Positions 1 through 64,000 of a DNA stretch of 64,000 nt are shown here, one piece after another. Both the position numbers and the translations under genes were made by a program. Below the pieces are notes generated by a model. It made no database searches and was not told where the DNA came from. It worked only from the letters and a program-made list of their open reading frames with translations. Source of the DNA: Temperatibacter marinus (lineage in GTDB: Bacteria; Pseudomonadota; Alphaproteobacteria; Sphingomonadales; Kordiimonadaceae). The DNA lies in contig NZ_CP123872.1 of NCBI RefSeq assembly GCF_031598375.1, forward strand, positions 2,972,501 through 3,036,500, given 5' to 3'. Each line of letters begins with the position of its first letter. Position 1 is the stretch's first letter.

Positions 1-443
1 AGGGATAAGGTAACCCAAGGCTGAGGAAAAGGATCAAACTTTAATGCCATCAAACGCCAAGCTCTTGCAATAAAGCTTCCAACTGCAGAATACATAAAGC
101 CCGCGAACAACGGTACAGTCCCCAAGGAAAATAAGGCATCTTCAGCCCCTGGGTATGCCCATGAACCGATCGATGGTAAGGTTTTAAAGAGCTCCATCCC
201 TGTTGCGACAAAATGGAAAATGAGGATGACTTTGACTTCTTTAATGCTCTCCATTTTTGTCACAACAAGAAATATCTGAGTGAGAACGGCGGTCAAAAGA
301 AGGAAATCATATCGATGCAGGAAAAAGTCACTTGGATATATAAATTCTGTGAGAATGATAAAAAAGAGTAAGACAGCTCCAAAGACTGAGGCCCGTGCCT
401 GAATCATGCCAAAGGCAATCAATTGCGTATGGAGATGGGCCAT
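1..443 (-). CDS. DUF817 family integral membrane protein (C-terminus cut off by window edge)
   Basis: Reading leftward from the ATG at 443, the frame stays open to the window edge for about 147 codons. The product is very hydrophobic, with several predicted membrane segments. The segments MELFKT, GSWAYPG, VPLFAGFMYSAVGS and ARAW are the pattern I associate with the DUF817 family of bacterial membrane proteins, whose function is unknown. An AG-rich stretch (agaggataaaagagaa) precedes the ATG and can serve as ribosome binding site. The gene lies 30 bp downstream of the thioesterase gene on the same strand and may be its operon partner. The start and family call are fairly secure; no function can be assigned. 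Confidence 0.7.
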   Translation of the reverse strand, partial: MAHLHTQLIAFGMIQARASVFGAVLLFFIILTEFIYPSDFFLHRYDFLLLTAVLTQIFLVVTKMESIKEVKVILIFHFVATGMELFKTLPSIGSWAYPGAEDALFSLGTVPLFAGFMYSAVGSFIARAWRLMALKFDPFPQPWVTLS

Positions 444-473
444 TTCTCTTTTATCCTCTGTAAGGCCTCTGGT

Positions 474-911
474 TTAGCCTTTTTTCTTTTCCAACTTTTT
501 AATTATGCCACTAAAATTTAAGAGACACTCATCCCCAACGAAGAGCCCTCCACTTGAAAAGATCATAGAGCCAGTTTCCCGCGTGACCTGCCCTTTTCCT
601 TCTATAAGGTCGCCTACCTGCGCCCCCTTTAAGAAGTCAGCCGTCATAGAAACTGTAACGGCATTAAACTCACCAACAATCAAGTCTCTTGCAAAGGCAA
701 ATATAGCTACATCAGCCAGCGTCATCAAAGCCCCGCCGTGTATCGTCTTATGACCATTTAAATGTTTTTCTTCAACAACAAGGGCTGTCACCCACGACCC
801 ATCTTCTTGTTTCTTCATCAGAAAAGGACCATTATTTTCCTCAAATGGCTCGATTATATCCATATCCCAGGTATGATACCCTTGATCGCGTAAATCTTGA
901 ACAGTTGTCAT
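474..911 (-). CDS. PaaI-type hotdog-fold thioesterase
   Basis: A 145-residue protein with the size and single-domain layout of the PaaI/YdiI hotdog thioesterases, which hydrolyse acyl-CoA thioesters in the cytoplasm. The diagnostic segment HKTIHGGALMTLADVA is present near residues 53-68; in this family the HGG loop and the acidic residue in the following helix form the active site. The C-terminal half carries the alternating beta strands expected of the fold. Its ATG overlaps the TGA of the upstream sialidase-like gene by four bases, so the two are probably translationally coupled. The acyl-CoA substrate cannot be read from sequence; aromatic or medium-chain acyl-CoA are both possible. Confidence 0.85.
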   Translation of the reverse strand: MTTVQDLRDQGYHTWDMDIIEPFEENNGPFLMKKQEDGSWVTALVVEEKHLNGHKTIHGGALMTLADVAIFAFARDLIVGEFNAVTVSMTADFLKGAQVGDLIEGKGQVTRETGSMIFSSGGLFVGDECLLNFSGIIKKLEKKKG

Positions 912-2062
912 ATCATATCCACTTCTACTATACTCGCAACGATCCCCCGCAGGCCATCCTCAAATGTTTTATAATAAACCACAAGAACTTTCCCTAATGA
1001 CATCTCTACAGCCCAAGGGTAGCCACAATCATGGCCATGACTGTCTTCACAGATAACATATTCTTCGGCGTCATCGAGGGCCTGATTTTTTTCCACGATC
1101 TTATATCGAACACCATAAGGAGCACTGCGATAGCCATAGCTTAAGAAAAGACGTCCATCCTGTAGAATGAGTGGATCATAGGGATGCCCTCTGGTTTGAT
1201 GCACTTGCGGCTGTTTTGTCTTTAAGGTGTCAAGAGCCCCTCTAGCAGTCACAAGGTGATCGCCTCCCTCTAGGCCTTTCGTCCGGTGAAAGACAGTGAA
1301 TTGATTTTCATCCGGCCAGTTTGCAAGCGCAGGCTCTCTTAAATGTATGGCGGGCATACAAAGGGTATCTCCTACCTCTCCCCACGTCTCACCTTCATCT
1401 AAAGATTGATAAAACTGAGTCACTTCAGGCGCACGACTTTCTTTGTCCTCTTTATAGACCGACAAGAGGATAGTCCCTTCTCGTGTTTGTATGGCACGCC
1501 CGCGAACAGGTCCTCCTTGCAAAGCTTTTTTTGCAATTTTATTCCCTTTGAAATAAGACGGTACCGGCAAAAGCGTCCGTGCGGACCAGCTTTGGCCGTT
1601 ATCATCTGACGTCCGGCTGTAGCTCCCCCAAAACAAGTAATCGACGCCATAAAATTTATTACGTCTTGGATGACAACCCTGTGCCTTCAAGGCCTCATAA
1701 TATTCAGGCAAAACTGGATAAAACATGAACCCATAGTGTATAATCCGTCCAGACGATAAAGTTAATAAATTGGCTTCTTGATCTGCCGCCTCTGGGTCAC
1801 AAGGAAGAATAGACACTTCCCCGTCTTGCTTCAAATTTCGATCAAGTCTTATGAGAGCAATATGAGAGCGAGAGTGGATGTGATCAACCGAATTAAAATG
1901 ATCTTTGAGGGGCAGGTCCTCATCTTTATTGACAAGCCAGCGGTGATCAGGTGCACGCCTAAAAGCAACAAGAATATCCCCAGAATGAGTCATCGTCACG
2001 CTGGGGAATGTCGCATAGAAGCAAGCTTCTTTATAGAGAGTGAAGGTTTTTACCGGAAACAC
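908..2062 (-). CDS. Sialidase/BNR-repeat family beta-propeller protein
   Basis: A 384-residue protein with two clear Asp-box motifs, SDDNGQSW at residues 152-159 and SLDEGETW at 220-227, and an early strand ending in an FRRAP segment. This fits a six-bladed sialidase-like propeller. No signal peptide is visible, so it would be cytoplasmic unless the start is wrong. The start is a GTG at 2062 preceded by aggcgag; the gap to the upstream AIM24-like gene is 8 bp and the downstream thioesterase overlaps it, suggesting one operon. Family members include exo-sialidases and many propellers without known activity. A link to the nonulosonic acid genes near 15-17 kb is possible but unproven. Confidence 0.7.
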   Translation of the reverse strand: MFPVKTFTLYKEACFYATFPSVTMTHSGDILVAFRRAPDHRWLVNKDEDLPLKDHFNSVDHIHSRSHIALIRLDRNLKQDGEVSILPCDPEAADQEANLLTLSSGRIIHYGFMFYPVLPEYYEALKAQGCHPRRNKFYGVDYLFWGSYSRTSDDNGQSWSARTLLPVPSYFKGNKIAKKALQGGPVRGRAIQTREGTILLSVYKEDKESRAPEVTQFYQSLDEGETWGEVGDTLCMPAIHLREPALANWPDENQFTVFHRTKGLEGGDHLVTARGALDTLKTKQPQVHQTRGHPYDPLILQDGRLFLSYGYRSAPYGVRYKIVEKNQALDDAEEYVICEDSHGHDCGYPWAVEMSLGKVLVVYYKTFEDGLRGIVASIVEVDMI

Positions 2063-2070
2063 TGTCTCGC

Positions 2071-2919
2071 CTAAAACCTTCTATCGCCGCCAATAATATC
2101 GCCGATACCTCCCAATATTGATCCTTCACCCTTATCAAGACCACCGCCTTGAGGGGCCGCTGCAAGAACACGTCCTGCAAGTCTAGAGAAGGGTAAACTT
2201 TGCAGCCATACTTTGCCAGGACCTTGAAGCCGAGCGAAGAATACGCCCTCTCCGCCGAAAATCATCGACTTAACACCGCCAACACTTTCTATATCCATAT
2301 CGACATCTGCTGTCATTGCCGCGAGACACCCTGTATCAACATGCAGAATTTCACCCGGTTTTAGTTCTTTTTCGATCACAGTTCCTCCCACATGAACAAA
2401 GACCCAGCCATCTCCTTCAAGTTTTTGCATGATGAAACCTTCGCCGCCGAAAAGCCCTGTCATGATCTTTTTCTGGAAATGAATACCCACCGATACGCCT
2501 TTTGCGGCACAGAGAAAACTATCTTTTTGGCAAATAAGCTGCCCTCCCATATCATCAAGTTTCATGGGAATGATATTGCCAGGATAGGGCGACGCGAAGG
2601 CAACATGGGCTTTTCCGTGTCCCTCATGTGTAAAGACAGTCGTGAAAAGACTTTCTCCTGTCAGCAATCGCTTCCCGGCACCTAAGAGTTTGCCCATGAA
2701 ACCGCCCTCTTGACCAGAGCCATCGCCAAACACAGCATTCATCGTGATCGTGGGCGCTTTATACATCATTGTTCCCGCCTCAGCGATAGCACTTTCACCG
2801 GGATCTAATTCGATCTCAACAAATTGCATCTCACTGCCCTTCACTTCATAATCAATGTCGTCATTGATACTCTCGCTTCTATAGTGACGGCTGCTTGTGG
2901 TTGTTGGAATATGGCTCAT
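2071..2919 (-). CDS. TIGR00266/AIM24 family protein
   Basis: A 282-residue, glycine-rich, all-beta protein of the TIGR00266 (AIM24-like, formerly DUF124) family. Recognisable features are the ELDPGESAIAEAGTMMYK segment near residues 37-54, repeated GG turns and a C-terminal glycine-rich tail. Family members form trimeric beta assemblies; the bacterial function is not established. A strong ribosome binding site (gaggagagaag) precedes the ATG. It is followed closely by the sialidase-like gene and may be first in an operon with it, the thioesterase and the DUF817 gene. The family is clear; the role is unknown. Confidence 0.8.
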   Translation of the reverse strand: MSHIPTTTSSRHYRSESINDDIDYEVKGSEMQFVEIELDPGESAIAEAGTMMYKAPTITMNAVFGDGSGQEGGFMGKLLGAGKRLLTGESLFTTVFTHEGHGKAHVAFASPYPGNIIPMKLDDMGGQLICQKDSFLCAAKGVSVGIHFQKKIMTGLFGGEGFIMQKLEGDGWVFVHVGGTVIEKELKPGEILHVDTGCLAAMTADVDMDIESVGGVKSMIFGGEGVFFARLQGPGKVWLQSLPFSRLAGRVLAAAPQGGGLDKGEGSILGGIGDIIGGDRRF

Positions 2920-2956
2920 TCTTCTCTCCTCACTGATTTATAGTTATACTACTTAC

Positions 2957-3688
2957 TTAAGCATCCAAACCTAGCTTTTTAAGTTCAGATTGAATTTTAT
3001 TTGCAGAATTATCAGTTCCGATGGAATAAGAAGCAATACGACTGAGATAGGTATATGATAAGCCTGTTTCTTTATGCCATTGATTGAAGGTAGCTTGAAT
3101 AGCCGTTAAATCCCTTTTGGATGTTGGATTTTCTGCAATATCAACGCCCGCATCTCTGATGGCCCAAATTACATCGCGAGAGAGAATAAAACTATCCTTA
3201 CCAAGAAAGCGCAGTAAAAACATTCCTGTATTCCCTCCTAGACGGCTGCCGTGTTTCTTTAGATAGGCCATCAAATCAATCTGTTGATCTGCTCCATAAC
3301 TGGCCATAAACCGTGCAAAAGACCCATGCTCTTCAGAAATATGGCTCACAAATCGAGCATTTTCCCAAACCGCCTTAATTTTTTGCCAATTTCGGACCAC
3401 ACGCTTGTCTTTTACATATGCTTCCCACTCATCTGGAGAGAGTTGAACCAATTTATCAACATCAAAACCAAAATAGGCCTCTTCGAATTGCGGCCATTTT
3501 TTAGTAATAACAGACCAGTTAAAGCCAGCCTGGTTGATCACGCGACACATCATGGATAAAACACGATCGTCTGGAATTTCTTCAAAAGCATGAGTTTGAG
3601 GTATGTCCTCTAACAGAGCCTGCAACGCCTTTTCCCCTCCTTTTCTTAAAAGAGCCCGATCCATTATTGATTGAAATGATGCTGTCAT
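2957..3688 (-). CDS. DNA-3-methyladenine glycosylase I family protein
   Basis: A 243-residue protein of the TagI-like helix-hairpin-helix glycosylase family, which removes alkylated adenine from DNA by base flipping. The region around residues 44-130 (CRVINQAGFNWSVITKKWP, then VRNWQKIKAVWENA) matches the family core, and the GNTGMFLLRFLGKDSF segment fits the helical DNA-binding part. Its N-terminus is longer than in E. coli Tag, as in many alphaproteobacterial members. I do not see the paired zinc-binding cysteines of E. coli Tag, so it may belong to the zinc-free subgroup. A gggagg box precedes the ATG. It diverges from sppA across 119 bp. Confidence 0.75.
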   Translation of the reverse strand: MTASFQSIMDRALLRKGGEKALQALLEDIPQTHAFEEIPDDRVLSMMCRVINQAGFNWSVITKKWPQFEEAYFGFDVDKLVQLSPDEWEAYVKDKRVVRNWQKIKAVWENARFVSHISEEHGSFARFMASYGADQQIDLMAYLKKHGSRLGGNTGMFLLRFLGKDSFILSRDVIWAIRDAGVDIAENPTSKRDLTAIQATFNQWHKETGLSYTYLSRIASYSIGTDNSANKIQSELKKLGLDA

Positions 3689-3807
3689 ATTTTTTCCTCC
3701 CGAATTCTTTCTGTCTTATCAGAAAAATACTCAGGAAAAAAGGTTGACGTTCAAGGACCTAGCACCCAAATTAACAAGAGGCATCATATTTACAAAGCGA
3801 GGCACTC

Positions 3808-5637
3808 ATGAAGGGTATTTGGGAAATCATAAAAGCTATTGGCAAATTCATACAAGGAACAGGCACGTTCGCCTTGGGCACTCTTGTTCTTCTCCTGTTA
3901 GTTTTTGCTCTCGCTGGCTCTCAGAGATCTTCTGAGCTCAAGGCAGGGGTGAGTGTTCCCAAAGGCGCCGTCCTACTCCTTAATCCAAGAGGAAATATTG
4001 TTGAACTCAAACAAGAAGTGTCCCCCTTTGATATCGCTTTAACAGAATTTTCGAATGCGCCAGTTGAAACGTCAATTCATGATATCCTCAAAGCCATTCA
4101 CAATGCTAAGAATGATAAACGTATCGGGGCTATTGCTCTATATACGGATAGTATGGGCGGGGCTGGCATTGCTCATCTCCATGACATTGTCGATGCGCTT
4201 AAGGATTTTAAGACAACAGATAAACCGGTTTATGCTATTTCATCCAGCTATTCTCAAGGCGACTATTTAATAGCAAGCCAAGCAGATCAAATCTTTATGA
4301 ACAAGGCTGGTAGCGCTCTGCTCACTGGCTACAATGCAAATCTAACATACTTTAAAGGCATGCTTGATAAAGTAGGCGTCACAGTGAATATCTTTCATGT
4401 TGGCGACTATAAGAGTGCGATTGAGCCCTATGAACGCACCAGTATGAGTGATGAAGCACGGGCTTCTTATGAGTTTCTTTTCAACGGCCTCTGGAACGAT
4501 TATCTAAGCGTCATATCTGAAGCCCGCGGCATGGACAAAGCAGCACTTCAACAGCATCTGGACCAATTCCCCGAAGAGTTTAAAACCGTGAAAGGGAATT
4601 TTGCTGAATATGCACTTAAGACACGCTTGGTCGACACATTAGCTTCTCGTGTAGATTATCGTAATGTCTTGGCGGATAAACATGGTCAATCAGGCGATAC
4701 CTTCAAACAAATTAGCATGCAAAATTACCTGAGAGCGACAAAAGATTGGAACAGTTCCTCTTCAAGTAATGAAATTCCAGTGTTGATCGCTCAAGGCAAT
4801 ATTGTTGGTGGATATGGCAACGTTACTGTTGTCGCAGCAGAGACTGTTGCCCGTGACATTCGACGCCTCAGAAAAGATGAAAACACGAAAGCCATTGTCC
4901 TAAGGGTCAATAGCCCAGGTGGGTCTGCTTATGCTTCAGAGATTATCAGACAAGAACTTGTTGCCGCCCAAGCTCAGGGCATTCCTGTGGTTGTGTCTAT
5001 GGGACCTGTGGCAGCTTCTGGTGGGTATTGGATCAGCGCTGAGGCCGATGAAATTTGGGCGAGTCCCACGACAATTACAGGGTCCATTGGTATCTTTGGA
5101 ATGATCCCAACATTTGAAAAAGTCACTTCTGAAATAGGTATTAGCAGTGATAGTGTGGGAACCAGCAAATGGATGAAGGGCATGGGCATAGCAGACCCTC
5201 TCAACGAAGCTTACAGTTCTGTCATTTCTGCTAATATACAGAATGGTTACGACGAATTCCTTGACCTTGTGGCGAGGGGGCGAAACATGACGAAGGAAAC
5301 TGTTCATGAAATCGCTCAAGGACGCGTATGGACTGGTCGCCAAGCTCTAGAAAATGGGCTAGTCGATAAACTTGGCACCCTAGACGATGCTATCAATGCA
5401 GCGGCGAAGCTCGCAGATATTGAAAATTATAACAGTTATATCGTAAAAGATGCGCCTGACGAATTTGATGAAATGCTCAAGCAGCTTCTTCGCAGAAATT
5501 CTGATACCAATGCGCCGAAGATAAATCCTGCACAAAAAGTCCTTAAAGCATTTAAAAAGGAATTTGAATTCTTGTCCCTCTTTAACGATCCCCAAGGACG
5601 GTATATCTTATGCACTGGGTGTGGAGTCCAAGAATGA
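3808..5637 (+). CDS. sppA: Signal peptide peptidase SppA, 67 kDa type
   Basis: A 609-residue, membrane-anchored serine/lysine protease that degrades signal peptides after their release from preproteins. One transmembrane segment lies near residues 20-37, followed by two tandem SppA/ClpP-fold domains. The predicted catalytic pair is Lys202 in GDYKSAIEP of the first domain and Ser404 in VAASGGYW of the second, the arrangement known from the E. coli 67K enzyme. A gagg box lies 5 bp upstream of the ATG. The stop overlaps the msrB start (ATGA), so the two genes are translationally coupled. Confidence 0.93.
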
Positions 5638-6032
5638 GTGAGGAAAAAATTCCGAAATCTGATGAAGAATGGCGGGAGAAGCTAAACCCTGCTGAATATG
5701 AAATCGCCCGATGTGGGGGCACTGAGCGTGCCTTCACAGGTCGATACTGGGACACGAAAACCCCTGGTATATATGAATGCGTCGGGTGCGGACAAAATTT
5801 ATTTGATAGTAAAACCAAATATGATAGCGGCTCAGGATGGCCAAGTTATTATGAACCGATCAGTGAAAATGCCGTAAAAGAAACACGGGATGTCTCTCAT
5901 GGAATGGTACGAATAGAAGTTGTCTGCGGACGCTGTGAAAGCCATCTTGGCCATGTCTTTCCAGACGGCCCGCCTCCTACCGGCCTTCGCTATTGTATAA
6001 ATAGTGCCAGTTTAAATTTACAAGAAACATAA
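5634..6032 (+). CDS. msrB: Peptide-methionine (R)-S-oxide reductase MsrB
   Basis: A 132-residue protein repairing methionine-R-sulfoxide in proteins. Two CxxC zinc-binding pairs are visible (CVGC and CGRC), along with GSGWPSYY and the catalytic cysteine in [11 protein letters not shown], which is the classic MsrB ending. The start was placed at the ATG overlapping the sppA stop codon (ATGA) rather than eight codons upstream, because the overlap is a common coupling arrangement and the protein then begins MSEEKIPKS as in relatives. A hairpin follows directly after the stop. The cytoplasmic location is inferred from the absence of a signal peptide. Confidence 0.93.
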
Positions 6033-6035
6033 AAA

Positions 6036-6065
6036 AAGGCGGTCACAAATTATCTGGACCGCCTT
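6036..6065. terminator. Bidirectional intrinsic terminator between msrB and clpA
   Basis: A perfect 9-bp inverted repeat, aaggcggtc at 6036-6044 and gaccgcctt at 6057-6065, with a 12-base loop. It lies between convergent msrB and clpA. A run of A on the left gives a U-tract for the leftward clpA transcript; the rightward side has only a short T pair, so it is likely better for clpA. Confidence 0.75.
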
Positions 6066-6084
6066 CTGAAAATTGACCTGTTCG

Positions 6085-8457
6085 CTAATGGACAGGCTCT
6101 ACTTCTTTATCATTGCCGTCTTCGCCCTTATCCTCGATCAACTTGCGTTTCTCAGCGGCTACTAATTTCGGTTTAGGGGCATGAGGAATAATTTCAAACG
6201 TGAGTTCACCCTCTTTCATACCGATTGTCACTTCTCCGCCTTTTTTCAATTTTCCAAAGAGCAATTCATCCGCAAGCGGTTTTTTAATGTGATCTTGGAT
6301 CACACGACTAAGAGGACGTGCCCCATACAATTTGTCATATCCTTTTTTGGCGAGCCATGCCTTAGCTGCTTCAGTCAAGGCAAATTCAACACCCCGGTCC
6401 GCCAGCTGCATCTCAAGTTGAAGAACAAACTTCTCAACAACGCGTTCAACAATTTCCGGAGGTAAATAATCAAAGGCCACTGTTGCATCAAGGCGGTTTC
6501 TAAATTCTGGGGTGAACATCTTTTTGATGGCTTCCTCATCGGCCCCATCATTGGTCTCACGGCCAAAACCTATAGCTGATTTAGCCATATCTGCAGCGCC
6601 AGCATTGGTTGTCATGATCAAGATCACATTTCGGAAATCAATCTTCTTCCCGTTATGGTCAGTCAAACTGCCATTATCCATCACCTGTAGCAGGATGTTA
6701 AATAGGTCAGGATGCGCTTTTTCAATTTCATCCAGTAAAAGAACGGCATGCGGCGTTTGATCAATAGCATCGGTCAATAAACCGCCCTGATCAAAACCAA
6801 CGTAACCAGGAGGGGCGCCAATCAAACGAGAAACACTATGACGTTCCATATATTCAGACATATCAAAGCGATGCAACTCAACACCCAAAAGGGTTGAGAG
6901 TTGACGGGCCACTTCTGTTTTCCCAACACCTGTAGGACCAGAAAATAGATATGAGCCGATAGGTTTGTTTGGCTCTCTTAGGCCAGCCCTTGATAATTTA
7001 ATCGCGGCTGTCAGTGTTTCAATGGCCGCATCTTGGCCGTAAACTACCCGCTTCAAATCATCTTGAATCGTTTCCATGACACGGGCTTCATCTCTGGTCA
7101 CATTTTTCGGAGGTATGCGTGCAATTTTAGCAACAACTGCTTCAATATCTTTTGTGCTAACCGTCTTCTTTCTACGGGATTGAGGCAAAAGCATTTGTGC
7201 AGCCCCAGTTTCATCAATCACATCGATCGCACTATCAGGCAGTTTCCGATCTCCAATATAGCGTTCTGACAATTCAACAGCTGTTTTAATCGCGTCCGCT
7301 GTATATCGAATACTATGATGTTCTTCAAATTTTGGCTTTAAGCCCATTAATATTTTAATGGCATCATTTACAGATGGCTCATTCACATCAATTTTTTGGA
7401 AGCGGCGCAAGAGAGCACGATCCTTTTCAAAATGGCTGCGATACTCTTTATACGTTGTCGAGCCCATGCAGCGCAAAGCACCACTTGATAAGGATGGTTT
7501 TAACAAATTAGAAGCGTCCATTGCACCGCCACTTGTGGCACCAGCGCCAACGACGGTATGTATTTCATCAATAAAGAGCACAGCATTGTCAATGGCCTCT
7601 ATTTCTTTAACGATCGCCTTCATTCGCTCTTCAAAATCACCGCGGTATCGTGTCCCCGCTAAGATTGTGCCCATATCCAGAGAGTATATGACGGCCTCAT
7701 TTAAGACTTCCGGTACGTCTCCTTCAACGATACGAAGTGCCAATCCCTCAGCAATAGCAGTTTTACCAACGCCAGGATCACCGACAAGAAGAGGATTATT
7801 CTTTGAGCGACGACATAAAATCTGAACCACACGTTCGAGCTCACTGGTCCGGCCTATTAAGGGGTCAATCTTACCCTCTTTTGCTTTTTGGTTTAAATCA
7901 ACGGCATATTTAGCGAGAGCACTCTCTTTACCACTGTCTTTGCCAGATGTGTTTTGCTCTTCGTTGATAAATTCATCGTCCTCTGCCCCTTGTGGAGGAC
8001 GGGCTTCCCCTTCCCCTGATTTAGAGATCCCGTGAGACATAAAACTGACAGCATCCAGACGGCTCATGTCCTGTTCCTGAAGAAAATAAACAGCGTGGCT
8101 TTCTCGTTCAGCGAAGATGGCGATCAATAAATTAGCGCCTGTCATCAGATCTCGTCCTGAGGACTGCACATGAAGAATTGCACGTTGCACTACCCGTTGA
8201 AAACCAGCAGTAGGGCTTGCTTCCATATCATCTGCATCAAGCACTAAACTTTCAAGGTCACTGTCTAAAAACTCAATCAGACGCTTTCTGAGCGCTTCCA
8301 CGGAAACTTCACAGGCTTTGAAAACATCAATAGCATCAGGATCATCTAACAAAGACAAAAGAAGATGTTCAAGTGTCGCGAATTCATGATGTCGTTCATT
8401 CGCATAATCAAGAGCGCGATGTAATGTTTGTTCTAAATGCGGTGAAAAGCTTGCCAA
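6085..8457 (-). CDS. clpA: ATP-dependent Clp protease ATPase subunit ClpA
   Basis: A 790-residue AAA+ unfoldase that feeds substrates to ClpP. The N-terminal Clp repeat domain covers about residues 1-145. An acidic linker follows, then AAA-1 with Walker A GDPGVGKT at 226-233, then AAA-2 with Walker A SGPTGVGKTE around residue 500. An IGFGRE segment matches the ClpP-docking IGL-type loop. The C-terminus is a charged tail. The absence of a coiled-coil M-domain between the AAA modules distinguishes it from ClpB. The adaptor clpS lies 93 bp upstream on the same strand, the usual clpS-clpA order. Confidence 0.96.
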   Translation of the reverse strand: MASFSPHLEQTLHRALDYANERHHEFATLEHLLLSLLDDPDAIDVFKACEVSVEALRKRLIEFLDSDLESLVLDADDMEASPTAGFQRVVQRAILHVQSSGRDLMTGANLLIAIFAERESHAVYFLQEQDMSRLDAVSFMSHGISKSGEGEARPPQGAEDDEFINEEQNTSGKDSGKESALAKYAVDLNQKAKEGKIDPLIGRTSELERVVQILCRRSKNNPLLVGDPGVGKTAIAEGLALRIVEGDVPEVLNEAVIYSLDMGTILAGTRYRGDFEERMKAIVKEIEAIDNAVLFIDEIHTVVGAGATSGGAMDASNLLKPSLSSGALRCMGSTTYKEYRSHFEKDRALLRRFQKIDVNEPSVNDAIKILMGLKPKFEEHHSIRYTADAIKTAVELSERYIGDRKLPDSAIDVIDETGAAQMLLPQSRRKKTVSTKDIEAVVAKIARIPPKNVTRDEARVMETIQDDLKRVVYGQDAAIETLTAAIKLSRAGLREPNKPIGSYLFSGPTGVGKTEVARQLSTLLGVELHRFDMSEYMERHSVSRLIGAPPGYVGFDQGGLLTDAIDQTPHAVLLLDEIEKAHPDLFNILLQVMDNGSLTDHNGKKIDFRNVILIMTTNAGAADMAKSAIGFGRETNDGADEEAIKKMFTPEFRNRLDATVAFDYLPPEIVERVVEKFVLQLEMQLADRGVEFALTEAAKAWLAKKGYDKLYGARPLSRVIQDHIKKPLADELLFGKLKKGGEVTIGMKEGELTFEIIPHAPKPKLVAAEKRKLIEDKGEDGNDKEVEPVH

Positions 8458-8550
8458 TTTTCAATCCTTAATAATTTACTTTTAACTCAATCCATACCTT
8501 TGATGACTGTCTTTGCATAAATCAGGCCATATATTTGATATTGGGCAGTC

Positions 8551-8883
8551 TTATTCTTTTTCAAGAGTACATTGCAAAGGATGCTGATTTTGCCTTGCAT
8601 AGGACATGACTTGAGACACTTTAGTTTCCGCAATGTCGAGAGGAAAGATACCGCAGATACCAACTCCTTTATGATGAACATGAAGCATGACTTCTGTCGC
8701 CTGCTCTGATGTCATGCGGAAAAAAGATTGTAAAACCTCAATAACAAACTCCATTGGAGTATAATCATCATTAAGCATCAAGACTTTATACATTGATGGT
8801 TTTTTCGTCTTGGCTTCAGGACGCGTTAAAACGCCTGTGCCGTCATTCCCATCATTGCCATCGTCATTATCATATTCTGCCAT
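8551..8883 (-). CDS. clpS: ATP-dependent Clp protease adaptor ClpS
   Basis: A 110-residue adaptor that delivers N-degron substrates to ClpAP. The core carries [16 protein letters not shown] and the [10 protein letters not shown] segment, both hallmarks of ClpS and part of the N-end-residue pocket. The N-terminal extension is rich in Asp, Asn and Gly ([11 protein letters not shown]), as expected for the flexible tail that enters ClpA. I chose the ATG at 8883 because ggag lies at correct spacing; an ATG five codons upstream lacks a proper site. The gene sits just upstream of clpA. Confidence 0.94.
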
Positions 8884-9035
8884 GCATAACTCCAACATTC
8901 CTTAAACTTAGTTTACCCATATCTAAGAAGATTTAAACATATTTTTCATTATTTATATAAAGTAAAGCAAAGTGAATTAAAGGTGGAACCTGAAGTCTGA
9001 AGATCATTTGAGTGATTTCCAACTGCACGAGGATG

Positions 9036-9485
9036 CTATTCATCAATTAGTATTTTCTTAGCTTCATTGAGTTTGGCTGCAAGCCAGTCGCTCCCTCCTT
9101 TATCTGGATGGTTCTGGCTTATGAGTTTTTTATAGGCTGCCTTGATGTCTTTTTCGGTCGCTGTTTCATCAAGTCCAAGCACCTCAAGGGCCTCCTTACG
9201 CGACATAGAGCCCCTCTTATGCTGAGAAGAAAAACCAGTTGCTCCAAGAACTGTTGGTAAACGTGAAAGTTTCACAGCCATTCCTCCTAAAAACAGAAAG
9301 ACAGGGATAAAGCCAGCTCGTCCTGTTAAGACTGCAAGAAGGCTCAGGCCACTCAAAAGGATAAGCACCGTCAACCCTAGCGACTTCATTCCTTTAGTGA
9401 TCGATGTTGTTTCTGCGCGTGCAAGCCACTGCAAAATAACATAAATTACAAGCGCAAATACTAACCCTGCCACCAACCAAATCAT
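9036..9485 (-). CDS. Membrane-anchored J-domain protein (DnaJ/TIM14-like)
   Basis: A 149-residue protein with two hydrophobic N-terminal segments (about residues 2-20 and 35-72) and a C-terminal J domain (about 95-149). The J domain contains the HPD tripeptide in SQNHPDKGGSD, required to stimulate the Hsp70 ATPase. The layout resembles the Pam18/TIM14-like short J proteins of alphaproteobacteria, which tether DnaK at the inner membrane. Its start overlaps the mipZ stop by four bases (9482-9485), so it is translated from the mipZ transcript. The client is unknown. Confidence 0.85.
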   Translation of the reverse strand: MIWLVAGLVFALVIYVILQWLARAETTSITKGMKSLGLTVLILLSGLSLLAVLTGRAGFIPVFLFLGGMAVKLSRLPTVLGATGFSSQHKRGSMSRKEALEVLGLDETATEKDIKAAYKKLISQNHPDKGGSDWLAAKLNEAKKILIDE

Positions 9486-10330
9486 TCAGAACCATCACTT
9501 TCTTTAACTGGTACGTCTTTCCTAAAAGGTAAATTTAAAGCATCGATGAGTGTTCTCAATTCCTGTCGAGCTGCCACATGCGACATTGTCAGACCTTTTC
9601 CGTCCATAACCCCTTCAGTTTTAAGATCCAGAAGCGTTAAACCATTCAGAAAGAGCTCTCTATAAATTACTCGTTCGCCGAGTCCTGGAACAAATCTAAA
9701 GCCTATACGCTGCCTCAAATCGCCAAGAACATTTTCTACATTTTCCATATTTTTTGCCCTAAGGGAAGAGAGCCTGTTTCGCAGCACAACCCAATCAATT
9801 TTAGATCCATCAGCACTCATACGACGTTGACGCGCTTTCCAGACCATTTCCGCATAAAAACTAGGGCCGGCAACTTTCATTGTCTTTGGATCCACTTTTG
9901 CTAACAAGTCAACATCGACAAAGCTGTCATTCACTGGGGTAATGAGCGTATCTGCTGCTGTATGCGCCATTCTTGCTAAAAACGTATCAGCGCCTGGGCA
10001 ATCTACAATAATGATGTCCACATGGTCAGCCATTTCTGAATAAGTCATCTCAAAACGCTCTTTTTCTTCTTGTTCGCTGTCATCTTTATGCCGTTTATCA
10101 GACCGCGCTACTACGCGTTCGATCGGCATGGCAAGATCAACACCCTTTTGCTTGCAGAAACTGCGTCTATTTTCAATATAGCGAGTAAGCGTTTGTTGGC
10201 GACCATCCAGGTCAATTGTACCAACTCGATAGCCTTCATGCAGCAAAGCCGTCACAATATGCAAAGCTGTTGTAGATTTTCCTGATCCACCTTTTTCGTT
10301 ACCCAAAACTATTAAATAAGGTCGAGACAC
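9482..10330 (-). CDS. mipZ: Cell division positioning ATPase MipZ
   Basis: A 282-residue ParA-superfamily ATPase. The deviant Walker A motif NEKGGSGKSTTALHI lies at about residues 11-25. An IDLDGRQQTLTRY segment follows, then the hydrophobic strand IIIVDCPGAD for Walker B. These match MipZ rather than ParA or Soj. In alphaproteobacteria MipZ forms a bipolar gradient with ParB and inhibits FtsZ assembly, so that the ring forms at midcell. The start is a GTG at 10330 with aggag seven bases upstream. The downstream J-domain gene is coupled to it. Confidence 0.92.
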   Translation of the reverse strand: MSRPYLIVLGNEKGGSGKSTTALHIVTALLHEGYRVGTIDLDGRQQTLTRYIENRRSFCKQKGVDLAMPIERVVARSDKRHKDDSEQEEKERFEMTYSEMADHVDIIIVDCPGADTFLARMAHTAADTLITPVNDSFVDVDLLAKVDPKTMKVAGPSFYAEMVWKARQRRMSADGSKIDWVVLRNRLSSLRAKNMENVENVLGDLRQRIGFRFVPGLGERVIYRELFLNGLTLLDLKTEGVMDGKGLTMSHVAARQELRTLIDALNLPFRKDVPVKESDGSE

Positions 10331-10484
10331 TATGATACTCCTGATAAACAGCCTGATGGCTAAATCAAATAAACCGAATAGATCTTGCTTTTGCCATATT
10401 CAGAAAGCACATGACAACCACATAATTATTGAAACATTGATTTAATTCGCCATATAGTAGGAAAATTAAGAAATATCTGGGCCA

Positions 10485-11447
10485 ATGAAACAATCAAGTG
10501 CGACAACAGGACTTATTTCCTTTTATCTTATCCTAAGCCTCTCTGTACCGGCGGTCCTGTCTTTGTGGCTTCTGTCTAATGCCCGAATGACCGCCATTAA
10601 AGGGGATGAGCCTAATTATCTATCACACCAATTGCCCGCCGAAGACAGTGCTAGTGTGAATAGTCAATTGCATTACAAGCTAGAAGATATTCACAAAGGT
10701 AAATTGGTAATCCCACGTTCCTTTTTATCAACCTTGCCAAAGAGTTTAAAAAACGAACCCAACGTGCGCGTAAAAAAAGACTTGTTTGTCAAGACCATGC
10801 TCCCTCTTATTTTGCGGGCAAATGAGCTTATAGTCGAGGACCGAATGAAGCTAATTGCTATGGATAAAAAGCTTCATAAAGGTGGAAAATTGAGCAAAAG
10901 AGAAATTAGATGGATCACGCCCCTCTTTAAAAAATACCGCGTTAAATACAAACCAACAAAAGACATTACACATCTTCATATTGAGAGTCTTTTTATCAAA
11001 ATGGACATTATTCCTCCCTCTCTTGCCTTAGCTCAAGCTGCGATTGAAAGTGGTTGGGGTACAAGTTATTTCTCGCAGAATTATCAAGCGTTATTCGGGC
11101 AGTGGACATGGAATGCAAAAGATAAGGGCGTTGTCCCCGCAAATCGTCCAGACGGCATGACTCACCGTATCAGAGCCTTTGATTTCCTACTGGACAGTGT
11201 TATATCATATATGACCAATTTAAATAGACACAATGCCTATCAGGGGCTTAGAGATCGTCGTATTGAATTGAAAAAACATAGCTTGCCGATTACAGGCCCA
11301 GGCTTAGCACCTGCTTTGGAAAAATATTCTGAAAAAGGAGAAAGATATGTCACGGACCTCTTGAATATCATCTCATATAATAAGTTCACAAAATATGATC
11401 TTGCACGATTAGAAAATTCTGACATTAAAATGGCATCAATTGAATAG
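10485..11447 (+). CDS. Bax-like glucosaminidase domain protein, membrane anchored
   Basis: A 320-residue protein with an N-terminal transmembrane segment or uncleaved signal (about residues 10-27) and a C-terminal mannosyl-glycoprotein endo-beta-N-acetylglucosaminidase-type domain (about 180-300). The putative catalytic glutamate lies in AQAAIESGWGTSYF, and NYQALFGQWTW follows as in E. coli Bax. The product probably acts on peptidoglycan in the periplasm. It diverges from mipZ and is followed by panC after only 9 bp, so the two may share a transcript. The start has only a weak upstream Shine-Dalgarno sequence. Confidence 0.82.
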   Translation: MKQSSATTGLISFYLILSLSVPAVLSLWLLSNARMTAIKGDEPNYLSHQLPAEDSASVNSQLHYKLEDIHKGKLVIPRSFLSTLPKSLKNEPNVRVKKDLFVKTMLPLILRANELIVEDRMKLIAMDKKLHKGGKLSKREIRWITPLFKKYRVKYKPTKDITHLHIESLFIKMDIIPPSLALAQAAIESGWGTSYFSQNYQALFGQWTWNAKDKGVVPANRPDGMTHRIRAFDFLLDSVISYMTNLNRHNAYQGLRDRRIELKKHSLPITGPGLAPALEKYSEKGERYVTDLLNIISYNKFTKYDLARLENSDIKMASIE

Positions 11448-11456
11448 ATATTTCCC

Positions 11457-12308
11457 ATGAGCACTCCGAAAATTGTTAGAACAAAAAAAGAGCTACAAAC
11501 TCATGTGCAGCGCTGGCATCGCGCTGGCCAAAAAGTGGGATTAGTCCCTACTATGGGAGCCCTGCATCACGGCCATCTTTCCTTGGTGGATTATATTGCT
11601 CACTCTGTGGACAAAATTATTGCGACCATCTTTGTCAATCCTACTCAATTCGGAGCAGGCGAAGATTTAGACAGCTATCCTCGTCAGGAAAAACAAGATT
11701 TAGAGGCCTTGTCTCGAACGGCCTGTGATTTGGTATTTATCCCTGATGCGTCAGAAATATACCCAGATGGTTTTTCCACGACAGTCAGCCTATCCGGCAT
11801 CACTGAAATATTAGAAGGAGCAAAACGGCCTGGGCATTTTGATGGGGTTGCTACAGTTGTAACCAAACTTTTACTCATGAGCCGATGTAACGTGGCTGTC
11901 TTTGGGGAAAAGGACTATCAACAACTCGCCGTCATCAAACAAGTCACCAAAGACCTTGATCTTCCTGTGACAATTCTAGGGGCTCCCTTGATCAGAGAAA
12001 AGGACGGATTGGCCGCCAGCAGTAGGAATGCTTACCTCTCTGAGAAAGAAAGGGCAATTGCGGCTCATCTTAATCAAGTCTTAAAAGAATGCGTCACCCT
12101 GATTCACACAGGCACTCCTCTTAGAGAAGCAGAAAGAATTGCCCGGCAATCCCTCTTAGATATTGGCTTTGAAAGCATTGATTATATCACCATCGTCGAT
12201 CCTACCAGTTTAAAGCAACTTGATAGTGTCACTGACATAAACACTGCACGCCTCTTGGCTGTCGCAAGACTAGGGCGCGTAAGATTACTCGATAATATGC
12301 CCGTTTAG
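11457..12308 (+). CDS. panC: Pantothenate synthetase PanC
   Basis: A 283-residue enzyme joining pantoate and beta-alanine with ATP to give pantothenate, the last step of vitamin B5 synthesis. The family signatures are present: PTMGALHHGHLSLV near residues 30-43 (the HxGH nucleotide-binding motif), FVNPTQFG, FGEKDYQQL, and SSRNAYLS near the KMSKS-like position. Length is normal. No panB is visible nearby. The upstream neighbour ends 9 bp before the start, which lacks a strong ribosome binding site and may depend on coupling. Confidence 0.95.
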   Translation: MSTPKIVRTKKELQTHVQRWHRAGQKVGLVPTMGALHHGHLSLVDYIAHSVDKIIATIFVNPTQFGAGEDLDSYPRQEKQDLEALSRTACDLVFIPDASEIYPDGFSTTVSLSGITEILEGAKRPGHFDGVATVVTKLLLMSRCNVAVFGEKDYQQLAVIKQVTKDLDLPVTILGAPLIREKDGLAASSRNAYLSEKERAIAAHLNQVLKECVTLIHTGTPLREAERIARQSLLDIGFESIDYITIVDPTSLKQLDSVTDINTARLLAVARLGRVRLLDNMPV

Positions 12309-12328
12309 GCCTTAGTCGGGCTTATATT

Positions 12329-13123
12329 TTAGACTTTAAAATTAGTATAATCATATGCTGCAATCGGCTGGCCACCAGCCATGCCGAATCTGGCATCAAG
12401 AGCCAAGTCGTTAAAGCTGCTGAAAAGAACTGGCACTTCATCGCGCCAAATAACATCAATCCCTTGCGTAATCACATACATTAAATCTGGAAATCTGAAA
12501 AAATGTTCAAACTCATAGCCACCTTTTATGAGTAACAGAGACGCACGAGCCACATAAATCATTCGTTCGATATACGTCAAGCCAAAGGTTTCTGGCATGC
12601 CTTCCAGTTCATTTTGGATCTGCAGCAGTACATCGCGCATCAAGACCGTATTTAAGGCAATACGATCATCTAAGGCACGAATATTTTCTTGTTCTGCCCT
12701 TAAACAAAAAAGCGCCCTTCTTCGCAAGTCAGGGGGGAGGCCTTTAAACTCTGAAGCAATCCAAATAGCAAGACGAGAGGAAAAGGTCGCATCGACCATA
12801 TCATAAGGAATGACATCGTCCATACCAGCCTCTACAGATGTAAGAAGGGCGTGTTTATCTTCACATCCTCCCACTTGGATTTTAACCACATTATCAAGGC
12901 CGCGAGCATGCATTTCATGAAAGAGTTCTGCAGCCGTGTGTGGCTCTTCACCAAATTCATCGCAGGCAACAACCATCATCATTGGGTATTTATCAATGTA
13001 AGCGAGTGCCGTATATAAATCATGCGCTACCATTGGCATCAGCGCCATTTTTTGCGCCAAAAAGAGCAAATTTTCGCCAACCATCTGATTATCATGCACG
13101 ATTAATACTGGTTCTACTGCCAT
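12329..13123 (-). CDS. Pseudo-receiver domain protein of unknown function
   Basis: A 264-residue protein whose first 115 residues look like a response-regulator receiver fold: a VLIVHDNQ strand, a MMMVVACDEF strand ending at the phosphoacceptor position, and an AGMDDVIPYD segment. The usual acidic pair is reduced to HDN and the conserved lysine after the fifth strand is absent, so normal phosphotransfer is doubtful. The C-terminal half is helical, with no DNA-binding or enzymatic signature I recognise. The gene is convergent with panC and reads from an ATG at 13123. It may act as a docking or scaffold protein. Confidence 0.6.
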   Translation of the reverse strand: MAVEPVLIVHDNQMVGENLLFLAQKMALMPMVAHDLYTALAYIDKYPMMMVVACDEFGEEPHTAAELFHEMHARGLDNVVKIQVGGCEDKHALLTSVEAGMDDVIPYDMVDATFSSRLAIWIASEFKGLPPDLRRRALFCLRAEQENIRALDDRIALNTVLMRDVLLQIQNELEGMPETFGLTYIERMIYVARASLLLIKGGYEFEHFFRFPDLMYVITQGIDVIWRDEVPVLFSSFNDLALDARFGMAGGQPIAAYDYTNFKV

Positions 13124-13227
13124 GTATGTTTCCTGAGCCTCTATTCTTGCCTACTCACTATATAAATAAAAAATTTGATTGCAAAGAATTGCGGGGATTT
13201 TTTCGCAAATCGTGAAGATTTTATAAA

Positions 13228-14646
13228 CTATAGCGGTGGGAGAACGACTGTCGCTAAGCCAAGAAAAGCAAAGAACCCAATTACATCTGTGATTGTGGTC
13301 ACAAAGACACTGGAAGCAATTGCTGGGTCCTGTCCAAGTTTATCAATGGAGAGAGGAATTAAAATTCCACACAACCCTGCACACATCAGGTTAAAAATCA
13401 TGGCCGCTGCAAACACACTTCCAAGCAGAGGGTTTCCAAACCATAAAACAGCAACCCCCCCAGAAATCAATGATAGGAATATCCCGTTAATCATGGCGAC
13501 TTTAAACTCTTTCCAAACGGAGCGACTGGCATTTGCAGGACTGATTTCTTTGGTCGCAAGTGCGCGGACGGTCACTGTCATTGTTTGAGTTGCCGCATTG
13601 CCCCCCATACTGGCTACAATGGGCATGAGCACAGCAAGAGCCACTAATTTTTCTATGGTTTGCTCATAGAGACCGATGACCAGTGATGCGAGAATAGCGG
13701 TCAACAAATTAACAAAAAGCCATTTAAATCTGTCTTTCGAGATAGAAAAAACACTATCTCCCATAGATTCCTCACCGACCCCAGCAAGAGCAAGAATGTC
13801 TTCTTCGGCCTCCTCCTCGATGACATCCACAACATCATCGACAGTGATCATGCCTACAAGGCGATTATTTTCATCCGTCACGGCAGCAGATATGAGGTGA
13901 TATTTTGTAAAGCGATACGCCACTTCTTCCTGATCAGCCATCACATTCACTGTTGGCGGGTCTTGCTCCATAATACTTTGGATTTTAGTACTGCGACGCG
14001 CCCTCATTATCTTAGCTAAAGACACTTTACCTACTGGATGATGGATGGGAGAAACTACAAAGACATCATAAAAGTCCTCAGGTAAATCGCTGCTTTGATC
14101 CCGCAGAAGATCAATGGCCTGGCCCACACTCCAAAACTCTGGTAACGCAACCAAATCCTTTTGCATCATACGACCGGCAGAGTCCTCAGGATAACTTAAG
14201 CTTTCTTTAATAGCCTCACGATCATCGTGAGGTAAAGCGCTCAATACTTCTGATCGATCTTCCTCATCAAGCTCTTCAATCACGTAAACGGCGTCATCAA
14301 TTTCCATGTCAGTGACAGCGTCTGCGATTTGTTCATTGGAGAGCTGATCGTAAAGATCATCCTGAGCTGATCCTTCAATTTCTGACAGCACTTCGGGATC
14401 AAGCTTTTCACCCAAAAGGCGGATTAGATCTCGACGCTCTTTATAGGAAAGAACCTCCATAAGGTCAGCAACATCTGCTGCATTATAGGGCTCTAGGAAG
14501 TTGAAGACGTTATCAGGACTATCACTCTCGATATGAGCGACAAGCTCATCAATGAAGTCTTTATCCTGATGAAGTTCAATATACACTTCAGCATGAGAAA
14601 GCTCATCGGCGCGACTGTCTTCATGCGTAAAATTTGACTCTGTCAT
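13228..14646 (-). CDS. mgtE: Magnesium transporter MgtE
   Basis: A 472-residue Mg2+ channel/transporter of the inner membrane. An N-terminal helical MgtE_N domain (about residues 25-130) is followed by paired CBS domains (about 130-260; KVSLAKIMRARR, DENNRLVGMITVDDV) that sense Mg2+. About five transmembrane helices follow, including LMPIVASMGGNAATQTMTV, which is the family's pore signature. I chose the ATG at 14646, preceded by a gggaaggg box, rather than the GTG six codons earlier. The gene is single; the next gene upstream on the right belongs to the neuC operon and ends 113 bp away. Confidence 0.93.
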   Translation of the reverse strand: MTESNFTHEDSRADELSHAEVYIELHQDKDFIDELVAHIESDSPDNVFNFLEPYNAADVADLMEVLSYKERRDLIRLLGEKLDPEVLSEIEGSAQDDLYDQLSNEQIADAVTDMEIDDAVYVIEELDEEDRSEVLSALPHDDREAIKESLSYPEDSAGRMMQKDLVALPEFWSVGQAIDLLRDQSSDLPEDFYDVFVVSPIHHPVGKVSLAKIMRARRSTKIQSIMEQDPPTVNVMADQEEVAYRFTKYHLISAAVTDENNRLVGMITVDDVVDVIEEEAEEDILALAGVGEESMGDSVFSISKDRFKWLFVNLLTAILASLVIGLYEQTIEKLVALAVLMPIVASMGGNAATQTMTVTVRALATKEISPANASRSVWKEFKVAMINGIFLSLISGGVAVLWFGNPLLGSVFAAAMIFNLMCAGLCGILIPLSIDKLGQDPAIASSVFVTTITDVIGFFAFLGLATVVLPPL

Positions 14647-14759
14647 GCCCTTCCCTTTCGTCACTACTCTCTGTTAATTTGTTCCTTATCACTAAGCCTC
14701 GCTCAAGGGAAACTTCTTTTATAGGATTACCATAAAATAGATTAAATCTATGATTTTTA

Positions 14760-15923
14760 TTACAAACTGCTGTTAATTAAATCTACAAATTGCTTTTGCA
14801 CAGGCCGATGCCATAAAGATTCACTATCGAGAACAGCTTTAAACTTCTGATCACTGCCCCCTTCTCCAAAGAGCGATTCTGCTTCTCTTGGCATCTCAAG
14901 TGCTTGAGTAATTGCCTTCATAATTGATGCTTTATCGCTCTGAGATTTAAGTAAAGTCTTTGGCTGAGCCCGATTTGACTGCCGGGATCCTATATCGATC
15001 GCTGGCACACCAAAATAAGGGGCTTCCATTACGCCACTTGAACTATTTCCGACCATAAAGGAGGCTTGCTTCATCAAAGACAAGAAATATTCAAAACGCA
15101 TTGACGGAAAAATTTTAAACTGATCGTGACCCTCAAATTCTTTATATGCTTCTAGAATTCGGTCAGCCCCTAAGTCATTATTTGGATAGATCACAATATA
15201 ATTTTTACCACTCTCCTTAAGGGCGGAGACCAATTCCATGGCCTTGGCATATCGCCCTGACGTTTCTGTCGTTACAGGGTGATAAAGCAGGATACCATAT
15301 TCCTGAAAAGTAATGTCATATCTTTGCTTCACCTCTTCAAGAGAAGGGAGCGCATCAGATCTCATAATATCCATATCCGGAGATCCAATCACATGGACTG
15401 CTGTTTCTTCTTCGCCGAGTTGCATTAACCTTAATTTTGCTTTGGCATTAGCAACAAAATGATATCCGGACAATTTTGTGACAGCATGGCGCAAGGTTTC
15501 ATCAATAGTTCCAGATATTTCACCGCCTTCAATGTGACCGACACGTACATTTGACAAGGCTCCAACAGCCGCGCCAGCCAAGGCTTCTAAGCGATCCCCG
15601 TGAACAATGATCATATCCGGCTGAATTTCTTTAACATAATCAGATAAGCCACTGATGGTCTTCCCTAAGATGGCATCCATACTGTCGTATTCATTTTGAT
15701 TGATATATTTAAAGAGATTTCTAAATCCTGACTTTTCAACCTCAGAACAGGTATACCCATATTTTTGTAACATATGCATGCCCGTCACAAAAAGGTGGAC
15801 TTCATAGTCTTCGCTCTGCTGCAGTATAGAAATAAGCGACTTTAGCTTACCAAAATCAGCACGTGTTCCGGTTAAAAAGACGACACGCTTTTTACCTTCC
15901 TCAAGGATGTTAGCTTCTGTCAT
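14760..15923 (-). CDS. neuC: UDP-sugar 2-epimerase (hydrolysing), NeuC/LegG type
   Basis: A 387-residue GT-B-like epimerase that hydrolyses a UDP-HexNAc while inverting C2, giving ManNAc or its 2,4-diacetamido analogue for nonulosonic acid synthesis. Signatures are TGTRADFGKLKSLI, IVHGDRLEALAGA, HIEGGEISGTIDE and GNSSSGVMEAP. It follows neuB by 10 bp and ends the operon flmG-like/neuA/neuB/neuC. A gaggaag site precedes the ATG. The sequence cannot tell whether UDP-GlcNAc (sialic acid route) or UDP-diNAc-bacillosamine (legionaminic route) is the substrate. The other legionaminate genes are not in the window. Confidence 0.88.
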   Translation of the reverse strand: MTEANILEEGKKRVVFLTGTRADFGKLKSLISILQQSEDYEVHLFVTGMHMLQKYGYTCSEVEKSGFRNLFKYINQNEYDSMDAILGKTISGLSDYVKEIQPDMIIVHGDRLEALAGAAVGALSNVRVGHIEGGEISGTIDETLRHAVTKLSGYHFVANAKAKLRLMQLGEEETAVHVIGSPDMDIMRSDALPSLEEVKQRYDITFQEYGILLYHPVTTETSGRYAKAMELVSALKESGKNYIVIYPNNDLGADRILEAYKEFEGHDQFKIFPSMRFEYFLSLMKQASFMVGNSSSGVMEAPYFGVPAIDIGSRQSNRAQPKTLLKSQSDKASIMKAITQALEMPREAESLFGEGGSDQKFKAVLDSESLWHRPVQKQFVDLINSSL

Positions 15924-15933
15924 TATTCTTCCT

Positions 15934-16971
15934 CTACTGAACGTCTTGGGCTCTGAGTTGATGATCGGCAGGAATGTTAGCTGTCACCTTTTGTCCCAGC
16001 AACCCTTCAAAATCATCCGCTTTAAATTCACCTGTCCCTGGACGCTTCACCCAAATATTTTCCATTGTAAGAACTTCTCCAGCCTGAATAGGCTTAATCG
16101 TTACAACCGAGGCAAAAGCAAAATCTGCAGTCACAATTTCTTCTTGGACTAAACCCTTTTGTCCTCCTCGTGCTTTTTGGAGCACTGAGGCGCCTTCAAT
16201 TAAATCAGACATTGCCTCAGGATCCATGGAACAAACAATATCGGGGCCTTCTCTTTCCATAGTATCTGTAAAGTGACGCTCTAAAATGTCGGCGCCGACA
16301 GCCACAGCTCCTAAACAAGCATAGTTTCCTACTGTGTGATCAGATAAACCAACCACAGCATCAGGAAAAGCTTCTTTCAACTCTTGTACCCCTCCTAAGC
16401 GCACGAGTTCAGGAGGGGTAGGATAGATATTTGTACAATGCAACAAGGCAAAAGGCACCCCTGCATCTCGCATAATCTCAACGCTAGGGCGAATTGAGCT
16501 GATATCATTCATACCAGTGGACAGAATGATTGGCTTTCCAAATCCTGCCACATGCTTCACAAGAGGATAATTATTACATTCGCCTGAGCCAATTTTATAG
16601 GCTGCAACATCTAATGTTTCCAAGAAGTCTGCAGCCGCTCTTGAAAAGGGTGTACTAATAAAGATAACGCCAAGGCTTTCTGTATAGTCTTTCAGTGCTT
16701 TTTCATTTTCTGGAGTTAAGGCACAATCATCCATGATTTCATAGATAGAAATATCAGCATTGCCCGGAATCACTGCTTTTGCGTGGCCACTCATCTCATC
16801 TTCAACAATGTGGGTCTGGTGCTTTATTATTTCTGCGCCTGCATCAGCAGCAGCCTTAACCATTTGTTTAGCTGTCTCTAGATCACCGCCGTGATTAATG
16901 CCAATCTCCGCTATAACCAATGGAGGTTCAGCTGGACCAATTTTACGATTACCTATAAAAAATTCAGCCAT
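15934..16971 (-). CDS. neuB: N-acylneuraminate-type synthase NeuB
   Basis: A 345-residue PEP-dependent condensing enzyme that makes a nine-carbon nonulosonic acid from a ManNAc-type sugar. An N-terminal TIM barrel is marked by [37 protein letters not shown] and [12 protein letters not shown]-terminal SAF antifreeze-like domain follows (about residues 285-345: [15 protein letters not shown], then NIPADHQL). This order is the standard NeuB/LegI/PseI architecture. The start overlaps neuA by 8 bp. The sugar (Neu5Ac versus legionaminic acid) is not decided by sequence. The partner neuC argues against the pseudaminic route, which uses PseG instead. Confidence 0.92.
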
Positions 16972-17674
16972 CTTTTAGTTTCCGTTTCTTCATCAATATC
17001 TGTGCAAGTTCCAGGTCATCCGGAGTATCTATATCAAGACTATCTTTCACACTCATTACATAGGGTATAACCCCTGTTCTTGGAAAGTGTCTTTCCTTCA
17101 TGAACAGCTCTACATCAAAGATATAGATCGCGCCATTCGGCATATAAAGTTTAGGGAGCTTCTGGCGAGGTGTGTAAGGCGCCTGATCGCTCCAAAAACC
17201 ATGCAGGGTACCATTTTCCGAGATTTCAAAAGCTTTCATTGGATGTTCCGATGGCTCTGTGACGCTCACAATCGGCGCTTCATCATGGGCTTGACTTTTT
17301 TGCAAAGCCCTCAGGATATGATCTTCTGTTCGAAAGGGGCTCGTAGGTTGCAACAATAGTCCTTGAACCTTCTCAGGAAGATCCAGTTGATAGAGAAATA
17401 AATGACTTAAACTATCTGCTGTGGTTGTCTCATCTTGAGCCAGTTCTGCAGGACGTTTATAACATTCCGCCCCGTAACCACGCGCTACTTCTAGAATTTC
17501 ATCATCATCGCTGGTGACAATAACGCGATCAACGAGACCGCTTTTGCGTGCTGCCAAAATCGAATAGGCAATAAGCGGCATGCCATTTAAATCGACAATA
17601 TTCTTTTTAGGGATACCCTTGGATCCCCCTCTTGCAGGAATGATTGCCCATATCGGTTTTAGATCTTCACTCAC
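16964..17674 (-). CDS. neuA: CMP-nonulosonic acid cytidylyltransferase NeuA
   Basis: A 236-residue nucleotidyltransferase activating a nonulosonic acid with CTP. Signatures are [15 protein letters not shown] near residues 11-25, [29 protein letters not shown] and [12 protein letters not shown]. It begins with GTG at 17674, preceded by aggggcagact. The gene lies 70 bp downstream of the FlmG-like glycosyltransferase and overlaps neuB, so donor synthesis and transfer are encoded together. Length and motifs are typical; cytoplasmic. Confidence 0.92.
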
Positions 17675-17744
17675 AGTCTGCCCCTAAATCCTCTCTAACT
17701 TATAGTACAATAAGGATAAAACACCCTCAGAGGCAAGCTTATTT

Positions 17745-19457
17745 CTAGGAAGCTGCTTTCACCATCTCTTGAAGTTCCTCCCTATATTGTTGGAATAATT
17801 TATTCCACTCATCATAAAAGGGAACAACGTCTGGTCGGGCGTTCGGAAACATGGGTATTCTATCATCGCAGCCAAGGCGCGTATAATTCATCCGTTTTGC
17901 AAACATCCAAGTCCGTGTACCTGCTGTCGCTCCTATTATACCGGGCGTAATGCCGGGGGAAATGATCAGATCTAAATTAGCCGCAATGGCATAATTCGTT
18001 TCAATATCGGCTTTAATATCGAAATCGTCCCAAACATGAATGGTGGCACCTGATTTTTCTTCTAATCTTTGCAGTTCTTCAGAGACATCACCGTATTGAA
18101 GGTTGATGAAATTAACCCCCTCAACGCTTAATATAGGTAAGTAATCTTCCTCAACAGCATAACTGACTTTACGGGAGGCTGACATATTCCCAGAACGCCA
18201 TGCAATTCCAACATTGATTTTGCCAGGCAATTCAGCAAGTCGTTCCTTCCATTTTTCAATTTCAGATTCTGCTGCGCGTAAGTAGCCGCCTTTATAAACA
18301 GGCATCGTCTCTAAATTATTCCACATATACCGAGCAGGTTCCGCTATGGGTGTATAACAATCAATCTTGATTTCTCCAGATTTCATCAGTTTATCAATTT
18401 CAGGAAAACCCCTATAAATAAATCCTAAATGTTTTTTCGTTCCATAGCTGACGATGGTCGCGTCAGGAAAAGCTCTCTGGAAAAGGCTAACAAGCCTGCG
18501 TTCCACCCCTACATAGACTTTCTCTGCCTGTTCAATCAATTGCTTTACTGTCGCACCGTATAAAATCTCATCACCAATCCCTTGTTCTGCGCAAACAAGA
18601 ATTGTTTTTCCGGCTAAATCCTCACCCTTCCACTCAGGAAGGTTATGCGTATAGATCATCGATTGATTTTTAGTGGCCTTTCGGATATTTGAATTCCGGT
18701 ATGAATAATATTTCCATCCTTCTTCTAGATATCCTTGGTCCAAAAGCAGATGCGCCAAACCGATATAAGGTTCAATATTAGAAGCTTCTAATTCTACAGC
18801 TTTTTTGGCACAGTCTATGGCCTCTTGAACATCATCAGTGGCGATTGACATATTGCTCCAAATCATGCTGAGAGAAGGATCGAGCCGTGCAGCCTCTCTT
18901 AAGAAAACCATAGATTTATCGTAGCCATCTCTATATTGGACCTGAATAGCTAACGTATTCCAAAGTAACGCAGAGTCTGGAAACATTTGAATCACTTCTT
19001 GCAAAAAGGCAATTGAGTCATCAAATTTCTCCAAATCCCCAAGAGAGGTAGCCAAGTTATTATAAAATAAGACATTATGCGGCGCATATTCAATGCCTAA
19101 GCGATGTAATTTTACAGACATATCATGCATCTGCATGTCCATAGCTAAACGACCTAGCACCATGAAGAGATCAGAATCTGGCTTATTCACCTGCAAACAT
19201 CGCTCTATCACTTCGAACGCAACATTGCGAATTCCCAACTTTACAAGACAATCCGCTATATAGGTCAAATATTCTGTATTTGTAGGATCCAAGTCCCAAA
19301 CATCCATGAATAAACTAAGAGACTTTTTATAATCATCCTGCTCATAAGCAATCAGGGCGTTCTTAGCTTTAGAGAACCGCTTTTTTAAAGCTTTCATCTC
19401 TTTTTTTGACAAATTATTTAAATCAATTTCAGTCATAGGCTTACTTGTATCTGGCAT
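17745..19457 (-). CDS. FlmG-like TPR flagellin glycosyltransferase
   Basis: A 570-residue bimodular protein. Residues about 25-260 form tandem TPR repeats (for example LWNTLAIQVQYRDGYDKSMV). Residues about 280-560 resemble a glycosyltransferase fold: AGKTILVCAEQGIGDEILYG, INVGIAWRSGNMSASRKV and LDLIISPGITPGIIGATAG. This is the layout of Caulobacter FlmG, where the TPR part binds flagellins and the C-terminal part transfers a nonulosonic acid. The gene heads an operon with neuA-neuB-neuC and sits back to back with flbT/flaF and flagellin. I chose the ATG at 19457, with gggag eight bases upstream. Function is inferred from architecture plus context; the general TPR-glycosyltransferase call is safer than the acceptor. 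Confidence 0.78.
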   Translation of the reverse strand: MPDTSKPMTEIDLNNLSKKEMKALKKRFSKAKNALIAYEQDDYKKSLSLFMDVWDLDPTNTEYLTYIADCLVKLGIRNVAFEVIERCLQVNKPDSDLFMVLGRLAMDMQMHDMSVKLHRLGIEYAPHNVLFYNNLATSLGDLEKFDDSIAFLQEVIQMFPDSALLWNTLAIQVQYRDGYDKSMVFLREAARLDPSLSMIWSNMSIATDDVQEAIDCAKKAVELEASNIEPYIGLAHLLLDQGYLEEGWKYYSYRNSNIRKATKNQSMIYTHNLPEWKGEDLAGKTILVCAEQGIGDEILYGATVKQLIEQAEKVYVGVERRLVSLFQRAFPDATIVSYGTKKHLGFIYRGFPEIDKLMKSGEIKIDCYTPIAEPARYMWNNLETMPVYKGGYLRAAESEIEKWKERLAELPGKINVGIAWRSGNMSASRKVSYAVEEDYLPILSVEGVNFINLQYGDVSEELQRLEEKSGATIHVWDDFDIKADIETNYAIAANLDLIISPGITPGIIGATAGTRTWMFAKRMNYTRLGCDDRIPMFPNARPDVVPFYDEWNKLFQQYREELQEMVKAAS

Positions 19458-19541
19458 TTTGGGCTCCCTTGTGCAGGTTGCATTAGTCAAACGCCCCATC
19501 CTAAATTATTTTATAGGGACGATGGTCTCTGCACTTCTATC

Positions 19542-19557
19542 TGCAAAAGGCTTGCCA
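19542..19557 (-). promoter_or_regulatory. Sigma-54 promoter for the flmG-like/neuABC operon
   Basis: On the minus strand the site reads TGGCAAGCCTTTTGCA, with GG and GC exactly ten bases apart, matching the TGGCAC-N5-TTGCA consensus of sigma-54 closely. It lies 85 bp upstream of the chosen start. Sigma-54 control of late flagellar genes is established in Caulobacter, so this supports co-expression of the modification operon with flagellin. Confidence 0.72.
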
Positions 19558-19681
19558 TATTAATCAAAGGCTGAACTTATTATGGTTCCATTTATTGCTT
19601 TTATCAAAATTATTTTATGCTACACTATAAAAAACAAGCATTTAGCTAGAAAAAGCTATTAAAATACGGGGAGTCTTGTCT

Positions 19682-20077
19682 ATGGCCTTGAAACTTTCTT
19701 TAAAGCCAGATGAAAAATTAGTCATAAATGGCGCGGTTGTTGCAAATGGAGAAAGGCGGGCAACTTTGATTGTCCATAATAAAGCGTCAATCTTGCGTGA
19801 AAAAGATATCATGCAAGAGGATGAAGTCTCTACACCAGCACGTCGGATCTATTTCCCGGTTATGCTGATGTATATGGATAACAGCGCAACAAATAAATAT
19901 TATGATGAGTTTGTTCTCAGAATGACAGAATTTATGAGCGCTATTACCACTCCATCCGCGATTGAGTTGTGTGTATCAATAAGCCGAGAAGTAATGGATA
20001 GAAATTACTACAAAGCATTGATAAATTGTAAAAAGTTGATGAAGTTCGAGACGGAGAGATTGAACGGGTCAACATAG
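19682..20077 (+). CDS. flbT: Flagellar biosynthesis repressor FlbT
   Basis: A 131-residue protein of the alphaproteobacterial FlbT family, which represses flagellin translation by acting on the 5' leader of flagellin mRNA. Recognisable family features are LSLKPDEKLVINGAV at the N-terminus, the ARRIYFPVMLMYMD segment and a helical C-terminal half. The ATG at 19682 was chosen because a ggggag box is eight bases upstream; a TTG two codons earlier is too close to that box. flaF follows after 10 bp. The gene diverges from the glycosylation operon. Confidence 0.92.
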   Translation: MALKLSLKPDEKLVINGAVVANGERRATLIVHNKASILREKDIMQEDEVSTPARRIYFPVMLMYMDNSATNKYYDEFVLRMTEFMSAITTPSAIELCVSISREVMDRNYYKALINCKKLMKFETERLNGST

Positions 20078-20087
20078 GAAGCGTAAC

Positions 20088-20561
20088 ATGTCATATAATG
20101 CCTATCAGAAAGCTCAGCAAAGTACAGAGACCCATGCTGAAGTTGAATATAGACTATTTGCAACAGTGACGAGAGCCCTTATTTCTGTTGAAGAAAAAGA
20201 ACGCTATGACCCTGAATTTGTTAAAGCTCTAGATTGGAACAGAAGAATGTGGTCTACCCTTTCTTCTGATTGCGGTACAGAAGGCAACAATCTCCCTAAA
20301 GAATTGAGAGCCAGTATTATCTCCCTTGCCATATGGGTTTCTAAACATTCTTCTCACGTAGCGCGTGGCAGCGAGAGTATTACAGATCTAATCGCCATCA
20401 ATAAAACCATCATGGAAGGCTTGCAACTTCAAATCCAGAACAGTAAACCTACCAAGGCCGCAACACCAACCAACTCTGGCTACCAAACATCTCAAAGCCC
20501 ACAGTCCCAGAACCAAACAGCTAGCGCACAACCGCCTACTTTCAAGTCCACTAGTATTTAA
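20088..20561 (+). CDS. flaF: Flagellar protein FlaF with extended C-terminal tail
   Basis: A 157-residue FlaF-family protein, required in Caulobacter for flagellin synthesis and secretion as the partner of FlbT. The first 115 residues match the family (SYNAYQKAQQ, LDWNRRMWSTLSSDC, SIISLAIWVSKHS). Beyond about residue 120 the protein runs into a low-complexity tail rich in Gln, Ser, Thr and Pro that is longer than usual for FlaF. An aggaag site precedes the ATG. It forms an operon with flbT; flagellin follows 281 bp later under its own promoter. Confidence 0.9.
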   Translation: MSYNAYQKAQQSTETHAEVEYRLFATVTRALISVEEKERYDPEFVKALDWNRRMWSTLSSDCGTEGNNLPKELRASIISLAIWVSKHSSHVARGSESITDLIAINKTIMEGLQLQIQNSKPTKAATPTNSGYQTSQSPQSQNQTASAQPPTFKSTSI

Positions 20562-20739
20562 TAGGCAATATATACCCTTATGAGGCAATATTTTCCCCAT
20601 TAACGGCATAATTTACCTACTCGGCACTAGAGAACGGCGCACTTTACCACTTACCCAGCACCCCCACCTTGTCCAACCTCCCTATTTTCTTCTTTATAAA
20701 CAGTGCATTACGATTTATTGCCCTACATTATGTTAAAAC

Positions 20740-20755
20740 TGGCACAATCAATGCA
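20740..20755 (+). promoter_or_regulatory. Sigma-54 promoter of the flagellin gene
   Basis: The sequence TGGCACAATCAATGCA has a perfect -24 TGGCAC box and a -12 GC exactly ten bases after the GG. It lies 87 bp upstream of the flagellin ATG, giving a leader of about 75 nt. Flagellin genes of alphaproteobacteria are classically sigma-54 dependent. Confidence 0.82.
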
Positions 20756-20783
20756 AATGTCTAGCTGAGGCAAAAAGTGCCTT

Positions 20784-20800
20784 ATGAGCAAAATGCTCAT
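20784..20800 (+). promoter_or_regulatory. Hairpin in flagellin mRNA leader, candidate FlbT/FlaF control element
   Basis: A perfect 7-bp inverted repeat (ATGAGCA, three-base loop, TGCTCAT) lies inside the predicted flagellin 5' leader, 42 bp before the start codon. A smaller imperfect hairpin (aggca/tgcct) precedes it. FlbT is known to act on flagellin leader RNA in Caulobacter, so this is a plausible target; the binding itself is inference. Confidence 0.45.
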
Positions 20801-20842
20801 TCGTTTTAGAAGTAAACACTAATCTCAGAATGGAGATATATT

Positions 20843-21670
20843 ATGGGTTTTTCAGTAAACACCAATGCGGGCGCGTTCGCGGCCCTTCAAAACCTTTCCG
20901 GTACAAATAAAAAGCTAGAAATGACACAGACACAGATTAATACTGGTCAAAAAGTGTCATCTTCGAAAGACAATGCTGCTATCTTCGCTATCGCTCAGAA
21001 ATTGCGTAGTGACGTTGCTGGCCTTGGCGCTGTACAAGGATCACTTGACCGTGCTCTTTCTACAATTGACGTTGCGATTGCTGCTGGTGAAGCAGTATCT
21101 GACCTACTGATTGAAATGAAAGAGAAAGCTGTATCTGCGAAAGACACTGGTCTGGACAGTACAAGCCGTGCATCTTTGAACGATGACTTTACTCAGCTAC
21201 GTGATCAGATTACATCGATTGTTAGTAACGCTGAATTTAACGGTACAAACGCCGTGAAAAATGGTGGTGACGAGATCGTTGCGATTACAGATGACACAGG
21301 CTCATCTGCTATTACAATTGCTGCAGAGGATTTCTCTCTTGCCGGCTCTAAAGTAAATATCGCTGCAACTGACACAATTTCTACTCAGACAAAAGCGTCT
21401 TCAGCTGTAACCAAGCTTGAATCTTCTATTACAGATGTGAACACAGCCCTTTCTAAATTGGGTGCGGGTTCAAACCGTCTGTCTCTACAGAAAGATTTCA
21501 CAACCAAGCTCTCTGATGCGATCGAAGTTGGTATCGGTAACCTTGTGGATGCTGATATGGCTAAGACCTCTGCGAACTTGCAGTCATTGCAGGTGAAGCA
21601 GCAGTTGGGTCTTCAGGCTCTATCTATTGCAAACCAGGCTCCAGGAACAGTCTTGTCACTCTTCCGTTAA
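20843..21670 (+). CDS. Flagellin
   Basis: A 275-residue flagellin, the short alphaproteobacterial type. The N-terminal D0/D1 region (MGFSVNTNAGAFAALQNL, TGQKVSSSKDNAAIFAI) and the C-terminal region (LQALSIANQAPGTVLSLFR) are canonical. The central D2/D3 part is small and rich in Thr, Ser, Ala and Asp, offering possible O-glycosylation sites. It has a ggagatat ribosome site, a sigma-54 promoter and an intrinsic terminator. Exported by the flagellar type III system, so no signal peptide is expected. The adjacent TPR glycosyltransferase and nonulosonic acid genes suggest it is the glycosylated acceptor. Confidence 0.96.
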   Translation: MGFSVNTNAGAFAALQNLSGTNKKLEMTQTQINTGQKVSSSKDNAAIFAIAQKLRSDVAGLGAVQGSLDRALSTIDVAIAAGEAVSDLLIEMKEKAVSAKDTGLDSTSRASLNDDFTQLRDQITSIVSNAEFNGTNAVKNGGDEIVAITDDTGSSAITIAAEDFSLAGSKVNIAATDTISTQTKASSAVTKLESSITDVNTALSKLGAGSNRLSLQKDFTTKLSDAIEVGIGNLVDADMAKTSANLQSLQVKQQLGLQALSIANQAPGTVLSLFR

Positions 21671-21695
21671 TCGGTTCTCAATCTTCAAAAAGTTC

Positions 21696-21723
21696 GAAGG
21701 GCCCTTGGGCCCTTCTTTTTTTA
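21696..21723 (+). terminator. Intrinsic terminator after flagellin
   Basis: A GC-rich inverted repeat, gaagggccc at 21696-21704 and gggcccttc at 21707-21715, is followed by a run of T. It lies 25 bp past the flagellin stop. Confidence 0.9.
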
Positions 21724-21873
21724 TAGACCTGCCTAAAGAGCAAGGTATCCGAATCTTAACATCAAGGCCTAAAAAGCGCTTTATAACCATTCTAAAACAT
21801 CATGAGAATGCCCGTCAAAAGCTGCAGAAAACATAGACTTATCAGTTTTTTTTAAAAAAATTGAAAAAAGGGC

Positions 21874-21901
21874 TTGATGGGAAAAAAATATTCGCTATAA
21901 A
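21874..21901 (+). promoter_or_regulatory. Sigma-70 promoter of tRNA-Asn
   Basis: TTGATG at 21874-21879 and TATAAA at 21896-21901 are separated by 16 bp, and the tRNA begins 32 bp further on. The preceding stretch is very A/T rich, resembling an UP element. Confidence 0.6.
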
Positions 21902-21932
21902 CCCTCTCACACGGCGCAACGCGCTGCACTGA

Positions 21933-22008
21933 TCCGCCTTAGCTCAGTTGGTAGAGCAAATGACTGTTAATCATTGGGTCGCTGGTTCGAGCCCAGCAGG
22001 CGGAGCCA
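21933..22008 (+). tRNA. tRNA-Asn (GTT)
   Basis: A 76-nt cloverleaf: the acceptor stem TCCGCCT pairs with AGGCGGA, the D arm AGCTCAGTTGGTAGAGC is present, the anticodon loop CTGTTAA carries GTT for asparagine, and the T arm contains GGTTCGAGCCC. The 3' CCA is encoded. A terminator hairpin follows at 22016-22050. Confidence 0.97.
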
Positions 22009-22015
22009 ATAAAGT

Positions 22016-22050
22016 AAAGGCCTTAGCTTTAACGAGCTAGGGCCTTTTTC
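22016..22050 (+). terminator. Intrinsic terminator after tRNA-Asn
   Basis: A 13-bp stem with one G-U pair runs from aaaggccttagct (22016-22028) to agctagggccttt (22035-22047), with a six-base loop and a following T-tract. It lies 7 bp past the tRNA. Confidence 0.88.
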
Positions 22051-22156
22051 TTTTGCTCAGTCATGAAATCGATCTTAAGACGCCCCCCCCTCTCCTCATA
22101 CTTTAGTTCACACTTATTTCACATCGTTTGATTTAGAAAGGATGTGAAGGAGACAA

Positions 22157-22846
22157 ATGATGACAACTCAGACCTCAATAACAATAAAACAATCGCTGAT
22201 AGATTTAGCTTCAGTGGTTTGCGTTCTTGTCCTTATTAAACAGAGCCTCTTGCCTTACTCAATCGTTTGGGCGGGTCCAGTTTCTACCTTGAGCGCCATG
22301 ATTGTTGCAACATTTTGTCTTTACCGCCGCGGGCATACATGGGCAACCCTCGGGTTCAAATTACCCGAAAGTTGGCCGACAACACTCAAGTGGACGGTAG
22401 CCGTGATCGCCTTAATAATTGGCACTTCTGCAATTGGAGGGTCCATCGCAGATCTTTTCTTCGAAAAACTCTCTAGAGAAAATCGTTTTGGTAACCTTGC
22501 AGGGGAGTGGGGAAAGTTTGCCTTTTATTTTTTCCTTATTTGGACTCATTCGGCCTTCTTTGAAGAATTACTATTCCGAGCTTTCCTTATTAATCGACTA
22601 GAACTATCTCTTCCGCTTGGCAAATGGGCTGCCCCTGTTGCCGTTCTTATCGCAGCGATCTTTTTTGGCTATCGTCATTATTACTACCAAGGCTTAAACG
22701 GCGCCCTCACCACGGGGCTAATCGGTCTGAGCCTTGGGTTTTATTATATTCGACGAGGCCGTTTCGATATGTGGCCACTTATCATCGCTCATGGATGTAT
22801 CAATACATTGGGCTTTTTACTCAGAACTTTAGACATCGAGGACTAA
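22157..22846 (+). CDS. CPBP family intramembrane glutamic endopeptidase
   Basis: A 229-residue protein with about six transmembrane helices and the CPBP (CAAX protease/bacteriocin-processing) motifs: EELLFRAFLINRLE with the paired glutamates, FGYRHYYYQG carrying the histidine, and AHGCINTLGF near the C-terminus. Family members are membrane metal-independent proteases; bacterial substrates are mostly unknown. An aaggag site precedes two adjacent ATG codons, so the start could be 22157 or 22160. The gene stands alone after tRNA-Asn and converges on the aminopeptidase gene. Confidence 0.85.
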   Translation: MMTTQTSITIKQSLIDLASVVCVLVLIKQSLLPYSIVWAGPVSTLSAMIVATFCLYRRGHTWATLGFKLPESWPTTLKWTVAVIALIIGTSAIGGSIADLFFEKLSRENRFGNLAGEWGKFAFYFFLIWTHSAFFEELLFRAFLINRLELSLPLGKWAAPVAVLIAAIFFGYRHYYYQGLNGALTTGLIGLSLGFYYIRRGRFDMWPLIIAHGCINTLGFLLRTLDIED

Positions 22847-22869
22847 GGCAGGACTATAGACTGACAGCG

Positions 22870-22904
22870 ATTGGGCCTTACTTTGTTTCGGAGAAAGGCC
22901 CAAT
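22870..22904. terminator. Inverted repeat between convergent genes, probable terminator
   Basis: A perfect 10-bp inverted repeat, attgggcctt at 22870-22879 and aaggcccaat at 22895-22904, lies between the convergent CPBP and aminopeptidase genes. A long T-run is missing, so efficiency is uncertain. Confidence 0.5.
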
Positions 22905-22908
22905 GCTC

Positions 22909-24462
22909 TTATTGTCCCTCGTGGTAAGTCTTAATGAAAGCATTTAACAACCTAATGCCATATCCTCTTGATCCAGGTGAAGCCTTTGTGGGCGTCGCTT
23001 TATCTGCATAGGCGATCCCGGCAATATCAAGATGAGCCCACGGTGTTGTTTCGCGAACAAAAGTACCTAGAAAAGCTGCCCCAGCACTCGCACCTGGTGC
23101 TGTCGGACCTGAGTTCATTACATCAGCAACATTATTCTGAATCGCCCTAAAATGATTGTCATTCAAGGGGAGCCGCCACAGCCCGTCTCCACTGGTCTTG
23201 CTTAGCTTCAATAGTTGATGAGCCAGTGAATCATGCCGCGAGAAAAGAGCAGCATAATCACCCCCCAGCGCACGACGGGCAGACCCAGTAAGAGTTGCTA
23301 GATTAATAAGGACCACAGGATCATAAACCGTATCCGCATAATAAAGGCCATCGGCTAGCACAAGACGCCCTTCAGCATCAGTGGATCTAATTTGAATGGT
23401 TTTACCTGACATCGATTTTACGACATCTCCAGGACGCTGCGCTTTACCACTCGGCATATTTTCTGCGAGCGCAGCAATCCCAACAACATTCACTTCTGCT
23501 CCGCGGGCAGCAAGCGCATAAAGCGTGCCCATGGTGCTGGCTGCCCCTGACATGTCAAATTTCATATTCCACATATTTGGAGGATTTTTCAGGCTAAGAC
23601 CGCCAGTATCAAAAGTGATGCCTTTACCTGCGATAACAACAGGTTTGCTTCCTTTTTTGCCCCCGGCATACTCAACAATCATCATCCGTGGTGGTCGGTG
23701 ACTGCCCTGCCCTACCCCGTAGATGGCGCCCATTTGTTTCTCGAGCATTTCTTTTTCATCAATCACTTTGATACTGATGTTCTCAAGCCCATCAAAATAT
23801 TCTGTCCATCGATCAACAAAAGACTGTGGATAAATCACATTTGCTGGCTCATTAGAGATATCACGTGCCAACCAAATACCGTTGGCGACAGGATCTATTT
23901 CTGTGTTGTAAAAAGCCTGAGCCTCTTCATCCTGAGAGGAGATAATTGTCACTTTTTCTTGTGATAAATTTCGATCCTCTTCTGTGAAATATCGATCAAA
24001 ATAGTAACTGCCCAATTTTACACCCAAAGCAAATTGAGCCACAGACTCTACTGGTAAATCTGTAGCGATTTCAATATCAACCCCAAAGGACTTTATAGCC
24101 TTCTGAACCGCATTCCCGCCTATATGTTGATATCTTAAATCTGAGTGTTTTTTCTTTACACTCCCAAGCCCCATTAAAAGAATTTGTTCAACTCCCGAAC
24201 CTTTGGGCGCAGGGATAAGAAGGGTTTCCATAGCCTCCCCATTAAAACCACTCACTTGAATTGCATAAGACAAAGAACCACGGGATTTACGGTCGATAAT
24301 TTTACCAAACTTTCCTAAAACTCTATTTTCGTATACGCCGAGTACAAGTGAGGTTTGAGAGCTTATTTTGTCCTCAAAGACTATTTTGGTTTGTGCTTGC
24401 CCTCCATTTTCAAAGATGAAAATAGCAAAGACAGCAATAAGTAAAAATTTAACGACCCTCAT
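22909..24462 (-). CDS. Exported M17 leucyl aminopeptidase family protein
   Basis: A 517-residue M17 metallopeptidase removing N-terminal amino acids. The two-zinc site is visible in GKGITFDTGGLSL (Lys and Asp), KFDMSGAAS (Asp) and RSTDAEGRLVLADG (Asp, Glu and the Arg of the signature). Unlike the cytosolic PepA type, it begins with a clear signal peptide (MRVVKFLLIAVFAIFIF, then a small-residue cleavage region ending QAQ), predicting a periplasmic enzyme. I chose the ATG at 24462 because ggagg lies five bases before it; the longer frame would begin with TTG. It is a single gene with its own promoter region. Confidence 0.88.
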   Translation of the reverse strand: MRVVKFLLIAVFAIFIFENGGQAQTKIVFEDKISSQTSLVLGVYENRVLGKFGKIIDRKSRGSLSYAIQVSGFNGEAMETLLIPAPKGSGVEQILLMGLGSVKKKHSDLRYQHIGGNAVQKAIKSFGVDIEIATDLPVESVAQFALGVKLGSYYFDRYFTEEDRNLSQEKVTIISSQDEEAQAFYNTEIDPVANGIWLARDISNEPANVIYPQSFVDRWTEYFDGLENISIKVIDEKEMLEKQMGAIYGVGQGSHRPPRMMIVEYAGGKKGSKPVVIAGKGITFDTGGLSLKNPPNMWNMKFDMSGAASTMGTLYALAARGAEVNVVGIAALAENMPSGKAQRPGDVVKSMSGKTIQIRSTDAEGRLVLADGLYYADTVYDPVVLINLATLTGSARRALGGDYAALFSRHDSLAHQLLKLSKTSGDGLWRLPLNDNHFRAIQNNVADVMNSGPTAPGASAGAAFLGTFVRETTPWAHLDIAGIAYADKATPTKASPGSRGYGIRLLNAFIKTYHEGQ

Positions 24463-24631
24463 AAAGACCTCCAATTGTTTTCATACTCATAAAATATTCT
24501 TATGACTAGCAAATACAAGTTAAGAATAATTCATATCGTTATGGGAGAGATTTTCGCATATTGATGAAAGATAGTATGAAACTAAAAATTTTCTCCAAAG
24601 ATCATGAATTTGGCTAAAATTCTTCTTGTAT

Positions 24632-24661
24632 TTGACACATTTTGGTCTAAAGCTCTATTCA
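24632..24661 (+). promoter_or_regulatory. Candidate sigma-70 promoter for the ompA-like gene
   Basis: TTGACA at 24632-24637 and TATTCA at 24656-24661 are separated by 18 bp. Transcription would begin just before the structured element at 24666. This is the clearest promoter-like sequence in the 300-bp gap 24463-24762; the leftward aminopeptidase promoter could not be picked out. Confidence 0.45.
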
Positions 24662-24665
24662 ATTC

Positions 24666-24718
24666 AAAAAGCCTGTACCTTGCAGAATACCAGTATTTTG
24701 CAGGAGAAAAGGCTTTTT
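24666..24718 (+). ncRNA. Structured leader RNA or small RNA upstream of ompA-like gene
   Basis: Two nested stems are visible. The outer stem aaaaagcc (24666-24673) pairs with ggcttttt (24711-24718). The inner stem of about 11-12 bp (24679-24690 with 24693-24704) has two G-U pairs. The outer stem ends in five T's, so the element could terminate a short RNA, attenuate the ompA transcript, or stabilise its leader. No known riboswitch family was recognised. Confidence 0.4.
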
Positions 24719-24762
24719 AAAATATTTGTAAATTTCTAGACGAAAGACTAAGGGGATATCCT

Positions 24763-25899
24763 ATGCGTCGTACATTCATTAGCCTGCTCACAGCTTCATG
24801 TCTTGTGAGCCCTGTCGTTCTTGCGGATGATAAAGAAAATTTTTATGTAGGTGGAAGCATTAACTGGCTTCTCGACAATACAAACCACTACGGCCTTACC
24901 GGCGGCGAAAAGCTCAGCTATACAGAATCAGATAATGGTTTAGATTTCAGTGTTTTTGCCGGACAGCGCTTCAACAAAATTAAAGCAGAACTTGAATATT
25001 TTCATATTAGTCACGGTACAGACTTAATTCGCCTAAAGGGCCCTGCTATTGCTGCTGCGTTTAATGGCCTTGCGGTTGGGAACAACACAATCACAGGCGA
25101 TGCTACCACAAATGCGTTGATGGTGAATGTTTGGTATGAACTGGCGGAAAGTGGGTCTTTATCTTTTGACGTGGGCGCAGGTTTTGGTGTTGCGAAAACA
25201 AACTTAAATACTCTTGGCACATCTGCTGGGATATTTGCTGACAGCGCTGACTGGACGACAGCATACCAAATGCTTGCTAAAGTAAATTATGACCTGTCAG
25301 ACTCAGTCGATATGTTTGTCGGCTATCGATATCATAAAACAAATTCATCCGATCAAGTCAGTTCTAATAATACGAGTTTTCTAGCAAAAGCGACAAACCA
25401 TTATTTAATGGCTGGCTTAACTTATAACTTTGGCATGAAGACAAAGAAAACAGTTGCAGAGCCTGTTGTTGCTCCGACGCCAGCGCCTGAGCCAAAGCCT
25501 GTTGTAGAAAAAGTTGTAACCAAGCCTGTTGCAGCAAAGCCTTTGCCCAAACCTGCCCTTCCAGCGACGAAAGAGTTTATTGTATTCTTTGATTTTGATC
25601 AGGCAACCATTACAGAAACTGCTGCTGCTATTTTAAGAGAAGCAAAGTTGGCTTTCGAAAAATATGAATTTGTTTCGATCAAAACAACCGGCCATACAGA
25701 TTCACGAGGCAGCAATGCATACAATAATCGCCTCGCCTTAAAAAGAGTTCGCGCCGTCCAAGCTGCTCTTGTCGAGATGGGTATTCAATCGAATGATATA
25801 GAAATAGATGCCAAAGGCGAAGCAGACCTGTTAGTCAATACAGGCGATAATGTTCGGGAAGCTCAAAACCGCCGTGTGGAGATTACATTGAAGAGATAA
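24763..25899 (+). CDS. OmpA family outer membrane protein
   Basis: A 378-residue outer membrane protein. A signal peptide (about residues 1-21, ending VVLADD) precedes an N-terminal eight-stranded beta-barrel (about 25-225, with YHKTNSSDQV and ending in YNFGMK). A Pro/Ala/Val/Lys linker follows (about 228-268). The C-terminal OmpA domain binds peptidoglycan (IVFFDFDQATIT, TTGHTDSRGSNAYN, NRRVEITLKR). The aspartate and arginine expected to hold diaminopimelate are present. An aagggg box precedes the ATG. A terminator follows, so the gene is monocistronic. Confidence 0.93.
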   Translation: MRRTFISLLTASCLVSPVVLADDKENFYVGGSINWLLDNTNHYGLTGGEKLSYTESDNGLDFSVFAGQRFNKIKAELEYFHISHGTDLIRLKGPAIAAAFNGLAVGNNTITGDATTNALMVNVWYELAESGSLSFDVGAGFGVAKTNLNTLGTSAGIFADSADWTTAYQMLAKVNYDLSDSVDMFVGYRYHKTNSSDQVSSNNTSFLAKATNHYLMAGLTYNFGMKTKKTVAEPVVAPTPAPEPKPVVEKVVTKPVAAKPLPKPALPATKEFIVFFDFDQATITETAAAILREAKLAFEKYEFVSIKTTGHTDSRGSNAYNNRLALKRVRAVQAALVEMGIQSNDIEIDAKGEADLLVNTGDNVREAQNRRVEITLKR

Positions 25900-25928
25900 T
25901 AATTACTTTATTACTCTTACTCATTAAA

Positions 25929-25959
25929 AGGCCAGAGTTATTGCTCTGGTCTTTTTTTA
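25929..25959 (+). terminator. Intrinsic terminator after ompA-like gene
   Basis: The hairpin gccagag/ctctggt at about 25931-25950 has a six-base loop and is followed by eight T's. It also separates the gene from the convergent small exported protein. Confidence 0.88.
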
Positions 25960-25965
25960 TGATTG

Positions 25966-26448
25966 TTACTTTTGGCCGAACAGCATAGCGTGTGCAGGTT
26001 GTTCACAGAGCTGTTTCGGAATTTTATAATGCACTGGCAAAACCGTGATCACAGGTAAGGGGTCCTTCATAGAAAGAGCCATTTCGCCAGCAACTTTCAT
26101 TTTTCCGCAAAAGTCTGATTGCCGCACACTCTCAAGCGAGACTTTATTTGCAATGGATGTCAGATATGCTGTCACGGATAACTTCTCATCGCGTTGGAGG
26201 TAAGTGGATAATATCCGCTCGCTTTCCTGCAGTTCTAGTCTATTATTTTTTACAAAATCATTATAGATCTGTGGCAATACGCCCCCATAACCTCTCCGAC
26301 ACTGTAACGCAGCAACCATCATTTGAGTTTGTATAAACCTTTTCTGGTCGGCCTTCATTTCGGTCTCAGTAATACACTGAGCCAGTGCACCAGTTGAAAT
26401 GCTTATAATTCCTGAGAAAAGAAACAAAATAGCTCTAGTATTTTCCAT
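25966..26448 (-). CDS. Small exported protein of unknown function
   Basis: A 160-residue protein with a signal peptide (MENTRAILFLFSGIISIS, then a GALAQ cleavage site). The mature part is mostly helical with about four cysteines (in AQCITETE, LQCRRGYG, DFCGKMK and QLCEQPAH), which could form two disulfides in the periplasm. I recognise no family. The ATG at 26448 was chosen because aggagg lies at ideal spacing; the frame extends seven codons further upstream. It is convergent with the ompA-like gene and stands alone. Function unknown. Confidence 0.7.
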   Translation of the reverse strand: MENTRAILFLFSGIISISTGALAQCITETEMKADQKRFIQTQMMVAALQCRRGYGGVLPQIYNDFVKNNRLELQESERILSTYLQRDEKLSVTAYLTSIANKVSLESVRQSDFCGKMKVAGEMALSMKDPLPVITVLPVHYKIPKQLCEQPAHAMLFGQK

Positions 26449-26664
26449 GATAGCCTCCTGAACACTCACTAATTTTCATGGCTATTTTGCGGTCCATTTT
26501 GAGGAAGTAAATGAATTGGTAAAATGTATAAAAATGCTTTAATTACAATATATTAAAATCTAGATAAAATTCTAATTTCCTTCTCTGAATCCATTACACT
26601 CTTTCCTTTTATCCCGCTTTCCTTTAGGGTGTGTCCCAGTCAAAAAAATCTATGGGAGGGTTTC

Positions 26665-27918
26665 ATGCTTAAAGCATGGTTTGATACAGCATTATGGAAA
26701 AGAGTATTACTTGCTCTAATACTCGGCGTTATCGCAGGCAGCCTTTGGGGCGAAGGAGCCACAGCCATTAGTTGGCTTGGTGATATGTTCATCCGGCTTA
26801 TTCGCATGGTCATCGTTCCCCTTGTCTTCTTAACACTTGTTTCTGGTGTAATTGCCATGGGCGACCCAAAACGTTTAGGGTCAATTGGCATTAAGACAAT
26901 TATGCTTTACATGGGCACGACCGCAGTCGCCATTGTCATAGGGCTTGTCCTTGCCACACTCATTCAACCTGGTGTTGGAGTTGACCTTGCTGCAGCTGGG
27001 ACTGAGAGCAAAGCGCTTGTTCGTCAAGCAATGACCTTAGATGGTTTCATAGAAATGCTCATTCCTAAAAATCCTGTGAAGGCTATGGTTGACGCTAAAA
27101 TGCTGCAAATCATTTTCTTCGGGGTGATGTTCGGTGCAGCATTGATGATGACAAAAGAAGACGGCAAACCTGTTGCGAATGTGATTGAAGCTGGCTCAGA
27201 AGTGATGCTCAAGATGACCCATATGGTTATGGAAATGGCACCGTTTGGGGTTTTTGCCCTTATCGCAACAACAGCGGGAACACAAGGCGCCAGTGCTTTA
27301 CTTGATGTCGTGCCGCTTGTTGTCACTGTCGTTGGTGGCTGTATCATCCATGTGCTTGTTACGCACGGGATCATCATGAAATTTTTGCTGGGCTTGCCAC
27401 CTGTTCGTTTCTTCAAAGATATCATCGAGCCTCAGCTCGTGGCTTTTTCAACATCCTCAAGCTCTGCTACTTTGCCAGTCACTATGGCAACAGCGGAAGA
27501 TAACCTTGGTATTAAAGCGCCAGTTGCATCGTCTGTATTGCCGTTAGGCTCTACAATTAATATGGACGGCACGGGGATTTATGTCGGGGCTGTTGCAATC
27601 TTTGCCGCACAAGCACTCGGCATTGATCTCTCCTTGATAGATTATTTGTTAATAGCAGCCTCGACAACTCTTGTGTCTATTGGGACAGCTGCAGTGCCTT
27701 CGGCCAGTCTTTTCCTTTTAACTGCTGTCTTGAGTGTTATCGGCGTTTCTGGGGAACAAACAGCCATCATCGTTGGCTTCCTCTTCGCTTTTGATCGGCC
27801 TCTGGATATGTGCAGAACTGTTGTGAATGTCACCGGAGATCTTTCCGTTGCGACGGCGGTTGCTAAATGGGAAGATGAAATTGACGAGGATGTCTTTAGG
27901 GACGACCCAAAAGTCTAA
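26665..27918 (+). CDS. Dicarboxylate/amino acid:cation symporter (DAACS family)
   Basis: A 417-residue inner-membrane symporter of the GltP/DctA family that imports C4-dicarboxylates or acidic amino acids with Na+ or H+. Family features are RLIRMVIVPLVFLTL in the third helix, the serine-rich re-entrant loop FSTSSSSATLPVT, and NMDGTGIYVG for cation and substrate binding. PLDMCRTVVNVTGD in the last helix carries the aspartate and arginine that help set substrate preference. The arginine at that position suggests an acidic side-chain substrate. I chose the ATG at 26665 (gggagg upstream) over a GTG 12 codons earlier. It is monocistronic, with a terminator. Confidence 0.9.
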   Translation: MLKAWFDTALWKRVLLALILGVIAGSLWGEGATAISWLGDMFIRLIRMVIVPLVFLTLVSGVIAMGDPKRLGSIGIKTIMLYMGTTAVAIVIGLVLATLIQPGVGVDLAAAGTESKALVRQAMTLDGFIEMLIPKNPVKAMVDAKMLQIIFFGVMFGAALMMTKEDGKPVANVIEAGSEVMLKMTHMVMEMAPFGVFALIATTAGTQGASALLDVVPLVVTVVGGCIIHVLVTHGIIMKFLLGLPPVRFFKDIIEPQLVAFSTSSSSATLPVTMATAEDNLGIKAPVASSVLPLGSTINMDGTGIYVGAVAIFAAQALGIDLSLIDYLLIAASTTLVSIGTAAVPSASLFLLTAVLSVIGVSGEQTAIIVGFLFAFDRPLDMCRTVVNVTGDLSVATAVAKWEDEIDEDVFRDDPKV

Positions 27919-27931
27919 CATAAACAGTGAT

Positions 27932-27960
27932 AAAAAGCCGAGTATGCCTCGGCTTTTTCT
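27932..27960 (+). terminator. Intrinsic terminator after the DAACS symporter
   Basis: A perfect 10-bp stem, aaaagccgag (27933-27942) and ctcggctttt (27948-27957), with a five-base loop and T's within and after the right arm. Confidence 0.9.
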
Positions 27961-27988
27961 TTGCACAACTCTTAAAAGAGATCCTTCT

Positions 27989-28297
27989 TTAGAGATTCGA
28001 GGCGAGGCGAATAGTTAGGTCTACACTTTCATCCAGCCCTAGCTTTTCACTTTTTCTAACAGCCGCTTTGATGGGAAGAATATAACTGTCAGTCTCTTTT
28101 GAGGGAAATATCGATGTTGACCACTGGGTCTCCCCAATCTGCACGTCCACTTTAACGGATCCAAAGCCTCTTCTACTAGGTTGAAACATTTTGACTTGAT
28201 CTGCATTTTCTTTAGGCAGGGTAACAAAATGCCAACTGGCCTTTTCTGCTGTCCAAAGCCATATGCGCGCTGTAAAGGTAAACTCAAGGTCAAACAT
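27989..28297 (-). CDS. DUF1905 domain protein
   Basis: A 102-residue single-domain protein. The features are FTARIWLWTAEKASWHFVTLP at the start and RRGFGSVKVDVQIGETQWSTS in the middle, followed by YILPIKAAVRK, and are typical of DUF1905, a small beta-barrel family without assigned function. It has an aaggatag ribosome site. It diverges from queC across 80 bp and ends 28 bp past the symporter terminator. Family call is good; role unknown. Confidence 0.8.
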   Translation of the reverse strand: MFDLEFTFTARIWLWTAEKASWHFVTLPKENADQVKMFQPSRRGFGSVKVDVQIGETQWSTSIFPSKETDSYILPIKAAVRKSEKLGLDESVDLTIRLASNL

Positions 28298-28377
28298 ATT
28301 CTATCCTTCCACAAATAGGGCTGTTCAAGATATCCCACTTTTGCTATAGCATCGACGATAATATCAAGAGGTAAACT

Positions 28378-29079
28378 ATGTCTAATAAAAAAGCCATTGT
28401 CCTGCTGTCTGGCGGTTTAGACAGCGCCACCGTCGCTGCAATTGCAAAAGCAGAAGGTTATGATGTCTATGCCCTGTCCTTTAGTTACGGCCAGCGTCAT
28501 AGTGTCGAGTTAACAGCAGCCAGTCGAGTGAAAGATCAACTGGGTCTTATAGAGAGACGCACTGCGAATGTTGACTTGCGAACTTTTGGTGGCAGCGCAC
28601 TCACAGATAATATTGACGTGCCTAAGGATCGTGATGAAGACACGATGGATAGTGATATTCCTGTGACATATGTGCCAGCACGGAACACCATATTTTTATC
28701 TTTCGCGCTTGCATATGCAGAAGTGATTGGTTGCAAAGACATCTGGATAGGGGTAAATGCACTTGATTATTCTGGTTATCCAGATTGCAGACCAGAATAT
28801 ATTGCAGCCTTTCAGGCGATGGCAAATCTGGCCACGAAGGCAGGCGTTACCGAAGATGATAAAATGTCCATCAGGACCCCCCTACTCAATTTAACAAAGG
28901 CAGAGATTATTAAAGCAGGCATAGAACTTGGTGTTGATTATAGCCTGACAATTAGTTGCTATGATCCAGACCCATCTGGGGCAGCCTGTGGGCACTGTGA
29001 TAGCTGTTATTTGCGTAAAAAAGGGTTTGATGAAGCGGGTGTCGTTGATCCTACACGCTATCGTGAGACTGGCGATTAA
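28378..29079 (+). CDS. queC: 7-cyano-7-deazaguanine synthase QueC
   Basis: A 233-residue ATP-dependent enzyme converting 7-carboxy-7-deazaguanine and ammonia into preQ0 for queuosine in tRNA. The PP-loop [12 protein letters not shown] is at residues 8-19, and four zinc-ligand cysteines sit in the C-terminal segment ([20 protein letters not shown]). An agaggt site precedes the ATG. The stop overlaps queE by one base (TAATG), so the two are coupled. Confidence 0.96.
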
Positions 29080-29717
29080 TGAAAACATATTCTGCGAAAG
29101 AGATTTTTTATACCCTGCAGGGGGAAGGCGCCAACGCTGGACGTGCCGCTGTCTTTTGTAGGTTTTCTGGCTGTAACCTGTGGTCTGGCTTAGAAAAGGA
29201 TCGAGCGTCTGCTGTTTGCCAATTTTGTGATACTGATTTTGTTGGCGTGGACGGCTTAGGCGGAGGAAAGTTTAAATCAGCAGAAGCTATGGCTGAGGCG
29301 ATCGACGGCTATTGGCCGCAAACTAGTTCTGGGACGAAACTGGTTGTCTGCACCGGTGGAGAACCTCTGCTTCAACTTGATAAAAACCTCATAGAATGCC
29401 TACATGAAAAAGGGTTTGAAATCGCAGTAGAAACAAATGGGACAATCAAAGCCCCTGAAGGCATCGATTGGCTGTGTGTGAGCCCGAAAGCAAATAGCGA
29501 GATAGTCCAAACATCAGGTCATGAGCTTAAACTGGTCTTTCCGCAGGAGGAAAACACACCAGAAGACTTCTTAGATTTTAAGTTTGATCACTTCTTCTTG
29601 CAACCCAAAGACGATTTAAACCAAGCCCATAATATTCAAGCGACAATTGACTATATACACCGTCACCCTCAGTGGCGTCTCAGCCTTCAAACTCATAAAA
29701 TCACAGGTATCAGGTAA
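29079..29717 (+). CDS. queE: 7-carboxy-7-deazaguanine synthase QueE
   Basis: A 212-residue radical SAM enzyme making 7-carboxy-7-deazaguanine from 6-carboxytetrahydropterin. The start FYTLQGEGANAGRAAVFCRF is typical of QueE. The cluster cysteines lie in an expanded form (SGCN, then about 14 residues, then CQFC), as in the CX14CX2C class. CTGGEPLLQ provides the SAM-binding GGE motif. Directly coupled to queC; the earlier pathway enzymes FolE and QueD are not in the window. Confidence 0.94.
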   Translation: MKTYSAKEIFYTLQGEGANAGRAAVFCRFSGCNLWSGLEKDRASAVCQFCDTDFVGVDGLGGGKFKSAEAMAEAIDGYWPQTSSGTKLVVCTGGEPLLQLDKNLIECLHEKGFEIAVETNGTIKAPEGIDWLCVSPKANSEIVQTSGHELKLVFPQEENTPEDFLDFKFDHFFLQPKDDLNQAHNIQATIDYIHRHPQWRLSLQTHKITGIR

Positions 29718-30617
29718 GTGAAGGCCGCCTTCATAAGAAAAGCCATCGTCTTGATCCTCTGCATGCTCGCCGTAGGATATATTTCTATTGCCATACAGTC
29801 GCCTCACTCCATCGAAACACTTGTCTCAAGGGGGTATCTCTTTTTGGTGGGAGTCTTTGCAGCCACCATTGCAAACTCCACAGGAATGGGCGGAGGTGTT
29901 GTCTTTTTACCCGCCTTTGAATTTATAAGAGATACGGGGCTTGCGATCACTGCAGCGCAAATTATTGGTATGAGTTTCGTTATCCAATCTTTTGGTATGA
30001 CTGTTGGTTCCTCTCGATGGCTTTATAAAGCCTATTCGAACAAAGAACCTGTTACTGGTGTGGCTGAGAAAGATTTCTGGAAAATCATAGGTTGGGTCTT
30101 ACTTTTTGCAGCACCAAGTCTGTTACTTACACAATACGCACTTGTCTTTGACAAAGATTTTCTACTCTTCCTCTTCAAAGGCTTCTCTATTGCACTTGGG
30201 CTTAAGCTTCTTATGGCCACCTGGGTCAATTCAGCTGACAACGACCGGCGTGACCATCTTCATGCTGTCGATTATCAAATACTTGCGATCGCAGGCATAA
30301 CAGGAGGGATCGCTACGGCGCTTTTCTCAGTTGGTGTTGGAGAGCTTGTGGCCCTCTACCTCTTTATTCGAAATTACCCCCTAGTGACCTGCGCTGCCAC
30401 TGCCGTGATTTTATCGTCTCTTACAATCCTGATCGGTTTACCTTGGCATCTGATGAATACAGATCTTCCGTGGGATTTATTAACTGTGGTAATTCCTGGT
30501 GCAATATTAGGGGGCTATTTTGCTAGAGCCTTTGCTTATTGGCTTGGCAATAAACGGCTTAAAATATTTGCCGCCCTATGGATCATAGGATCGAGCAGCT
30601 TTCTTCTTTTTAGATAA
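29718..30617 (+). CDS. TSUP (TauE/SafE-type) membrane transporter
   Basis: A 299-residue protein with about eight transmembrane helices. It carries the TSUP family motifs ANSTGMGGGVVFLPAFEF in the first repeat and GITGGIATALFSVGVGEL in the second. Members export or import sulfite, sulfoacetate and other small sulfur or organic anions. The frame begins with GTG directly after the queE stop (no spacer), so it is read as a third gene of the queC-queE operon. An internal ATG at codon 16 is an alternative start. Any link to queuosine is only by position. Confidence 0.82.
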   Translation: MKAAFIRKAIVLILCMLAVGYISIAIQSPHSIETLVSRGYLFLVGVFAATIANSTGMGGGVVFLPAFEFIRDTGLAITAAQIIGMSFVIQSFGMTVGSSRWLYKAYSNKEPVTGVAEKDFWKIIGWVLLFAAPSLLLTQYALVFDKDFLLFLFKGFSIALGLKLLMATWVNSADNDRRDHLHAVDYQILAIAGITGGIATALFSVGVGELVALYLFIRNYPLVTCAATAVILSSLTILIGLPWHLMNTDLPWDLLTVVIPGAILGGYFARAFAYWLGNKRLKIFAALWIIGSSSFLLFR

Positions 30618-30626
30618 CAGTTCAGA

Positions 30627-31091
30627 CTATCCCCGTCCTCTATAGGTAGGAACAGCTTGTTCTGGCACCCATACACCCTCTGGGGCAGCGCCGGTCTGAT
30701 AGAAAACATCAATTGGAATACCGCCCCTCGGATACCAGTAGCCTGCAAATCTAAGCCATTTAGGTGCCATCTCTTTCACAAGGCGTTCCCCAATGCCAAC
30801 TGTACAATCTTCGTGGAAGGCTTGATGATTTCTAAAGGATTGAAAGAACAATTTAAGAGATTTGCTCTCCACAAGAGTTTCCCCAGGAATATAGTCCAGA
30901 ACGAGATGCGCAAAATCTGGCTGACCGGTTACGGGGCAGAGGCTTGTAAATTCGGGGCAGGTAAAACGAACGACATAGTCGCTGTCAGGACGTGGATTTT
31001 TTACATATTCAAGAATTGCTTCTTCAGGTGTTTGGGCAGCCCCCCCTGTTTTACCAAGTTGTTCCAATTCACCGTATATAGAGTTAGCCAT
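30627..31091 (-). CDS. queF: NADPH-dependent preQ0 reductase QueF (short type)
   Basis: A 154-residue enzyme reducing the nitrile of preQ0 to preQ1. The single-domain type is shown by [20 protein letters not shown], with the catalytic cysteine in SLCPVTG and the aspartate in [24 protein letters not shown] contains the QueF-specific NADPH-binding segment. An aaggact site precedes the ATG. The gene converges on the queC-queE-TSUP operon from the other side, so the queuosine genes are in one place but in two transcription units. Confidence 0.95.
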
Positions 31092-31332
31092 TGTCAGTCC
31101 TTTTTTCTAATCACCCGCTATGTACCCTGATTAACGAAAGAGTCAACGATATTTATCCAAGCATTCCTCTTAAGTTTTTCTTAGGAAAGATTACCCATTC
31201 CTTAACATAAATCTTCATTTGATTCAGCATTTATTAAGATCACTTTGGTAGAGTTAAATCATCAGGCGACCAAAGCTCTTTTGAGCTGTTATGAGTAATT
31301 TTGTTTTGAGTATCTCGCCCTTTTTAACAGCC

Positions 31333-31358
31333 TGCCTTGAGAATATATTCTAAAGGCA
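31333..31358 (+). promoter_or_regulatory. Near-perfect palindrome directly upstream of hspQ
   Basis: TGCCTTGAGAAT, a two-base spacer and ATTCTAAAGGCA form a 26-bp palindrome with one mismatch, ending 17 bp before the hspQ ATG and 4-5 bp before its Shine-Dalgarno sequence. It could be a DNA operator or an RNA hairpin in the leader. It does not match CIRCE. Confidence 0.5.
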
Positions 31359-31375
31359 TTAGTTGGAGAATACCA

Positions 31376-31735
31376 ATGACACATTTACAAAGCATAACCT
31401 GTGACCCAGTCAAGATTACACCTGTCTTTAGCGAGGCAAAATTTGCACCCGGCATGTACGTTCGACACCGTCTCTTTGGTTATGTTGGTCTAATATTTGA
31501 TGTGGATGCCCGATATTCTCAGTCGGAAGAATGGTATGAAATGATGGCAAAATCTGCTCCGAAAAAAGACAGCCCATGGTATTATGTGATGGTTGATGGT
31601 GAAAGTCATACCACTTATGTTTCGGAAGACCATCTGATTGCTTGTGAAAATGATCATAATATTGATCATCCTATGTTTAAAACCCTATTTACTCGTGAAG
31701 GCGATGATGTGCATATCCGTACAACTTTGAACTAG
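31376..31735 (+). CDS. hspQ: Heat shock protein HspQ
   Basis: A 119-residue protein of the HspQ (YccV-like hemimethylated DNA-binding) family. FAPGMYVRHRLFGYVGLIFDVD and the segment WYYVMVDGESHTTYVSEDHL are family hallmarks. E. coli HspQ is a heat-inducible protein that enhances Lon degradation of some substrates. I chose the ATG at 31376 with ggag eight bases upstream, not the TTG 13 codons earlier. A palindrome occupies the leader and a terminator follows, so the gene is monocistronic. The 285-bp gap before it shows nothing else clear except the queF start region. Confidence 0.93.
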   Translation: MTHLQSITCDPVKITPVFSEAKFAPGMYVRHRLFGYVGLIFDVDARYSQSEEWYEMMAKSAPKKDSPWYYVMVDGESHTTYVSEDHLIACENDHNIDHPMFKTLFTREGDDVHIRTTLN

Positions 31736-31816
31736 TTGCTTGTCGCGAGACACCTGAATTGGATCCCCTGATCTGATTGATAAAACCTCATGGTTTTGTT
31801 ATTTCCTCCCTATCTC

Positions 31817-31848
31817 TGGCGGTTCTTAATTGAACCGCCATTTTTTTC
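31817..31848 (+). terminator. Intrinsic terminator after hspQ
   Basis: A perfect 9-bp stem, tggcggttc (31817-31825) and gaaccgcca (31832-31840), with a six-base loop and seven T's. It ends 48 bp before the next gene's start. Confidence 0.93.
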
Positions 31849-31895
31849 TTTTCTCACACAGTGAAGCTGTTACCCTATATAAAATGGAGGAAAGT

Positions 31896-32732
31896 ATGGG
31901 ACCGCTTGTTTCAACTGACTGGGTGCATGAACACCTAACAAACTCACAAATAAAACTCATTGATTGCAGCTGGCATATGCCTGCAACCAATCGATCTGGC
32001 CTGCGCGAGTTTGAAACTGCCCATATCCAAGGCGCACAGTTTCTTGATATTGACAGTGTTGCCGACCAAACATCAACCTTACCGCATATGATGCCTTCTA
32101 AAGAGCTTTTCCAGTCTTTTGCTGAAAGCGCTGGATTGACCAACCAAGATACTATAATTTTGTATGACAATAGTGACCTCCGAACCGCAGCGAGAGGACG
32201 GATGATGTTTCTTGAGTTCGGCCATGGCGCTGTATACGTTATGAACGGGGGGCTGCAAAAATGGGTCTCAGAATCCAAACCTGTCTGTTCCAACCCGGTA
32301 AAAGCAGATGTTGGGCATTTTGAAATTAAGCCCTCCTGTATCGCGGTCGCGTCCTTAGAAGATATGTGTCACTTTGTTGAGAAAAAGGATCGCCAAATCC
32401 TTGATGCCCGATCTCATGATCGTTTCTCTGCCAAGGTTCCGGAACCCAGAGAAGGTCTTAAAAGCGGGCATATGCCAGGAGCGCTCAACGTTCCTTTTAC
32501 ACAGTTAATTCAGGACGACGGCACGTATCATGGGCCTGAATTCCTTGAGCAAACTTTCAAGCAAGCCGGTCTTAACTTTTCCAGGCCTGCTGTCACAAGT
32601 TGTGGTTCCGGCATAACAGCCTGCGTGGTTGGCTTGGCACTAGAAATCCTTGAAAAAAAGGATGTTGCCATATATGACGGATCATGGTCAGAATGGGGCG
32701 CGCAAGAAACCACCCCCGTAGAAAAAGGGTAA
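31896..32732 (+). CDS. Sulfurtransferase (3-mercaptopyruvate/thiosulfate type)
   Basis: A 278-residue tandem-rhodanese protein. The inactive N-terminal domain (about residues 5-120) and catalytic C-terminal domain (about 150-275) have the normal order. The active-site loop reads TSCGSGITACV, the CGSGxTA form associated with 3-mercaptopyruvate sulfurtransferase rather than thiosulfate rhodanese. I chose the ATG at 31896, with ggagga just upstream. Longer forms would begin within the preceding terminator. It heads an operon with a cystathionine beta-lyase gene (12-bp gap), a sensible pairing for sulfur amino acid metabolism. Cytoplasmic. Confidence 0.9.
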   Translation: MGPLVSTDWVHEHLTNSQIKLIDCSWHMPATNRSGLREFETAHIQGAQFLDIDSVADQTSTLPHMMPSKELFQSFAESAGLTNQDTIILYDNSDLRTAARGRMMFLEFGHGAVYVMNGGLQKWVSESKPVCSNPVKADVGHFEIKPSCIAVASLEDMCHFVEKKDRQILDARSHDRFSAKVPEPREGLKSGHMPGALNVPFTQLIQDDGTYHGPEFLEQTFKQAGLNFSRPAVTSCGSGITACVVGLALEILEKKDVAIYDGSWSEWGAQETTPVEKG

Positions 32733-32744
32733 CGAGTAATCTCT

Positions 32745-33926
32745 ATGAAAAAAGAAACAACTATTGTGAGCGCTGGGCGCGGTAAAGAGTATACACACGG
32801 TATCGTAAACCCGCCTGTCTACAGAGCTTCCACCTGTATTTTTGACACCTATGCAGAAATGCAAGAACGCAATGCAGATCCCTATCAAAAACATCTCTAT
32901 TATGGCCGAAAAGGAACGCCGACCCACTGGGCATTGAGCGATGCGTTGATGGCCCTGGAAGGAGAGAAAGCTGCGGGCTGTTTGCTCTTTCCCTCAGGCC
33001 TCGCAGCCATGACATCTGCAATTCTCAGTCAAGTTAAGGCTGGGGATCATGTACTGATTACTGACAGTGCGTATGACCCAACGCGGTATTTTTCACAGAC
33101 ACTGCTTAAAGACAGTGGTGTTGAGGCTGAATATTATGATCCAATGATTGGCGGTAACATTGTAGATCTTCTAAGAGAGAATACGGCTTGTATCATTGTA
33201 GAAGCCCCCGGCTCCTTGACCTTTGAAGTTCAAGATGTCCCAGCTATTGTCAGGGCTGCGAAAGATCACAAAGCAACAGTGATCATGGATAATACGTGGG
33301 CCACAGCCCTAAATTATCAAGCCTTTGAATACGGGGTTGATGTTGTGGTACACGCCGCCACTAAATATATTGTAGGCCACTCTGATGTGATGATCGGTGC
33401 TGCTCTCGCGAATGAAGCCTGCCTACCAGCACTGCGATCCTATGCAATGGCGACAGGACAAACTTGTTCCGCAGATGATGCCTACCTGGCCCTTCGCGGC
33501 CTTAGAACCATGAGCGTTCGTCTCAAACAACATGAAGAGAATGCTCTTGCCGTTGCCCAGTGGCTTGCAGCTCATCCTGCTGTGGACCGGGTTCTCCATC
33601 CCGCTCTGCCAGACTGTCCTGGACACGAAATCTGGAAGAGAGACTTCTCGGGATCAACGGGCCTTTTTAGTTTTGTTATGAAAGATGGAAGTTTAGATCA
33701 TGCCGCAGCGCTCGTAGATGATCTGCACCATTATAAAATGGGTTTCAGCTGGGGAGGTTATGAAAGCCTCATCCTGCCAACTGACCCACGCAGTTACAGG
33801 AAAAAATCGAAGTTTCAGGCGAATGGACCAACATTCAGGCTGCATATCGGCCTTGAGGATCCCGAAGATTTAATTACAGACCTTTCAGCGGGAATTGATC
33901 GCTATTTAGTAGCCATAAAAGGATAG
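32745..33926 (+). CDS. metC: Cystathionine beta-lyase (MetC type)
   Basis: A 393-residue PLP enzyme of the Cys/Met metabolism family, cleaving cystathionine to homocysteine, pyruvate and ammonia. The PLP lysine is Lys207 in AATKYIVGHSDVMIG. YYGRKGTPTHWALSDAL near residue 52 and SWGGYESLILP near the C-terminus are the proteobacterial MetC form. The sulfurtransferase gene lies 12 bp upstream and the dehydrogenase gene 3 bp downstream. The start lacks a strong Shine-Dalgarno sequence and may depend on coupling. Homology alone cannot exclude cysteine desulfhydrase activity. Confidence 0.9.
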   Translation: MKKETTIVSAGRGKEYTHGIVNPPVYRASTCIFDTYAEMQERNADPYQKHLYYGRKGTPTHWALSDALMALEGEKAAGCLLFPSGLAAMTSAILSQVKAGDHVLITDSAYDPTRYFSQTLLKDSGVEAEYYDPMIGGNIVDLLRENTACIIVEAPGSLTFEVQDVPAIVRAAKDHKATVIMDNTWATALNYQAFEYGVDVVVHAATKYIVGHSDVMIGAALANEACLPALRSYAMATGQTCSADDAYLALRGLRTMSVRLKQHEENALAVAQWLAAHPAVDRVLHPALPDCPGHEIWKRDFSGSTGLFSFVMKDGSLDHAAALVDDLHHYKMGFSWGGYESLILPTDPRSYRKKSKFQANGPTFRLHIGLEDPEDLITDLSAGIDRYLVAIKG

Positions 33927-33929
33927 ACT

Positions 33930-34721
33930 ATGACTGACTTAACGGGAAAAATAGCCCTCATCACAGGCTCTACAAGTGGCATTGGCCTTGGTATTGCTGA
34001 GCACTTCGCGAAAGCAGGGGCAACCATCGCCGTGAATGGGTTTGGAACAGCAGAAGAAATCACCTATGTTGTGGAAAATTTATCTGCCTACAAGGGCAAT
34101 CAAGCACGCTTTTTTCCCGCTGATTTAATGGACGGTGAGGCTGCCATAACGCTCGTCAATCAGGTGGTTAATCACTTCGGAAAAATAGACGTTCTCATCA
34201 ACAATGCAGGCATTCAACATGTTGAAAAGGTAGAGGACTTTCCTGCGGATCGATGGGAATCTATTATTAGCCTAAACCTCTCCAGTGCCTTTTATACGTC
34301 AAAAGCAGCCGTGCCTCATATGCGTCGATCAGGTTATGGTCGCATTCTGAATATTGCCAGCGCCCATGGCCTCGTGGCCTCCCCCTTCAAATCGGCCTAT
34401 GTGGCTGCGAAGCACGGTGTGGTTGGCTTCACCAAATCTCTTGGCCTAGAATTAGCTGAAGAAGAGAATATATGTGTGAATGCCATCTGTCCCGGCTATG
34501 TACGCACGCCGCTCGTTGACATGCAGATCAAAGATCAAGCCAAAGTTCATAATATGACTGAAGAAGAAGTGATCCGCGAAGTCATTCTAGCCGCTCAACC
34601 CAATAAACGATTTGTGACTGTCGAAGAGGTAGCTGATTTAGCCTTGTATCTTTGCAAAGATGCTACGCGAAGTTTTAACGGCGCAGCCCTCCCCATTGAA
34701 GGCGGATGGACAGCCCGTTAA
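33930..34721 (+). CDS. 3-hydroxybutyrate dehydrogenase (SDR family)
   Basis: A 263-residue short-chain dehydrogenase interconverting 3-hydroxybutyrate and acetoacetate with NAD. Features are ITGSTSGIGLGIAEHF (cofactor loop), NNAGIQHVEKVEDFP, the Ser-Tyr-Lys triad (IASAHGL, then AYVAAKHGVVGFTK) and CPGYVRTPLVD. The NAGIQHV and ALPIEGGWTA endings are characteristic of bacterial 3-hydroxybutyrate dehydrogenase, linked to polyhydroxybutyrate turnover. An aaggatag site precedes the ATG. It is the last gene of a three-gene operon and is followed by a terminator. Confidence 0.88.
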   Translation: MTDLTGKIALITGSTSGIGLGIAEHFAKAGATIAVNGFGTAEEITYVVENLSAYKGNQARFFPADLMDGEAAITLVNQVVNHFGKIDVLINNAGIQHVEKVEDFPADRWESIISLNLSSAFYTSKAAVPHMRRSGYGRILNIASAHGLVASPFKSAYVAAKHGVVGFTKSLGLELAEEENICVNAICPGYVRTPLVDMQIKDQAKVHNMTEEEVIREVILAAQPNKRFVTVEEVADLALYLCKDATRSFNGAALPIEGGWTAR

Positions 34722-34733
34722 GCCAGACATAAA

Positions 34734-34758
34734 AAAGGCTGCGATAAACGCAGCCTTT
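34734..34758. terminator. Intrinsic terminator between 3-HB dehydrogenase and tRNA-Arg
   Basis: A perfect 10-bp stem, aaaggctgcg (34734-34743) and cgcagccttt (34749-34758), with a five-base loop. The A and T flanks let it serve both the rightward dehydrogenase operon and the leftward tRNA. Confidence 0.88.
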
Positions 34759-34764
34759 AAAATA

Positions 34765-34841
34765 TGGCGATCCCATCAGGACTCGAACCTGAAACCCTCT
34801 GCTTAGAAGGCAGATGCTCTATCCAGTTGAGCTATGGGACC
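34765..34841 (-). tRNA. tRNA-Arg (TCT)
   Basis: A 77-nt cloverleaf on the minus strand. The acceptor stem GGTCCCA pairs with TGGGATC, the D arm is AGCTCAACTGGATAGAGC, the anticodon loop CTTCTAA carries TCT for arginine, and the T arm contains GGTTCGAGTCC. The CCA end is encoded after a G discriminator. Confidence 0.97.
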
Positions 34842-34854
34842 ATCTATGGAATGT

Positions 34855-34882
34855 GGAATAGCATAATTATTCTAACGGTCAA
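34855..34882 (-). promoter_or_regulatory. Sigma-70 promoter of tRNA-Arg
   Basis: On the minus strand TTGACC and TATTCC are 16 bp apart, and an extended TGC lies just before the -10. The tRNA begins 13 bp downstream, the short leader expected for a tRNA gene. Confidence 0.55.
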
Positions 34883-34953
34883 CTGTAAAATGGCTGAAGC
34901 TAGAAAAAAACCGCAAGGCCTGTCAAAACAGCCCCTGCAGTCCTATCAATTTC

Positions 34954-36318
34954 TTAAACTGTAGCAACCAAGGCTTCTCGCTCTTCTTTCAGCATTTTGG
35001 CCACTAAAAAGGCCAACTCTACAGACTGACTAGCGTTCAAACGCGGGTCACAGTGGGTATGGTAACGACTGCCAAGGCCCTCTTCAGTAATGGCCGCTGC
35101 ACCGCCTGTACATTCCGTTACATTCTGACCCGTTAATTCAAGGTGGACACCGCCTGCGTAGGTGCCTTCGGCTTTATGGCAGGCGAAGACTTGACGCACT
35201 TCGCGGATCACACGCTCAAAGGGGCGTGTCTTATAACCGCTTGCTGAAATCGTATTTCCGTGCATTGGATCACAGGACCAAATAACTTTTTTCCCTTCTG
35301 CTTTCACAGCTCTCAGCAAGCGAGGTAAATGTTCTTCGACTTTATCTGCTCCAAAGCGAGTGATTAAGGTCAATCGCCCTGCTTCGTTATTCGGATTAAG
35401 AGCATCAATCAACTGCAGCAATTCATCCGTTTCCATTGTTGGACCAACTTTACATGCAATCGGGTTACTGATGCCGCGCATAAATTCGATATGAGCGCCG
35501 TCAAGCTGACGCGTGCGGTCCCCGATCCATAACATGTGGGCAGATGTGTCATACCAATCTCCTGTGGTGCTATCCACCCGCGTCAAAGCCGTTTCATAAT
35601 CAAGCAGCAAACTTTCATGAGAGGTATAAAAGTCCGTCCCTTGAAGCTGCGTGACTTCGTTAGGGTTAATGCCGCAGGCCTGCATAAACTCGAGCGCATT
35701 AGAAATGTTATCGGCTAATTCTCGATATTGCTCTGCAGCCTCAGTTTGACCGACAAAGTCTAATGTCCATTTATGTACTGACATCAAATTTGCATAGCCC
35801 CCCTGCGCGAAAGCTCTTAGCAGGTTCAAGGTCGCGGCAGATTGAGAATAAGCTTTTATTTGACGATCCGGATCAGGGATTCGTGATCCCTCTGTAAAGT
35901 CGATTCCATTGACAATGTCACCGCGGTAACTTGGCAACTCTTGACCGTCTTTCTTTTCAATATCGCTTGACCGTGGCTTCGCAAATTGACCTGCTAAGCG
36001 TCCCACCTTAACAACGGGGCAAGAAGCCGCAAATGTCAATACAACAGCCATCTGCAGGAGCACACGAAAAGTATCTCTAATATTATTAGGATGAAACTCG
36101 GCAAAGCTTTCGGCACAATCACCGCCTTGCAGAAGAAATCCGCGCCCTTCTGCAACTTCGGCCAATTGTGATTTTAAGCGTCGTGCTTCTCCAGCAAAAA
36201 CCAGCGGTGGATAAGATGCAAGCTCTCCTAAAACTCGTTGATGCTTTTCAGCATCTGGGTAAGTCGGCACTTGTTTAATTGGGAATTTTTTCCAACTATC
36301 AGGTTTCCAATCACTCAT
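34954..36318 (-). CDS. Class II 3-deoxy-7-phosphoheptulonate (DAHP) synthase
   Basis: A 454-residue plant-type DAHP synthase joining PEP and erythrose 4-phosphate in the first step of aromatic amino acid synthesis. Family signatures are [18 protein letters not shown] at the start and [17 protein letters not shown] with the metal-binding cysteine. [14 protein letters not shown] and [17 protein letters not shown] are also present, as is [10 protein letters not shown] with the metal histidine. I prefer the ATG at 36318, giving the usual MSDWKPDSW start; an ATG six codons upstream (36336) is also possible since neither has a strong ribosome site. It is a single gene. Confidence 0.92.
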
Positions 36319-36553
36319 TACAGTATCCAATCGCATTTCTTCACTAGCCAGTGGTTATTATCATTCAATTCAGGAGCCATAGACTCGCGTTTAATTGCTT
36401 ACCTCTATTACTAAGAGAACGCAATTGTTTCAGAAGAAACCTGGTTTTTTATTCCTCAAACAGCATAATTTTCGTTATGATAGGCACTCTGGAAGCAAGA
36501 CACAGTTGAGGCTGGCATCTGAGATACTGCAAATGGCAAAGAGGGGGCATAGA

Positions 36554-37198
36554 ATGTCTATATGTGACTTAATCGAAAAAGGTGATATCAGGGCCCTTCA
36601 GACCCACCTTAAAAATCACCCTGCGAAGGCCAATGACAATCACAGCAGCGGCATCAGTGCTTTGATGTTTGCGCTTTATTATCAACGCAAGGACATGGCC
36701 GAGGTTATTGCATCCTATAAGCTTTCCTGTAATTTTGGCGAACTGATTGCGATGGGGCGCCTAGAGGATGTTAGAGCGCAGCTTGACGCTGACATCTCAC
36801 TTCTAAAACAGCCATCACCTGATGGATTTTATCCCCTGCATTATGCTGCATATTTTAAAACTGATGAAATTCTCGCCTATCTTATTCAAAAAGGATGTAA
36901 CTTGAATATCCCAGCAGAAAACCCAAGTGCCGTCTGTCCCATTCATACTGCTGTGGCTGCGGGAGATGCGGCTTGCGTCACCTTACTGACAGAGGCGGGC
37001 TGTCTCGTGAATGTAAAACAGGCAGGAGGGTGGACACCCTTAATGGCAGCAGCCAAGAGCGGCAGGCAAGATCTGATTGATATTTTGCTGGCTGTTAAGG
37101 CAGATCCCCTGCTTACATCCGATGATGGTCAGACGGCAAGTGACCTTGCACGGGAAGCAACGCATACACAAATTTCTTTAGCGCTTGATCAAGGTTGA
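36554..37198 (+). CDS. Ankyrin repeat protein
   Basis: A 214-residue protein with about five ankyrin repeats over nearly its whole length (for example DGFYPLHYAAYFKTDEILAY, VCPIHTAVAAGDAACVTLL and GGWTPLMAAAKSGRQDLIDI). Such proteins act through protein-protein contacts; no partner can be inferred. No signal peptide is present, so cytoplasmic. I chose the ATG at 36554, with gaggggg seven bases upstream; the frame is open well upstream but with A/T-rich, unlikely coding. It is followed by a HAD phosphatase gene 47 bp downstream. Confidence 0.8.
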   Translation: MSICDLIEKGDIRALQTHLKNHPAKANDNHSSGISALMFALYYQRKDMAEVIASYKLSCNFGELIAMGRLEDVRAQLDADISLLKQPSPDGFYPLHYAAYFKTDEILAYLIQKGCNLNIPAENPSAVCPIHTAVAAGDAACVTLLTEAGCLVNVKQAGGWTPLMAAAKSGRQDLIDILLAVKADPLLTSDDGQTASDLAREATHTQISLALDQG

Positions 37199-37245
37199 CT
37201 TCCTCGGTAGTGTTCCCAAAACCCTGATCAAAATGAGGATGAAGT

Positions 37246-37914
37246 GTGACTGATTATCAGTATGACGGTGTTGTGTTTGATTTAGACGGCACTCTAGTAG
37301 ATACCGCCCCTGACTTGCTCGCGAGTACAAATTATGTGATGGATCTATACAGCCGCCCTGCCGTTACAATGGACATTATCAAGGACGGGATTAGTTTTGG
37401 TGCCAAGAGGATGATGCGCGATGCTTTTTTAAGCAATGGGGGCATAACTGGAATCAACCTTGATAGCGCCCTGCCCGACTTCTTAAACTATTACCATGAG
37501 CACATTTGCATTCACTCAAAACTTTTTGAAGGGGGCTATAAATTTCTTATTGCGGCGAAAGAGGCTGGCATCCCTGTCGCCGTTTGTACAAATAAATCAG
37601 TTGAACTTGCAACCCATCTTCTCAATGAATTAGACATCATGTCTCTGCTCACCGCTCTTACGGGGGGCAATAGTTTTACCTTTAAAAAACCTGATGCACG
37701 TCACTTGACGGAAACCAGAAATCTAATGAAATTAGACAAGTCTCATACCATATTGATGGTCGGTGACAGCTCCAATGACATCAATGCTGCTAAAAATGCT
37801 GGCTGGGATAGCGCTGTCGTCACATTTGGCTATTTGGATGTTTCTCTCGAAAGTTTGCAGGCGACCTATGAAATTAACTCACTTGCTGATTTAATTCCCA
37901 TTGTCGGTTTATGA
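37246..37914 (+). CDS. HAD-family phosphatase (phosphoglycolate phosphatase-like)
   Basis: A 222-residue HAD hydrolase. Motif I is FDLDGTLVDTAPDLLA near residues 11-26, motif II is VAVCTNKS, the lysine lies in FKKPDARHL and motif III in MVGDSSNDINAAKNAG. The cap and length fit the Gph/PGP group, which removes 2-phosphoglycolate, but substrate prediction within HAD is unreliable. Start is GTG at 37246, preceded by gagga. Its last six bases overlap the end of the convergent nucleotidyltransferase-fold gene. Confidence 0.85.
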   Translation: MTDYQYDGVVFDLDGTLVDTAPDLLASTNYVMDLYSRPAVTMDIIKDGISFGAKRMMRDAFLSNGGITGINLDSALPDFLNYYHEHICIHSKLFEGGYKFLIAAKEAGIPVAVCTNKSVELATHLLNELDIMSLLTALTGGNSFTFKKPDARHLTETRNLMKLDKSHTILMVGDSSNDINAAKNAGWDSAVVTFGYLDVSLESLQATYEINSLADLIPIVGL

Positions 37915-38976
37915 CCGTCCCCACGCATTCTTGTAATATTTAAATTTGATCATAAAATCCTTCTTGGCTTTCGTAAAAAGATGCGCTGCCAGCATCCCAA
38001 GAGGCATTCTTAAATAATGTGACCGACAATAAAGAAATAACTTTGATATCCCCTTAGGCTCGAGAGCAAGTTGATCAAGAAACGCCTTAGATACAAGGGA
38101 TGACGTATGTTTCTTGATGAAAGAAAGAGAAGATTCAAGACGTGAATCCTCCGTTATTGCATAGATGGCAGACAGAGCATAAGCAACGGCCTTTGAAGCA
38201 CCTACCTCTGCAGCGCGCGCTATAACAAGATCTAGCGAACAGTCTAAATCGTCAAAGAGATCAAGTAACTCTACTAAACTGCGGCCGAAATTATCTCCCT
38301 CTTCATCAAGCATATGATGAACAGCGGCATGAATGAATAAATCAACATCTGCAAATCTGAAGAAGGGGGTCCCCTCTATAGGAACTGCTGTCTCGATCAT
38401 GGGGTCTATTTTTATAGAAAAGCGGTGCGTCAGGGGCAGAAGTGCATGATGAATATCAAGAACAGACTTTCTCGTTTTATGTCTAAGCGGCGGTAATTCA
38501 TGCATATATGTACGGTAGTAAACCTGATCATAGGGATTATCTGTTGTGCTATCATATCCCCAGTCATTTTGAAGCATGAAGCGCTCTAACGCGGCCAACT
38601 GAGGTTTCGGGACCAAAAGATCCACATCTGTCACCCGCCTACCTCTCGCAGCTTTCTTACCTGCCATAATATAGGCACTGCCTTTCAGCAGAATTATTTT
38701 CCCCTCTTCTTTCAGCAGAAGGCGATGTAGCCTATTAATTTCAAAAGATGTCCTTCGCACATCTCCAGACGACACTACTCTCTGATCTTCAATGATCTCC
38801 CTAAGAATTTGATCGAATTCAGAAGATCTCTCCTGCGCAAGCATATCTTGTTGTTCATGGGCTATTCTGCCAAGCAAGTGATGCTTTTTTGCCCATTTTA
38901 TAAAACCACTACGACCAGCGTTGCCCTGCAGGGATTTTTTGCCTCTGGTAAACTCAAGATACTCTTTCATCTTCAT
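37909..38976 (-). CDS. Nucleotidyltransferase-fold protein (NTP_transf_5-like) of the HprK-related cassette
   Basis: A 355-residue protein of the PF14907-like nucleotidyltransferase family. Around residues 96-124 it carries IILLKGSAYIMAG and then VTDVDLLVPKP, the strand/DxD arrangement for metal and nucleotide binding. The C-terminal half is helical with IHAAVHHMLDEEGD, typical of this family. The start at 38976 overlaps the kinase stop as ATGA; a longer frame to 39012 exists. It is the last gene of the leftward cassette with the HprK-related kinase and PqqD-like protein. Members appear beside lasso-peptide and HprK-related gene sets; the reaction is not established. Confidence 0.78.
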   Translation of the reverse strand: MKMKEYLEFTRGKKSLQGNAGRSGFIKWAKKHHLLGRIAHEQQDMLAQERSSEFDQILREIIEDQRVVSSGDVRRTSFEINRLHRLLLKEEGKIILLKGSAYIMAGKKAARGRRVTDVDLLVPKPQLAALERFMLQNDWGYDSTTDNPYDQVYYRTYMHELPPLRHKTRKSVLDIHHALLPLTHRFSIKIDPMIETAVPIEGTPFFRFADVDLFIHAAVHHMLDEEGDNFGRSLVELLDLFDDLDCSLDLVIARAAEVGASKAVAYALSAIYAITEDSRLESSLSFIKKHTSSLVSKAFLDQLALEPKGISKLFLYCRSHYLRMPLGMLAAHLFTKAKKDFMIKFKYYKNAWGRS

Positions 38977-39899
38977 GAGAGCACCCCGATCTGCCTCAAA
39001 AGAGACTGACAATCTTCTAAAGAGTTATACTCAAGAGAATAACATGTTGCTTGTTCCGCGACAGAAGAAAGAGCGTCAAACCCTGATCGCCCTAACGCTT
39101 TATAATTGGTCGAGCCAGGGATCATTTTCAAAATACTTTCACTGGTCCGTAATTCTTTAAGCTGGCCTCCTGAGGGGGCGTTCACCTTGAACTTTGGAAA
39201 TAGAATATACTTACAACCAGCATCAAGTGTGCGGCCTTCAAGATCCATCTGCCTTGGCCGTCTATACGCGAGCGTCCCTTTGGGTGTTTTATAAAAACGA
39301 TCACTGAACTGGTCTGATTCAGTAAAAGACTTAACAACATCAATACTTGCATTTTTTAAAGACACAGGGCGAGGAAAGGGTTTCAACAGTCCTGATTTCA
39401 TATCAATGATGCCAAATTCATCACTTAACAATCGGTAATTATTTTCCATGAGAAAGGCCGTCATCGTGCTCTTTCCTGAGCCAGAGCCTGCCGGCATCAA
39501 TATGGCTTCGCCTTTGCTATTTGCTACAGCCCCAGCATGTAAAATTAAATGCCGGTAAGTCCCAAGAGCAGTATGCAAATTCAATCCCATTTCTAAGGAC
39601 AAAGGAGCTAAATGAAGAGGCAGCGGCATCAATCCTTGAAAACCAGTATTCACAGGAACAACTTGGCGCCTAAAATATTGACGTAATTTTGTCGGTGCCT
39701 GAAGCTGCAAGGTAAAATGAGACAGTTTCTCTTCTATACAGACAGGAACATGATGATATTGATTTCTCAGGAAGGGTATAATGTTACGATAGGATGTTTT
39801 CACCGTGAACTTTATGGTTCCCATATCAAATTGTAACTTGCCAGTCTTTAAAGCCTTGGCGAGATGGTGATCGGTAAAATTGGATAAAAACTGCTCCAT
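38973..39899 (-). CDS. HprK-related kinase A
   Basis: A 308-residue protein whose C-terminal half resembles the HPr kinase catalytic domain. The P-loop PAGSGSGKSTM lies at residues 136-146, after HAGAVA at 121-126. SDEFGIIDM follows, with the acidic strand. The N-terminal part (about 1-110) is not the HprK_N domain. This matches the HprK-related kinase A family, found with a PqqD-like protein and a nucleotidyltransferase. Its stop overlaps the nucleotidyltransferase start (ATGA) and it begins one base after the PqqD-like stop, so all three are tightly coupled. The phosphorylated substrate is unknown. Confidence 0.8.
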   Translation of the reverse strand: MEQFLSNFTDHHLAKALKTGKLQFDMGTIKFTVKTSYRNIIPFLRNQYHHVPVCIEEKLSHFTLQLQAPTKLRQYFRRQVVPVNTGFQGLMPLPLHLAPLSLEMGLNLHTALGTYRHLILHAGAVANSKGEAILMPAGSGSGKSTMTAFLMENNYRLLSDEFGIIDMKSGLLKPFPRPVSLKNASIDVVKSFTESDQFSDRFYKTPKGTLAYRRPRQMDLEGRTLDAGCKYILFPKFKVNAPSGGQLKELRTSESILKMIPGSTNYKALGRSGFDALSSVAEQATCYSLEYNSLEDCQSLLRQIGVLS

Positions 39900-39900
39900 C

Positions 39901-40197
39901 CTACAATCTCATCTCACTTGGTTCAATCAGCCCTGCCTCATCCAAAGATTTTAGGGCATTATTCAAGAGTTGATCATGAACCTCCGTAGATGTCACCTGA
40001 AGGCGCTGAGCAAAAACTTCTTTCAATTGCCCTGCTGGTACAGGATTTTGTGCGATCAGTTCAAGCAATTCATACGAGATTGCATTTAATACATGTGTAT
40101 CACCAGACCGATAATTATATATAAGAAAATAATCATCAACCATTTTGGTTGAAAACCAAGAAGCGTCAGAAAGCCAGTTTAGCGCGGTAAATTGCAC
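39901..40197 (-). CDS. PqqD-like peptide-binding protein (HPr-rel-A type)
   Basis: A 98-residue winged-helix protein with the PqqD/RRE layout: VDDYFLIYNYRSGDTHVLN strands, then HVLNAISYELLELIAQN and a C-terminal helix-turn-helix ending in EAGLIEP. PqqD domains bind leader peptides of RiPP precursors. The start was placed at the GTG at 40197 with aaggga upstream, since this gives the family's usual length; a longer frame to 40269 would overlap the preceding gene. It is immediately followed by the kinase. In this context it may present a substrate peptide to the kinase. Confidence 0.75.
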   Translation of the reverse strand: MQFTALNWLSDASWFSTKMVDDYFLIYNYRSGDTHVLNAISYELLELIAQNPVPAGQLKEVFAQRLQVTSTEVHDQLLNNALKSLDEAGLIEPSEMRL

Positions 40198-40229
40198 AAG
40201 GTAGTCCCTTGTTGATATATAAGAAATGA

Positions 40230-40973
40230 TTAATCTTGTCCAAAGCCAACGAGAATGGAATGAATGCAACTAATGCCAGGAAAAGCACCGTCATTGCCGT
40301 ATTCTTGGGCATAGAGGACCATTAGATAAATGTAGAGTTGATTAGCGTTTTGCGGTTCAATCCAATTACCGGAGCCATCTACGTAATTGTTTACATTTGT
40401 CGCCGCACCAGTGGTTTCGTAAATTTTATAGGTGCCACACAAATCTTCTTCACAGCTGCTACTATCGTCGCTGCTGTCATCGCCTTTGCCACTGCTGTCA
40501 TCATCGACTGTACAGCTATTATCATCACTGCTGTCATCGTCTTTGCCTTTGCCTTTGCCCTTACTACTACTATCATCACTCTCCTCTTCAACAGGTCCTG
40601 AAGGGCAATCATCCTCATCAGGTCTGAATTGGTTAGGGGCCGCTTGACGGTCTGTAGTAATATCAGCCTGGTTTTTAATGTCGTCCACAAGTGCTTGAGT
40701 AATTTTCTCCCCTTGCCACTGAGCCGAAATACTATCGCCCATCCAGACTTTACCATTGCTTCTCACCATCATTACATAACCAGCCGGGATCGTAAAAAGG
40801 CAATCTAGTTGTGAAATAACAGAAGCTGAAACCCCAGAGTTCACTGTCATCATCATAGGTAGCCCCGCAGCACCCATTTGCAAAAGGCGGCGCCGGTTAG
40901 CTTGATTAGATGTTAATGTCTCGCTCATTCTCCCCGTATTTTCGGGAGTCTGAGAATGGTTTGAATTTGTCAC
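40230..40973 (-). CDS. Tat-like exported protein 1 with Asp/Ser-rich insert (paralogue of 41166-41819)
   Basis: A 247-residue protein of no family I recognise. Residues about 27-50 form a Tat-like signal (NRRRLLQMGAAGLPMMMTV, with an RRR before a hydrophobic stretch). Conserved blocks shared with the upstream paralogue are ISQLDCLFTIPAG, NGKVWMGDSI, KIYETTG and, at the C-terminus, GNDGAFPGISCIHS followed by GQ. Between them lies an Asp/Ser/Lys/Gly-rich insert absent from the paralogue. Three cysteines in the conserved blocks could form disulfides or bind metal. Start is GTG at 40973 with aaggag. It precedes the PqqD-like gene by 32 bp, suggesting one operon. Confidence 0.65.
   Translation of the reverse strand: MTNSNHSQTPENTGRMSETLTSNQANRRRLLQMGAAGLPMMMTVNSGVSASVISQLDCLFTIPAGYVMMVRSNGKVWMGDSISAQWQGEKITQALVDDIKNQADITTDRQAAPNQFRPDEDDCPSGPVEEESDDSSSKGKGKGKDDDSSDDNSCTVDDDSSGKGDDSSDDSSSCEEDLCGTYKIYETTGAATNVNNYVDGSGNWIEPQNANQLYIYLMVLYAQEYGNDGAFPGISCIHSILVGFGQD
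40447..40592 (-). repeat. Low-complexity Asp/Ser codon tract inside Tat-like protein 1
   Basis: About 145 bp of imperfect short repeats (variants of gatgacagcagt and ggcaaaggcaaag on the coding strand) encode runs such as DDSSDDNS and KGKGKGKDDDSS. The tract looks expanded by slippage. It lies at the place where the paralogue has only a short SKGKGDDEP stretch, so the expansion has occurred in this copy. Confidence 0.7.
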
Positions 40974-41165
40974 AATTCAACTCCTTAGATCACAATCTCA
41001 TTTCATATAGAGTTAACTATACGTACAAAAAGAGTTATTTGCATCTAAAATATCAATAATTATGAGGAAAGTGCAAGCTTTTAAGCAGTTTAATCATATT
41101 CAAAGGTGTAAAGACCTCCTCTTTAATCAAGAAGGAAGATCACAAAAAGGGCTAGGAATGTCCTC

Positions 41166-41819
41166 TTATAACTGCCCATGAAAGAGAAGAGCAGAGTGAA
41201 TACAGCTAATGCCAGGCAACCCGCCGTCATTTCCAAATTCATCTGCATAAGCCTTCATCAAATGAAGATATAGACCATTCGCATTGTTTGGGATGGACCA
41301 ATTCCCGTTTTCGTCAAGTATGTTCGTTATGTTGATGGGACCACCTGACGTTTCATATATTTTAAATCGCTCACAGCGATCTTTTCGGTCAATAACAGGT
41401 TCATCGTCCCCCTTCCCTTTAGACGTATTGGGCACAGAAGGGCAGTCAGCTATGGTCGGTCTAAAATTTGAAGGGGCAGAATTTCTTCCTAGAATGATAT
41501 CAGATTGATCCTTTATGTCTCGAATGATGCTGTTAGTAATCATTTGGCCCTGCCAATTAACGGTAATACTATCCCCCATCCAAACTTTGCCGTTATTGCG
41601 CACCAACATCGTAAAATTGGCAGGGATTGAGAAAAGACAATCCAACTGAGAAATTATATTTGATGAAGCCCCTGCTTTCATTGTCAGCATCATCGGCAAT
41701 CCCGCAGCACCCAGCGCAAGCAACCGTCGTCTTGACGCCTGGTCTTCAGTCATACCTGCCTGTTGATCATCCACTGCTGTATGGGGGGATGGATCTGTCT
41801 TCGATGTGGGAAATTCCAT
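41166..41819 (-). CDS. Tat-like exported protein 2 (paralogue of 40230-40973)
   Basis: A 217-residue protein of unknown family. A Tat-like signal (SRRRLLALGAAGLPMMLTM) lies near residues 29-47. Blocks ISQLDCLFSIPAN, NGKVWMGDSI, KIYETSGG and GNDGGLPGISCIHS match the downstream copy. It lacks the long Asp/Ser insert, having only a short SKGKGDDEP stretch. An aggag precedes the ATG. The two copies are 192 bp apart with no terminator I can identify, so they may be co-transcribed. The conserved C-terminal GISCIHS segment and paired cysteines mark a fold worth testing. Confidence 0.65.
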   Translation of the reverse strand: MEFPTSKTDPSPHTAVDDQQAGMTEDQASRRRLLALGAAGLPMMLTMKAGASSNIISQLDCLFSIPANFTMLVRNNGKVWMGDSITVNWQGQMITNSIIRDIKDQSDIILGRNSAPSNFRPTIADCPSVPNTSKGKGDDEPVIDRKDRCERFKIYETSGGPINITNILDENGNWSIPNNANGLYLHLMKAYADEFGNDGGLPGISCIHSALLFHGQL

Positions 41820-42017
41820 ATTACCCAGCTCCTACACTATACTTCTTATCGACCCTCAGTGAGTATAGCCTCAATCCATGAGTAAGCCTATAAAAAAACA
41901 CAAGAACAGTAAGAAGGTTTCATTTCAAAAGCTTTCTAATGCCCTCTTGCTTCTTATATCTGTAACAATTCAACTATATCGTCACGACAGAGGCAGAAGG
42001 ATAAAGGAACTACAAAG

Positions 42018-42707
42018 ATGAAGCCGAATATTTTAATTGTAGAAGATGATGATAATATTTCTGAGTTGATGCGATATAACCTAGAAAAGTCAGGGTATAC
42101 AGTAGAAACCTGCGATGACGGTGAAGAAGCTCTGTTCTGTGCAGGTGAATTAAATCCAGACGCTATTTTATTAGATTGGATGTTACCAAACCTATCAGGC
42201 ATAGAGATATGTCGCAGGTTAAGACGAGCACAGAAAACTGCCAATGTCCCCATTATTATGATCACTGCACGTTCGGAGGAGGCTGATCGAATTAGGGGAT
42301 TAGAAATTGGCGCAGACGACTATCTCACAAAACCCTTCTCGCCTCGAGAACTTGTTGCACGTGTCCAAGCTGTTCTACGTCGTGTGCGCCCAGCTCTGAC
42401 CGCTCAGAAAATTTCTTTTGAGGACATTGTGGTCGATACTTTATCACACCGTGTCACCCGCGGGAATCACCCTATACATCTGGGACCGACAGAATACCGA
42501 CTTCTCAGTCATCTTATGAATAATCCGCGGCGGGTTTTTTCTCGGGATCAATTGTTAGATAAAGTCTGGGGACATGATGTTTACGTAGAAGAACGAACAG
42601 TAGATGTACATATAAGGCGGTTAAGAAAGTCATTAAATCAAGATGATTTGCCAGACTATATCCGTACGATCCGCTCTGCAGGCTATGCTCTTGATACGGA
42701 AGCATAA
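42018..42707 (+). CDS. phoB: PhoB-like OmpR-family response regulator
   Basis: A 229-residue response regulator. The receiver (about residues 1-120) has the acidic pocket VEDDDN, the phosphoacceptor Asp53 in LLDWMLP and the lysine in LTKPF. The C-terminal winged helix (about 130-229; HLGPTEYRLLSHLMNNP, YVEERTVDVHIRRLRKSL) closely resembles PhoB. No histidine kinase is adjacent, so it is an orphan here. An aaggaac site precedes the ATG. It lies between the HprK-related cassette and the XrtA locus and converges on the amidotransferase gene. I see no convincing Pho box upstream. Confidence 0.8.
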   Translation: MKPNILIVEDDDNISELMRYNLEKSGYTVETCDDGEEALFCAGELNPDAILLDWMLPNLSGIEICRRLRRAQKTANVPIIMITARSEEADRIRGLEIGADDYLTKPFSPRELVARVQAVLRRVRPALTAQKISFEDIVVDTLSHRVTRGNHPIHLGPTEYRLLSHLMNNPRRVFSRDQLLDKVWGHDVYVEERTVDVHIRRLRKSLNQDDLPDYIRTIRSAGYALDTEA

Positions 42708-42746
42708 CACTTTAAGTTATGAAAACCCCGTTGAATGACAAAAAAC

Positions 42747-44645
42747 TTATGCTGCGTCTTTCCCTAGCAGATACGATAGACTTTCATCCAACATAATGAG
42801 GGCCCACAGTGTCCCTTCATGATTTTGCATACCGCTTGTGTGCTCTTTCACCATCTTATCAATGGAGTCAGTATTTAAATAGCCGGTTTCTTTTAGAGCT
42901 GGTGACTTGGATAGGCTTTGCAACTTCGTTAAAAGCTCATTATTCATCCAGTCGCCAACGGGCACATTAAACCCTTTTTTCTCGCGGTAAATAATATCTT
43001 TATCAACAAATTCTTCTAGGGCTTTTTTCAGGCAAGCTTTGCCATTCGTCCCTTGCAGTTGTTCTGTTTCCGGGACTGTTGCTGCCCATTCAACAAATTT
43101 GTGATCTAAGATAGGCACCCGCACCTCAAGGCTGTGGTGCATACTCGCTCGATCAACTTTAGTTAAAACACCTCCCGCTAAATAGGTTTTAAAATCAATA
43201 TATTTAATCCGAGCCATTTCAGTATCAGCGGGCGCTTCGGCATAAAGCCCTTTAAACAGGTCTCTCGTCCTATATCCCCCCAGGTCCCGCTCCAATTTAT
43301 CGCTTCGCAAAATATTCATTACCCGCGACGGCGTTTTAGAAACTGTATGACAATAGGCCTCTGCATCTGTCATTGCCAAAGCCTCAAAAGTGGACTTTGC
43401 TCTCAAAAATCTTGGTAGATAGTCAAATTTTGGATAGTAACGCCCTAAAAAGCCGAATAAATTACGGCGAATATTCTCAGGAATTAACTTTCTTAATTTG
43501 TGCTCTTGCATGTGAAGATACTGACGTCGATACCCAAAAAAGACTTCATCTCCACCATCTCCAGATAAGGAAACTGTGACATTCTCTCTGGCCGCTGCTG
43601 AAACTTTCAGCATTGGAATGGCTGAATTATCGGCAAATGGCTCATCATAAACACGGGCAAGGAGCTTTAAATCCAGCCACCGTGCAGGATCAGCCAACCG
43701 CATGCTGTGCTTGGTATTGAATATTTTAGCAACTTTATCGGCATAGCCACTTTCGTCCATTTCGACATCATCAATACCGATTGAACAAGTGTTAATAGCT
43801 TGATCACTGCTTGTGGCCATCAATGAGACCACAAGAGAAGAATCAACGCCGCCAGACAAGAAAGCCCCCAGCGGAACGTCTGAAATCATACGAATATCAA
43901 CAGCTTCTCTTAAACGGTCCACCAATTCTTTCTGAAGGTCGCCAGGATCTTGTTCCACCATAAAATTCAAATCCCAGTATTTTCTGATGACGGGCCCTTT
44001 GGCGCGACGGCTATAGGTGAGAGAATGTCCGGGGGGTAATTTGTATGAATTCAAGAAAATTGTCTTAGGATCAGGGATATAGCCTAGTGTTAAAAAGTCT
44101 TCGATCGCTTCAGGGTTTATTTCACGGCATAGGTCAGGAATTGCCAATAATCCTTTTAACTCCGAAGCAAATGCAAAAACGTCCCCAACTTGGGTGTAAT
44201 AGAGAGGCTTTATGCCTAAACGGTCCCGCGCAATGAACAGCTGTTGACGCATTGCATCCCAAATTGCAAATGAGAACATCCCCCTGAAATGAGTGACACA
44301 GTCATCCCCCCAATATAAATAAGCGTTCAGTAACACTTCGGTATCAGAGTGACTGGTCTGAAAAGTATAGCCCTCAGCTTCAAGTGTTTCTCTGAGTTCA
44401 GCAGCATTGTAGATTTCACCATTAAAAGTCAGAATTGCAGCCCCCCGAGAAGCATGCATTGGCTGAACGCCCCCTTCAAGATCCACAATCGACAGTCTTA
44501 AATGACCAAGAGCGATGCCTCTATCAATAAACTGGCCGGTACCATCCGGACCACGGTGTTGCATAGGGTCCATCATGGAATTTAAATTAACAGGAAGGAA
44601 TTCCTGTTTTCCAGATACTGAAAATAAGCCAGCTATGCCGCACAT
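42747..44645 (-). CDS. Asparagine-synthase-like amidotransferase, exosortase A system type 1
   Basis: A 632-residue class II glutamine amidotransferase. The N-terminal nucleophile is Cys2 in MCGIAGLFSV, the glutaminase domain covers about residues 2-200, and the synthase domain has the PP-loop GAFLSGGVDSSLV at about 260-272 followed by SLSGDGGDEVFFGY. The ordering and neighbours match the exosortase A-associated amidotransferase 1 family (XrtA loci), where it probably amidates a sugar in exopolysaccharide synthesis. A gagg site precedes the ATG. It is the last gene of the minus-strand XrtA locus, 25 bp downstream of xrtA. Ordinary asparagine synthesis is an alternative. Confidence 0.87.
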   Translation of the reverse strand: MCGIAGLFSVSGKQEFLPVNLNSMMDPMQHRGPDGTGQFIDRGIALGHLRLSIVDLEGGVQPMHASRGAAILTFNGEIYNAAELRETLEAEGYTFQTSHSDTEVLLNAYLYWGDDCVTHFRGMFSFAIWDAMRQQLFIARDRLGIKPLYYTQVGDVFAFASELKGLLAIPDLCREINPEAIEDFLTLGYIPDPKTIFLNSYKLPPGHSLTYSRRAKGPVIRKYWDLNFMVEQDPGDLQKELVDRLREAVDIRMISDVPLGAFLSGGVDSSLVVSLMATSSDQAINTCSIGIDDVEMDESGYADKVAKIFNTKHSMRLADPARWLDLKLLARVYDEPFADNSAIPMLKVSAAARENVTVSLSGDGGDEVFFGYRRQYLHMQEHKLRKLIPENIRRNLFGFLGRYYPKFDYLPRFLRAKSTFEALAMTDAEAYCHTVSKTPSRVMNILRSDKLERDLGGYRTRDLFKGLYAEAPADTEMARIKYIDFKTYLAGGVLTKVDRASMHHSLEVRVPILDHKFVEWAATVPETEQLQGTNGKACLKKALEEFVDKDIIYREKKGFNVPVGDWMNNELLTKLQSLSKSPALKETGYLNTDSIDKMVKEHTSGMQNHEGTLWALIMLDESLSYLLGKDAA

Positions 44646-44670
44646 GATAAAACCTCACACTGAGTAATTT

Positions 44671-46185
44671 CTAGAGCATACATTGCTCATCACCCTTAAC
44701 GGAATAAGTAACTAAAGGCAGAAAGTCACGTAATATTTTACGCGCCGCCTCTATGGTTTTTTCTGACGTGATTTTATCCATACTTACTGAAAGCAACAAG
44801 ACTGATGCCGAGCTGTTTGTTCCAGAGATCCGCTCTATTGTTAATTCTTTCCATAATGCAATTCTATCAACTATGGGCTCATTCTTCTTATAGTAGATGG
44901 TCCAAACAAGTTTGTTTGACCGTCGTTCCTGATTGCCTAAGGACACAATCCCTTCATGAACTGTCAAACCAATAGCTTCAAAAACTTTATCATGGCCATT
45001 TTGTTTTCTATATTTAGACGACCCAATTGAATTTCTTAGCGCGACAAGTTCATGTCCATCTCTCTGATATTGATAGTAATAATACCTGACATCAACAAAA
45101 CGATCAGCCTGGCGGAAGAGATATTTTTCGCTCAAATCAGCCCCCACGAAATTAGGCGTCCATAAATTCACACTTGTTGGCAGGGGACGCCAGTCAGCGG
45201 TAACATTAAGATGCAGAGTAGGACGTTCACAGTTATTTACACGGGCTGAGGCCAGCTTGTAATTCAAAAGGGCTGGTAACATGAGCAAGAGACCCAAACC
45301 TAAAACAGGCATCCACGAGCTTGCAGCAGGATACCGCAGAGGCAAGCGTATAAAAGGTTTTTTAGGCGCTTTCTTAAAAGCATAAGAGATCAAAACAAGC
45401 ATGATAACGGATAAAAATATCCAACCGTAAATCATATGATCTGTAGACATAGCAAATTCATAACTATAATATTCAGCGATCAAAATGATCGTCACAACGC
45501 GCAAAATATTAGCAAATATTGGGATAACAATCGAGAGCCCGATGACCAACAATTTATCCCTAAAGCGCTCAAATAACATGGCTGATAAAAAATACCCAAT
45601 CATCATAGACGTGGTTAAGAAGTTCAACCCTGCACAAGCCTTCGCTATGAGATAGGAACCGCCCGACATGTGAATAAAGATACCATCACTTCTCAAATCC
45701 TCTGCAACCAGAGACAAGAGCGTGACAGCCCCTTTAGCGCTGATTGACTGCAAGTAAGGAACAATGACAAAACCGAAAGGAACGATGAAAGCAAAACAGG
45801 CAAGGGCATAGAAATAAAATTGAAATTGACGACGCCCTATGACTGTCAAGGCAATTGACCACCCCCCTAAAACGATCGAGATATGACTTAACGAGGCAAT
45901 AGACATTAGCTGCCCTGATGTATAAATAAGAATAGCGATGACGGCAAGTAACAGACCCAGCCCGTCAATTTTTGGAGGTACGGGGCGCCCTCGGTCTTTT
46001 AATATTGTGTATCTTTGATAGAGCAAATAAAGAGTGAGCAATGGTGCAAATAGAGCGTAATCATATGTACCGTGATGCCATAAAACATCCCATAAATGAA
46101 TAAAGGCGGGAAAAAAGGCCCAAACCATGGCAGCCATTAATAGGATGGCAATCGCTAAATGTGTTGGCCATAGCCCTAATCTCAT
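44671..46185 (-). CDS. xrtA: Exosortase A (XrtA) fused to an EpsI domain
   Basis: A 504-residue inner membrane protein. The N-terminal part (about residues 1-280) is a multi-helix exosortase with the catalytic triad Cys184 (AKACAGLNF), Arg229 (FANILRV) and His250 (TDHMIYGW). The C-terminal part (about 290-504) is a periplasmic EpsI-type domain, the fusion typical of XrtA. Exosortases cut the PEP-CTERM sorting signal of exported proteins and transfer them onward. The gene lies 3 bp downstream of a glycosyltransferase gene with an aggact ribosome site. No PEP-CTERM protein is encoded in this window. Confidence 0.95.
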   Translation of the reverse strand: MRLGLWPTHLAIAILLMAAMVWAFFPAFIHLWDVLWHHGTYDYALFAPLLTLYLLYQRYTILKDRGRPVPPKIDGLGLLLAVIAILIYTSGQLMSIASLSHISIVLGGWSIALTVIGRRQFQFYFYALACFAFIVPFGFVIVPYLQSISAKGAVTLLSLVAEDLRSDGIFIHMSGGSYLIAKACAGLNFLTTSMMIGYFLSAMLFERFRDKLLVIGLSIVIPIFANILRVVTIILIAEYYSYEFAMSTDHMIYGWIFLSVIMLVLISYAFKKAPKKPFIRLPLRYPAASSWMPVLGLGLLLMLPALLNYKLASARVNNCERPTLHLNVTADWRPLPTSVNLWTPNFVGADLSEKYLFRQADRFVDVRYYYYQYQRDGHELVALRNSIGSSKYRKQNGHDKVFEAIGLTVHEGIVSLGNQERRSNKLVWTIYYKKNEPIVDRIALWKELTIERISGTNSSASVLLLSVSMDKITSEKTIEAARKILRDFLPLVTYSVKGDEQCML

Positions 46186-46188
46186 GCC

Positions 46189-47418
46189 TTAGTCCTCGCT
46201 GTCCGTCTCAATCATAGAAGTCAAAAGACTATCTAATGTTTGAAATTGGCTTTCCCAACTAAAATTGGCCATGACCCATTCCCTAGCTTGAGCCCCTATG
46301 CTATTTGCGTGAGGCACATCTTCAAGCAAGCTTAAGATTTGTTTCGCCATAAGAATAGGATCATCCCGAACAAATATTGTCGTCTCTTGAGGGGCTTCAA
46401 TGCCGGTATAAGCCTCAGTTGTTGAGACAACAGGTTTGGCCATTGCCATACCTTCAAGCACTTTATTCTGCACCCCTCTTGCCGTTCTAAGCGGTGCAAC
46501 CATGATTTTTGACGCTTTTATCCAGTCGCGCGTTTCTGGCACACGGTCAGTGACAATCACGCCCTCGATCTCCGCAAGCCTCTGCACATCCTGAGAGGGC
46601 TTCCCCCCCACAATTGCAAAGGTTATGGTTGGGTATTTATTTTTTAACATAGGAAATACATTTTCACAAAACCAACAAACAGCTTCAATGTTTGGGCGGT
46701 AATCCATAGCGCCGGTAAAAACAAGGTCTGAGGCTTCCGCTGCAGATACGTCTGCTTGCTCAGCACTAAAATAGTGGCAATCAACCCCATTATTCAAACC
46801 AGAGACTTTCTGTGCTAGATCGGCGGATTGAGGTGACATACGCTCTTTAAACAGCGCAGCTTCCTCTGCACTGACTAAGATTGTTTCATGTGAAGAACGA
46901 GCGGCAAAATCTTCTTCTTTTCCAAGAGTTATCGCTTCTCGGTTATAGATCCAGCTCATGGGGAAGGAACTGTCTGCGCTATAAGCTTCCCATTTGGCTG
47001 AATCAACATCAACCATATCCATCAAAATAGGAATATTTCCAGCATGTTTTTCACTAAACTGTGCCATACCACAAGAAAAAACAAATACACCGTCGACCTG
47101 TTTCGATTGAATGAGCGCGTCCGTATAACGCTGCATAGAACGACTTGTATAGGAAGCTCGCGTGATTGATTGCCCTCTAAAAAGCCCCGAAAGACCATAT
47201 ATTTTATTCATCAGTCCAGTACGCTCTATTGCATGAACAGATTCACAAAGAGACTTTAAATAACTTATATGCTGTCGGTCTTCAGGGTCATCTATAAAAC
47301 ATCCCAAATGCACTGAGTGGTTGTTTAAGAGATGTTTTAAAAAATTCCATGATCTGATCTTATCCCCTTTATTCGGAGGGTATGGAATACGATGCGCTAA
47401 AAAGAGAATATTCGCCAT
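46189..47418 (-). CDS. Glycosyltransferase of the XrtA-associated TIGR03087 type
   Basis: A 409-residue GT-B glycosyltransferase. It begins ILFLAHRIPYPPNKGDKIR, as the XrtA/PEP-CTERM-associated sugar transferase family does. The C-terminal donor site has VFTGAMDYRPNIEAVCWF, PLRTARGVQNKVLEGMAM and KPVVST. Cytoplasmic, building the repeat unit or chain of the exopolysaccharide. I chose the ATG at 47418 rather than 13 codons upstream, because the longer start would lie in the FemAB gene. The end abuts xrtA (3 bp). Confidence 0.85.
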   Translation of the reverse strand: MANILFLAHRIPYPPNKGDKIRSWNFLKHLLNNHSVHLGCFIDDPEDRQHISYLKSLCESVHAIERTGLMNKIYGLSGLFRGQSITRASYTSRSMQRYTDALIQSKQVDGVFVFSCGMAQFSEKHAGNIPILMDMVDVDSAKWEAYSADSSFPMSWIYNREAITLGKEEDFAARSSHETILVSAEEAALFKERMSPQSADLAQKVSGLNNGVDCHYFSAEQADVSAAEASDLVFTGAMDYRPNIEAVCWFCENVFPMLKNKYPTITFAIVGGKPSQDVQRLAEIEGVIVTDRVPETRDWIKASKIMVAPLRTARGVQNKVLEGMAMAKPVVSTTEAYTGIEAPQETTIFVRDDPILMAKQILSLLEDVPHANSIGAQAREWVMANFSWESQFQTLDSLLTSMIETDSED

Positions 47419-47425
47419 ATGACAC

Positions 47426-48478
47426 CTATGAAAGATCCTTTGAGACAAGAGGGCCAATAATATTTGCTAGAAAGAGTGGCATTTTCTGCCAAGTCTTGAT
47501 CATCAATTGATATTTAGGGTTTTTCGGCGACATATCAGGCATTTCACTTCCGTCCAACATCAAATATTCATACTCATATTGTTCGGGGGTATAGCCTAAT
47601 TTCTTTTTGAAATCATAAGAGCCTGTTCCAACCTTGCTCCGTCCAAGGTCATAGGTATGACATCCTTTTTCACCCGCTCTGACTAATTGTTTAAAAAGCA
47701 TGAAATCATTCACTGCCCATTGTCTTGCCTCGGGCAAACTTCCCATATAATAAGGCAATCCTATGCCTTCATAGAAAAATGTCAGCAACGCACCGATAGA
47801 CTTTCCCTCTGGGGTCCGAACTACCAATATCTCTCTTTCTTCGCTTGGGACAAATTTTAAAAGCGCTGTAAAATATGACTTTGAAAAAACCGGCGTACCA
47901 AGTCGGTGAACACTTGCACTATAGTGCGCATGAAATTCTTCAAGATCATCACCGAAAGTACAGACTAATTCAGCCTTCATCCCCTTGCGCACAGTTGGGC
48001 GTTGTTTATTGGGCAGCGCTAGAATATTTGCATCTTCACCTTCCAAGATTGGGCGGCGAAACCTTGCATACATACCATCTTTTACATGCCAATTTATCTG
48101 TTCTCTGTGAGAGGCCTTCACACTTCGATATTCAAGATAAGGACTTCCGTGGCTCTTGCATTCATTTTGAGCTGCATGATCTAGGGCCTTCCTCGCTTCC
48201 TCATTTATAGTGAGAGGGCCGCCCTCAACACCGAAAGCAATGGATTTGACAGCTTTGCCGAAGACAAGAGATTTGTGCAAAGTCAAAGGTAAGACGCCAA
48301 CAATTTTAGTCTCGTCATAAGCGATCAAGAAAACGCAGGAAAGTCCAGCACCCTGTGTACAGATGTCATACCAATATGAAAGATGAAAAAAGCTACCCTC
48401 AGGGTGACTTCTGACAAAATCATCCCAGGCTTGACGGGTTTCTTCGCACCCTGTTAACTTCCGAACCTCAAGGGTCAT
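47426..48478 (-). CDS. FemAB-like acyltransferase of the XrtA locus (TIGR03019-like)
   Basis: A 350-residue protein of the FemAB/GNAT-fold superfamily. Two GNAT-like halves are visible, with FFHLSYWYDICTQGAGLSC at the start and LLTFFYEGIGLPYYMGSLPE and YDLGRSKVGTGSYDFKKKLG near the end, matching the XrtA-associated FemAB family. Members are thought to transfer an aminoacyl or acyl group, possibly to the exopolysaccharide or its carrier, but the substrate is unknown. Its start overlaps the deacetylase stop by four bases. Confidence 0.82.
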   Translation of the reverse strand: MTLEVRKLTGCEETRQAWDDFVRSHPEGSFFHLSYWYDICTQGAGLSCVFLIAYDETKIVGVLPLTLHKSLVFGKAVKSIAFGVEGGPLTINEEARKALDHAAQNECKSHGSPYLEYRSVKASHREQINWHVKDGMYARFRRPILEGEDANILALPNKQRPTVRKGMKAELVCTFGDDLEEFHAHYSASVHRLGTPVFSKSYFTALLKFVPSEEREILVVRTPEGKSIGALLTFFYEGIGLPYYMGSLPEARQWAVNDFMLFKQLVRAGEKGCHTYDLGRSKVGTGSYDFKKKLGYTPEQYEYEYLMLDGSEMPDMSPKNPKYQLMIKTWQKMPLFLANIIGPLVSKDLS

Positions 48479-49350
48479 TCCTCCTCACCCCCAAAATACA
48501 CATCTTGAAAGGTTGACCATTCAAAATCAGCGCATAACGCGTCCAATTTTCCGAACATTCTCGACAGGTTCACATAATGTCTAAATTTACTTTTCGCTGG
48601 CAACGCAACAACTCTAGGCTGATCCGGGTCAATCTCCCATGGATGGAAGTAAAAATTCCCTGGAAAATTCAACTGCTTATGAGCAGACCGCATCCCACTT
48701 CTCATCAAGCTATAAGGAAAAAGCCTAAAAAATCCGCCCCCCGCTACAGGTAAATTTTTACCAAACTTTGACAGCGTTGTCGGAGGAATTTCTACAATAG
48801 AGAGCCCCTCTTTAGGCAAGAAAGCGACCCGTTCAGCAGCAGGGCTACCGTAATGATCATGAGCGATAGGATACAGACTTGAAGAATATGTAAAACCCTG
48901 CTCTTCCAAAACATCATAAGCCCAAAAACAGTCATCCCTTATTGAAAAGCTGGGAGCACGATAGCCTTTTACGGCAACGCCTGCTGCCTCTTCTAAACAG
49001 GCTTTGGCCTTTATAAGGTCTTCCCTAAACTCCTTCTGAGAAAAATTAAAGACACGTCCATGATCATAACCATGACAAGCTAATTCATGGCCGGCATCAG
49101 TCATTTTTCTAATCAGGGAAGGATTTTTCTCAGCAACCCAACCAAGGGTAAAAAATGTAGCTCTAATGGAATGCTTATCAAAAAGCTCTAATAAGTGTGA
49201 CATTTGAAAATCCAGGCGATGAGCGCACTGTGCCCAGTCGTCTTTACTCAAATGTTTTTCAAAGGCCCCGACCTGGAAATATTCTTCCACATCGACACTC
49301 ATTGCATGAAGGCCTTTTTGGGGCTTGATTATCTCTGTCAGTGCACTCAT
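48475..49350 (-). CDS. XrtA-locus polysaccharide deacetylase
   Basis: A 291-residue NodB-fold deacetylase. SVDVEEYFQVGAFEKHL carries the catalytic and metal aspartates, and ELACHGYDHGRVFNFS the metal histidines. GYRAPSFSIRDDCFWAY and NFYFHPWEIDPDQPR complete the family pattern, which is the XrtA-associated deacetylase type. It likely removes N-acetyl groups from the exopolysaccharide. The ATG at 49350 is used here; an internal ATG 16 codons later (49302) gives the shorter MSVDVEEYF start seen in many relatives. No signal peptide is visible, as in this family. Confidence 0.86.
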   Translation of the reverse strand: MSALTEIIKPQKGLHAMSVDVEEYFQVGAFEKHLSKDDWAQCAHRLDFQMSHLLELFDKHSIRATFFTLGWVAEKNPSLIRKMTDAGHELACHGYDHGRVFNFSQKEFREDLIKAKACLEEAAGVAVKGYRAPSFSIRDDCFWAYDVLEEQGFTYSSSLYPIAHDHYGSPAAERVAFLPKEGLSIVEIPPTTLSKFGKNLPVAGGGFFRLFPYSLMRSGMRSAHKQLNFPGNFYFHPWEIDPDQPRVVALPAKSKFRHYVNLSRMFGKLDALCADFEWSTFQDVYFGGEEE

Positions 49351-49383
49351 TTCAAACCAGTCTCTGATCTAGACATTCAAGAA

Positions 49384-50418
49384 TTAGTCCTTATCAGATA
49401 GCTTAGAGACCATTTCAGTCAATTTCTTAAGCGAATCTTCTTGAGACTTAATATATTCCTCAAGGTTATTGACCTTGCTTCGTAAATGATCAGCCTCTTC
49501 CTTGGCAGTGTCTCTCTCTTGTTCCATTTGAGAAAGGGGTGCCATGTCGTCTTTAGCTGTCAACGTTGGTCCCGATTGCTGAGACTGAACTCGCCCCTTT
49601 GCTCCTTGGTTTTCTGCCATTTCTGAAATGACTTTCCGAACAACATCACCTGTTATTTCATGAACTTCCTCAAGCGAACCATAAAGTAATATTCGAGACA
49701 TCAGTGTATTCAAAATACGCGGAACACCTTGCGTATAATCATAAATTTCTGCAACAGCCTCGATATCGAATTCTGGATCACCATCCCAACCAACGAGACT
49801 TAATCTGTGTTCAATATAATCCGCAACCTCTTCCGGCTCCATGGGATCAATATGATGAGTTGCAATCACGCGCTGGCGCAGCTGTTCTAACTCTGGCGCA
49901 TTAAAGATACGCGTTCTAAACTCTGGCTGCCCTACTAAGAAGCTTTGTAACAGAGCATCTTCCCCAGACTGAAAGTTAGAAATCATCCGCATTTCTTCTA
50001 AAGCCGCACTGGATAAATTTTGCGCCTCATCAACCACGAGTAAGACACGTTTCCCAAGGCTATTCTGCTCCCGTAAGAAACGCTCCAACCTAGTAATCAG
50101 CTCGCCTTTTTCCTCGGCCTGTGTATCAAGCCCATAAGCTGCAGCCACCGTACGGAGAAGATCGTCAGCGCTCAACTGAGTTGACACAATCAAAGCCGCT
50201 ACAAATTCATTCCGATCAAGAGTGTCGAAAAGGTGACGAACAAGGGTGGTTTTTCCTGTACCAATATCACCTGTAACAATTATAAAACCTTCCCCTTGAG
50301 AGAGCCCATAGGTCAAATAAGCCATGGCTTTCTTATGTGACCTAGAAGAATAATAAAATCTAGGATCAGGGGTTAGCTGAAAAGGACGGCCGCTTAAATT
50401 ATAAAAGTCTTCATACAT
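49384..50418 (-). CDS. AAA ATPase of the XrtA locus (TIGR03015-like)
   Basis: A 344-residue ExeA/GspA-like ATPase. It begins MYEDFYNLSGRPFQLTPDP, with Walker A TGDIGTGKTTLVRHL near residue 50, Walker B VLLVVDEAQNL, and sensor segments after QSFLVGQPEFR. A C-terminal coiled coil (about residues 295-344) is rich in Glu and Lys. This protein type accompanies XrtA loci and is thought to interact with cell wall or secretion components, but the role is unsettled. The start has only a weak ribosome site. It lies 33 bp upstream of the deacetylase. Confidence 0.85.
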   Translation of the reverse strand: MYEDFYNLSGRPFQLTPDPRFYYSSRSHKKAMAYLTYGLSQGEGFIIVTGDIGTGKTTLVRHLFDTLDRNEFVAALIVSTQLSADDLLRTVAAAYGLDTQAEEKGELITRLERFLREQNSLGKRVLLVVDEAQNLSSAALEEMRMISNFQSGEDALLQSFLVGQPEFRTRIFNAPELEQLRQRVIATHHIDPMEPEEVADYIEHRLSLVGWDGDPEFDIEAVAEIYDYTQGVPRILNTLMSRILLYGSLEEVHEITGDVVRKVISEMAENQGAKGRVQSQQSGPTLTAKDDMAPLSQMEQERDTAKEEADHLRSKVNNLEEYIKSQEDSLKKLTEMVSKLSDKD

Positions 50419-50442
50419 TAGATAAAGTCTCTGCCTTACTGT

Positions 50443-51933
50443 CTAAAATGTTCCGCGGAGGTAGAAGGTAATCGCATTCTCTGACAAATTCCCTGTAGGA
50501 TCTGTAGAGGACCGCCTCGTATAAGCATATGATAAAGCTGCCTTAAAATACTTAGACAATGTCTTCTGCCAATCTACCGCCCCTGTTTTATACTCATCAA
50601 TACGGTTACCACCGTCTATGAAATTCTTCCTATAGCTTACAGTTGCTGAAATCGTGGTCAACCTATTTATCTGCCTCTCCCAACCAGCACTGCCCCCCCA
50701 AGACCAAGAGTTCGGAATGTCTGCATCAAACACTCGTCTTTCTCTATTACCTGTAAAGTAGAAAGAATCACGTTTTTTGTTCCAAGTCAATGTTCCATTC
50801 CAGATATATTGCTCATAATCGATATCTGAGAGCGAAAAGGAAATATCTGAATCATCAACAGGTAGCCCAGTACCATCATCAATACCAAATTCTTGTTCAA
50901 AATTAGTTTGTTGCAATCGATCCGCAAGGCCTAAAGCATTGGACGTAAAATCAACGCTATGGGTCAATCTAAAGTTCACGCGCGATGTAATCTGATAATA
51001 AACAGAGAGTGTATCATAGTTACGTGAGCCAAGATCCTCTCTGTTAAAGGATAAATTCAATTTTGGTCCAGGTTTTAGAGAGACACCATAGCTCCAAAAC
51101 CGATTATCAAGATCAAGCTTATCAGTTTGTGCATTATTCCCTCTTATACCATATCCGAAATCAAAAGAAATGAACCGGTTTGGCTTAAACTCACCTTCAG
51201 CCGCATACCGCCATTCCGAAAAATCTTCCTCGATCAGGCTTTTTTCTACACGCTGATAATTGCCAGATACTTTCCATTCAAAATTATGAAACCGCTTTCC
51301 CGAAGAAAGTGTCCCTGTCAAATTATGAGAGATTGTGTCAGAAAAATTAACAGTCAGTGTCTCATCATCCAAATCGTCTGCAGGACTATAGACCTGACCA
51401 AAACGATAGCCCATTTCTAAGTTAGCAAGATCAAAAACCCGCGATCGCCATTGAGCAGAAGTATTATAATTTTGAATCGTTCTTCTGTTATTTGACCGGT
51501 TCGCATCCGAATTTGAATATCCACCCTGACGATCAATAAATTCTTGTTGAATGCCTGCTCTTGCAGAAATATTTAACTTTCGGTCAAAAAGATAGGTATC
51601 AAAAGTACCAAAAAGATTATGCCGGATATCCGTTGATTTATCATCTAGGAAATAAAAATAATCCATCCAATAGTCTATAGCGAACTCTGTTTTTGCAAAT
51701 TTTAGTCTGACGTCAAACCCTGGAGAAGCATTCAAGACAATCCCGCCCTCTTTCGTTTCCCCATCAATTGCAAGATTTAAATTGTCAGAATATGTTGCCT
51801 TCCACTCCCCTCTGACATCGATCTCTATGATAGATTGAGCTGCGATTGGACGTGACAAAAGAATAACAAAAGCCAGCAAAAATCCGCTGACTTTGACTAA
51901 GATCCCCTTATCTGATTGTGACATAGCTGCCAT
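50443..51933 (-). CDS. Outer membrane beta-barrel protein of the XrtA locus (TIGR03016-like)
   Basis: A 496-residue protein with an N-terminal signal peptide (SGFLLAFVILLSRPIAAQS) and many amphipathic beta strands with aromatic girdles (RFHNFEWKVSGNYQRVE, YKTGAVDWQKTLSK), ending in the sequence AITFYLRGTF, as outer-membrane barrels do with a terminal Phe. This matches the PEP-CTERM/XrtA-associated barrel family, likely involved in polysaccharide export across the outer membrane. The start is uncertain: GTG 51942, ATG 51933 and ATG 51924 are all possible; I chose 51933. It follows the kinase gene directly. Confidence 0.8.
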   Translation of the reverse strand: MAAMSQSDKGILVKVSGFLLAFVILLSRPIAAQSIIEIDVRGEWKATYSDNLNLAIDGETKEGGIVLNASPGFDVRLKFAKTEFAIDYWMDYFYFLDDKSTDIRHNLFGTFDTYLFDRKLNISARAGIQQEFIDRQGGYSNSDANRSNNRRTIQNYNTSAQWRSRVFDLANLEMGYRFGQVYSPADDLDDETLTVNFSDTISHNLTGTLSSGKRFHNFEWKVSGNYQRVEKSLIEEDFSEWRYAAEGEFKPNRFISFDFGYGIRGNNAQTDKLDLDNRFWSYGVSLKPGPKLNLSFNREDLGSRNYDTLSVYYQITSRVNFRLTHSVDFTSNALGLADRLQQTNFEQEFGIDDGTGLPVDDSDISFSLSDIDYEQYIWNGTLTWNKKRDSFYFTGNRERRVFDADIPNSWSWGGSAGWERQINRLTTISATVSYRKNFIDGGNRIDEYKTGAVDWQKTLSKYFKAALSYAYTRRSSTDPTGNLSENAITFYLRGTF

Positions 51934-51945
51934 AAAGCTCACTAA

Positions 51946-53202
51946 CTATCGTCGTCCATATCCATAGTAAGTAGCAAACTTCTTATTGCTGCTTCCCATT
52001 CTGGTTTTATTAAGCAAGAGATTGATATCTTTACATTTATTAATCAATGTCAAGCCTTCCTTGATCATGATTTCGCTGGTTTCTTCAGCAGCAATTACAT
52101 AAACAGTTTGCCCCACATACATGCTCATCACAGACGGTACAGAACTTGCCAAGGACGGCGGTGCATCGAAAATAATCAATCGATCCGGATAGCGCGTCGA
52201 TAGCTCTTCAACAATATTTTTCATGCGCTCAGACGCCAGAAGCTCTGTGGTTCTGTTATGCTGTCGCCCCGCAGGCATAATCACCAGATTGTCCACATTG
52301 GTACGTAGCAAACAATCGCCAACATTAAGGCTTTCATCAGCTACAACATCCATAAAACCTTTACCGCCGCGCATGCCCAAACGATTAAGAATTTCTGGTT
52401 TATTAAAGTCTGCATCTATCAACAGGACTGTCGTGTCTTGTTCCGTCGCAATCGACAATGCCAGATTAATGGAACAGAATGTCTTCCCTTCGTTCGGGTT
52501 AGAACTGGTCACCATGAGAACATTGCCGTTTTCTATCTTTTGATCTTCTGTACCAAAAGCATTCAACAAAAGAGTTCGTTTGATAATACGGAATTCTTCA
52601 CTCATTAAATTAGTGGGCATATCTGGTGTAATGAAGCCGCGTTCACGGAGGAGCGTTAGGTCAATTTCCGAGACCTTACCTGCAGATGGCCTGGCTTTTG
52701 GCTTGACAGCAGGCGCCTTAGTCTGCGCAACATTCGGCTTGAGCATTGAGGCTGACAAGTCTGTCGGATCCGGCTTTCTAGATCGTGCTTTGGTCTTATG
52801 GGCAGATAGCCGCTCAATTACATCATCTGGATCGTCCTTCTTAGTTTTCGGTTTCTTTTTAGAAAGACCCGAAACTTTTGACTTCACACCAACGCTATCG
52901 ACAGACGTTTCTTTGTTTGATTTTGATTTCTTACCTAGTCCCCGGATCCCCTTCGTCAGAGCAGATTCAACCGGATCGTTAAGAGACCGTTTCACCGTCT
53001 CAACGACATCTTCAGAAGTATCAGAGGATGATGACTTCTTGGCCTTTTTTTTGCCAATAGCCTTAAACCGATCGAGACCTTTGTCCTGATCGGTTTCTCC
53101 CCCCCCTTTTGCAAGCCTTTCCGCTTCCAACTGGGCTTTTTCTTTTGCTTTTGCTAAGGCCTTTTCTTTAGCCTCTTTAGCAGCCCGTTCAATGAGGTCC
53201 AT
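51946..53202 (-). CDS. XrtA-associated tyrosine autokinase (TIGR03018-like)
   Basis: A 418-residue protein. Residues about 1-190 are a low-complexity, charged region rich in Lys, Ala, Ser and Asp. The C-terminal half is a BY-kinase/ParA-like fold: TSSNPNEGKTFCSINLA (Walker A type), VLLIDADFNKPEI (Walker A') and LIIFDAPPSL. The final residues (FATYYGYGRR) form a tyrosine cluster, the usual autophosphorylation tail. It works with the Wzz-like protein encoded 36 bp upstream, probably controlling polysaccharide chain length. The long N-terminal extension is the unusual part. Confidence 0.85.
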   Translation of the reverse strand: MDLIERAAKEAKEKALAKAKEKAQLEAERLAKGGGETDQDKGLDRFKAIGKKKAKKSSSSDTSEDVVETVKRSLNDPVESALTKGIRGLGKKSKSNKETSVDSVGVKSKVSGLSKKKPKTKKDDPDDVIERLSAHKTKARSRKPDPTDLSASMLKPNVAQTKAPAVKPKARPSAGKVSEIDLTLLRERGFITPDMPTNLMSEEFRIIKRTLLLNAFGTEDQKIENGNVLMVTSSNPNEGKTFCSINLALSIATEQDTTVLLIDADFNKPEILNRLGMRGGKGFMDVVADESLNVGDCLLRTNVDNLVIMPAGRQHNRTTELLASERMKNIVEELSTRYPDRLIIFDAPPSLASSVPSVMSMYVGQTVYVIAAEETSEIMIKEGLTLINKCKDINLLLNKTRMGSSNKKFATYYGYGRR

Positions 53203-53238
53203 TTATTTGCTCCATACCATAGACCGGTTAGCCATCTA

Positions 53239-54837
53239 TTATCCCAGTAATGAATCCATTGCCAAGAGCAGAACATACATCGCAAAGAGCGCTGATCCTA
53301 ATCCCGCAAACAACAACATTTCTTTTCGTCTTTTTGACATGGCCTTTTCATCAAGCATCACTGTAACATTACCGATGACCGGCAAATCAAAGTGATCCCT
53401 TAATTGTTCAACAGACAAAACAACAGGTCTAATCTGTGACAGAATAAGCGCCACGCCAATTCCTACCATAATACCCCCAACGAGCGTTAACGTCATAAAA
53501 ATAAGGCGCGGAGGCCCTGACGGCGAGCTCGGTGTAAAACCAGGTGTTACTACGCGGGTATTTATTGATGCACCAGACACTTTCTCTATCGTTTCTGCAT
53601 CCCTGCGCTTTTCAAGCATTTCTTCAAGCTGGTCTCTGTAATTTCGCGCCACTTGGCGCTTCTCATTAAAGGAAGCTTGGACGCTCGGTTCTACTTTGAC
53701 ATATTCATCATAACGCTCAATATCGGTTTTAGATTCATTATAATTTTCTTCAGCCGTAACGAGCAGCTCTCTAAAATCTGTAATCTTAAGCCCGAGGTCC
53801 CCATAGGTCCCATTTGGGTCCACTCTTACATATTCATTTTCTTCGTTTGTTTTCTTTACTTCCGCGATCCGGCTGTTTCGTTGTTCGTTTTCAGTTTTCA
53901 ATTCAGCCTTCACTAAATCAATTTGTCGCGTGAAAAAGATGATAGAAGGGTGCTTATCCTTTAGCCCTTTTGTTCTGGCCTCATCCATCTTCTTCTGAAG
54001 CTCTTCTAGCCGTTCTTCAATCCGCTGAATTTGAGTCTTCCCATCACCTGAAACTTGATCTTTATACACATAGAGAAATTTCGGGGTGATTTTCAATTGG
54101 TCTTGAATATTCTTAATCTTACTATTCAACTCACGCACTTCACGCTCTGCACGTTTAAAGTCATTTCGAGCCTTTTCTAATTTGTCAAGATTTTGTCCTG
54201 CTAAAATAGAGGCATTCACAGCCTGAAACTTACTTTGCTCATTCTCAGCTAAAGCTACCTTTTTCTTAAGCTGATTAATCTCCCTATCAAGGAAGTCAAT
54301 GGTATCTTCAACTGTATCTGACTCTGATGCAGATTGCGCGCGTTCAGAGAGATTATTCATCAGCTGATTGACCACAAATGTTGTTAACTCTCGACGCTGC
54401 GTTTCTGAAAGGCGCTCATCATCAGTTTCATACTCTATAAGAAACATATTATTTGGTCGCTGAAGAATAGAGATATCACTCTTCATATCATTCACAGCTT
54501 CTCGCAATTGATCATCTGTCACTAAATGCTCTGAGAGAACACTACCACGTATAATAAATTGAAGGTTTTTCTCATCCAACATGAGGCTACGGATCATATC
54601 AATATTTTTACTGGTGTTATTTTTGTTAAAAACTTTAAAAAAATCTTTCAACAAATTCTGATGAACAAAGAGCGTACCTTTTCCTGTATAATTATAAGGC
54701 ATGGTCATTGTTAGGCCCCACCCCAGAACACACACGACCCAAGTAGTGATCAGCATGTACCAGCGCTTCCGCCAAATACCATAGGCAATTGACCGTATCT
54801 GCTGAAAAAGTTCATGCAGTCCTAATTGTCCCGCCAT
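53239..54837 (-). CDS. XrtA-associated chain length determinant protein (Wzz-like)
   Basis: A 532-residue polysaccharide co-polymerase. One transmembrane helix lies near residues 22-42 and another near 455-475, with a long periplasmic coiled-coil region between (about 170-420). The cytoplasmic end has another hydrophobic stretch near 508-530. This matches the XrtA-associated Wzz family. It sets polymer length with the tyrosine autokinase. An aggagc site precedes the ATG. The gap to the export gene is 218 bp and contains two inverted repeats. Confidence 0.87.
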   Translation of the reverse strand: MAGQLGLHELFQQIRSIAYGIWRKRWYMLITTWVVCVLGWGLTMTMPYNYTGKGTLFVHQNLLKDFFKVFNKNNTSKNIDMIRSLMLDEKNLQFIIRGSVLSEHLVTDDQLREAVNDMKSDISILQRPNNMFLIEYETDDERLSETQRRELTTFVVNQLMNNLSERAQSASESDTVEDTIDFLDREINQLKKKVALAENEQSKFQAVNASILAGQNLDKLEKARNDFKRAEREVRELNSKIKNIQDQLKITPKFLYVYKDQVSGDGKTQIQRIEERLEELQKKMDEARTKGLKDKHPSIIFFTRQIDLVKAELKTENEQRNSRIAEVKKTNEENEYVRVDPNGTYGDLGLKITDFRELLVTAEENYNESKTDIERYDEYVKVEPSVQASFNEKRQVARNYRDQLEEMLEKRRDAETIEKVSGASINTRVVTPGFTPSSPSGPPRLIFMTLTLVGGIMVGIGVALILSQIRPVVLSVEQLRDHFDLPVIGNVTVMLDEKAMSKRRKEMLLFAGLGSALFAMYVLLLAMDSLLG

Positions 54838-54887
54838 GATAAGCTCCTGTCTTCATGTAACTTTTCGTTACTCATCATCTTTACTTT

Positions 54888-54919
54888 GAGATCATGCCCA
54901 GTGTAGCAGACATGATCTC
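54888..54919. promoter_or_regulatory. 9-bp inverted repeat upstream of the Wzz-like gene
   Basis: GAGATCATG at 54888-54896 and CATGATCTC at 54911-54919 form a perfect inverted repeat with a 14-base centre. It lies 51 bp upstream of the Wzz-like start. It may be an operator or an mRNA hairpin; the leftward side lacks a T-run. Confidence 0.4.
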
Positions 54920-55022
54920 TTTTGTCTTTGCCCGTTTCTAAGGCCGCTTTATAGCCACTCTATTCTAAAGGGCACCAAACTCTGACACCATTCTCTGGCG
55001 AAATTATGACCATTCAAACCTT

Positions 55023-55036
55023 GGATCATATGATCC
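55023..55036. promoter_or_regulatory. Perfect 14-bp palindrome between export and Wzz-like genes
   Basis: GGATCATATGATCC is a perfect palindrome, 19 bp downstream of the export gene stop. It shares the GATCAT half-site with the inverted repeat at 54888-54919, suggesting a common DNA-binding protein, although this is inference. Confidence 0.35.
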
Positions 55037-55055
55037 GCTTCAAAAGCTTGCGCCT

Positions 55056-55685
55056 CTAGAAGATACTTTCAGGGATAATCAACACATCCCCAGGCAAAAT
55101 CACAACATTTGCATCAACATCGCCGTCCTTCAAAAGAGAGCTGATCTTAATGCGATATTCCTTCATTTCACCGTTTTCATAGCGCACCAATGTGGCGCGA
55201 TCACCGGCAGCAAACTCTGTCAATCCTCCCACTTCAATCATGAGATCCAAAAGGGTCATATTCGCACGGTATGCAATAGCCTTAGGCTCAGATGCCTCTC
55301 CTACAACACGAACCTGCTGAGCAAAGGGGCCCGTGAAATCTGCGACCATGACGCTTACAATTGGTGTCTGAAGAATTTCAGATAGTTTTTCCTCGATATA
55401 GACAGCAATTTCTGTGGACGTTTTGCCGGCAGCAGGGATATCAGGCACAAGCGGCATACTAAACCTACCATCCGGCCTAACGATAATTTCCTTACTTAAC
55501 TCGGGCTGCTGCCAGACATAAATATCTAACCTGTCTAAAGGACCAACACGATATTCTGGCCCAGGGCCTTCATCAACTTTGACAAAAGGTGCCGAAGGAA
55601 GCAGAGGGGCTCTCTTAAAATAGCTACACCCGGAGAGGGCTAATACTATGAGAGACATACCAATAATTTTCATCATTTGTTGCAT
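55056..55685 (-). CDS. XrtA-associated polysaccharide export lipoprotein
   Basis: A 209-residue Wza-like protein. The signal peptide ends at a lipobox (LALSGCSYF), so the mature protein is an outer membrane lipoprotein. A poly_export domain follows (about residues 45-125: YRVGPLDRLDIYVWQQPELS, RPDGRFSMPLVPDI), then a SLBB-type segment (about 130-205: VVGEASEPKAIAYR, ILPGDVLIIPES). Shorter than E. coli Wza, as in the XrtA-associated export family. A ggag site lies eight bases before the ATG. The 259 bp between it and the small ORF upstream show no other clear gene. Confidence 0.9.
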   Translation of the reverse strand: MQQMMKIIGMSLIVLALSGCSYFKRAPLLPSAPFVKVDEGPGPEYRVGPLDRLDIYVWQQPELSKEIIVRPDGRFSMPLVPDIPAAGKTSTEIAVYIEEKLSEILQTPIVSVMVADFTGPFAQQVRVVGEASEPKAIAYRANMTLLDLMIEVGGLTEFAAGDRATLVRYENGEMKEYRIKISSLLKDGDVDANVVILPGDVLIIPESIF

Positions 55686-55944
55686 TCAGTTCACTCCTAC
55701 AAATGCCAATATCCTGCTTCTTTTAGGCACAAGCCCTTGATATGTTAAAATAGTTCATCACTAAAGTAGTGTTTGCAATATCTATACCTATTTGAAATCT
55801 ACTGATTTTTCTACATAAATCAAAGGAAAGAGCATTTTTTTTCTTGTTGTCAGACCATTCTTTTTCTTGAGCTTTCCATTTTTTTGCAAAATGACACAAA
55901 TTATGAGGAATAAATTTCATTTTGCTAATTGAAAAGACAAGGCC

Positions 55945-56088
55945 TCAAGGATCTATCTCATCCTCATCAGAAAGTGGCTCTTTATAATTTTCCCACCATT
56001 CCCCCTGCCCTTCATCTTTCATAAGAGCATAAAAAACTGTGTATAAAATCAATAGGCTACAGATAAGAAAGAATAAAGTTTCTAACAT
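55945..56088 (-). CDS. Small single-pass membrane protein (47 residues) in the XrtA locus
   Basis: A short ORF of 47 codons begins with the ATG at 56088, overlapping the stop of the upstream glycosyltransferase gene by seven bases, with aagga nine bases before it. The product has one hydrophobic helix (about residues 4-20, LFFLICSLLILYTVFY), then GEWWENYKEP and a very acidic C-terminus (DEDEIDP). Overlap, ribosome site and a clean membrane-plus-tail layout argue that it is real. I recognise no family. The 55686-55944 stretch downstream is otherwise empty apart from an unconvincing 65-codon frame. Confidence 0.5.
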   Translation of the reverse strand: MLETLFFLICSLLILYTVFYALMKDEGQGEWWENYKEPLSDEDEIDP

Positions 56089-57305
56089 TTCCGGTCATCC
56101 TTTTCATCATCTCGATTGGGCGTAAGCTCAGAAAATATACGCCACTGCGCTTTCGATGTCTCCTCCCAAGAATAGGACTCAGCATAGCGCCGCACATCTT
56201 CTCTTTTTGGGTAGGCCGCCATCAGTTGGCTATAGCGCTGTGCAATATCTTCCATGGTCTTGGTTTGAACAGAAAGGCCTGCTTCTGGTACATTCACGAA
56301 CTCTTCGACACCACCCACTGCCCGAGCTAGCACAGGTGTCCCGCAGGCCATAGCCTCAAGTAGAACATTTGGCCAGCCTTCCCTTTCAGACATCAGCATG
56401 AGTAAATCTACTCCAGAGTGATAGACTTTTAATCTCTCATGATCAACACGTCCGATAAAATGAACTCGGCCCTCCAGTCCTAGGCTTTCAACCAGAAGCT
56501 TTAGGGCCGTTTCTTCAGGGCCAACACCAATAATTAGTAGATGTGCTTTATCCACACGGGCCATCAGCTCAATACAAAGGTCATGCCTCTTTCTAGGGAT
56601 GAGCCACCCGACAGACACGATGAGCTTGCCATTAAATGAGGGGTCAACACCAATTTCCTTAAGGATGGCTTTCCGGGAAGTTTTGTAATCTAAGGGATAA
56701 AAAACCGTTAGGTCGACACCGTTTCTGAGCGTTGAGATCTTTTGATTTTCACCGGTCATGTCAACTAAGTCCTGACGTAGACTTTCACTGACGGTCATCA
56801 CTCTTCCAGCTGCAGCGCAGGCATCCTTTATCCAATCTCTGTAAGGATCCATCAACCCGATCTCAGTCACATCACTGCCACGAGCAGTCATCGTAAAGGG
56901 TTTTCCAAGTTCCTTGGCGATTTTCGCTGCTGCTATGCCATCTGGAAAGAGGTAATGCGCGTCAATGACGTCAAAATCAAAGCCTTCTGCAATCATTTTC
57001 TTCGCAGCCCTAAGACCTGCATGATAAAGGGTCGTTGGGGTTATGCGCATTCCTACTTTTGGGACCGTAATATAGCGAGGGTGCCAAATTTCTACACCCT
57101 TTCTTACTTCATATTTAGGAGCCCTTGCGTACTGGCCGTAGACGCCAAAAACTTTAGACCTAAAAGGAAACCAGGGCACAGGAGCAATGACTTTAACCTT
57201 TACGTCGCAGTCTTTGCGCAAATGCTGCATTCGATTTTCAACAAAAACTCCGAGTGACGGATTAGCCGCGTTTGGAAATAATGTGGAAAAAAGGAGAATT
57301 TTCAT
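56082..57305 (-). CDS. GT4-type glycosyltransferase of the XrtA locus
   Basis: A 407-residue GT-B family 4 glycosyltransferase. Acceptor-side features are LLFSTLFPNAANPSLGVFVE and YLFPDGIAAA. The donor side has VGWLIPRKRHDLCIEL, FIGRVDHERL and the EX7E segment EGWPNVLLEAMACGTPVLA. The N-terminal pattern matches the exosortase A-associated GT4 family. It starts 2 bp after the PrsT-like stop and overlaps the 47-residue ORF. Cytoplasmic; sugar specificity cannot be predicted. Confidence 0.88.
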   Translation of the reverse strand: MKILLFSTLFPNAANPSLGVFVENRMQHLRKDCDVKVKVIAPVPWFPFRSKVFGVYGQYARAPKYEVRKGVEIWHPRYITVPKVGMRITPTTLYHAGLRAAKKMIAEGFDFDVIDAHYLFPDGIAAAKIAKELGKPFTMTARGSDVTEIGLMDPYRDWIKDACAAAGRVMTVSESLRQDLVDMTGENQKISTLRNGVDLTVFYPLDYKTSRKAILKEIGVDPSFNGKLIVSVGWLIPRKRHDLCIELMARVDKAHLLIIGVGPEETALKLLVESLGLEGRVHFIGRVDHERLKVYHSGVDLLMLMSEREGWPNVLLEAMACGTPVLARAVGGVEEFVNVPEAGLSVQTKTMEDIAQRYSQLMAAYPKREDVRRYAESYSWEETSKAQWRIFSELTPNRDDEKDDRKC

Positions 57306-57307
57306 AC

Positions 57308-60184
57308 CTATTCCAAGATCTCAATCTGTCTTTTCGCGTCGTTAAAGTCAGGAAAGTCTTCGGAAAGCTTAACCGCAGCTTTAAAGGCCTCAAGAGCTTT
57401 TGCCCGCAAACTTAACCTTTTATAAGCCAGCCCCAAAAAGTAATGATTTTCTGCAATTCCTGGCGCACGGCTAATGGCCTGTTGGAAATAATCTACCGCA
57501 AGCTCTGGCTTTCTCTTTGTTTTTAGTTCAAGGAGCCCGGCTGTTGTAATTACATAAGGATCTGTTGGCTTCATCTTATAGGCATAATCCACCATTGCTG
57601 TGGCTTCAATATCATTAGTTTCAATCAATAAGCGCCCTAATCGAGCGGAAATATCAGCATCAACGATACCTAGATTGAAAATTGAACGATAGGTGTTAAT
57701 CGCACGCTTTATCTGTCCTTGCCTTTTGTAAAGAGAGGCAAGTTTAGTTCTAATTGCTAAATCGAGAGGCGCATCCTCAAGCCATTCTTCTAACAGGCGA
57801 GCGGCATCTATATCTTTCTTCAAGGCTAATTTTGCCTCTACCAATTGCTCCAAAGCTTCACGACTAGACGATTCAGCTGCATAGATCCGCTCTAGCTCTA
57901 ACTCTGCATCTCCAAATTTTAACAAGCGTAAATAAATCTCGCCCTTAATGGCACCAGAGACCTCGGCAGGTCTACTATCATCCTTTAAGAGGGGTAGTAA
58001 CAATTCAGCACGATCCACACGCCCTGCTTTAACTTCTAACTCAGCTTGATACCAAGGCAAACTCTTAACAGTCAGATTCTGCGCTTTTGCCATGGACTGT
58101 ACACGTGCATAGCTGCTTCTGGCCCCTGCATACAGTTTCGCCCGCATCAGGGCTCTGCCATAGAGTAACTGAGACTGGATATCTGCTGGACGAAATGAAA
58201 CAACCCGCGCTAAAAGCTGGGTCGCCATATAGGACCCTCCAGTCTCTAGTAGAACATCAGAGAAGACAATTAGCGCATCAGGATCATTATTAAATTTCCG
58301 TGCATTTCGACTAGCTACTTGAGCAGCTTCTTCGTTATTCCCAGCTTTCAAAAGACAATATGCATAATCAGCCATCATTGCCCCTGAATTTTTAATGCCG
58401 CGCTGTGCACTTCGATAAAATTTAACAGCCTCTTTCCACCTCCCCTGCTCTTTTAAAGCCCGTGCCAACAAAGCCATTGCTCGGTAATCGCTAGGATCAG
58501 CAGCTTCGATTTCGCGTAAGATTGTTTCTGCAGAGCCATAGTCTTCCTTTGCACTCAGCGCAATCGCGATATTTCTTTTGGCCGCTGTGTAGCCTTGATT
58601 ACGTCTAACAGCCTCTTCAAAAGAAGTAATCGCTGCATCATAGGCTTTCTGGGCAAGATAGACCGTTCCTAATATATTGTGCCCAATAGCCCGCGTAGGA
58701 AAATCAACAATCAATTTTGAGGCTGTATCTTTTGCTTCGTCAAACCGTTTTTCTTTAACATAGACAGCAGCTAGAAGGGCAAGATCTCTTGCACTGCCGG
58801 TTGCAGAACTCTTTTGCAATGCCGTTATCGCTTGATCGACTCTCCCTGCTGCATATTGAGCCAGCGCTAGCTTGCTCTCAATTGCCCCGATAGGATCTTG
58901 CCCGCCAGTATTGACTGCGTCCCCTCCAGCTTCCACAGCGCGTTCAAAATATCGTGTCCCAATTGAAAAATTACCTAGACCAGACTGAACGACGCCTGCC
59001 AAATTAAGCGCTACAGGGTCTTTTCCGCCAGTGGTTGTCTTAAGATACGGCGCGAGATATCTCTGTGCTAATTTAAACTTTTGCTGTCTAACAAGGGCTG
59101 TGATGAGCGTCTTGCGTACTTGATGACGGTTTGGTTTTGCATTCAAAACCAGCCGCAAATAAGTTTCCGCTACTGGATAATTACCCAGTTCAAACGAAAC
59201 AAGGCCGCGAACATAGCTTGCAGGTACATATCGCTTCACTAAATCATCCGCTTTACTGAGAAGATCATCAGCCTTTTGAAGATCACCAGCTCTTGAAGCA
59301 ATAACCGCAGAAAGGTAATATGCCATCTGATTGTCTGTGGATAAACTATAGACGATATCCAAGTCACGCTCTGCCTCAAGAGTTTTATTCTGATTGATGA
59401 GAATGGAGGCGCGCTCTAATCGCGCGAGTGTATTTGCTGGAAAAAGCTCGATCGCTTTGTCAAAATTTCCTTTCGCATCAATGAATTTGCCACGGAAACG
59501 ACGCACTAACCCTAAATTATACTGAACCATCGTTTCATCTGGCGCCTTCGTAAGGGCAAGAACAGCATAACTTTCTGCATCTGCCATCTGACGCACTTGT
59601 AGAGCCATCGTCGACAAGCCCAAATAGGCCTCATATTCATCAGGCTTCATTCGAACAGCTTGTCGGAACAACAATTCTGCCTGATCTCTGTTGCGCAAAT
59701 TCAATGACGCGTCAGCTTTCACAAGCGTTGCTTCATAGAGTTCTGCTTCTAACAAATTTGCCTCTTCGATAATCTCCAAGACTTTAGAATATTGCCGTTG
59801 GATCAAATATCCTTTTGCAAACAAGAGAGCTGTACGATCATAGTTCGCCCCTTTAAGTCGCGCCTTATTAATGGCGATAATCACTTCGTCGCCGCGGGTC
59901 GCCTTTAGAAACACTTCTGCTGAAGAAATATAATATTCAATATTTTCTGAATTGGTCGCTTCTAAACGACGCAGCATGGCAATAGCATCCGCATAGTTGC
60001 CTTCATTTGCAAACGCCATTGACGCCTCAATGGTATCGGCCTGTTGAAGCGTTATAGTAGACAAGCTCATAAGTGATAGAGCTGAAAGCTGACTGTTAGA
60101 ATAAGCGATCTCAGCAGAGACAGGAGTCAATGATGTAGACAGGGTCATCATTCCCGTCAAGGCAATCTGCTTAAATCCAATCAT
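57308..60184 (-). CDS. PrsT-like TPR protein of the exosortase/XrtA system
   Basis: A 958-residue protein made almost wholly of TPR repeats (more than 20, such as EYEAYLGLSTMALQVRQMAD and PDEYEAY). It has a signal peptide (KQIALTGMMTLSTSLTPVSA, then E) and so acts in the periplasm. It matches the PEP-CTERM TPR family (TIGR02917, PrsT), whose members are described as lipoproteins; here no lipobox cysteine follows the signal, so it would be soluble or differently anchored. I chose the ATG at 60184 (aaggaaa upstream) over one eight codons earlier. It follows the sugar transferase gene by 32 bp. Confidence 0.87.
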   Translation of the reverse strand: MIGFKQIALTGMMTLSTSLTPVSAEIAYSNSQLSALSLMSLSTITLQQADTIEASMAFANEGNYADAIAMLRRLEATNSENIEYYISSAEVFLKATRGDEVIIAINKARLKGANYDRTALLFAKGYLIQRQYSKVLEIIEEANLLEAELYEATLVKADASLNLRNRDQAELLFRQAVRMKPDEYEAYLGLSTMALQVRQMADAESYAVLALTKAPDETMVQYNLGLVRRFRGKFIDAKGNFDKAIELFPANTLARLERASILINQNKTLEAERDLDIVYSLSTDNQMAYYLSAVIASRAGDLQKADDLLSKADDLVKRYVPASYVRGLVSFELGNYPVAETYLRLVLNAKPNRHQVRKTLITALVRQQKFKLAQRYLAPYLKTTTGGKDPVALNLAGVVQSGLGNFSIGTRYFERAVEAGGDAVNTGGQDPIGAIESKLALAQYAAGRVDQAITALQKSSATGSARDLALLAAVYVKEKRFDEAKDTASKLIVDFPTRAIGHNILGTVYLAQKAYDAAITSFEEAVRRNQGYTAAKRNIAIALSAKEDYGSAETILREIEAADPSDYRAMALLARALKEQGRWKEAVKFYRSAQRGIKNSGAMMADYAYCLLKAGNNEEAAQVASRNARKFNNDPDALIVFSDVLLETGGSYMATQLLARVVSFRPADIQSQLLYGRALMRAKLYAGARSSYARVQSMAKAQNLTVKSLPWYQAELEVKAGRVDRAELLLPLLKDDSRPAEVSGAIKGEIYLRLLKFGDAELELERIYAAESSSREALEQLVEAKLALKKDIDAARLLEEWLEDAPLDLAIRTKLASLYKRQGQIKRAINTYRSIFNLGIVDADISARLGRLLIETNDIEATAMVDYAYKMKPTDPYVITTAGLLELKTKRKPELAVDYFQQAISRAPGIAENHYFLGLAYKRLSLRAKALEAFKAAVKLSEDFPDFNDAKRQIEILE

Positions 60185-60216
60185 ATGCTTTCCTTTTATC
60201 TTTATCATACATAAGT

Positions 60217-61617
60217 TTACCGCACACCACTTGGAAAGAGAATAACTCTGACCGTCTGCAGGATTATCAACACATCCAAAAAAATTGAATAATTTTTGAT
60301 ATAATAGAGGTCATATTCTAATTTGCGCTTAGCATCTTCCTCTGAAGCCCCATAGGGATAGCGCAACTGAGCCCATCCTGTAATGCCAGGCTTCACAAAA
60401 TGCCTTTCTTGGTAAAAAGGGATCGACTTATTAAATTGATCAACGAAGAAAGGGCGCTCTGGCCTTGGACCAACAAATGACATATCCCCTCTGAGGACAT
60501 TTAGGATTTGCGGCAGTTCATCAATGCGTGTCCGCCTAAAAAATCCACCGACTGCCGTCACGCGCGGATCATTCTCTTGTGCCCACTGAGGCCCGTCTTG
60601 TTCGGCCGTGACTGTCATCGTTCTAAACTTAAACAAATCAAAGCTTTTTCCGCCGTATCCAACACGCTCTTGTACGTAAAAAAGCGGCCCTTTGCTTGTG
60701 ACTTTTACGAGTATTGCGGCAATAATCATTAGCGGACTTGCCAGTAAAAGCATGAGAGAAGAGACGGTTATATCTGACAAGCGCTTCAGCCAATACTCAA
60801 AGAAACTGCTGCCTTTAAACCCATCAGCAAATATGATCCACTCATCTTTTAAACTGTCAATATCCACATAACCAAATGCCTGCTCATAAAAACTTGTAAG
60901 ATCTTGAATGGTCATCCCATCCATTTTGCATGCGATCAGGTCTGCCAAGATATTTTCTTTCTGACGTGCTGAAGCAAGTGGAATGATCGTCTCTGCCCCC
61001 AGCCCTCTGACAAAACCAGAAAAGTCATCAATTTCTGAATAAAGATGAACAGCTTCATTCTCTGATCGTTGATCAAAGGTTGTCTGTGACAAGCAGACAA
61101 TGCCAACAACCTCAACGCCAATCTCTTTGGCTTCTTTTGCTGCCGATTGAATTTCAAGGGCTTGTGCATCGTCTCCGATAATGACAATCTTTAATTTCAA
61201 ACTGGCATTGACAATAAGTCCCATGACCATCCAATGTAAAAATGGCACCAGCACAAGACTTGATAAACTCACATAGACTAATTCTTTTCTAACCATTGAA
61301 GTATAATCAATGAAGAATAAGAACCCTGCGACCATTAAAGTTGCCACAAGGAGTACAAGAACAAACCTAATTACGAAATTTCGGAAGCTTCGAACACTAT
61401 CGGAGGCGTAACAGCCAACAGCCAACATACCAGCAACAACCAGTGAAGAAAAAAACAACTCAATAAGAAGGTCAGCGAGAACAAAAGTCGATGCATTTTG
61501 CATAAGCGGGAAGTCAAACCGAACCACAAGGAAAGCTATGGCCGCCAAAAATATAAAATCCGCCCCCATGAGAGCCAATTTCACAGGCGAAATATAGTGA
61601 CGAAATACCCTAATCAC
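60217..61617 (-). CDS. Initiating sugar transferase (polyprenol-phosphate phosphoglycosyltransferase), XrtA/EpsB type
   Basis: A 466-residue WcaJ-like protein. Four N-terminal transmembrane helices and a middle CoA-binding-like domain (about residues 145-260) precede a membrane-anchored catalytic domain (about 275-466). Catalytic-domain motifs are YVQERVGYGGKSFDLFKFRT and the LRGDMSFVGPRPERPFFV segment with the essential DE-type pair nearby. It starts polysaccharide synthesis by placing the first sugar-phosphate on undecaprenyl phosphate. GTG start at 61617 with aaggga eight bases upstream. It is the first gene of the XrtA locus, behind a good sigma-70 site. Confidence 0.92.
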   Translation of the reverse strand: MIRVFRHYISPVKLALMGADFIFLAAIAFLVVRFDFPLMQNASTFVLADLLIELFFSSLVVAGMLAVGCYASDSVRSFRNFVIRFVLVLLVATLMVAGFLFFIDYTSMVRKELVYVSLSSLVLVPFLHWMVMGLIVNASLKLKIVIIGDDAQALEIQSAAKEAKEIGVEVVGIVCLSQTTFDQRSENEAVHLYSEIDDFSGFVRGLGAETIIPLASARQKENILADLIACKMDGMTIQDLTSFYEQAFGYVDIDSLKDEWIIFADGFKGSSFFEYWLKRLSDITVSSLMLLLASPLMIIAAILVKVTSKGPLFYVQERVGYGGKSFDLFKFRTMTVTAEQDGPQWAQENDPRVTAVGGFFRRTRIDELPQILNVLRGDMSFVGPRPERPFFVDQFNKSIPFYQERHFVKPGITGWAQLRYPYGASEEDAKRKLEYDLYYIKNYSIFLDVLIILQTVRVILFPSGVR

Positions 61618-61686
61618 GCAATAATCCCTTCATTGCCTAGCCATCTAAAGAGAAGATGGGCATGCCGACCCCATTAACCCCTTGAT

Positions 61687-61714
61687 ATTCTAGCAGTTAT
61701 TTTCAAGGATGCAA
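61687..61714 (-). promoter_or_regulatory. Sigma-70 promoter of the XrtA/exopolysaccharide locus
   Basis: On the minus strand TTGCAT and TAGAAT are separated by 16 bp, with an extended TGC before the -10. It lies about 70 bp upstream of the initiating sugar transferase start. The leader between contains a small hairpin (ccatct/agatgg). Confidence 0.48.
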
Positions 61715-61730
61715 GAAAGGAAATCTTTGA

Positions 61731-62675
61731 CTAACGGGAGAGTGGAAGAGACAAGATTGAGACCGCATCATTCAACATATTTATAGCAAAACCAGCCCCA
61801 ACACCCATGGCACAGTCATGAGGCATATTTACAATCGGGAGAAGACCGATTTTCCCCATAGCATGAGCATGGGCATCATTGAGCGGCGCACCGAGCTGAC
61901 AATGATCGATTGAAGACGGATCCATTTTCCATAGCAGAAGAGCAGCCACGGACGGTGCCCACCCATCAAGGATGACAGGCAATTGACGGCTACGCGCTGC
62001 CAGGATGGCGCCAACAGAGGCGGCCATCTCTCTGCCACCCCATAAGCGTAAGAGCTCAAGCGGGCCCTCTTCAGAAGACCCATTCAACAGCTGCTGTGCT
62101 TTTCCAGCAGCCGTCCTCAAACCTTCTTCTTTTGCAAACTGCCCAGACTCGAGCCCTAAGAGACGGCAAATGATGGCAATAGCATAGGGTTCAGATCCAA
62201 AGGCTAACTCTCCCAACCCCAAGAGATCTCCGCCTGATGCAGAAGCTTCCATCCCAAACGCCACAGCCGCCATAACCTCAGCTTCTGTCCAGACAGGCTC
62301 AGGGGATGCAGCGGCTTTGTGAGGAATTTCCACTGCCATTTCAAGCACGCGAAGCCCCGTCCCATGAGTCTTGCAAAGTTGATTCACAAAAGACTGACCT
62401 TTACTCGCAAAGTCGATATAGAACTTTATGCCTTCAGCTTCCATACCGCCCTCGTAACTTGAGGCTAACAGGCAGATATGACTTTCTGCAAGAGAGGGCT
62501 TTGCTTTCCCTTGCCATCCTGCCAGCCAAAGCAGCAAATCTCTGATGCGGCCGCCCGCACCTCCAATGGGCAATGCCTGCATATCATCCTGCAGTATTTT
62601 TACACTGCTATGATCCTGATCTGGCAGTTGCGACAGCAGGTTTTTAAGATCATCGAACGGACTATTTGAAGGCAT
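61731..62675 (-). CDS. CobT-like phosphoribosyltransferase homologue with altered active site
   Basis: A 314-residue protein of the nicotinate-nucleotide:dimethylbenzimidazole phosphoribosyltransferase (CobT) family. RLWGGREMAASVGAILAARSRQLPVILDGWAPSVAALLL, an unbroken run near residues 205-243 split here across two recognisable parts, is the CobT core. Two CobT signatures are lost: the GDHGV segment is replaced by ASSYEGGMEAEG, and the LGEGxGA loop near 286-295 reads HDCAMGVGAGFA, so Met290 sits where the catalytic glutamate is expected. It may have another role or be inactive. No cobalamin genes or cobalamin riboswitch are nearby. The start has only a weak ribosome site. Confidence 0.6.
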   Translation of the reverse strand: MPSNSPFDDLKNLLSQLPDQDHSSVKILQDDMQALPIGGAGGRIRDLLLWLAGWQGKAKPSLAESHICLLASSYEGGMEAEGIKFYIDFASKGQSFVNQLCKTHGTGLRVLEMAVEIPHKAAASPEPVWTEAEVMAAVAFGMEASASGGDLLGLGELAFGSEPYAIAIICRLLGLESGQFAKEEGLRTAAGKAQQLLNGSSEEGPLELLRLWGGREMAASVGAILAARSRQLPVILDGWAPSVAALLLWKMDPSSIDHCQLGAPLNDAHAHAMGKIGLLPIVNMPHDCAMGVGAGFAINMLNDAVSILSLPLSR

Positions 62676-62828
62676 AATTTATCATTTCAATACTAGATTT
62701 ATCATTTCAAGTGTGGGTTCACAATGCGCTGATATCTACCATATAATTTTCATTAAGCAAGGTTGATATCTTAGCAATCTGCTTTTGATGGGAGCAGTGG
62801 CATGATTCTTGTAGGAATCTAAGCGTAA

Positions 62829-64000
62829 ATGGCCTATAGTAAGGCAGAATTAGAACTAGTTTGTATGGTGTTTAAGATGTCAATCGCAAAAAAACCAATT
62901 TCATTGTTGTTAATCATAGGGTTAGCTATATCTGGCGCTTATCTATCCTTTGGGATGTACAAAAGATCTGGCATGCCAGATCTGGAGCAACTTTCTAAGT
63001 TGCCACGCCCCTCAGACATTGTGCCGCCTCCAGCAACCTATGTTATGCAAGTTGAACCAGATCCAGAAATTCCTGGAATCCGCAGATTGCGCATCATTCG
63101 TCCATCCTTTCAAGCTGAAGAAGCGGACAAGACTAGCAATAAAGCTTTTTATCTAACCGGGACTAAAAGTGCCGAACTCATTCGCAATCCGACTGAGGAT
63201 AGCATCAAGCCATATCCAGAAGTTACTTTGCAAGAAGCAGCCCTTGGCGCACTCTCGGCAGATGAATGGGGTTTCCAAGCTGTTCAGGCGTATATTAATA
63301 AATCTTTAGGCGACGAAGCTCGCACAAAACGCCGTATTGATGACCTACTTTCTGCGATTGAATCTCGTGCAAGCCAATATGACTCTGCGACAATATCAGA
63401 CGCTATTAACCTTGTGATTGAGGCAGGCGCCCGCAGTTATTGGTCAGCCTTTATGGCACCGGTTATTCTTGATGAAAACTTCAAACTTAAAGATGGAGCG
63501 ATTGGTTGGGACTTTGGTCCACAAACCAAAAATGCCTATGATGATTTCATTCGGGTCTCGCCCAATAGTGACATGGTGCAAGGAAATGCAATGCGCAGCC
63601 TTGATCGTCGCAACAATGGCGCAACTATTCTGAATGATGGCATTAAGAATATGGATATGTTCGTTGCGACCGGGCTTGATGACGGTCTTTACCGCGTTGT
63701 TATTCTGACAGGGCGTATGCCACAGCAAGAAGAAATACAATATCCTTTTGGTGTTTCGATCCAGCAAAATGGAGCAAAACTAAATTTAATTGACACCAGA
63801 GCGACAGAACGCCTAGCCCCTGTCATGAGCTTGGCGACAGACGGACCAGCTCGCATTGAAGATCGCGAAAACATCAATCTTGAGATTGACTCTTCTGAGC
63901 AAGGCCGACGTGGGGGTGGCTCAGGTCAGATGATTGTAACACGCGCCGAAGTTCAAAATGGGACTCTCCGCATTGACTTCCGGGCAATGGGTGCTGCGGG
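62829..64000 (+). CDS. Membrane-anchored exported protein with possible malectin-like domain (cut off by window edge)
   Basis: An open frame of about 390 codons running past the window end. Possible starts are the ATG at 62829 (right after an in-frame stop, with tagga upstream), and ATGs at 62865 and 62877. One hydrophobic helix follows (ISLLLIIGLAISGAYLSFGM), then a Pro-rich stretch, then a globular part. Near residues 215-290 the pattern WDFGPQTKNAYDDFIRVSP, FVATGLDDGLYRVVILTG resembles carbohydrate-binding malectin-like domains of lyases and esterases. This is my weakest family inference. Other genes past the edge would decide the protein's role. Confidence 0.55.
   Translation, partial: MAYSKAELELVCMVFKMSIAKKPISLLLIIGLAISGAYLSFGMYKRSGMPDLEQLSKLPRPSDIVPPPATYVMQVEPDPEIPGIRRLRIIRPSFQAEEADKTSNKAFYLTGTKSAELIRNPTEDSIKPYPEVTLQEAALGALSADEWGFQAVQAYINKSLGDEARTKRRIDDLLSAIESRASQYDSATISDAINLVIEAGARSYWSAFMAPVILDENFKLKDGAIGWDFGPQTKNAYDDFIRVSPNSDMVQGNAMRSLDRRNNGATILNDGIKNMDMFVATGLDDGLYRVVILTGRMPQQEEIQYPFGVSIQQNGAKLNLIDTRATERLAPVMSLATDGPARIEDRENINLEIDSSEQGRRGGGSGQMIVTRAEVQNGTLRIDFRAMGAA

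Follow-up and report, generated by a model that had tools for sequence, protein, structure and literature searches.

The window is the whole analysed stretch of 64,000 nucleotides of Temperatibacter marinus DNA. Its positions 37909-41819 carry five genes on the minus strand, all pointing leftward; the ORF list and a reading of the sequence show all five frames open, in agreement with the five leftward genes of the earlier note. These genes, one motif and the neighbouring features are as follows.

41166..41819, minus strand: twin A, 217 aa, a precursor/substrate-like protein with a signal-like R30-R31-R32, C61, C206 and S209 (ORF, alignments, AF2 model)
41193..41204, minus strand: C206-x-x-S209 motif of twin A, in which S209 is the proposed phospho-acceptor (putative role)
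40230..40973, minus strand: twin B, the paralogue, 247 aa, GTG start, with an extra Asp/Ser-rich linker containing Cys (ORF, alignment)
39901..40197, minus strand: PqqD-like discrete RRE (TIGR04353), GTG start (NCBIfam score, sequence)
38973..39899, minus strand: HprK-related kinase A (TIGR04352), 308 aa, P-loop GSGSGKST (NCBIfam score, alignment, HprK structures)
37909..38976, minus strand: nucleotidyltransferase (PF14907), 355 aa, D117-x-D119 ... D174 (Pfam score, conservation, AF2 model)
42018..42707, plus strand: phoB-like regulator, divergent from twin A (TIGR02154, 342.2 bits, cut-off 296.2)
42747..61617, minus strand: XrtA/PEP-CTERM-type exopolysaccharide locus (amidotransferase and exosortase A scored, further genes named from translations)

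Gaps of 192 nt and 32 nt separate twin A from twin B and twin B from pqqD, respectively, while pqqD and the kinase gene lie 1 nt apart and the kinase and nucleotidyltransferase genes share a 4-nt ATGA overlap, which bears out the near-overlap of the three enzyme genes described earlier. The most likely start of pqqD is the GTG at 40197, preferred over the TTG that the ORF list gives at 40269: in the long frame, TIGR04353 matches from residue 44 onwards, and an AAGGGA stands ahead of the GTG. The first two genes of the XrtA/PEP-CTERM-type locus, encoding the amidotransferase and exosortase A, score slightly below the XrtA-specific cut-offs.

Conserved features of the enzymes and the twin proteins

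The catalytic signatures of the kinase and the nucleotidyltransferase are intact. The kinase reaches 229.1 bits with TIGR04352 (cut-off 200), and its G140, G142, K143-T145 (P-loop) and D160-E161 are invariant in 20 aligned sequences; its P-loop region aligns with HprK structures (E 0.0016-0.008), the match being confined to residues about 115-166. The product of pqqD, which adjoins the kinase gene, scores 52.4 bits with TIGR04353 (cut-off 35), and a profile comparison with the PDB gave weak matches to TfuB1 (E 0.15) and a lasso PqqD chaperone (E 0.4); unrelated chains came equally high in the ranking. The nucleotidyltransferase scores 105.3 bits with PF14907 (cut-off 31.2); D117 and D119 are kept in 128/129 sequences and D174 in 127/129. 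From the superfamily, we take these to be the catalytic residues (DxD plus a third Asp, pol-beta type). Its AF2 model superimposes on MenT1 (Z 12.9, rmsd 2.7 over 176) and on ANT(2'')-Ia (Z 9.8, rmsd 3.6 over 162).

The paralogy of the twins proposed earlier is confirmed by an alignment in which they are 56% identical and C236 and S239 of twin B are equivalent to C206 and S209 of twin A. Of the conserved cysteine blocks described at the same time, only C61 and C206 of twin A hold family-wide, and export of the twins is a prediction. The invariant columns of the 45 alpha-type precursors in profile A3 are R31, C61, C206 and S209, that is, one Arg of the twin-Arg, one early Cys and a C-terminal Cys-x-x-Ser, and the Cys-x-x-Ser with S209 is invariant in alignment A4 as well. 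Among the alpha-type named precursors, which were picked by their position without use of the profile, [STN]CxxS occurs within the last 60 residues in 44/45, compared with 57/2106 control ORFs, and the single miss is the wrong-frame pick of locus L110. Two precursor copies occur in the window and in loci L058, L069 and L042, and one copy in the remaining loci; the twin state is incidental.

Neither twin has an NCBIfam match up to E 0.1 or a meaningful Pfam match (twin B touches only CDC45, at E 0.1), no NCBIfam model covers the precursor in the 12 relatives scanned, and in a plasmid record the gene adjoining an annotated HPr-rel-A PqqD is labelled 'hypothetical protein'. The twins are thus as unfamiliar as the earlier note had them. 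The AF2 model of twin A (mean pLDDT 76.4) predicts a folded domain for the mature part, and its comparison with the PDB gave no match at E < 0.001 (best 3.0) and none with Z >= 2, from which a new fold does not follow.

The signal-like region has an RRR-x-LL motif plus a hydrophobic stretch, and TatC is encoded in the Temperatibacter marinus genome. The Tat-signal models (PF10518/TIGR01409) miss the twins and touch a few relatives at 13.1-13.3 bits, below cut-off. We consider it likely, from these sequence features, that the twins are exported via a Tat-like signal.

Co-occurrence and genomic neighbourhood

The kinase is present in 90/196 genomes of the order (88 over cut-off, 2 just under), all 90 of which have a pqqD match at E 0.001. 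The precursor-family profile matches 88/90 of these kinase genomes and 1/106 others, the latter spuriously; however, this count for the order is partly circular, since the loci that went into profile A3 come from the sample being surveyed. That circularity does not affect the search with twin A as a single sequence, the class survey or the named loci found by the kinase. Twin A as a single query matched 27/196 genomes of the order, all 27 with the kinase, although among the 90 kinase genomes it reached no more than these. In the class survey of 385 genomes, the profile matched 10/11 genomes with an over-cut-off kinase plus four others, namely G318, where the precursor and pqqD are cut by the contig end; G356, where the frame is fused to transposase-like sequence (by eye); G281, which has a sub-threshold kinase locus; and G208. 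Related genomes within these co-occurrence counts are not independent of one another. Twin homologues were not common without the kinase in these surveys, which supports the earlier reading, itself made from the letters, of the twins as substrates or products of a modification system.

The position of the precursor points in the same direction. Among the named loci found by the kinase alone, 75 extend 1 kb or more upstream, and in 74 of these a same-strand signal-plus-Cys ORF occupies the slot ahead of the kinase, compared with 141/2510 random slots; two of the picks, those in L110 and L139, seem to be in the wrong frame. This test first used a 13-residue uncharged run (42/75 vs 75/2510 random slots), was loosened to 11 residues after misses had been seen, and was rerun with the same kind of controls. 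In five genomes (G035, G080, G118, G166 and G053), the precursor is unlinked from the kinase and both are kept, and the draft genome G097 is probably a sixth; in G053, the precursor stays beside pqqD and not beside the kinase. Judged by these comparisons, the twins belong to an undescribed family whose genes are nearly always accompanied by those for the PqqD-like protein, the kinase and the nucleotidyltransferase.

In the precursor slot, most beta/gammaproteobacterial loci encode another small protein whose signal is of the same type. The mature part of these precursors mostly differs; the C-terminal CxxS is found in only 2/29 of them, and in most the first Cys is instead followed by a stretch rich in Ser. 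Because the beta/gamma-type precursors lack the C-terminal CxxS, S209 would not be a general target.

A pho/pst gene lies nearby in 58/80 distinct alpha-type loci and in 0/33 loci of the beta/gamma group, where the gene order is kept in most. The PHO box has the consensus CTGTCAT-N4-CTGTCAT, and the pho/pst genes beside alpha-type loci prompted a scan of 137 stretches of upstream DNA, a number that counts duplicates and second copies lying apart from the locus. The scan does not establish control by Pho: 13/137 stretches had at least 11/14 matches, compared with 4.3 expected from base shuffles, and the twins, with 9 and 10, were at chance level. Among genomes with both places listed on one contig, an exosortase lies within 25 kb of the kinase in 34/34 kinase genomes outside family f5 and in 0/16 cases of f5, which includes a Sphingomonas ursincola contig and still keeps the precursor.

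Proposed mechanism and alternatives

We propose that the cassette is probably a dedicated protein-modification system acting on the twins. The PqqD-like protein would bind the N-terminal leader of twin A or B and deliver the precursor to the HprK-like kinase, which would phosphorylate a Ser; the best candidate is S209, in the invariant Cys-x-x-Ser at the C-terminal end. To the residue so phosphorylated, the nucleotidyltransferase would then attach a nucleotide or sugar, either directly or together with a partner, and the modified protein would leave the cytoplasm through the Tat-like signal, perhaps for a cell-surface role beside the exopolysaccharide. That the twins are the cognate substrates is the part we consider likely, and the balance of sequence evidence also favours a Ser of the precursor as the site of kinase action. 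Chances appear even that the nucleotidyltransferase acts on the same precursor, and S209 can be named only tentatively as the phosphorylated Ser.

It is also conceivable, though unlikely, that the kinase and nucleotidyltransferase modify another substrate (a sugar, a lipid or another protein of the exopolysaccharide pathway) and that the twins are unmodified exported partners escorted by the PqqD-like protein. The constant nearness of an exosortase outside f5 would fit this, as would the differing mature parts of most beta/gamma precursors, which leave no obvious common target residue; against it, f5 retains the precursor where no exosortase lies within that distance, and the described systems with an RRE and an HprK-like kinase phosphorylate the RRE-bound precursor, according to the available parts of the reports (PMC9266682, PMC13381572). 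That the five genes are mere neighbours, left together by ancient synteny in a region of pho/pst and exopolysaccharide genes, is very improbable: the wider region is indeed conserved in alpha-type loci, as their pho/pst genes indicate, but these are missing from beta/gamma loci with mostly the same gene order, and the co-retention of precursor and kinase after unlinking already disfavours this explanation.

A RiPP pathway proper, which would cleave the precursor to yield a short modified peptide and in which the RR-hydrophobic stretch would serve as an RRE leader and not as a Tat signal, seems a little less probable still than another substrate. The three enzymes are the same as in the linear polyphosphorylated peptides (LPP) of Bacillota (Nat Commun 2026, PMC13381572, available in part), and the precursors likewise combine a conserved N-terminus with a variable remainder. 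The hydrophobic stretch moreover contains P-x-x-[LIVMA]-[TS] in 74/115 precursors, compared with 21/256 other RR-plus-hydrophobic ORFs, a control of RR-containing ORFs of which many are not real signals; Sphingomonadaceae-type precursors are without this Pro, and the motif is a lead only as an RRE site. Against such a pathway, the LPP-type leader motif [YW]xxPx[LVIAFY] occurs in 0/135 precursors, twins included, the mature part is predicted to fold, and at E 0.001 the genome has no match to the lasso B2-type leader peptidase (PF13471, Transglut_core3) or to the archaeal-type (SipW-like) signal peptidase model TIGR02228, whose coverage of LppS is assumed.

This account offers the orphan HPr-rel-A enzymes a concrete candidate substrate, makes one testable family of what were hypothetical proteins, and links RiPP-style recognition to folded exported proteins. 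If the twins are modified as we propose, Alpha-, Beta- and Gammaproteobacteria would have a surface protein of a new type that bears a phosphate or phosphosugar, often encoded beside exosortase/exopolysaccharide genes. The widest version is a speculation that we hold with less than even confidence: that Proteobacteria possess a widespread, undescribed group of exported proteins which, while still in the cytoplasm and before they leave through Tat, receive first a phosphate and then a nucleotide or sugar from a machine made up of RRE, kinase and nucleotidyltransferase. At least two mature domains unrelated to each other would share a single type of signal, and this surface route, assembled from RiPP parts, would often be linked to exosortase A exopolysaccharide loci.

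Comparison with known systems

The kinase and the PqqD-like protein are members, over cut-off, of the HPr-rel-A system of NCBIfam (TIGR04352 HprK_rel_A, TIGR04353 PqqD_rel_X), whose models name two enzymes, whereas the cassette adds a precursor without an NCBIfam model. Relative to HprK (HPr kinase/phosphorylase), the P-loop region is common to the kinase described here, and no role on a PTS substrate is suggested. The nucleotidyltransferase shares its fold with the MenT/ANT enzymes, has extra N- and C-terminal helices, and its context suggests the precursor as target and not tRNA or drugs.

As described in the available part of PMC13381572, LPP operons combine a discrete RRE, an HprK-like kinase and an NTP transferase, with no macrolactam cyclase, as does the cassette. 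Their own features are a YxxPxVLxHQ leader, a SipW-like leader peptidase and an MsbA-like exporter; the twins have a Tat-like signal instead, and no MsbA-like exporter lies inside the five-gene operon. The available parts of the two reports name PadeK, PsmK and LppK as kinases that act on a Ser of the precursor, and link PsmN to hexoses on that Ser (PMC9266682, PMC13381572). In the latter, deletion of lppN caused no detectable change in a heterologous host, which makes the nucleotidyltransferase step uncertain. Lasso peptides of the paeninodin/pseudomycoidin type resemble the cassette in their RRE, nucleotidyltransferase and HprK-like kinase acting on a C-terminal Ser (PMC9266682, available in part). 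A lasso pathway via the neighbouring Asn-synthase-like gene, the nearest and only one scored, was rejected: no B2 peptidase was matched, and the product scores as an XrtA-type amidotransferase, with 794 bits for TIGR03108 (cut-off 816.9) and 272.5 for the lasso cyclase NF033535 (cut-off 525). Our best reading is that the cassette is a proteobacterial, Tat-linked relative of the LPP and phosphorylated lasso systems, with the twins as its putative substrates.

A putative precursor partner for the trio

The cassette (37909-41819) belongs to a host genome of 3.18 Mb assembled as one contig, of which the window covers 2972501-3036500. The earlier note described it correctly: all five leftward genes are on the minus strand, in the following order.

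First, minus strand: twin A, 217 aa
Second, minus strand: twin B, 247 aa
Third to fifth, minus strand: pqqD (PqqD-like predicted discrete RRE, TIGR04353), kinase (HprK-related kinase A, TIGR04352) and nucleotidyltransferase (PF14907)

The claimed near-overlap of the last three was also confirmed, as they are coupled by a 1-nt gap and then a 4-nt overlap. Upstream of twin A there is a phoB-like gene in the opposite orientation; beyond it comes an exopolysaccharide-type locus whose first two genes are for an amidotransferase and an exosortase of XrtA type. Just past the cassette, an ankyrin-repeat protein is encoded on the plus strand at 36395-37198 of the window.

A new finding is that a precursor partner is near-universal for the kinase/PqqD/nucleotidyltransferase trio in the samples examined. 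A single-query search with twin A matched 27 of the 196 genomes of the order, all 27 with the kinase, and missed 63 further kinase genomes. The window's own family (f1) had twin, kinase and PqqD together in 26 of 29 genomes, the other three lacking a strong match to any of them, and in other families the slot upstream of pqqD is occupied by shorter relatives of about 120-190 aa. The interpretation of the twins as substrates survived its own refutation test, a survey of whether their homologues commonly occur without the kinase: a profile (A3) made from 45 of the 63 detected precursors matched 88 of 90 kinase genomes of the order versus 1 of 106 others (Fisher p 1.7e-52, a value that ignores kinship of genomes). 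That one match (G164) is N-terminal, inside a 527-residue frame; the two kinase genomes missed (G006, G036) are both of family f6, and in G006 one weak candidate came up at E 0.0035. TIGR04353 matched at E 0.001 in 90 of 90 kinase genomes versus 12 of 106 others, those 12 all below the cut-off.

Across the class (385 genomes), the kinase exceeded its cut-off in 11, and A3 matched 14, including 10 of those 11. Eight of the 11 kinase loci were examined, and in seven the precursor lay directly upstream of pqqD; in the eighth (G202) the sole candidate is weak and lies on the downstream side of the nucleotidyltransferase. The four matches without an over-cut-off kinase were G318 (precursor and pqqD, truncated by the contig end), G356 (by eye, a precursor-matching frame fused to transposase-like sequence), G281 (a 534-residue frame, in a genome that also has a sub-threshold kinase locus) and G208. 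Sub-threshold HprK-related kinases with frames of 377-404 aa were also seen in four alphaproteobacterial genomes (L189, L190, L191, L192); three adjoin a nucleotidyltransferase-like frame yet have no recognised precursor or PqqD. These are perhaps a sister system.

Precursor-to-kinase distance (n=88) was at most 3.5 kb in 80 cases, 4.4 kb in one and 164-685 kb in four, and the two genes were on different contigs in three. In the four distant cases (G035, G080, G118, G166) pqqD stays beside the kinase and the precursor is elsewhere on the same contig. The same arrangement is apparent across contigs in the draft G097, and in G053 precursor and pqqD share the interior of one contig, with the kinase internal to a different one; G045, a fragmented assembly, was left out of the unlinked count. 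The lone precursor of G080 is divergent to a histidine kinase gene whose translation resembles phoR. Family f1 also has second, unlinked copies of the twin family, which at seven of eight loci (L063, L066, L071, L079, L081, L083, L087) lie downstream of one common gene of 427-450 aa, an ECF-type sigma factor with DUF6596 where scanned (L063, L071). Five extra-copy loci also have a 117-171-aa gene in common, the one scanned being a YCII protein. The unlinked extra member may be a differently regulated substrate.

Two precursor types and their candidate acceptors

The kinase profile was scanned against 84,980 species genomes, and the best 80 loci among the matches listed were used. A same-strand slot ORF with Arg-Arg, a hydrophobic stretch and a Cys was present in 74 of the 75 loci with at least 1 kb upstream; random slots gave 141 of 2510. 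For L110 and L139 the ORF picked appears to be a wrong frame; the true precursor of L110 lies in another one, and that of L139 remains unsupported. L147 has no signal-plus-Cys slot ORF upstream of the kinase. The beta/gamma group comprises 33 loci, of which 32 carry the label Beta- or Gammaproteobacteria and one Phycisphaerae; the slot is filled in 29, and 24 of these were aligned, omitting L115, L116, L139, L155 and L176, some apparently nearer the alpha type. The aligned precursors share a mature part unlike that of the alpha type, C..S...SGNLS....C.G..PGYW....F..VF...AALLNA. Of the 29, nine lacked any Pfam match at E values up to 0.1, and two lacked any NCBIfam match up to 1e-6. Precursor types do not divide strictly by class, because G196 and G546 of the class carry precursors that by eye resemble the beta/gamma type. 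A fixed signal ahead of interchangeable mature parts would be expected if the machine reads the N-terminus. On Vibrio alfacsensis plasmids (L179, 4731-7798), a precursor of beta/gamma type by eye, HprK-related kinase A and nucleotidyltransferase lie beside phosphonate genes; in this one of three such records, pqqD is neither annotated between these genes nor found by the PqqD profile.

Candidate target motifs also differ by precursor type, which is likewise new. The only invariant columns among 45 aligned alpha-type precursors are R31, C61, C206 and S209. A [ST]CxxS motif near the C-terminus is present in all 63 precursors found by profile, and [STN]CxxS in 44 of 45 alpha-type named precursors found by position alone. 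Of 2106 control ORFs of 100-320 aa, 57 carry the motif, as do just 2 of the 29 beta/gamma precursors. Because of these counts, we favour the Ser of C-x-x-S as the candidate alpha-type acceptor; the best beta/gamma candidate would be the Ser-rich stretch that follows the first Cys. For twin A, the mature domain was modelled with fair confidence (pLDDT >80 over the greater part of residues 61-130 and 151-217), and the model has no match among solved folds.

Genomic setting

Where exosortase and kinase are both listed on one contig, the two are at most 25 kb apart in 34 of 34 non-f5 kinase genomes and in 0 of 16 of family f5, which includes a Sphingomonas ursincola contig; this count omits G006, G036, G112 and some second exosortases. 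An exosortase match was found in 85 of 90 kinase genomes versus 65 of 106 others, and at least two exopolysaccharide-type genes within 8 kb at 7 of 33 beta/gamma-group loci versus 24 of 97 of the rest. Divergent pho/pst genes accompany 58 of 80 distinct alpha-type loci (17 duplicate pairs between two locus sets removed) versus 0 of 33 in the beta/gamma group. These counts indicate that the cassette can do without either kind of neighbour; a role at the surface would be plausible. On a Sphingomonas plasmid record (L178, 1-9597) the cassette has glmU-glmS on one side and, on the other, divergent genes for pstC, a substrate-binding protein and an ATP-binding protein, and similar pho/pst and glmS neighbours recur at other alpha-type loci. 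Amino-sugar or phosphate supply may matter to the cassette.

Enzymes and relation to known systems

H121, the P-loop core and D160-E161 are common to 20 aligned kinases, and it is through this part that the kinase profile weakly matches HprK structures. The nucleotidyltransferase keeps K98-G99, R113, D117, D119 and D174 in at least 127 of 129 sequences. Its predicted model (pLDDT 91) matches MenT1 (Z 12.9, rmsd 2.7, 176 aligned), ANT(2'')-Ia (Z 9.8, rmsd 3.6, 162 aligned) and, more weakly, FKRP (Z 6.1, rmsd 4.1, 153 aligned). Given the conserved residues and structural matches, both enzymes look active on prediction. FKRP is a transferase of phosphoribitol, and the likeness to it may be only a common arrangement; the nucleotidyltransferase may move either a nucleotide or a phosphosugar.

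No paper on the HprK-related kinase or HPr-rel-A, the NCBIfam name for this kinase and PqqD system, was found in the literature searched, which mostly excluded subscription journals; lasso, RRE and other papers were among the matches listed, and the word kinase is absent from the main text of RRE-Finder (PMC7470986). Lasso pathways of the paeninodin and pseudomycoidin types employ an HprK-like kinase that phosphorylates the C-terminal Ser, and PsmN, annotated as a nucleotidyltransferase, was linked to hexoses on this phospho-Ser, a host enzyme not being excluded (PMC9266682); rumen lasso clusters often include HPr kinase, PqqD and nucleotidyltransferase genes (PMC7533575). The linear polyphosphorylated peptides (LPP) of Bacillota involve a discrete RRE, an HprK-like kinase and an NTP transferase, together with a SipW-like peptidase and an MsbA-like exporter; LppK adds several phosphates onto one Ser, and lppN deletion had no visible effect in a heterologous host (Popov and colleagues 2026, PMC13381572). 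These relatives supply the model for how the cassette probably works.

The Proteobacteria cassette resembles LPP in its predicted RRE, kinase and transferase, yet the leader motif is present in 0 of 135 Proteobacteria precursors, which have a Tat-like signal instead, and neither a SipW-like nor a lasso peptidase had a match in the window's genome. This partial resemblance is also new. A Tat-like signal would suit a substrate modified, and perhaps folded, before export.
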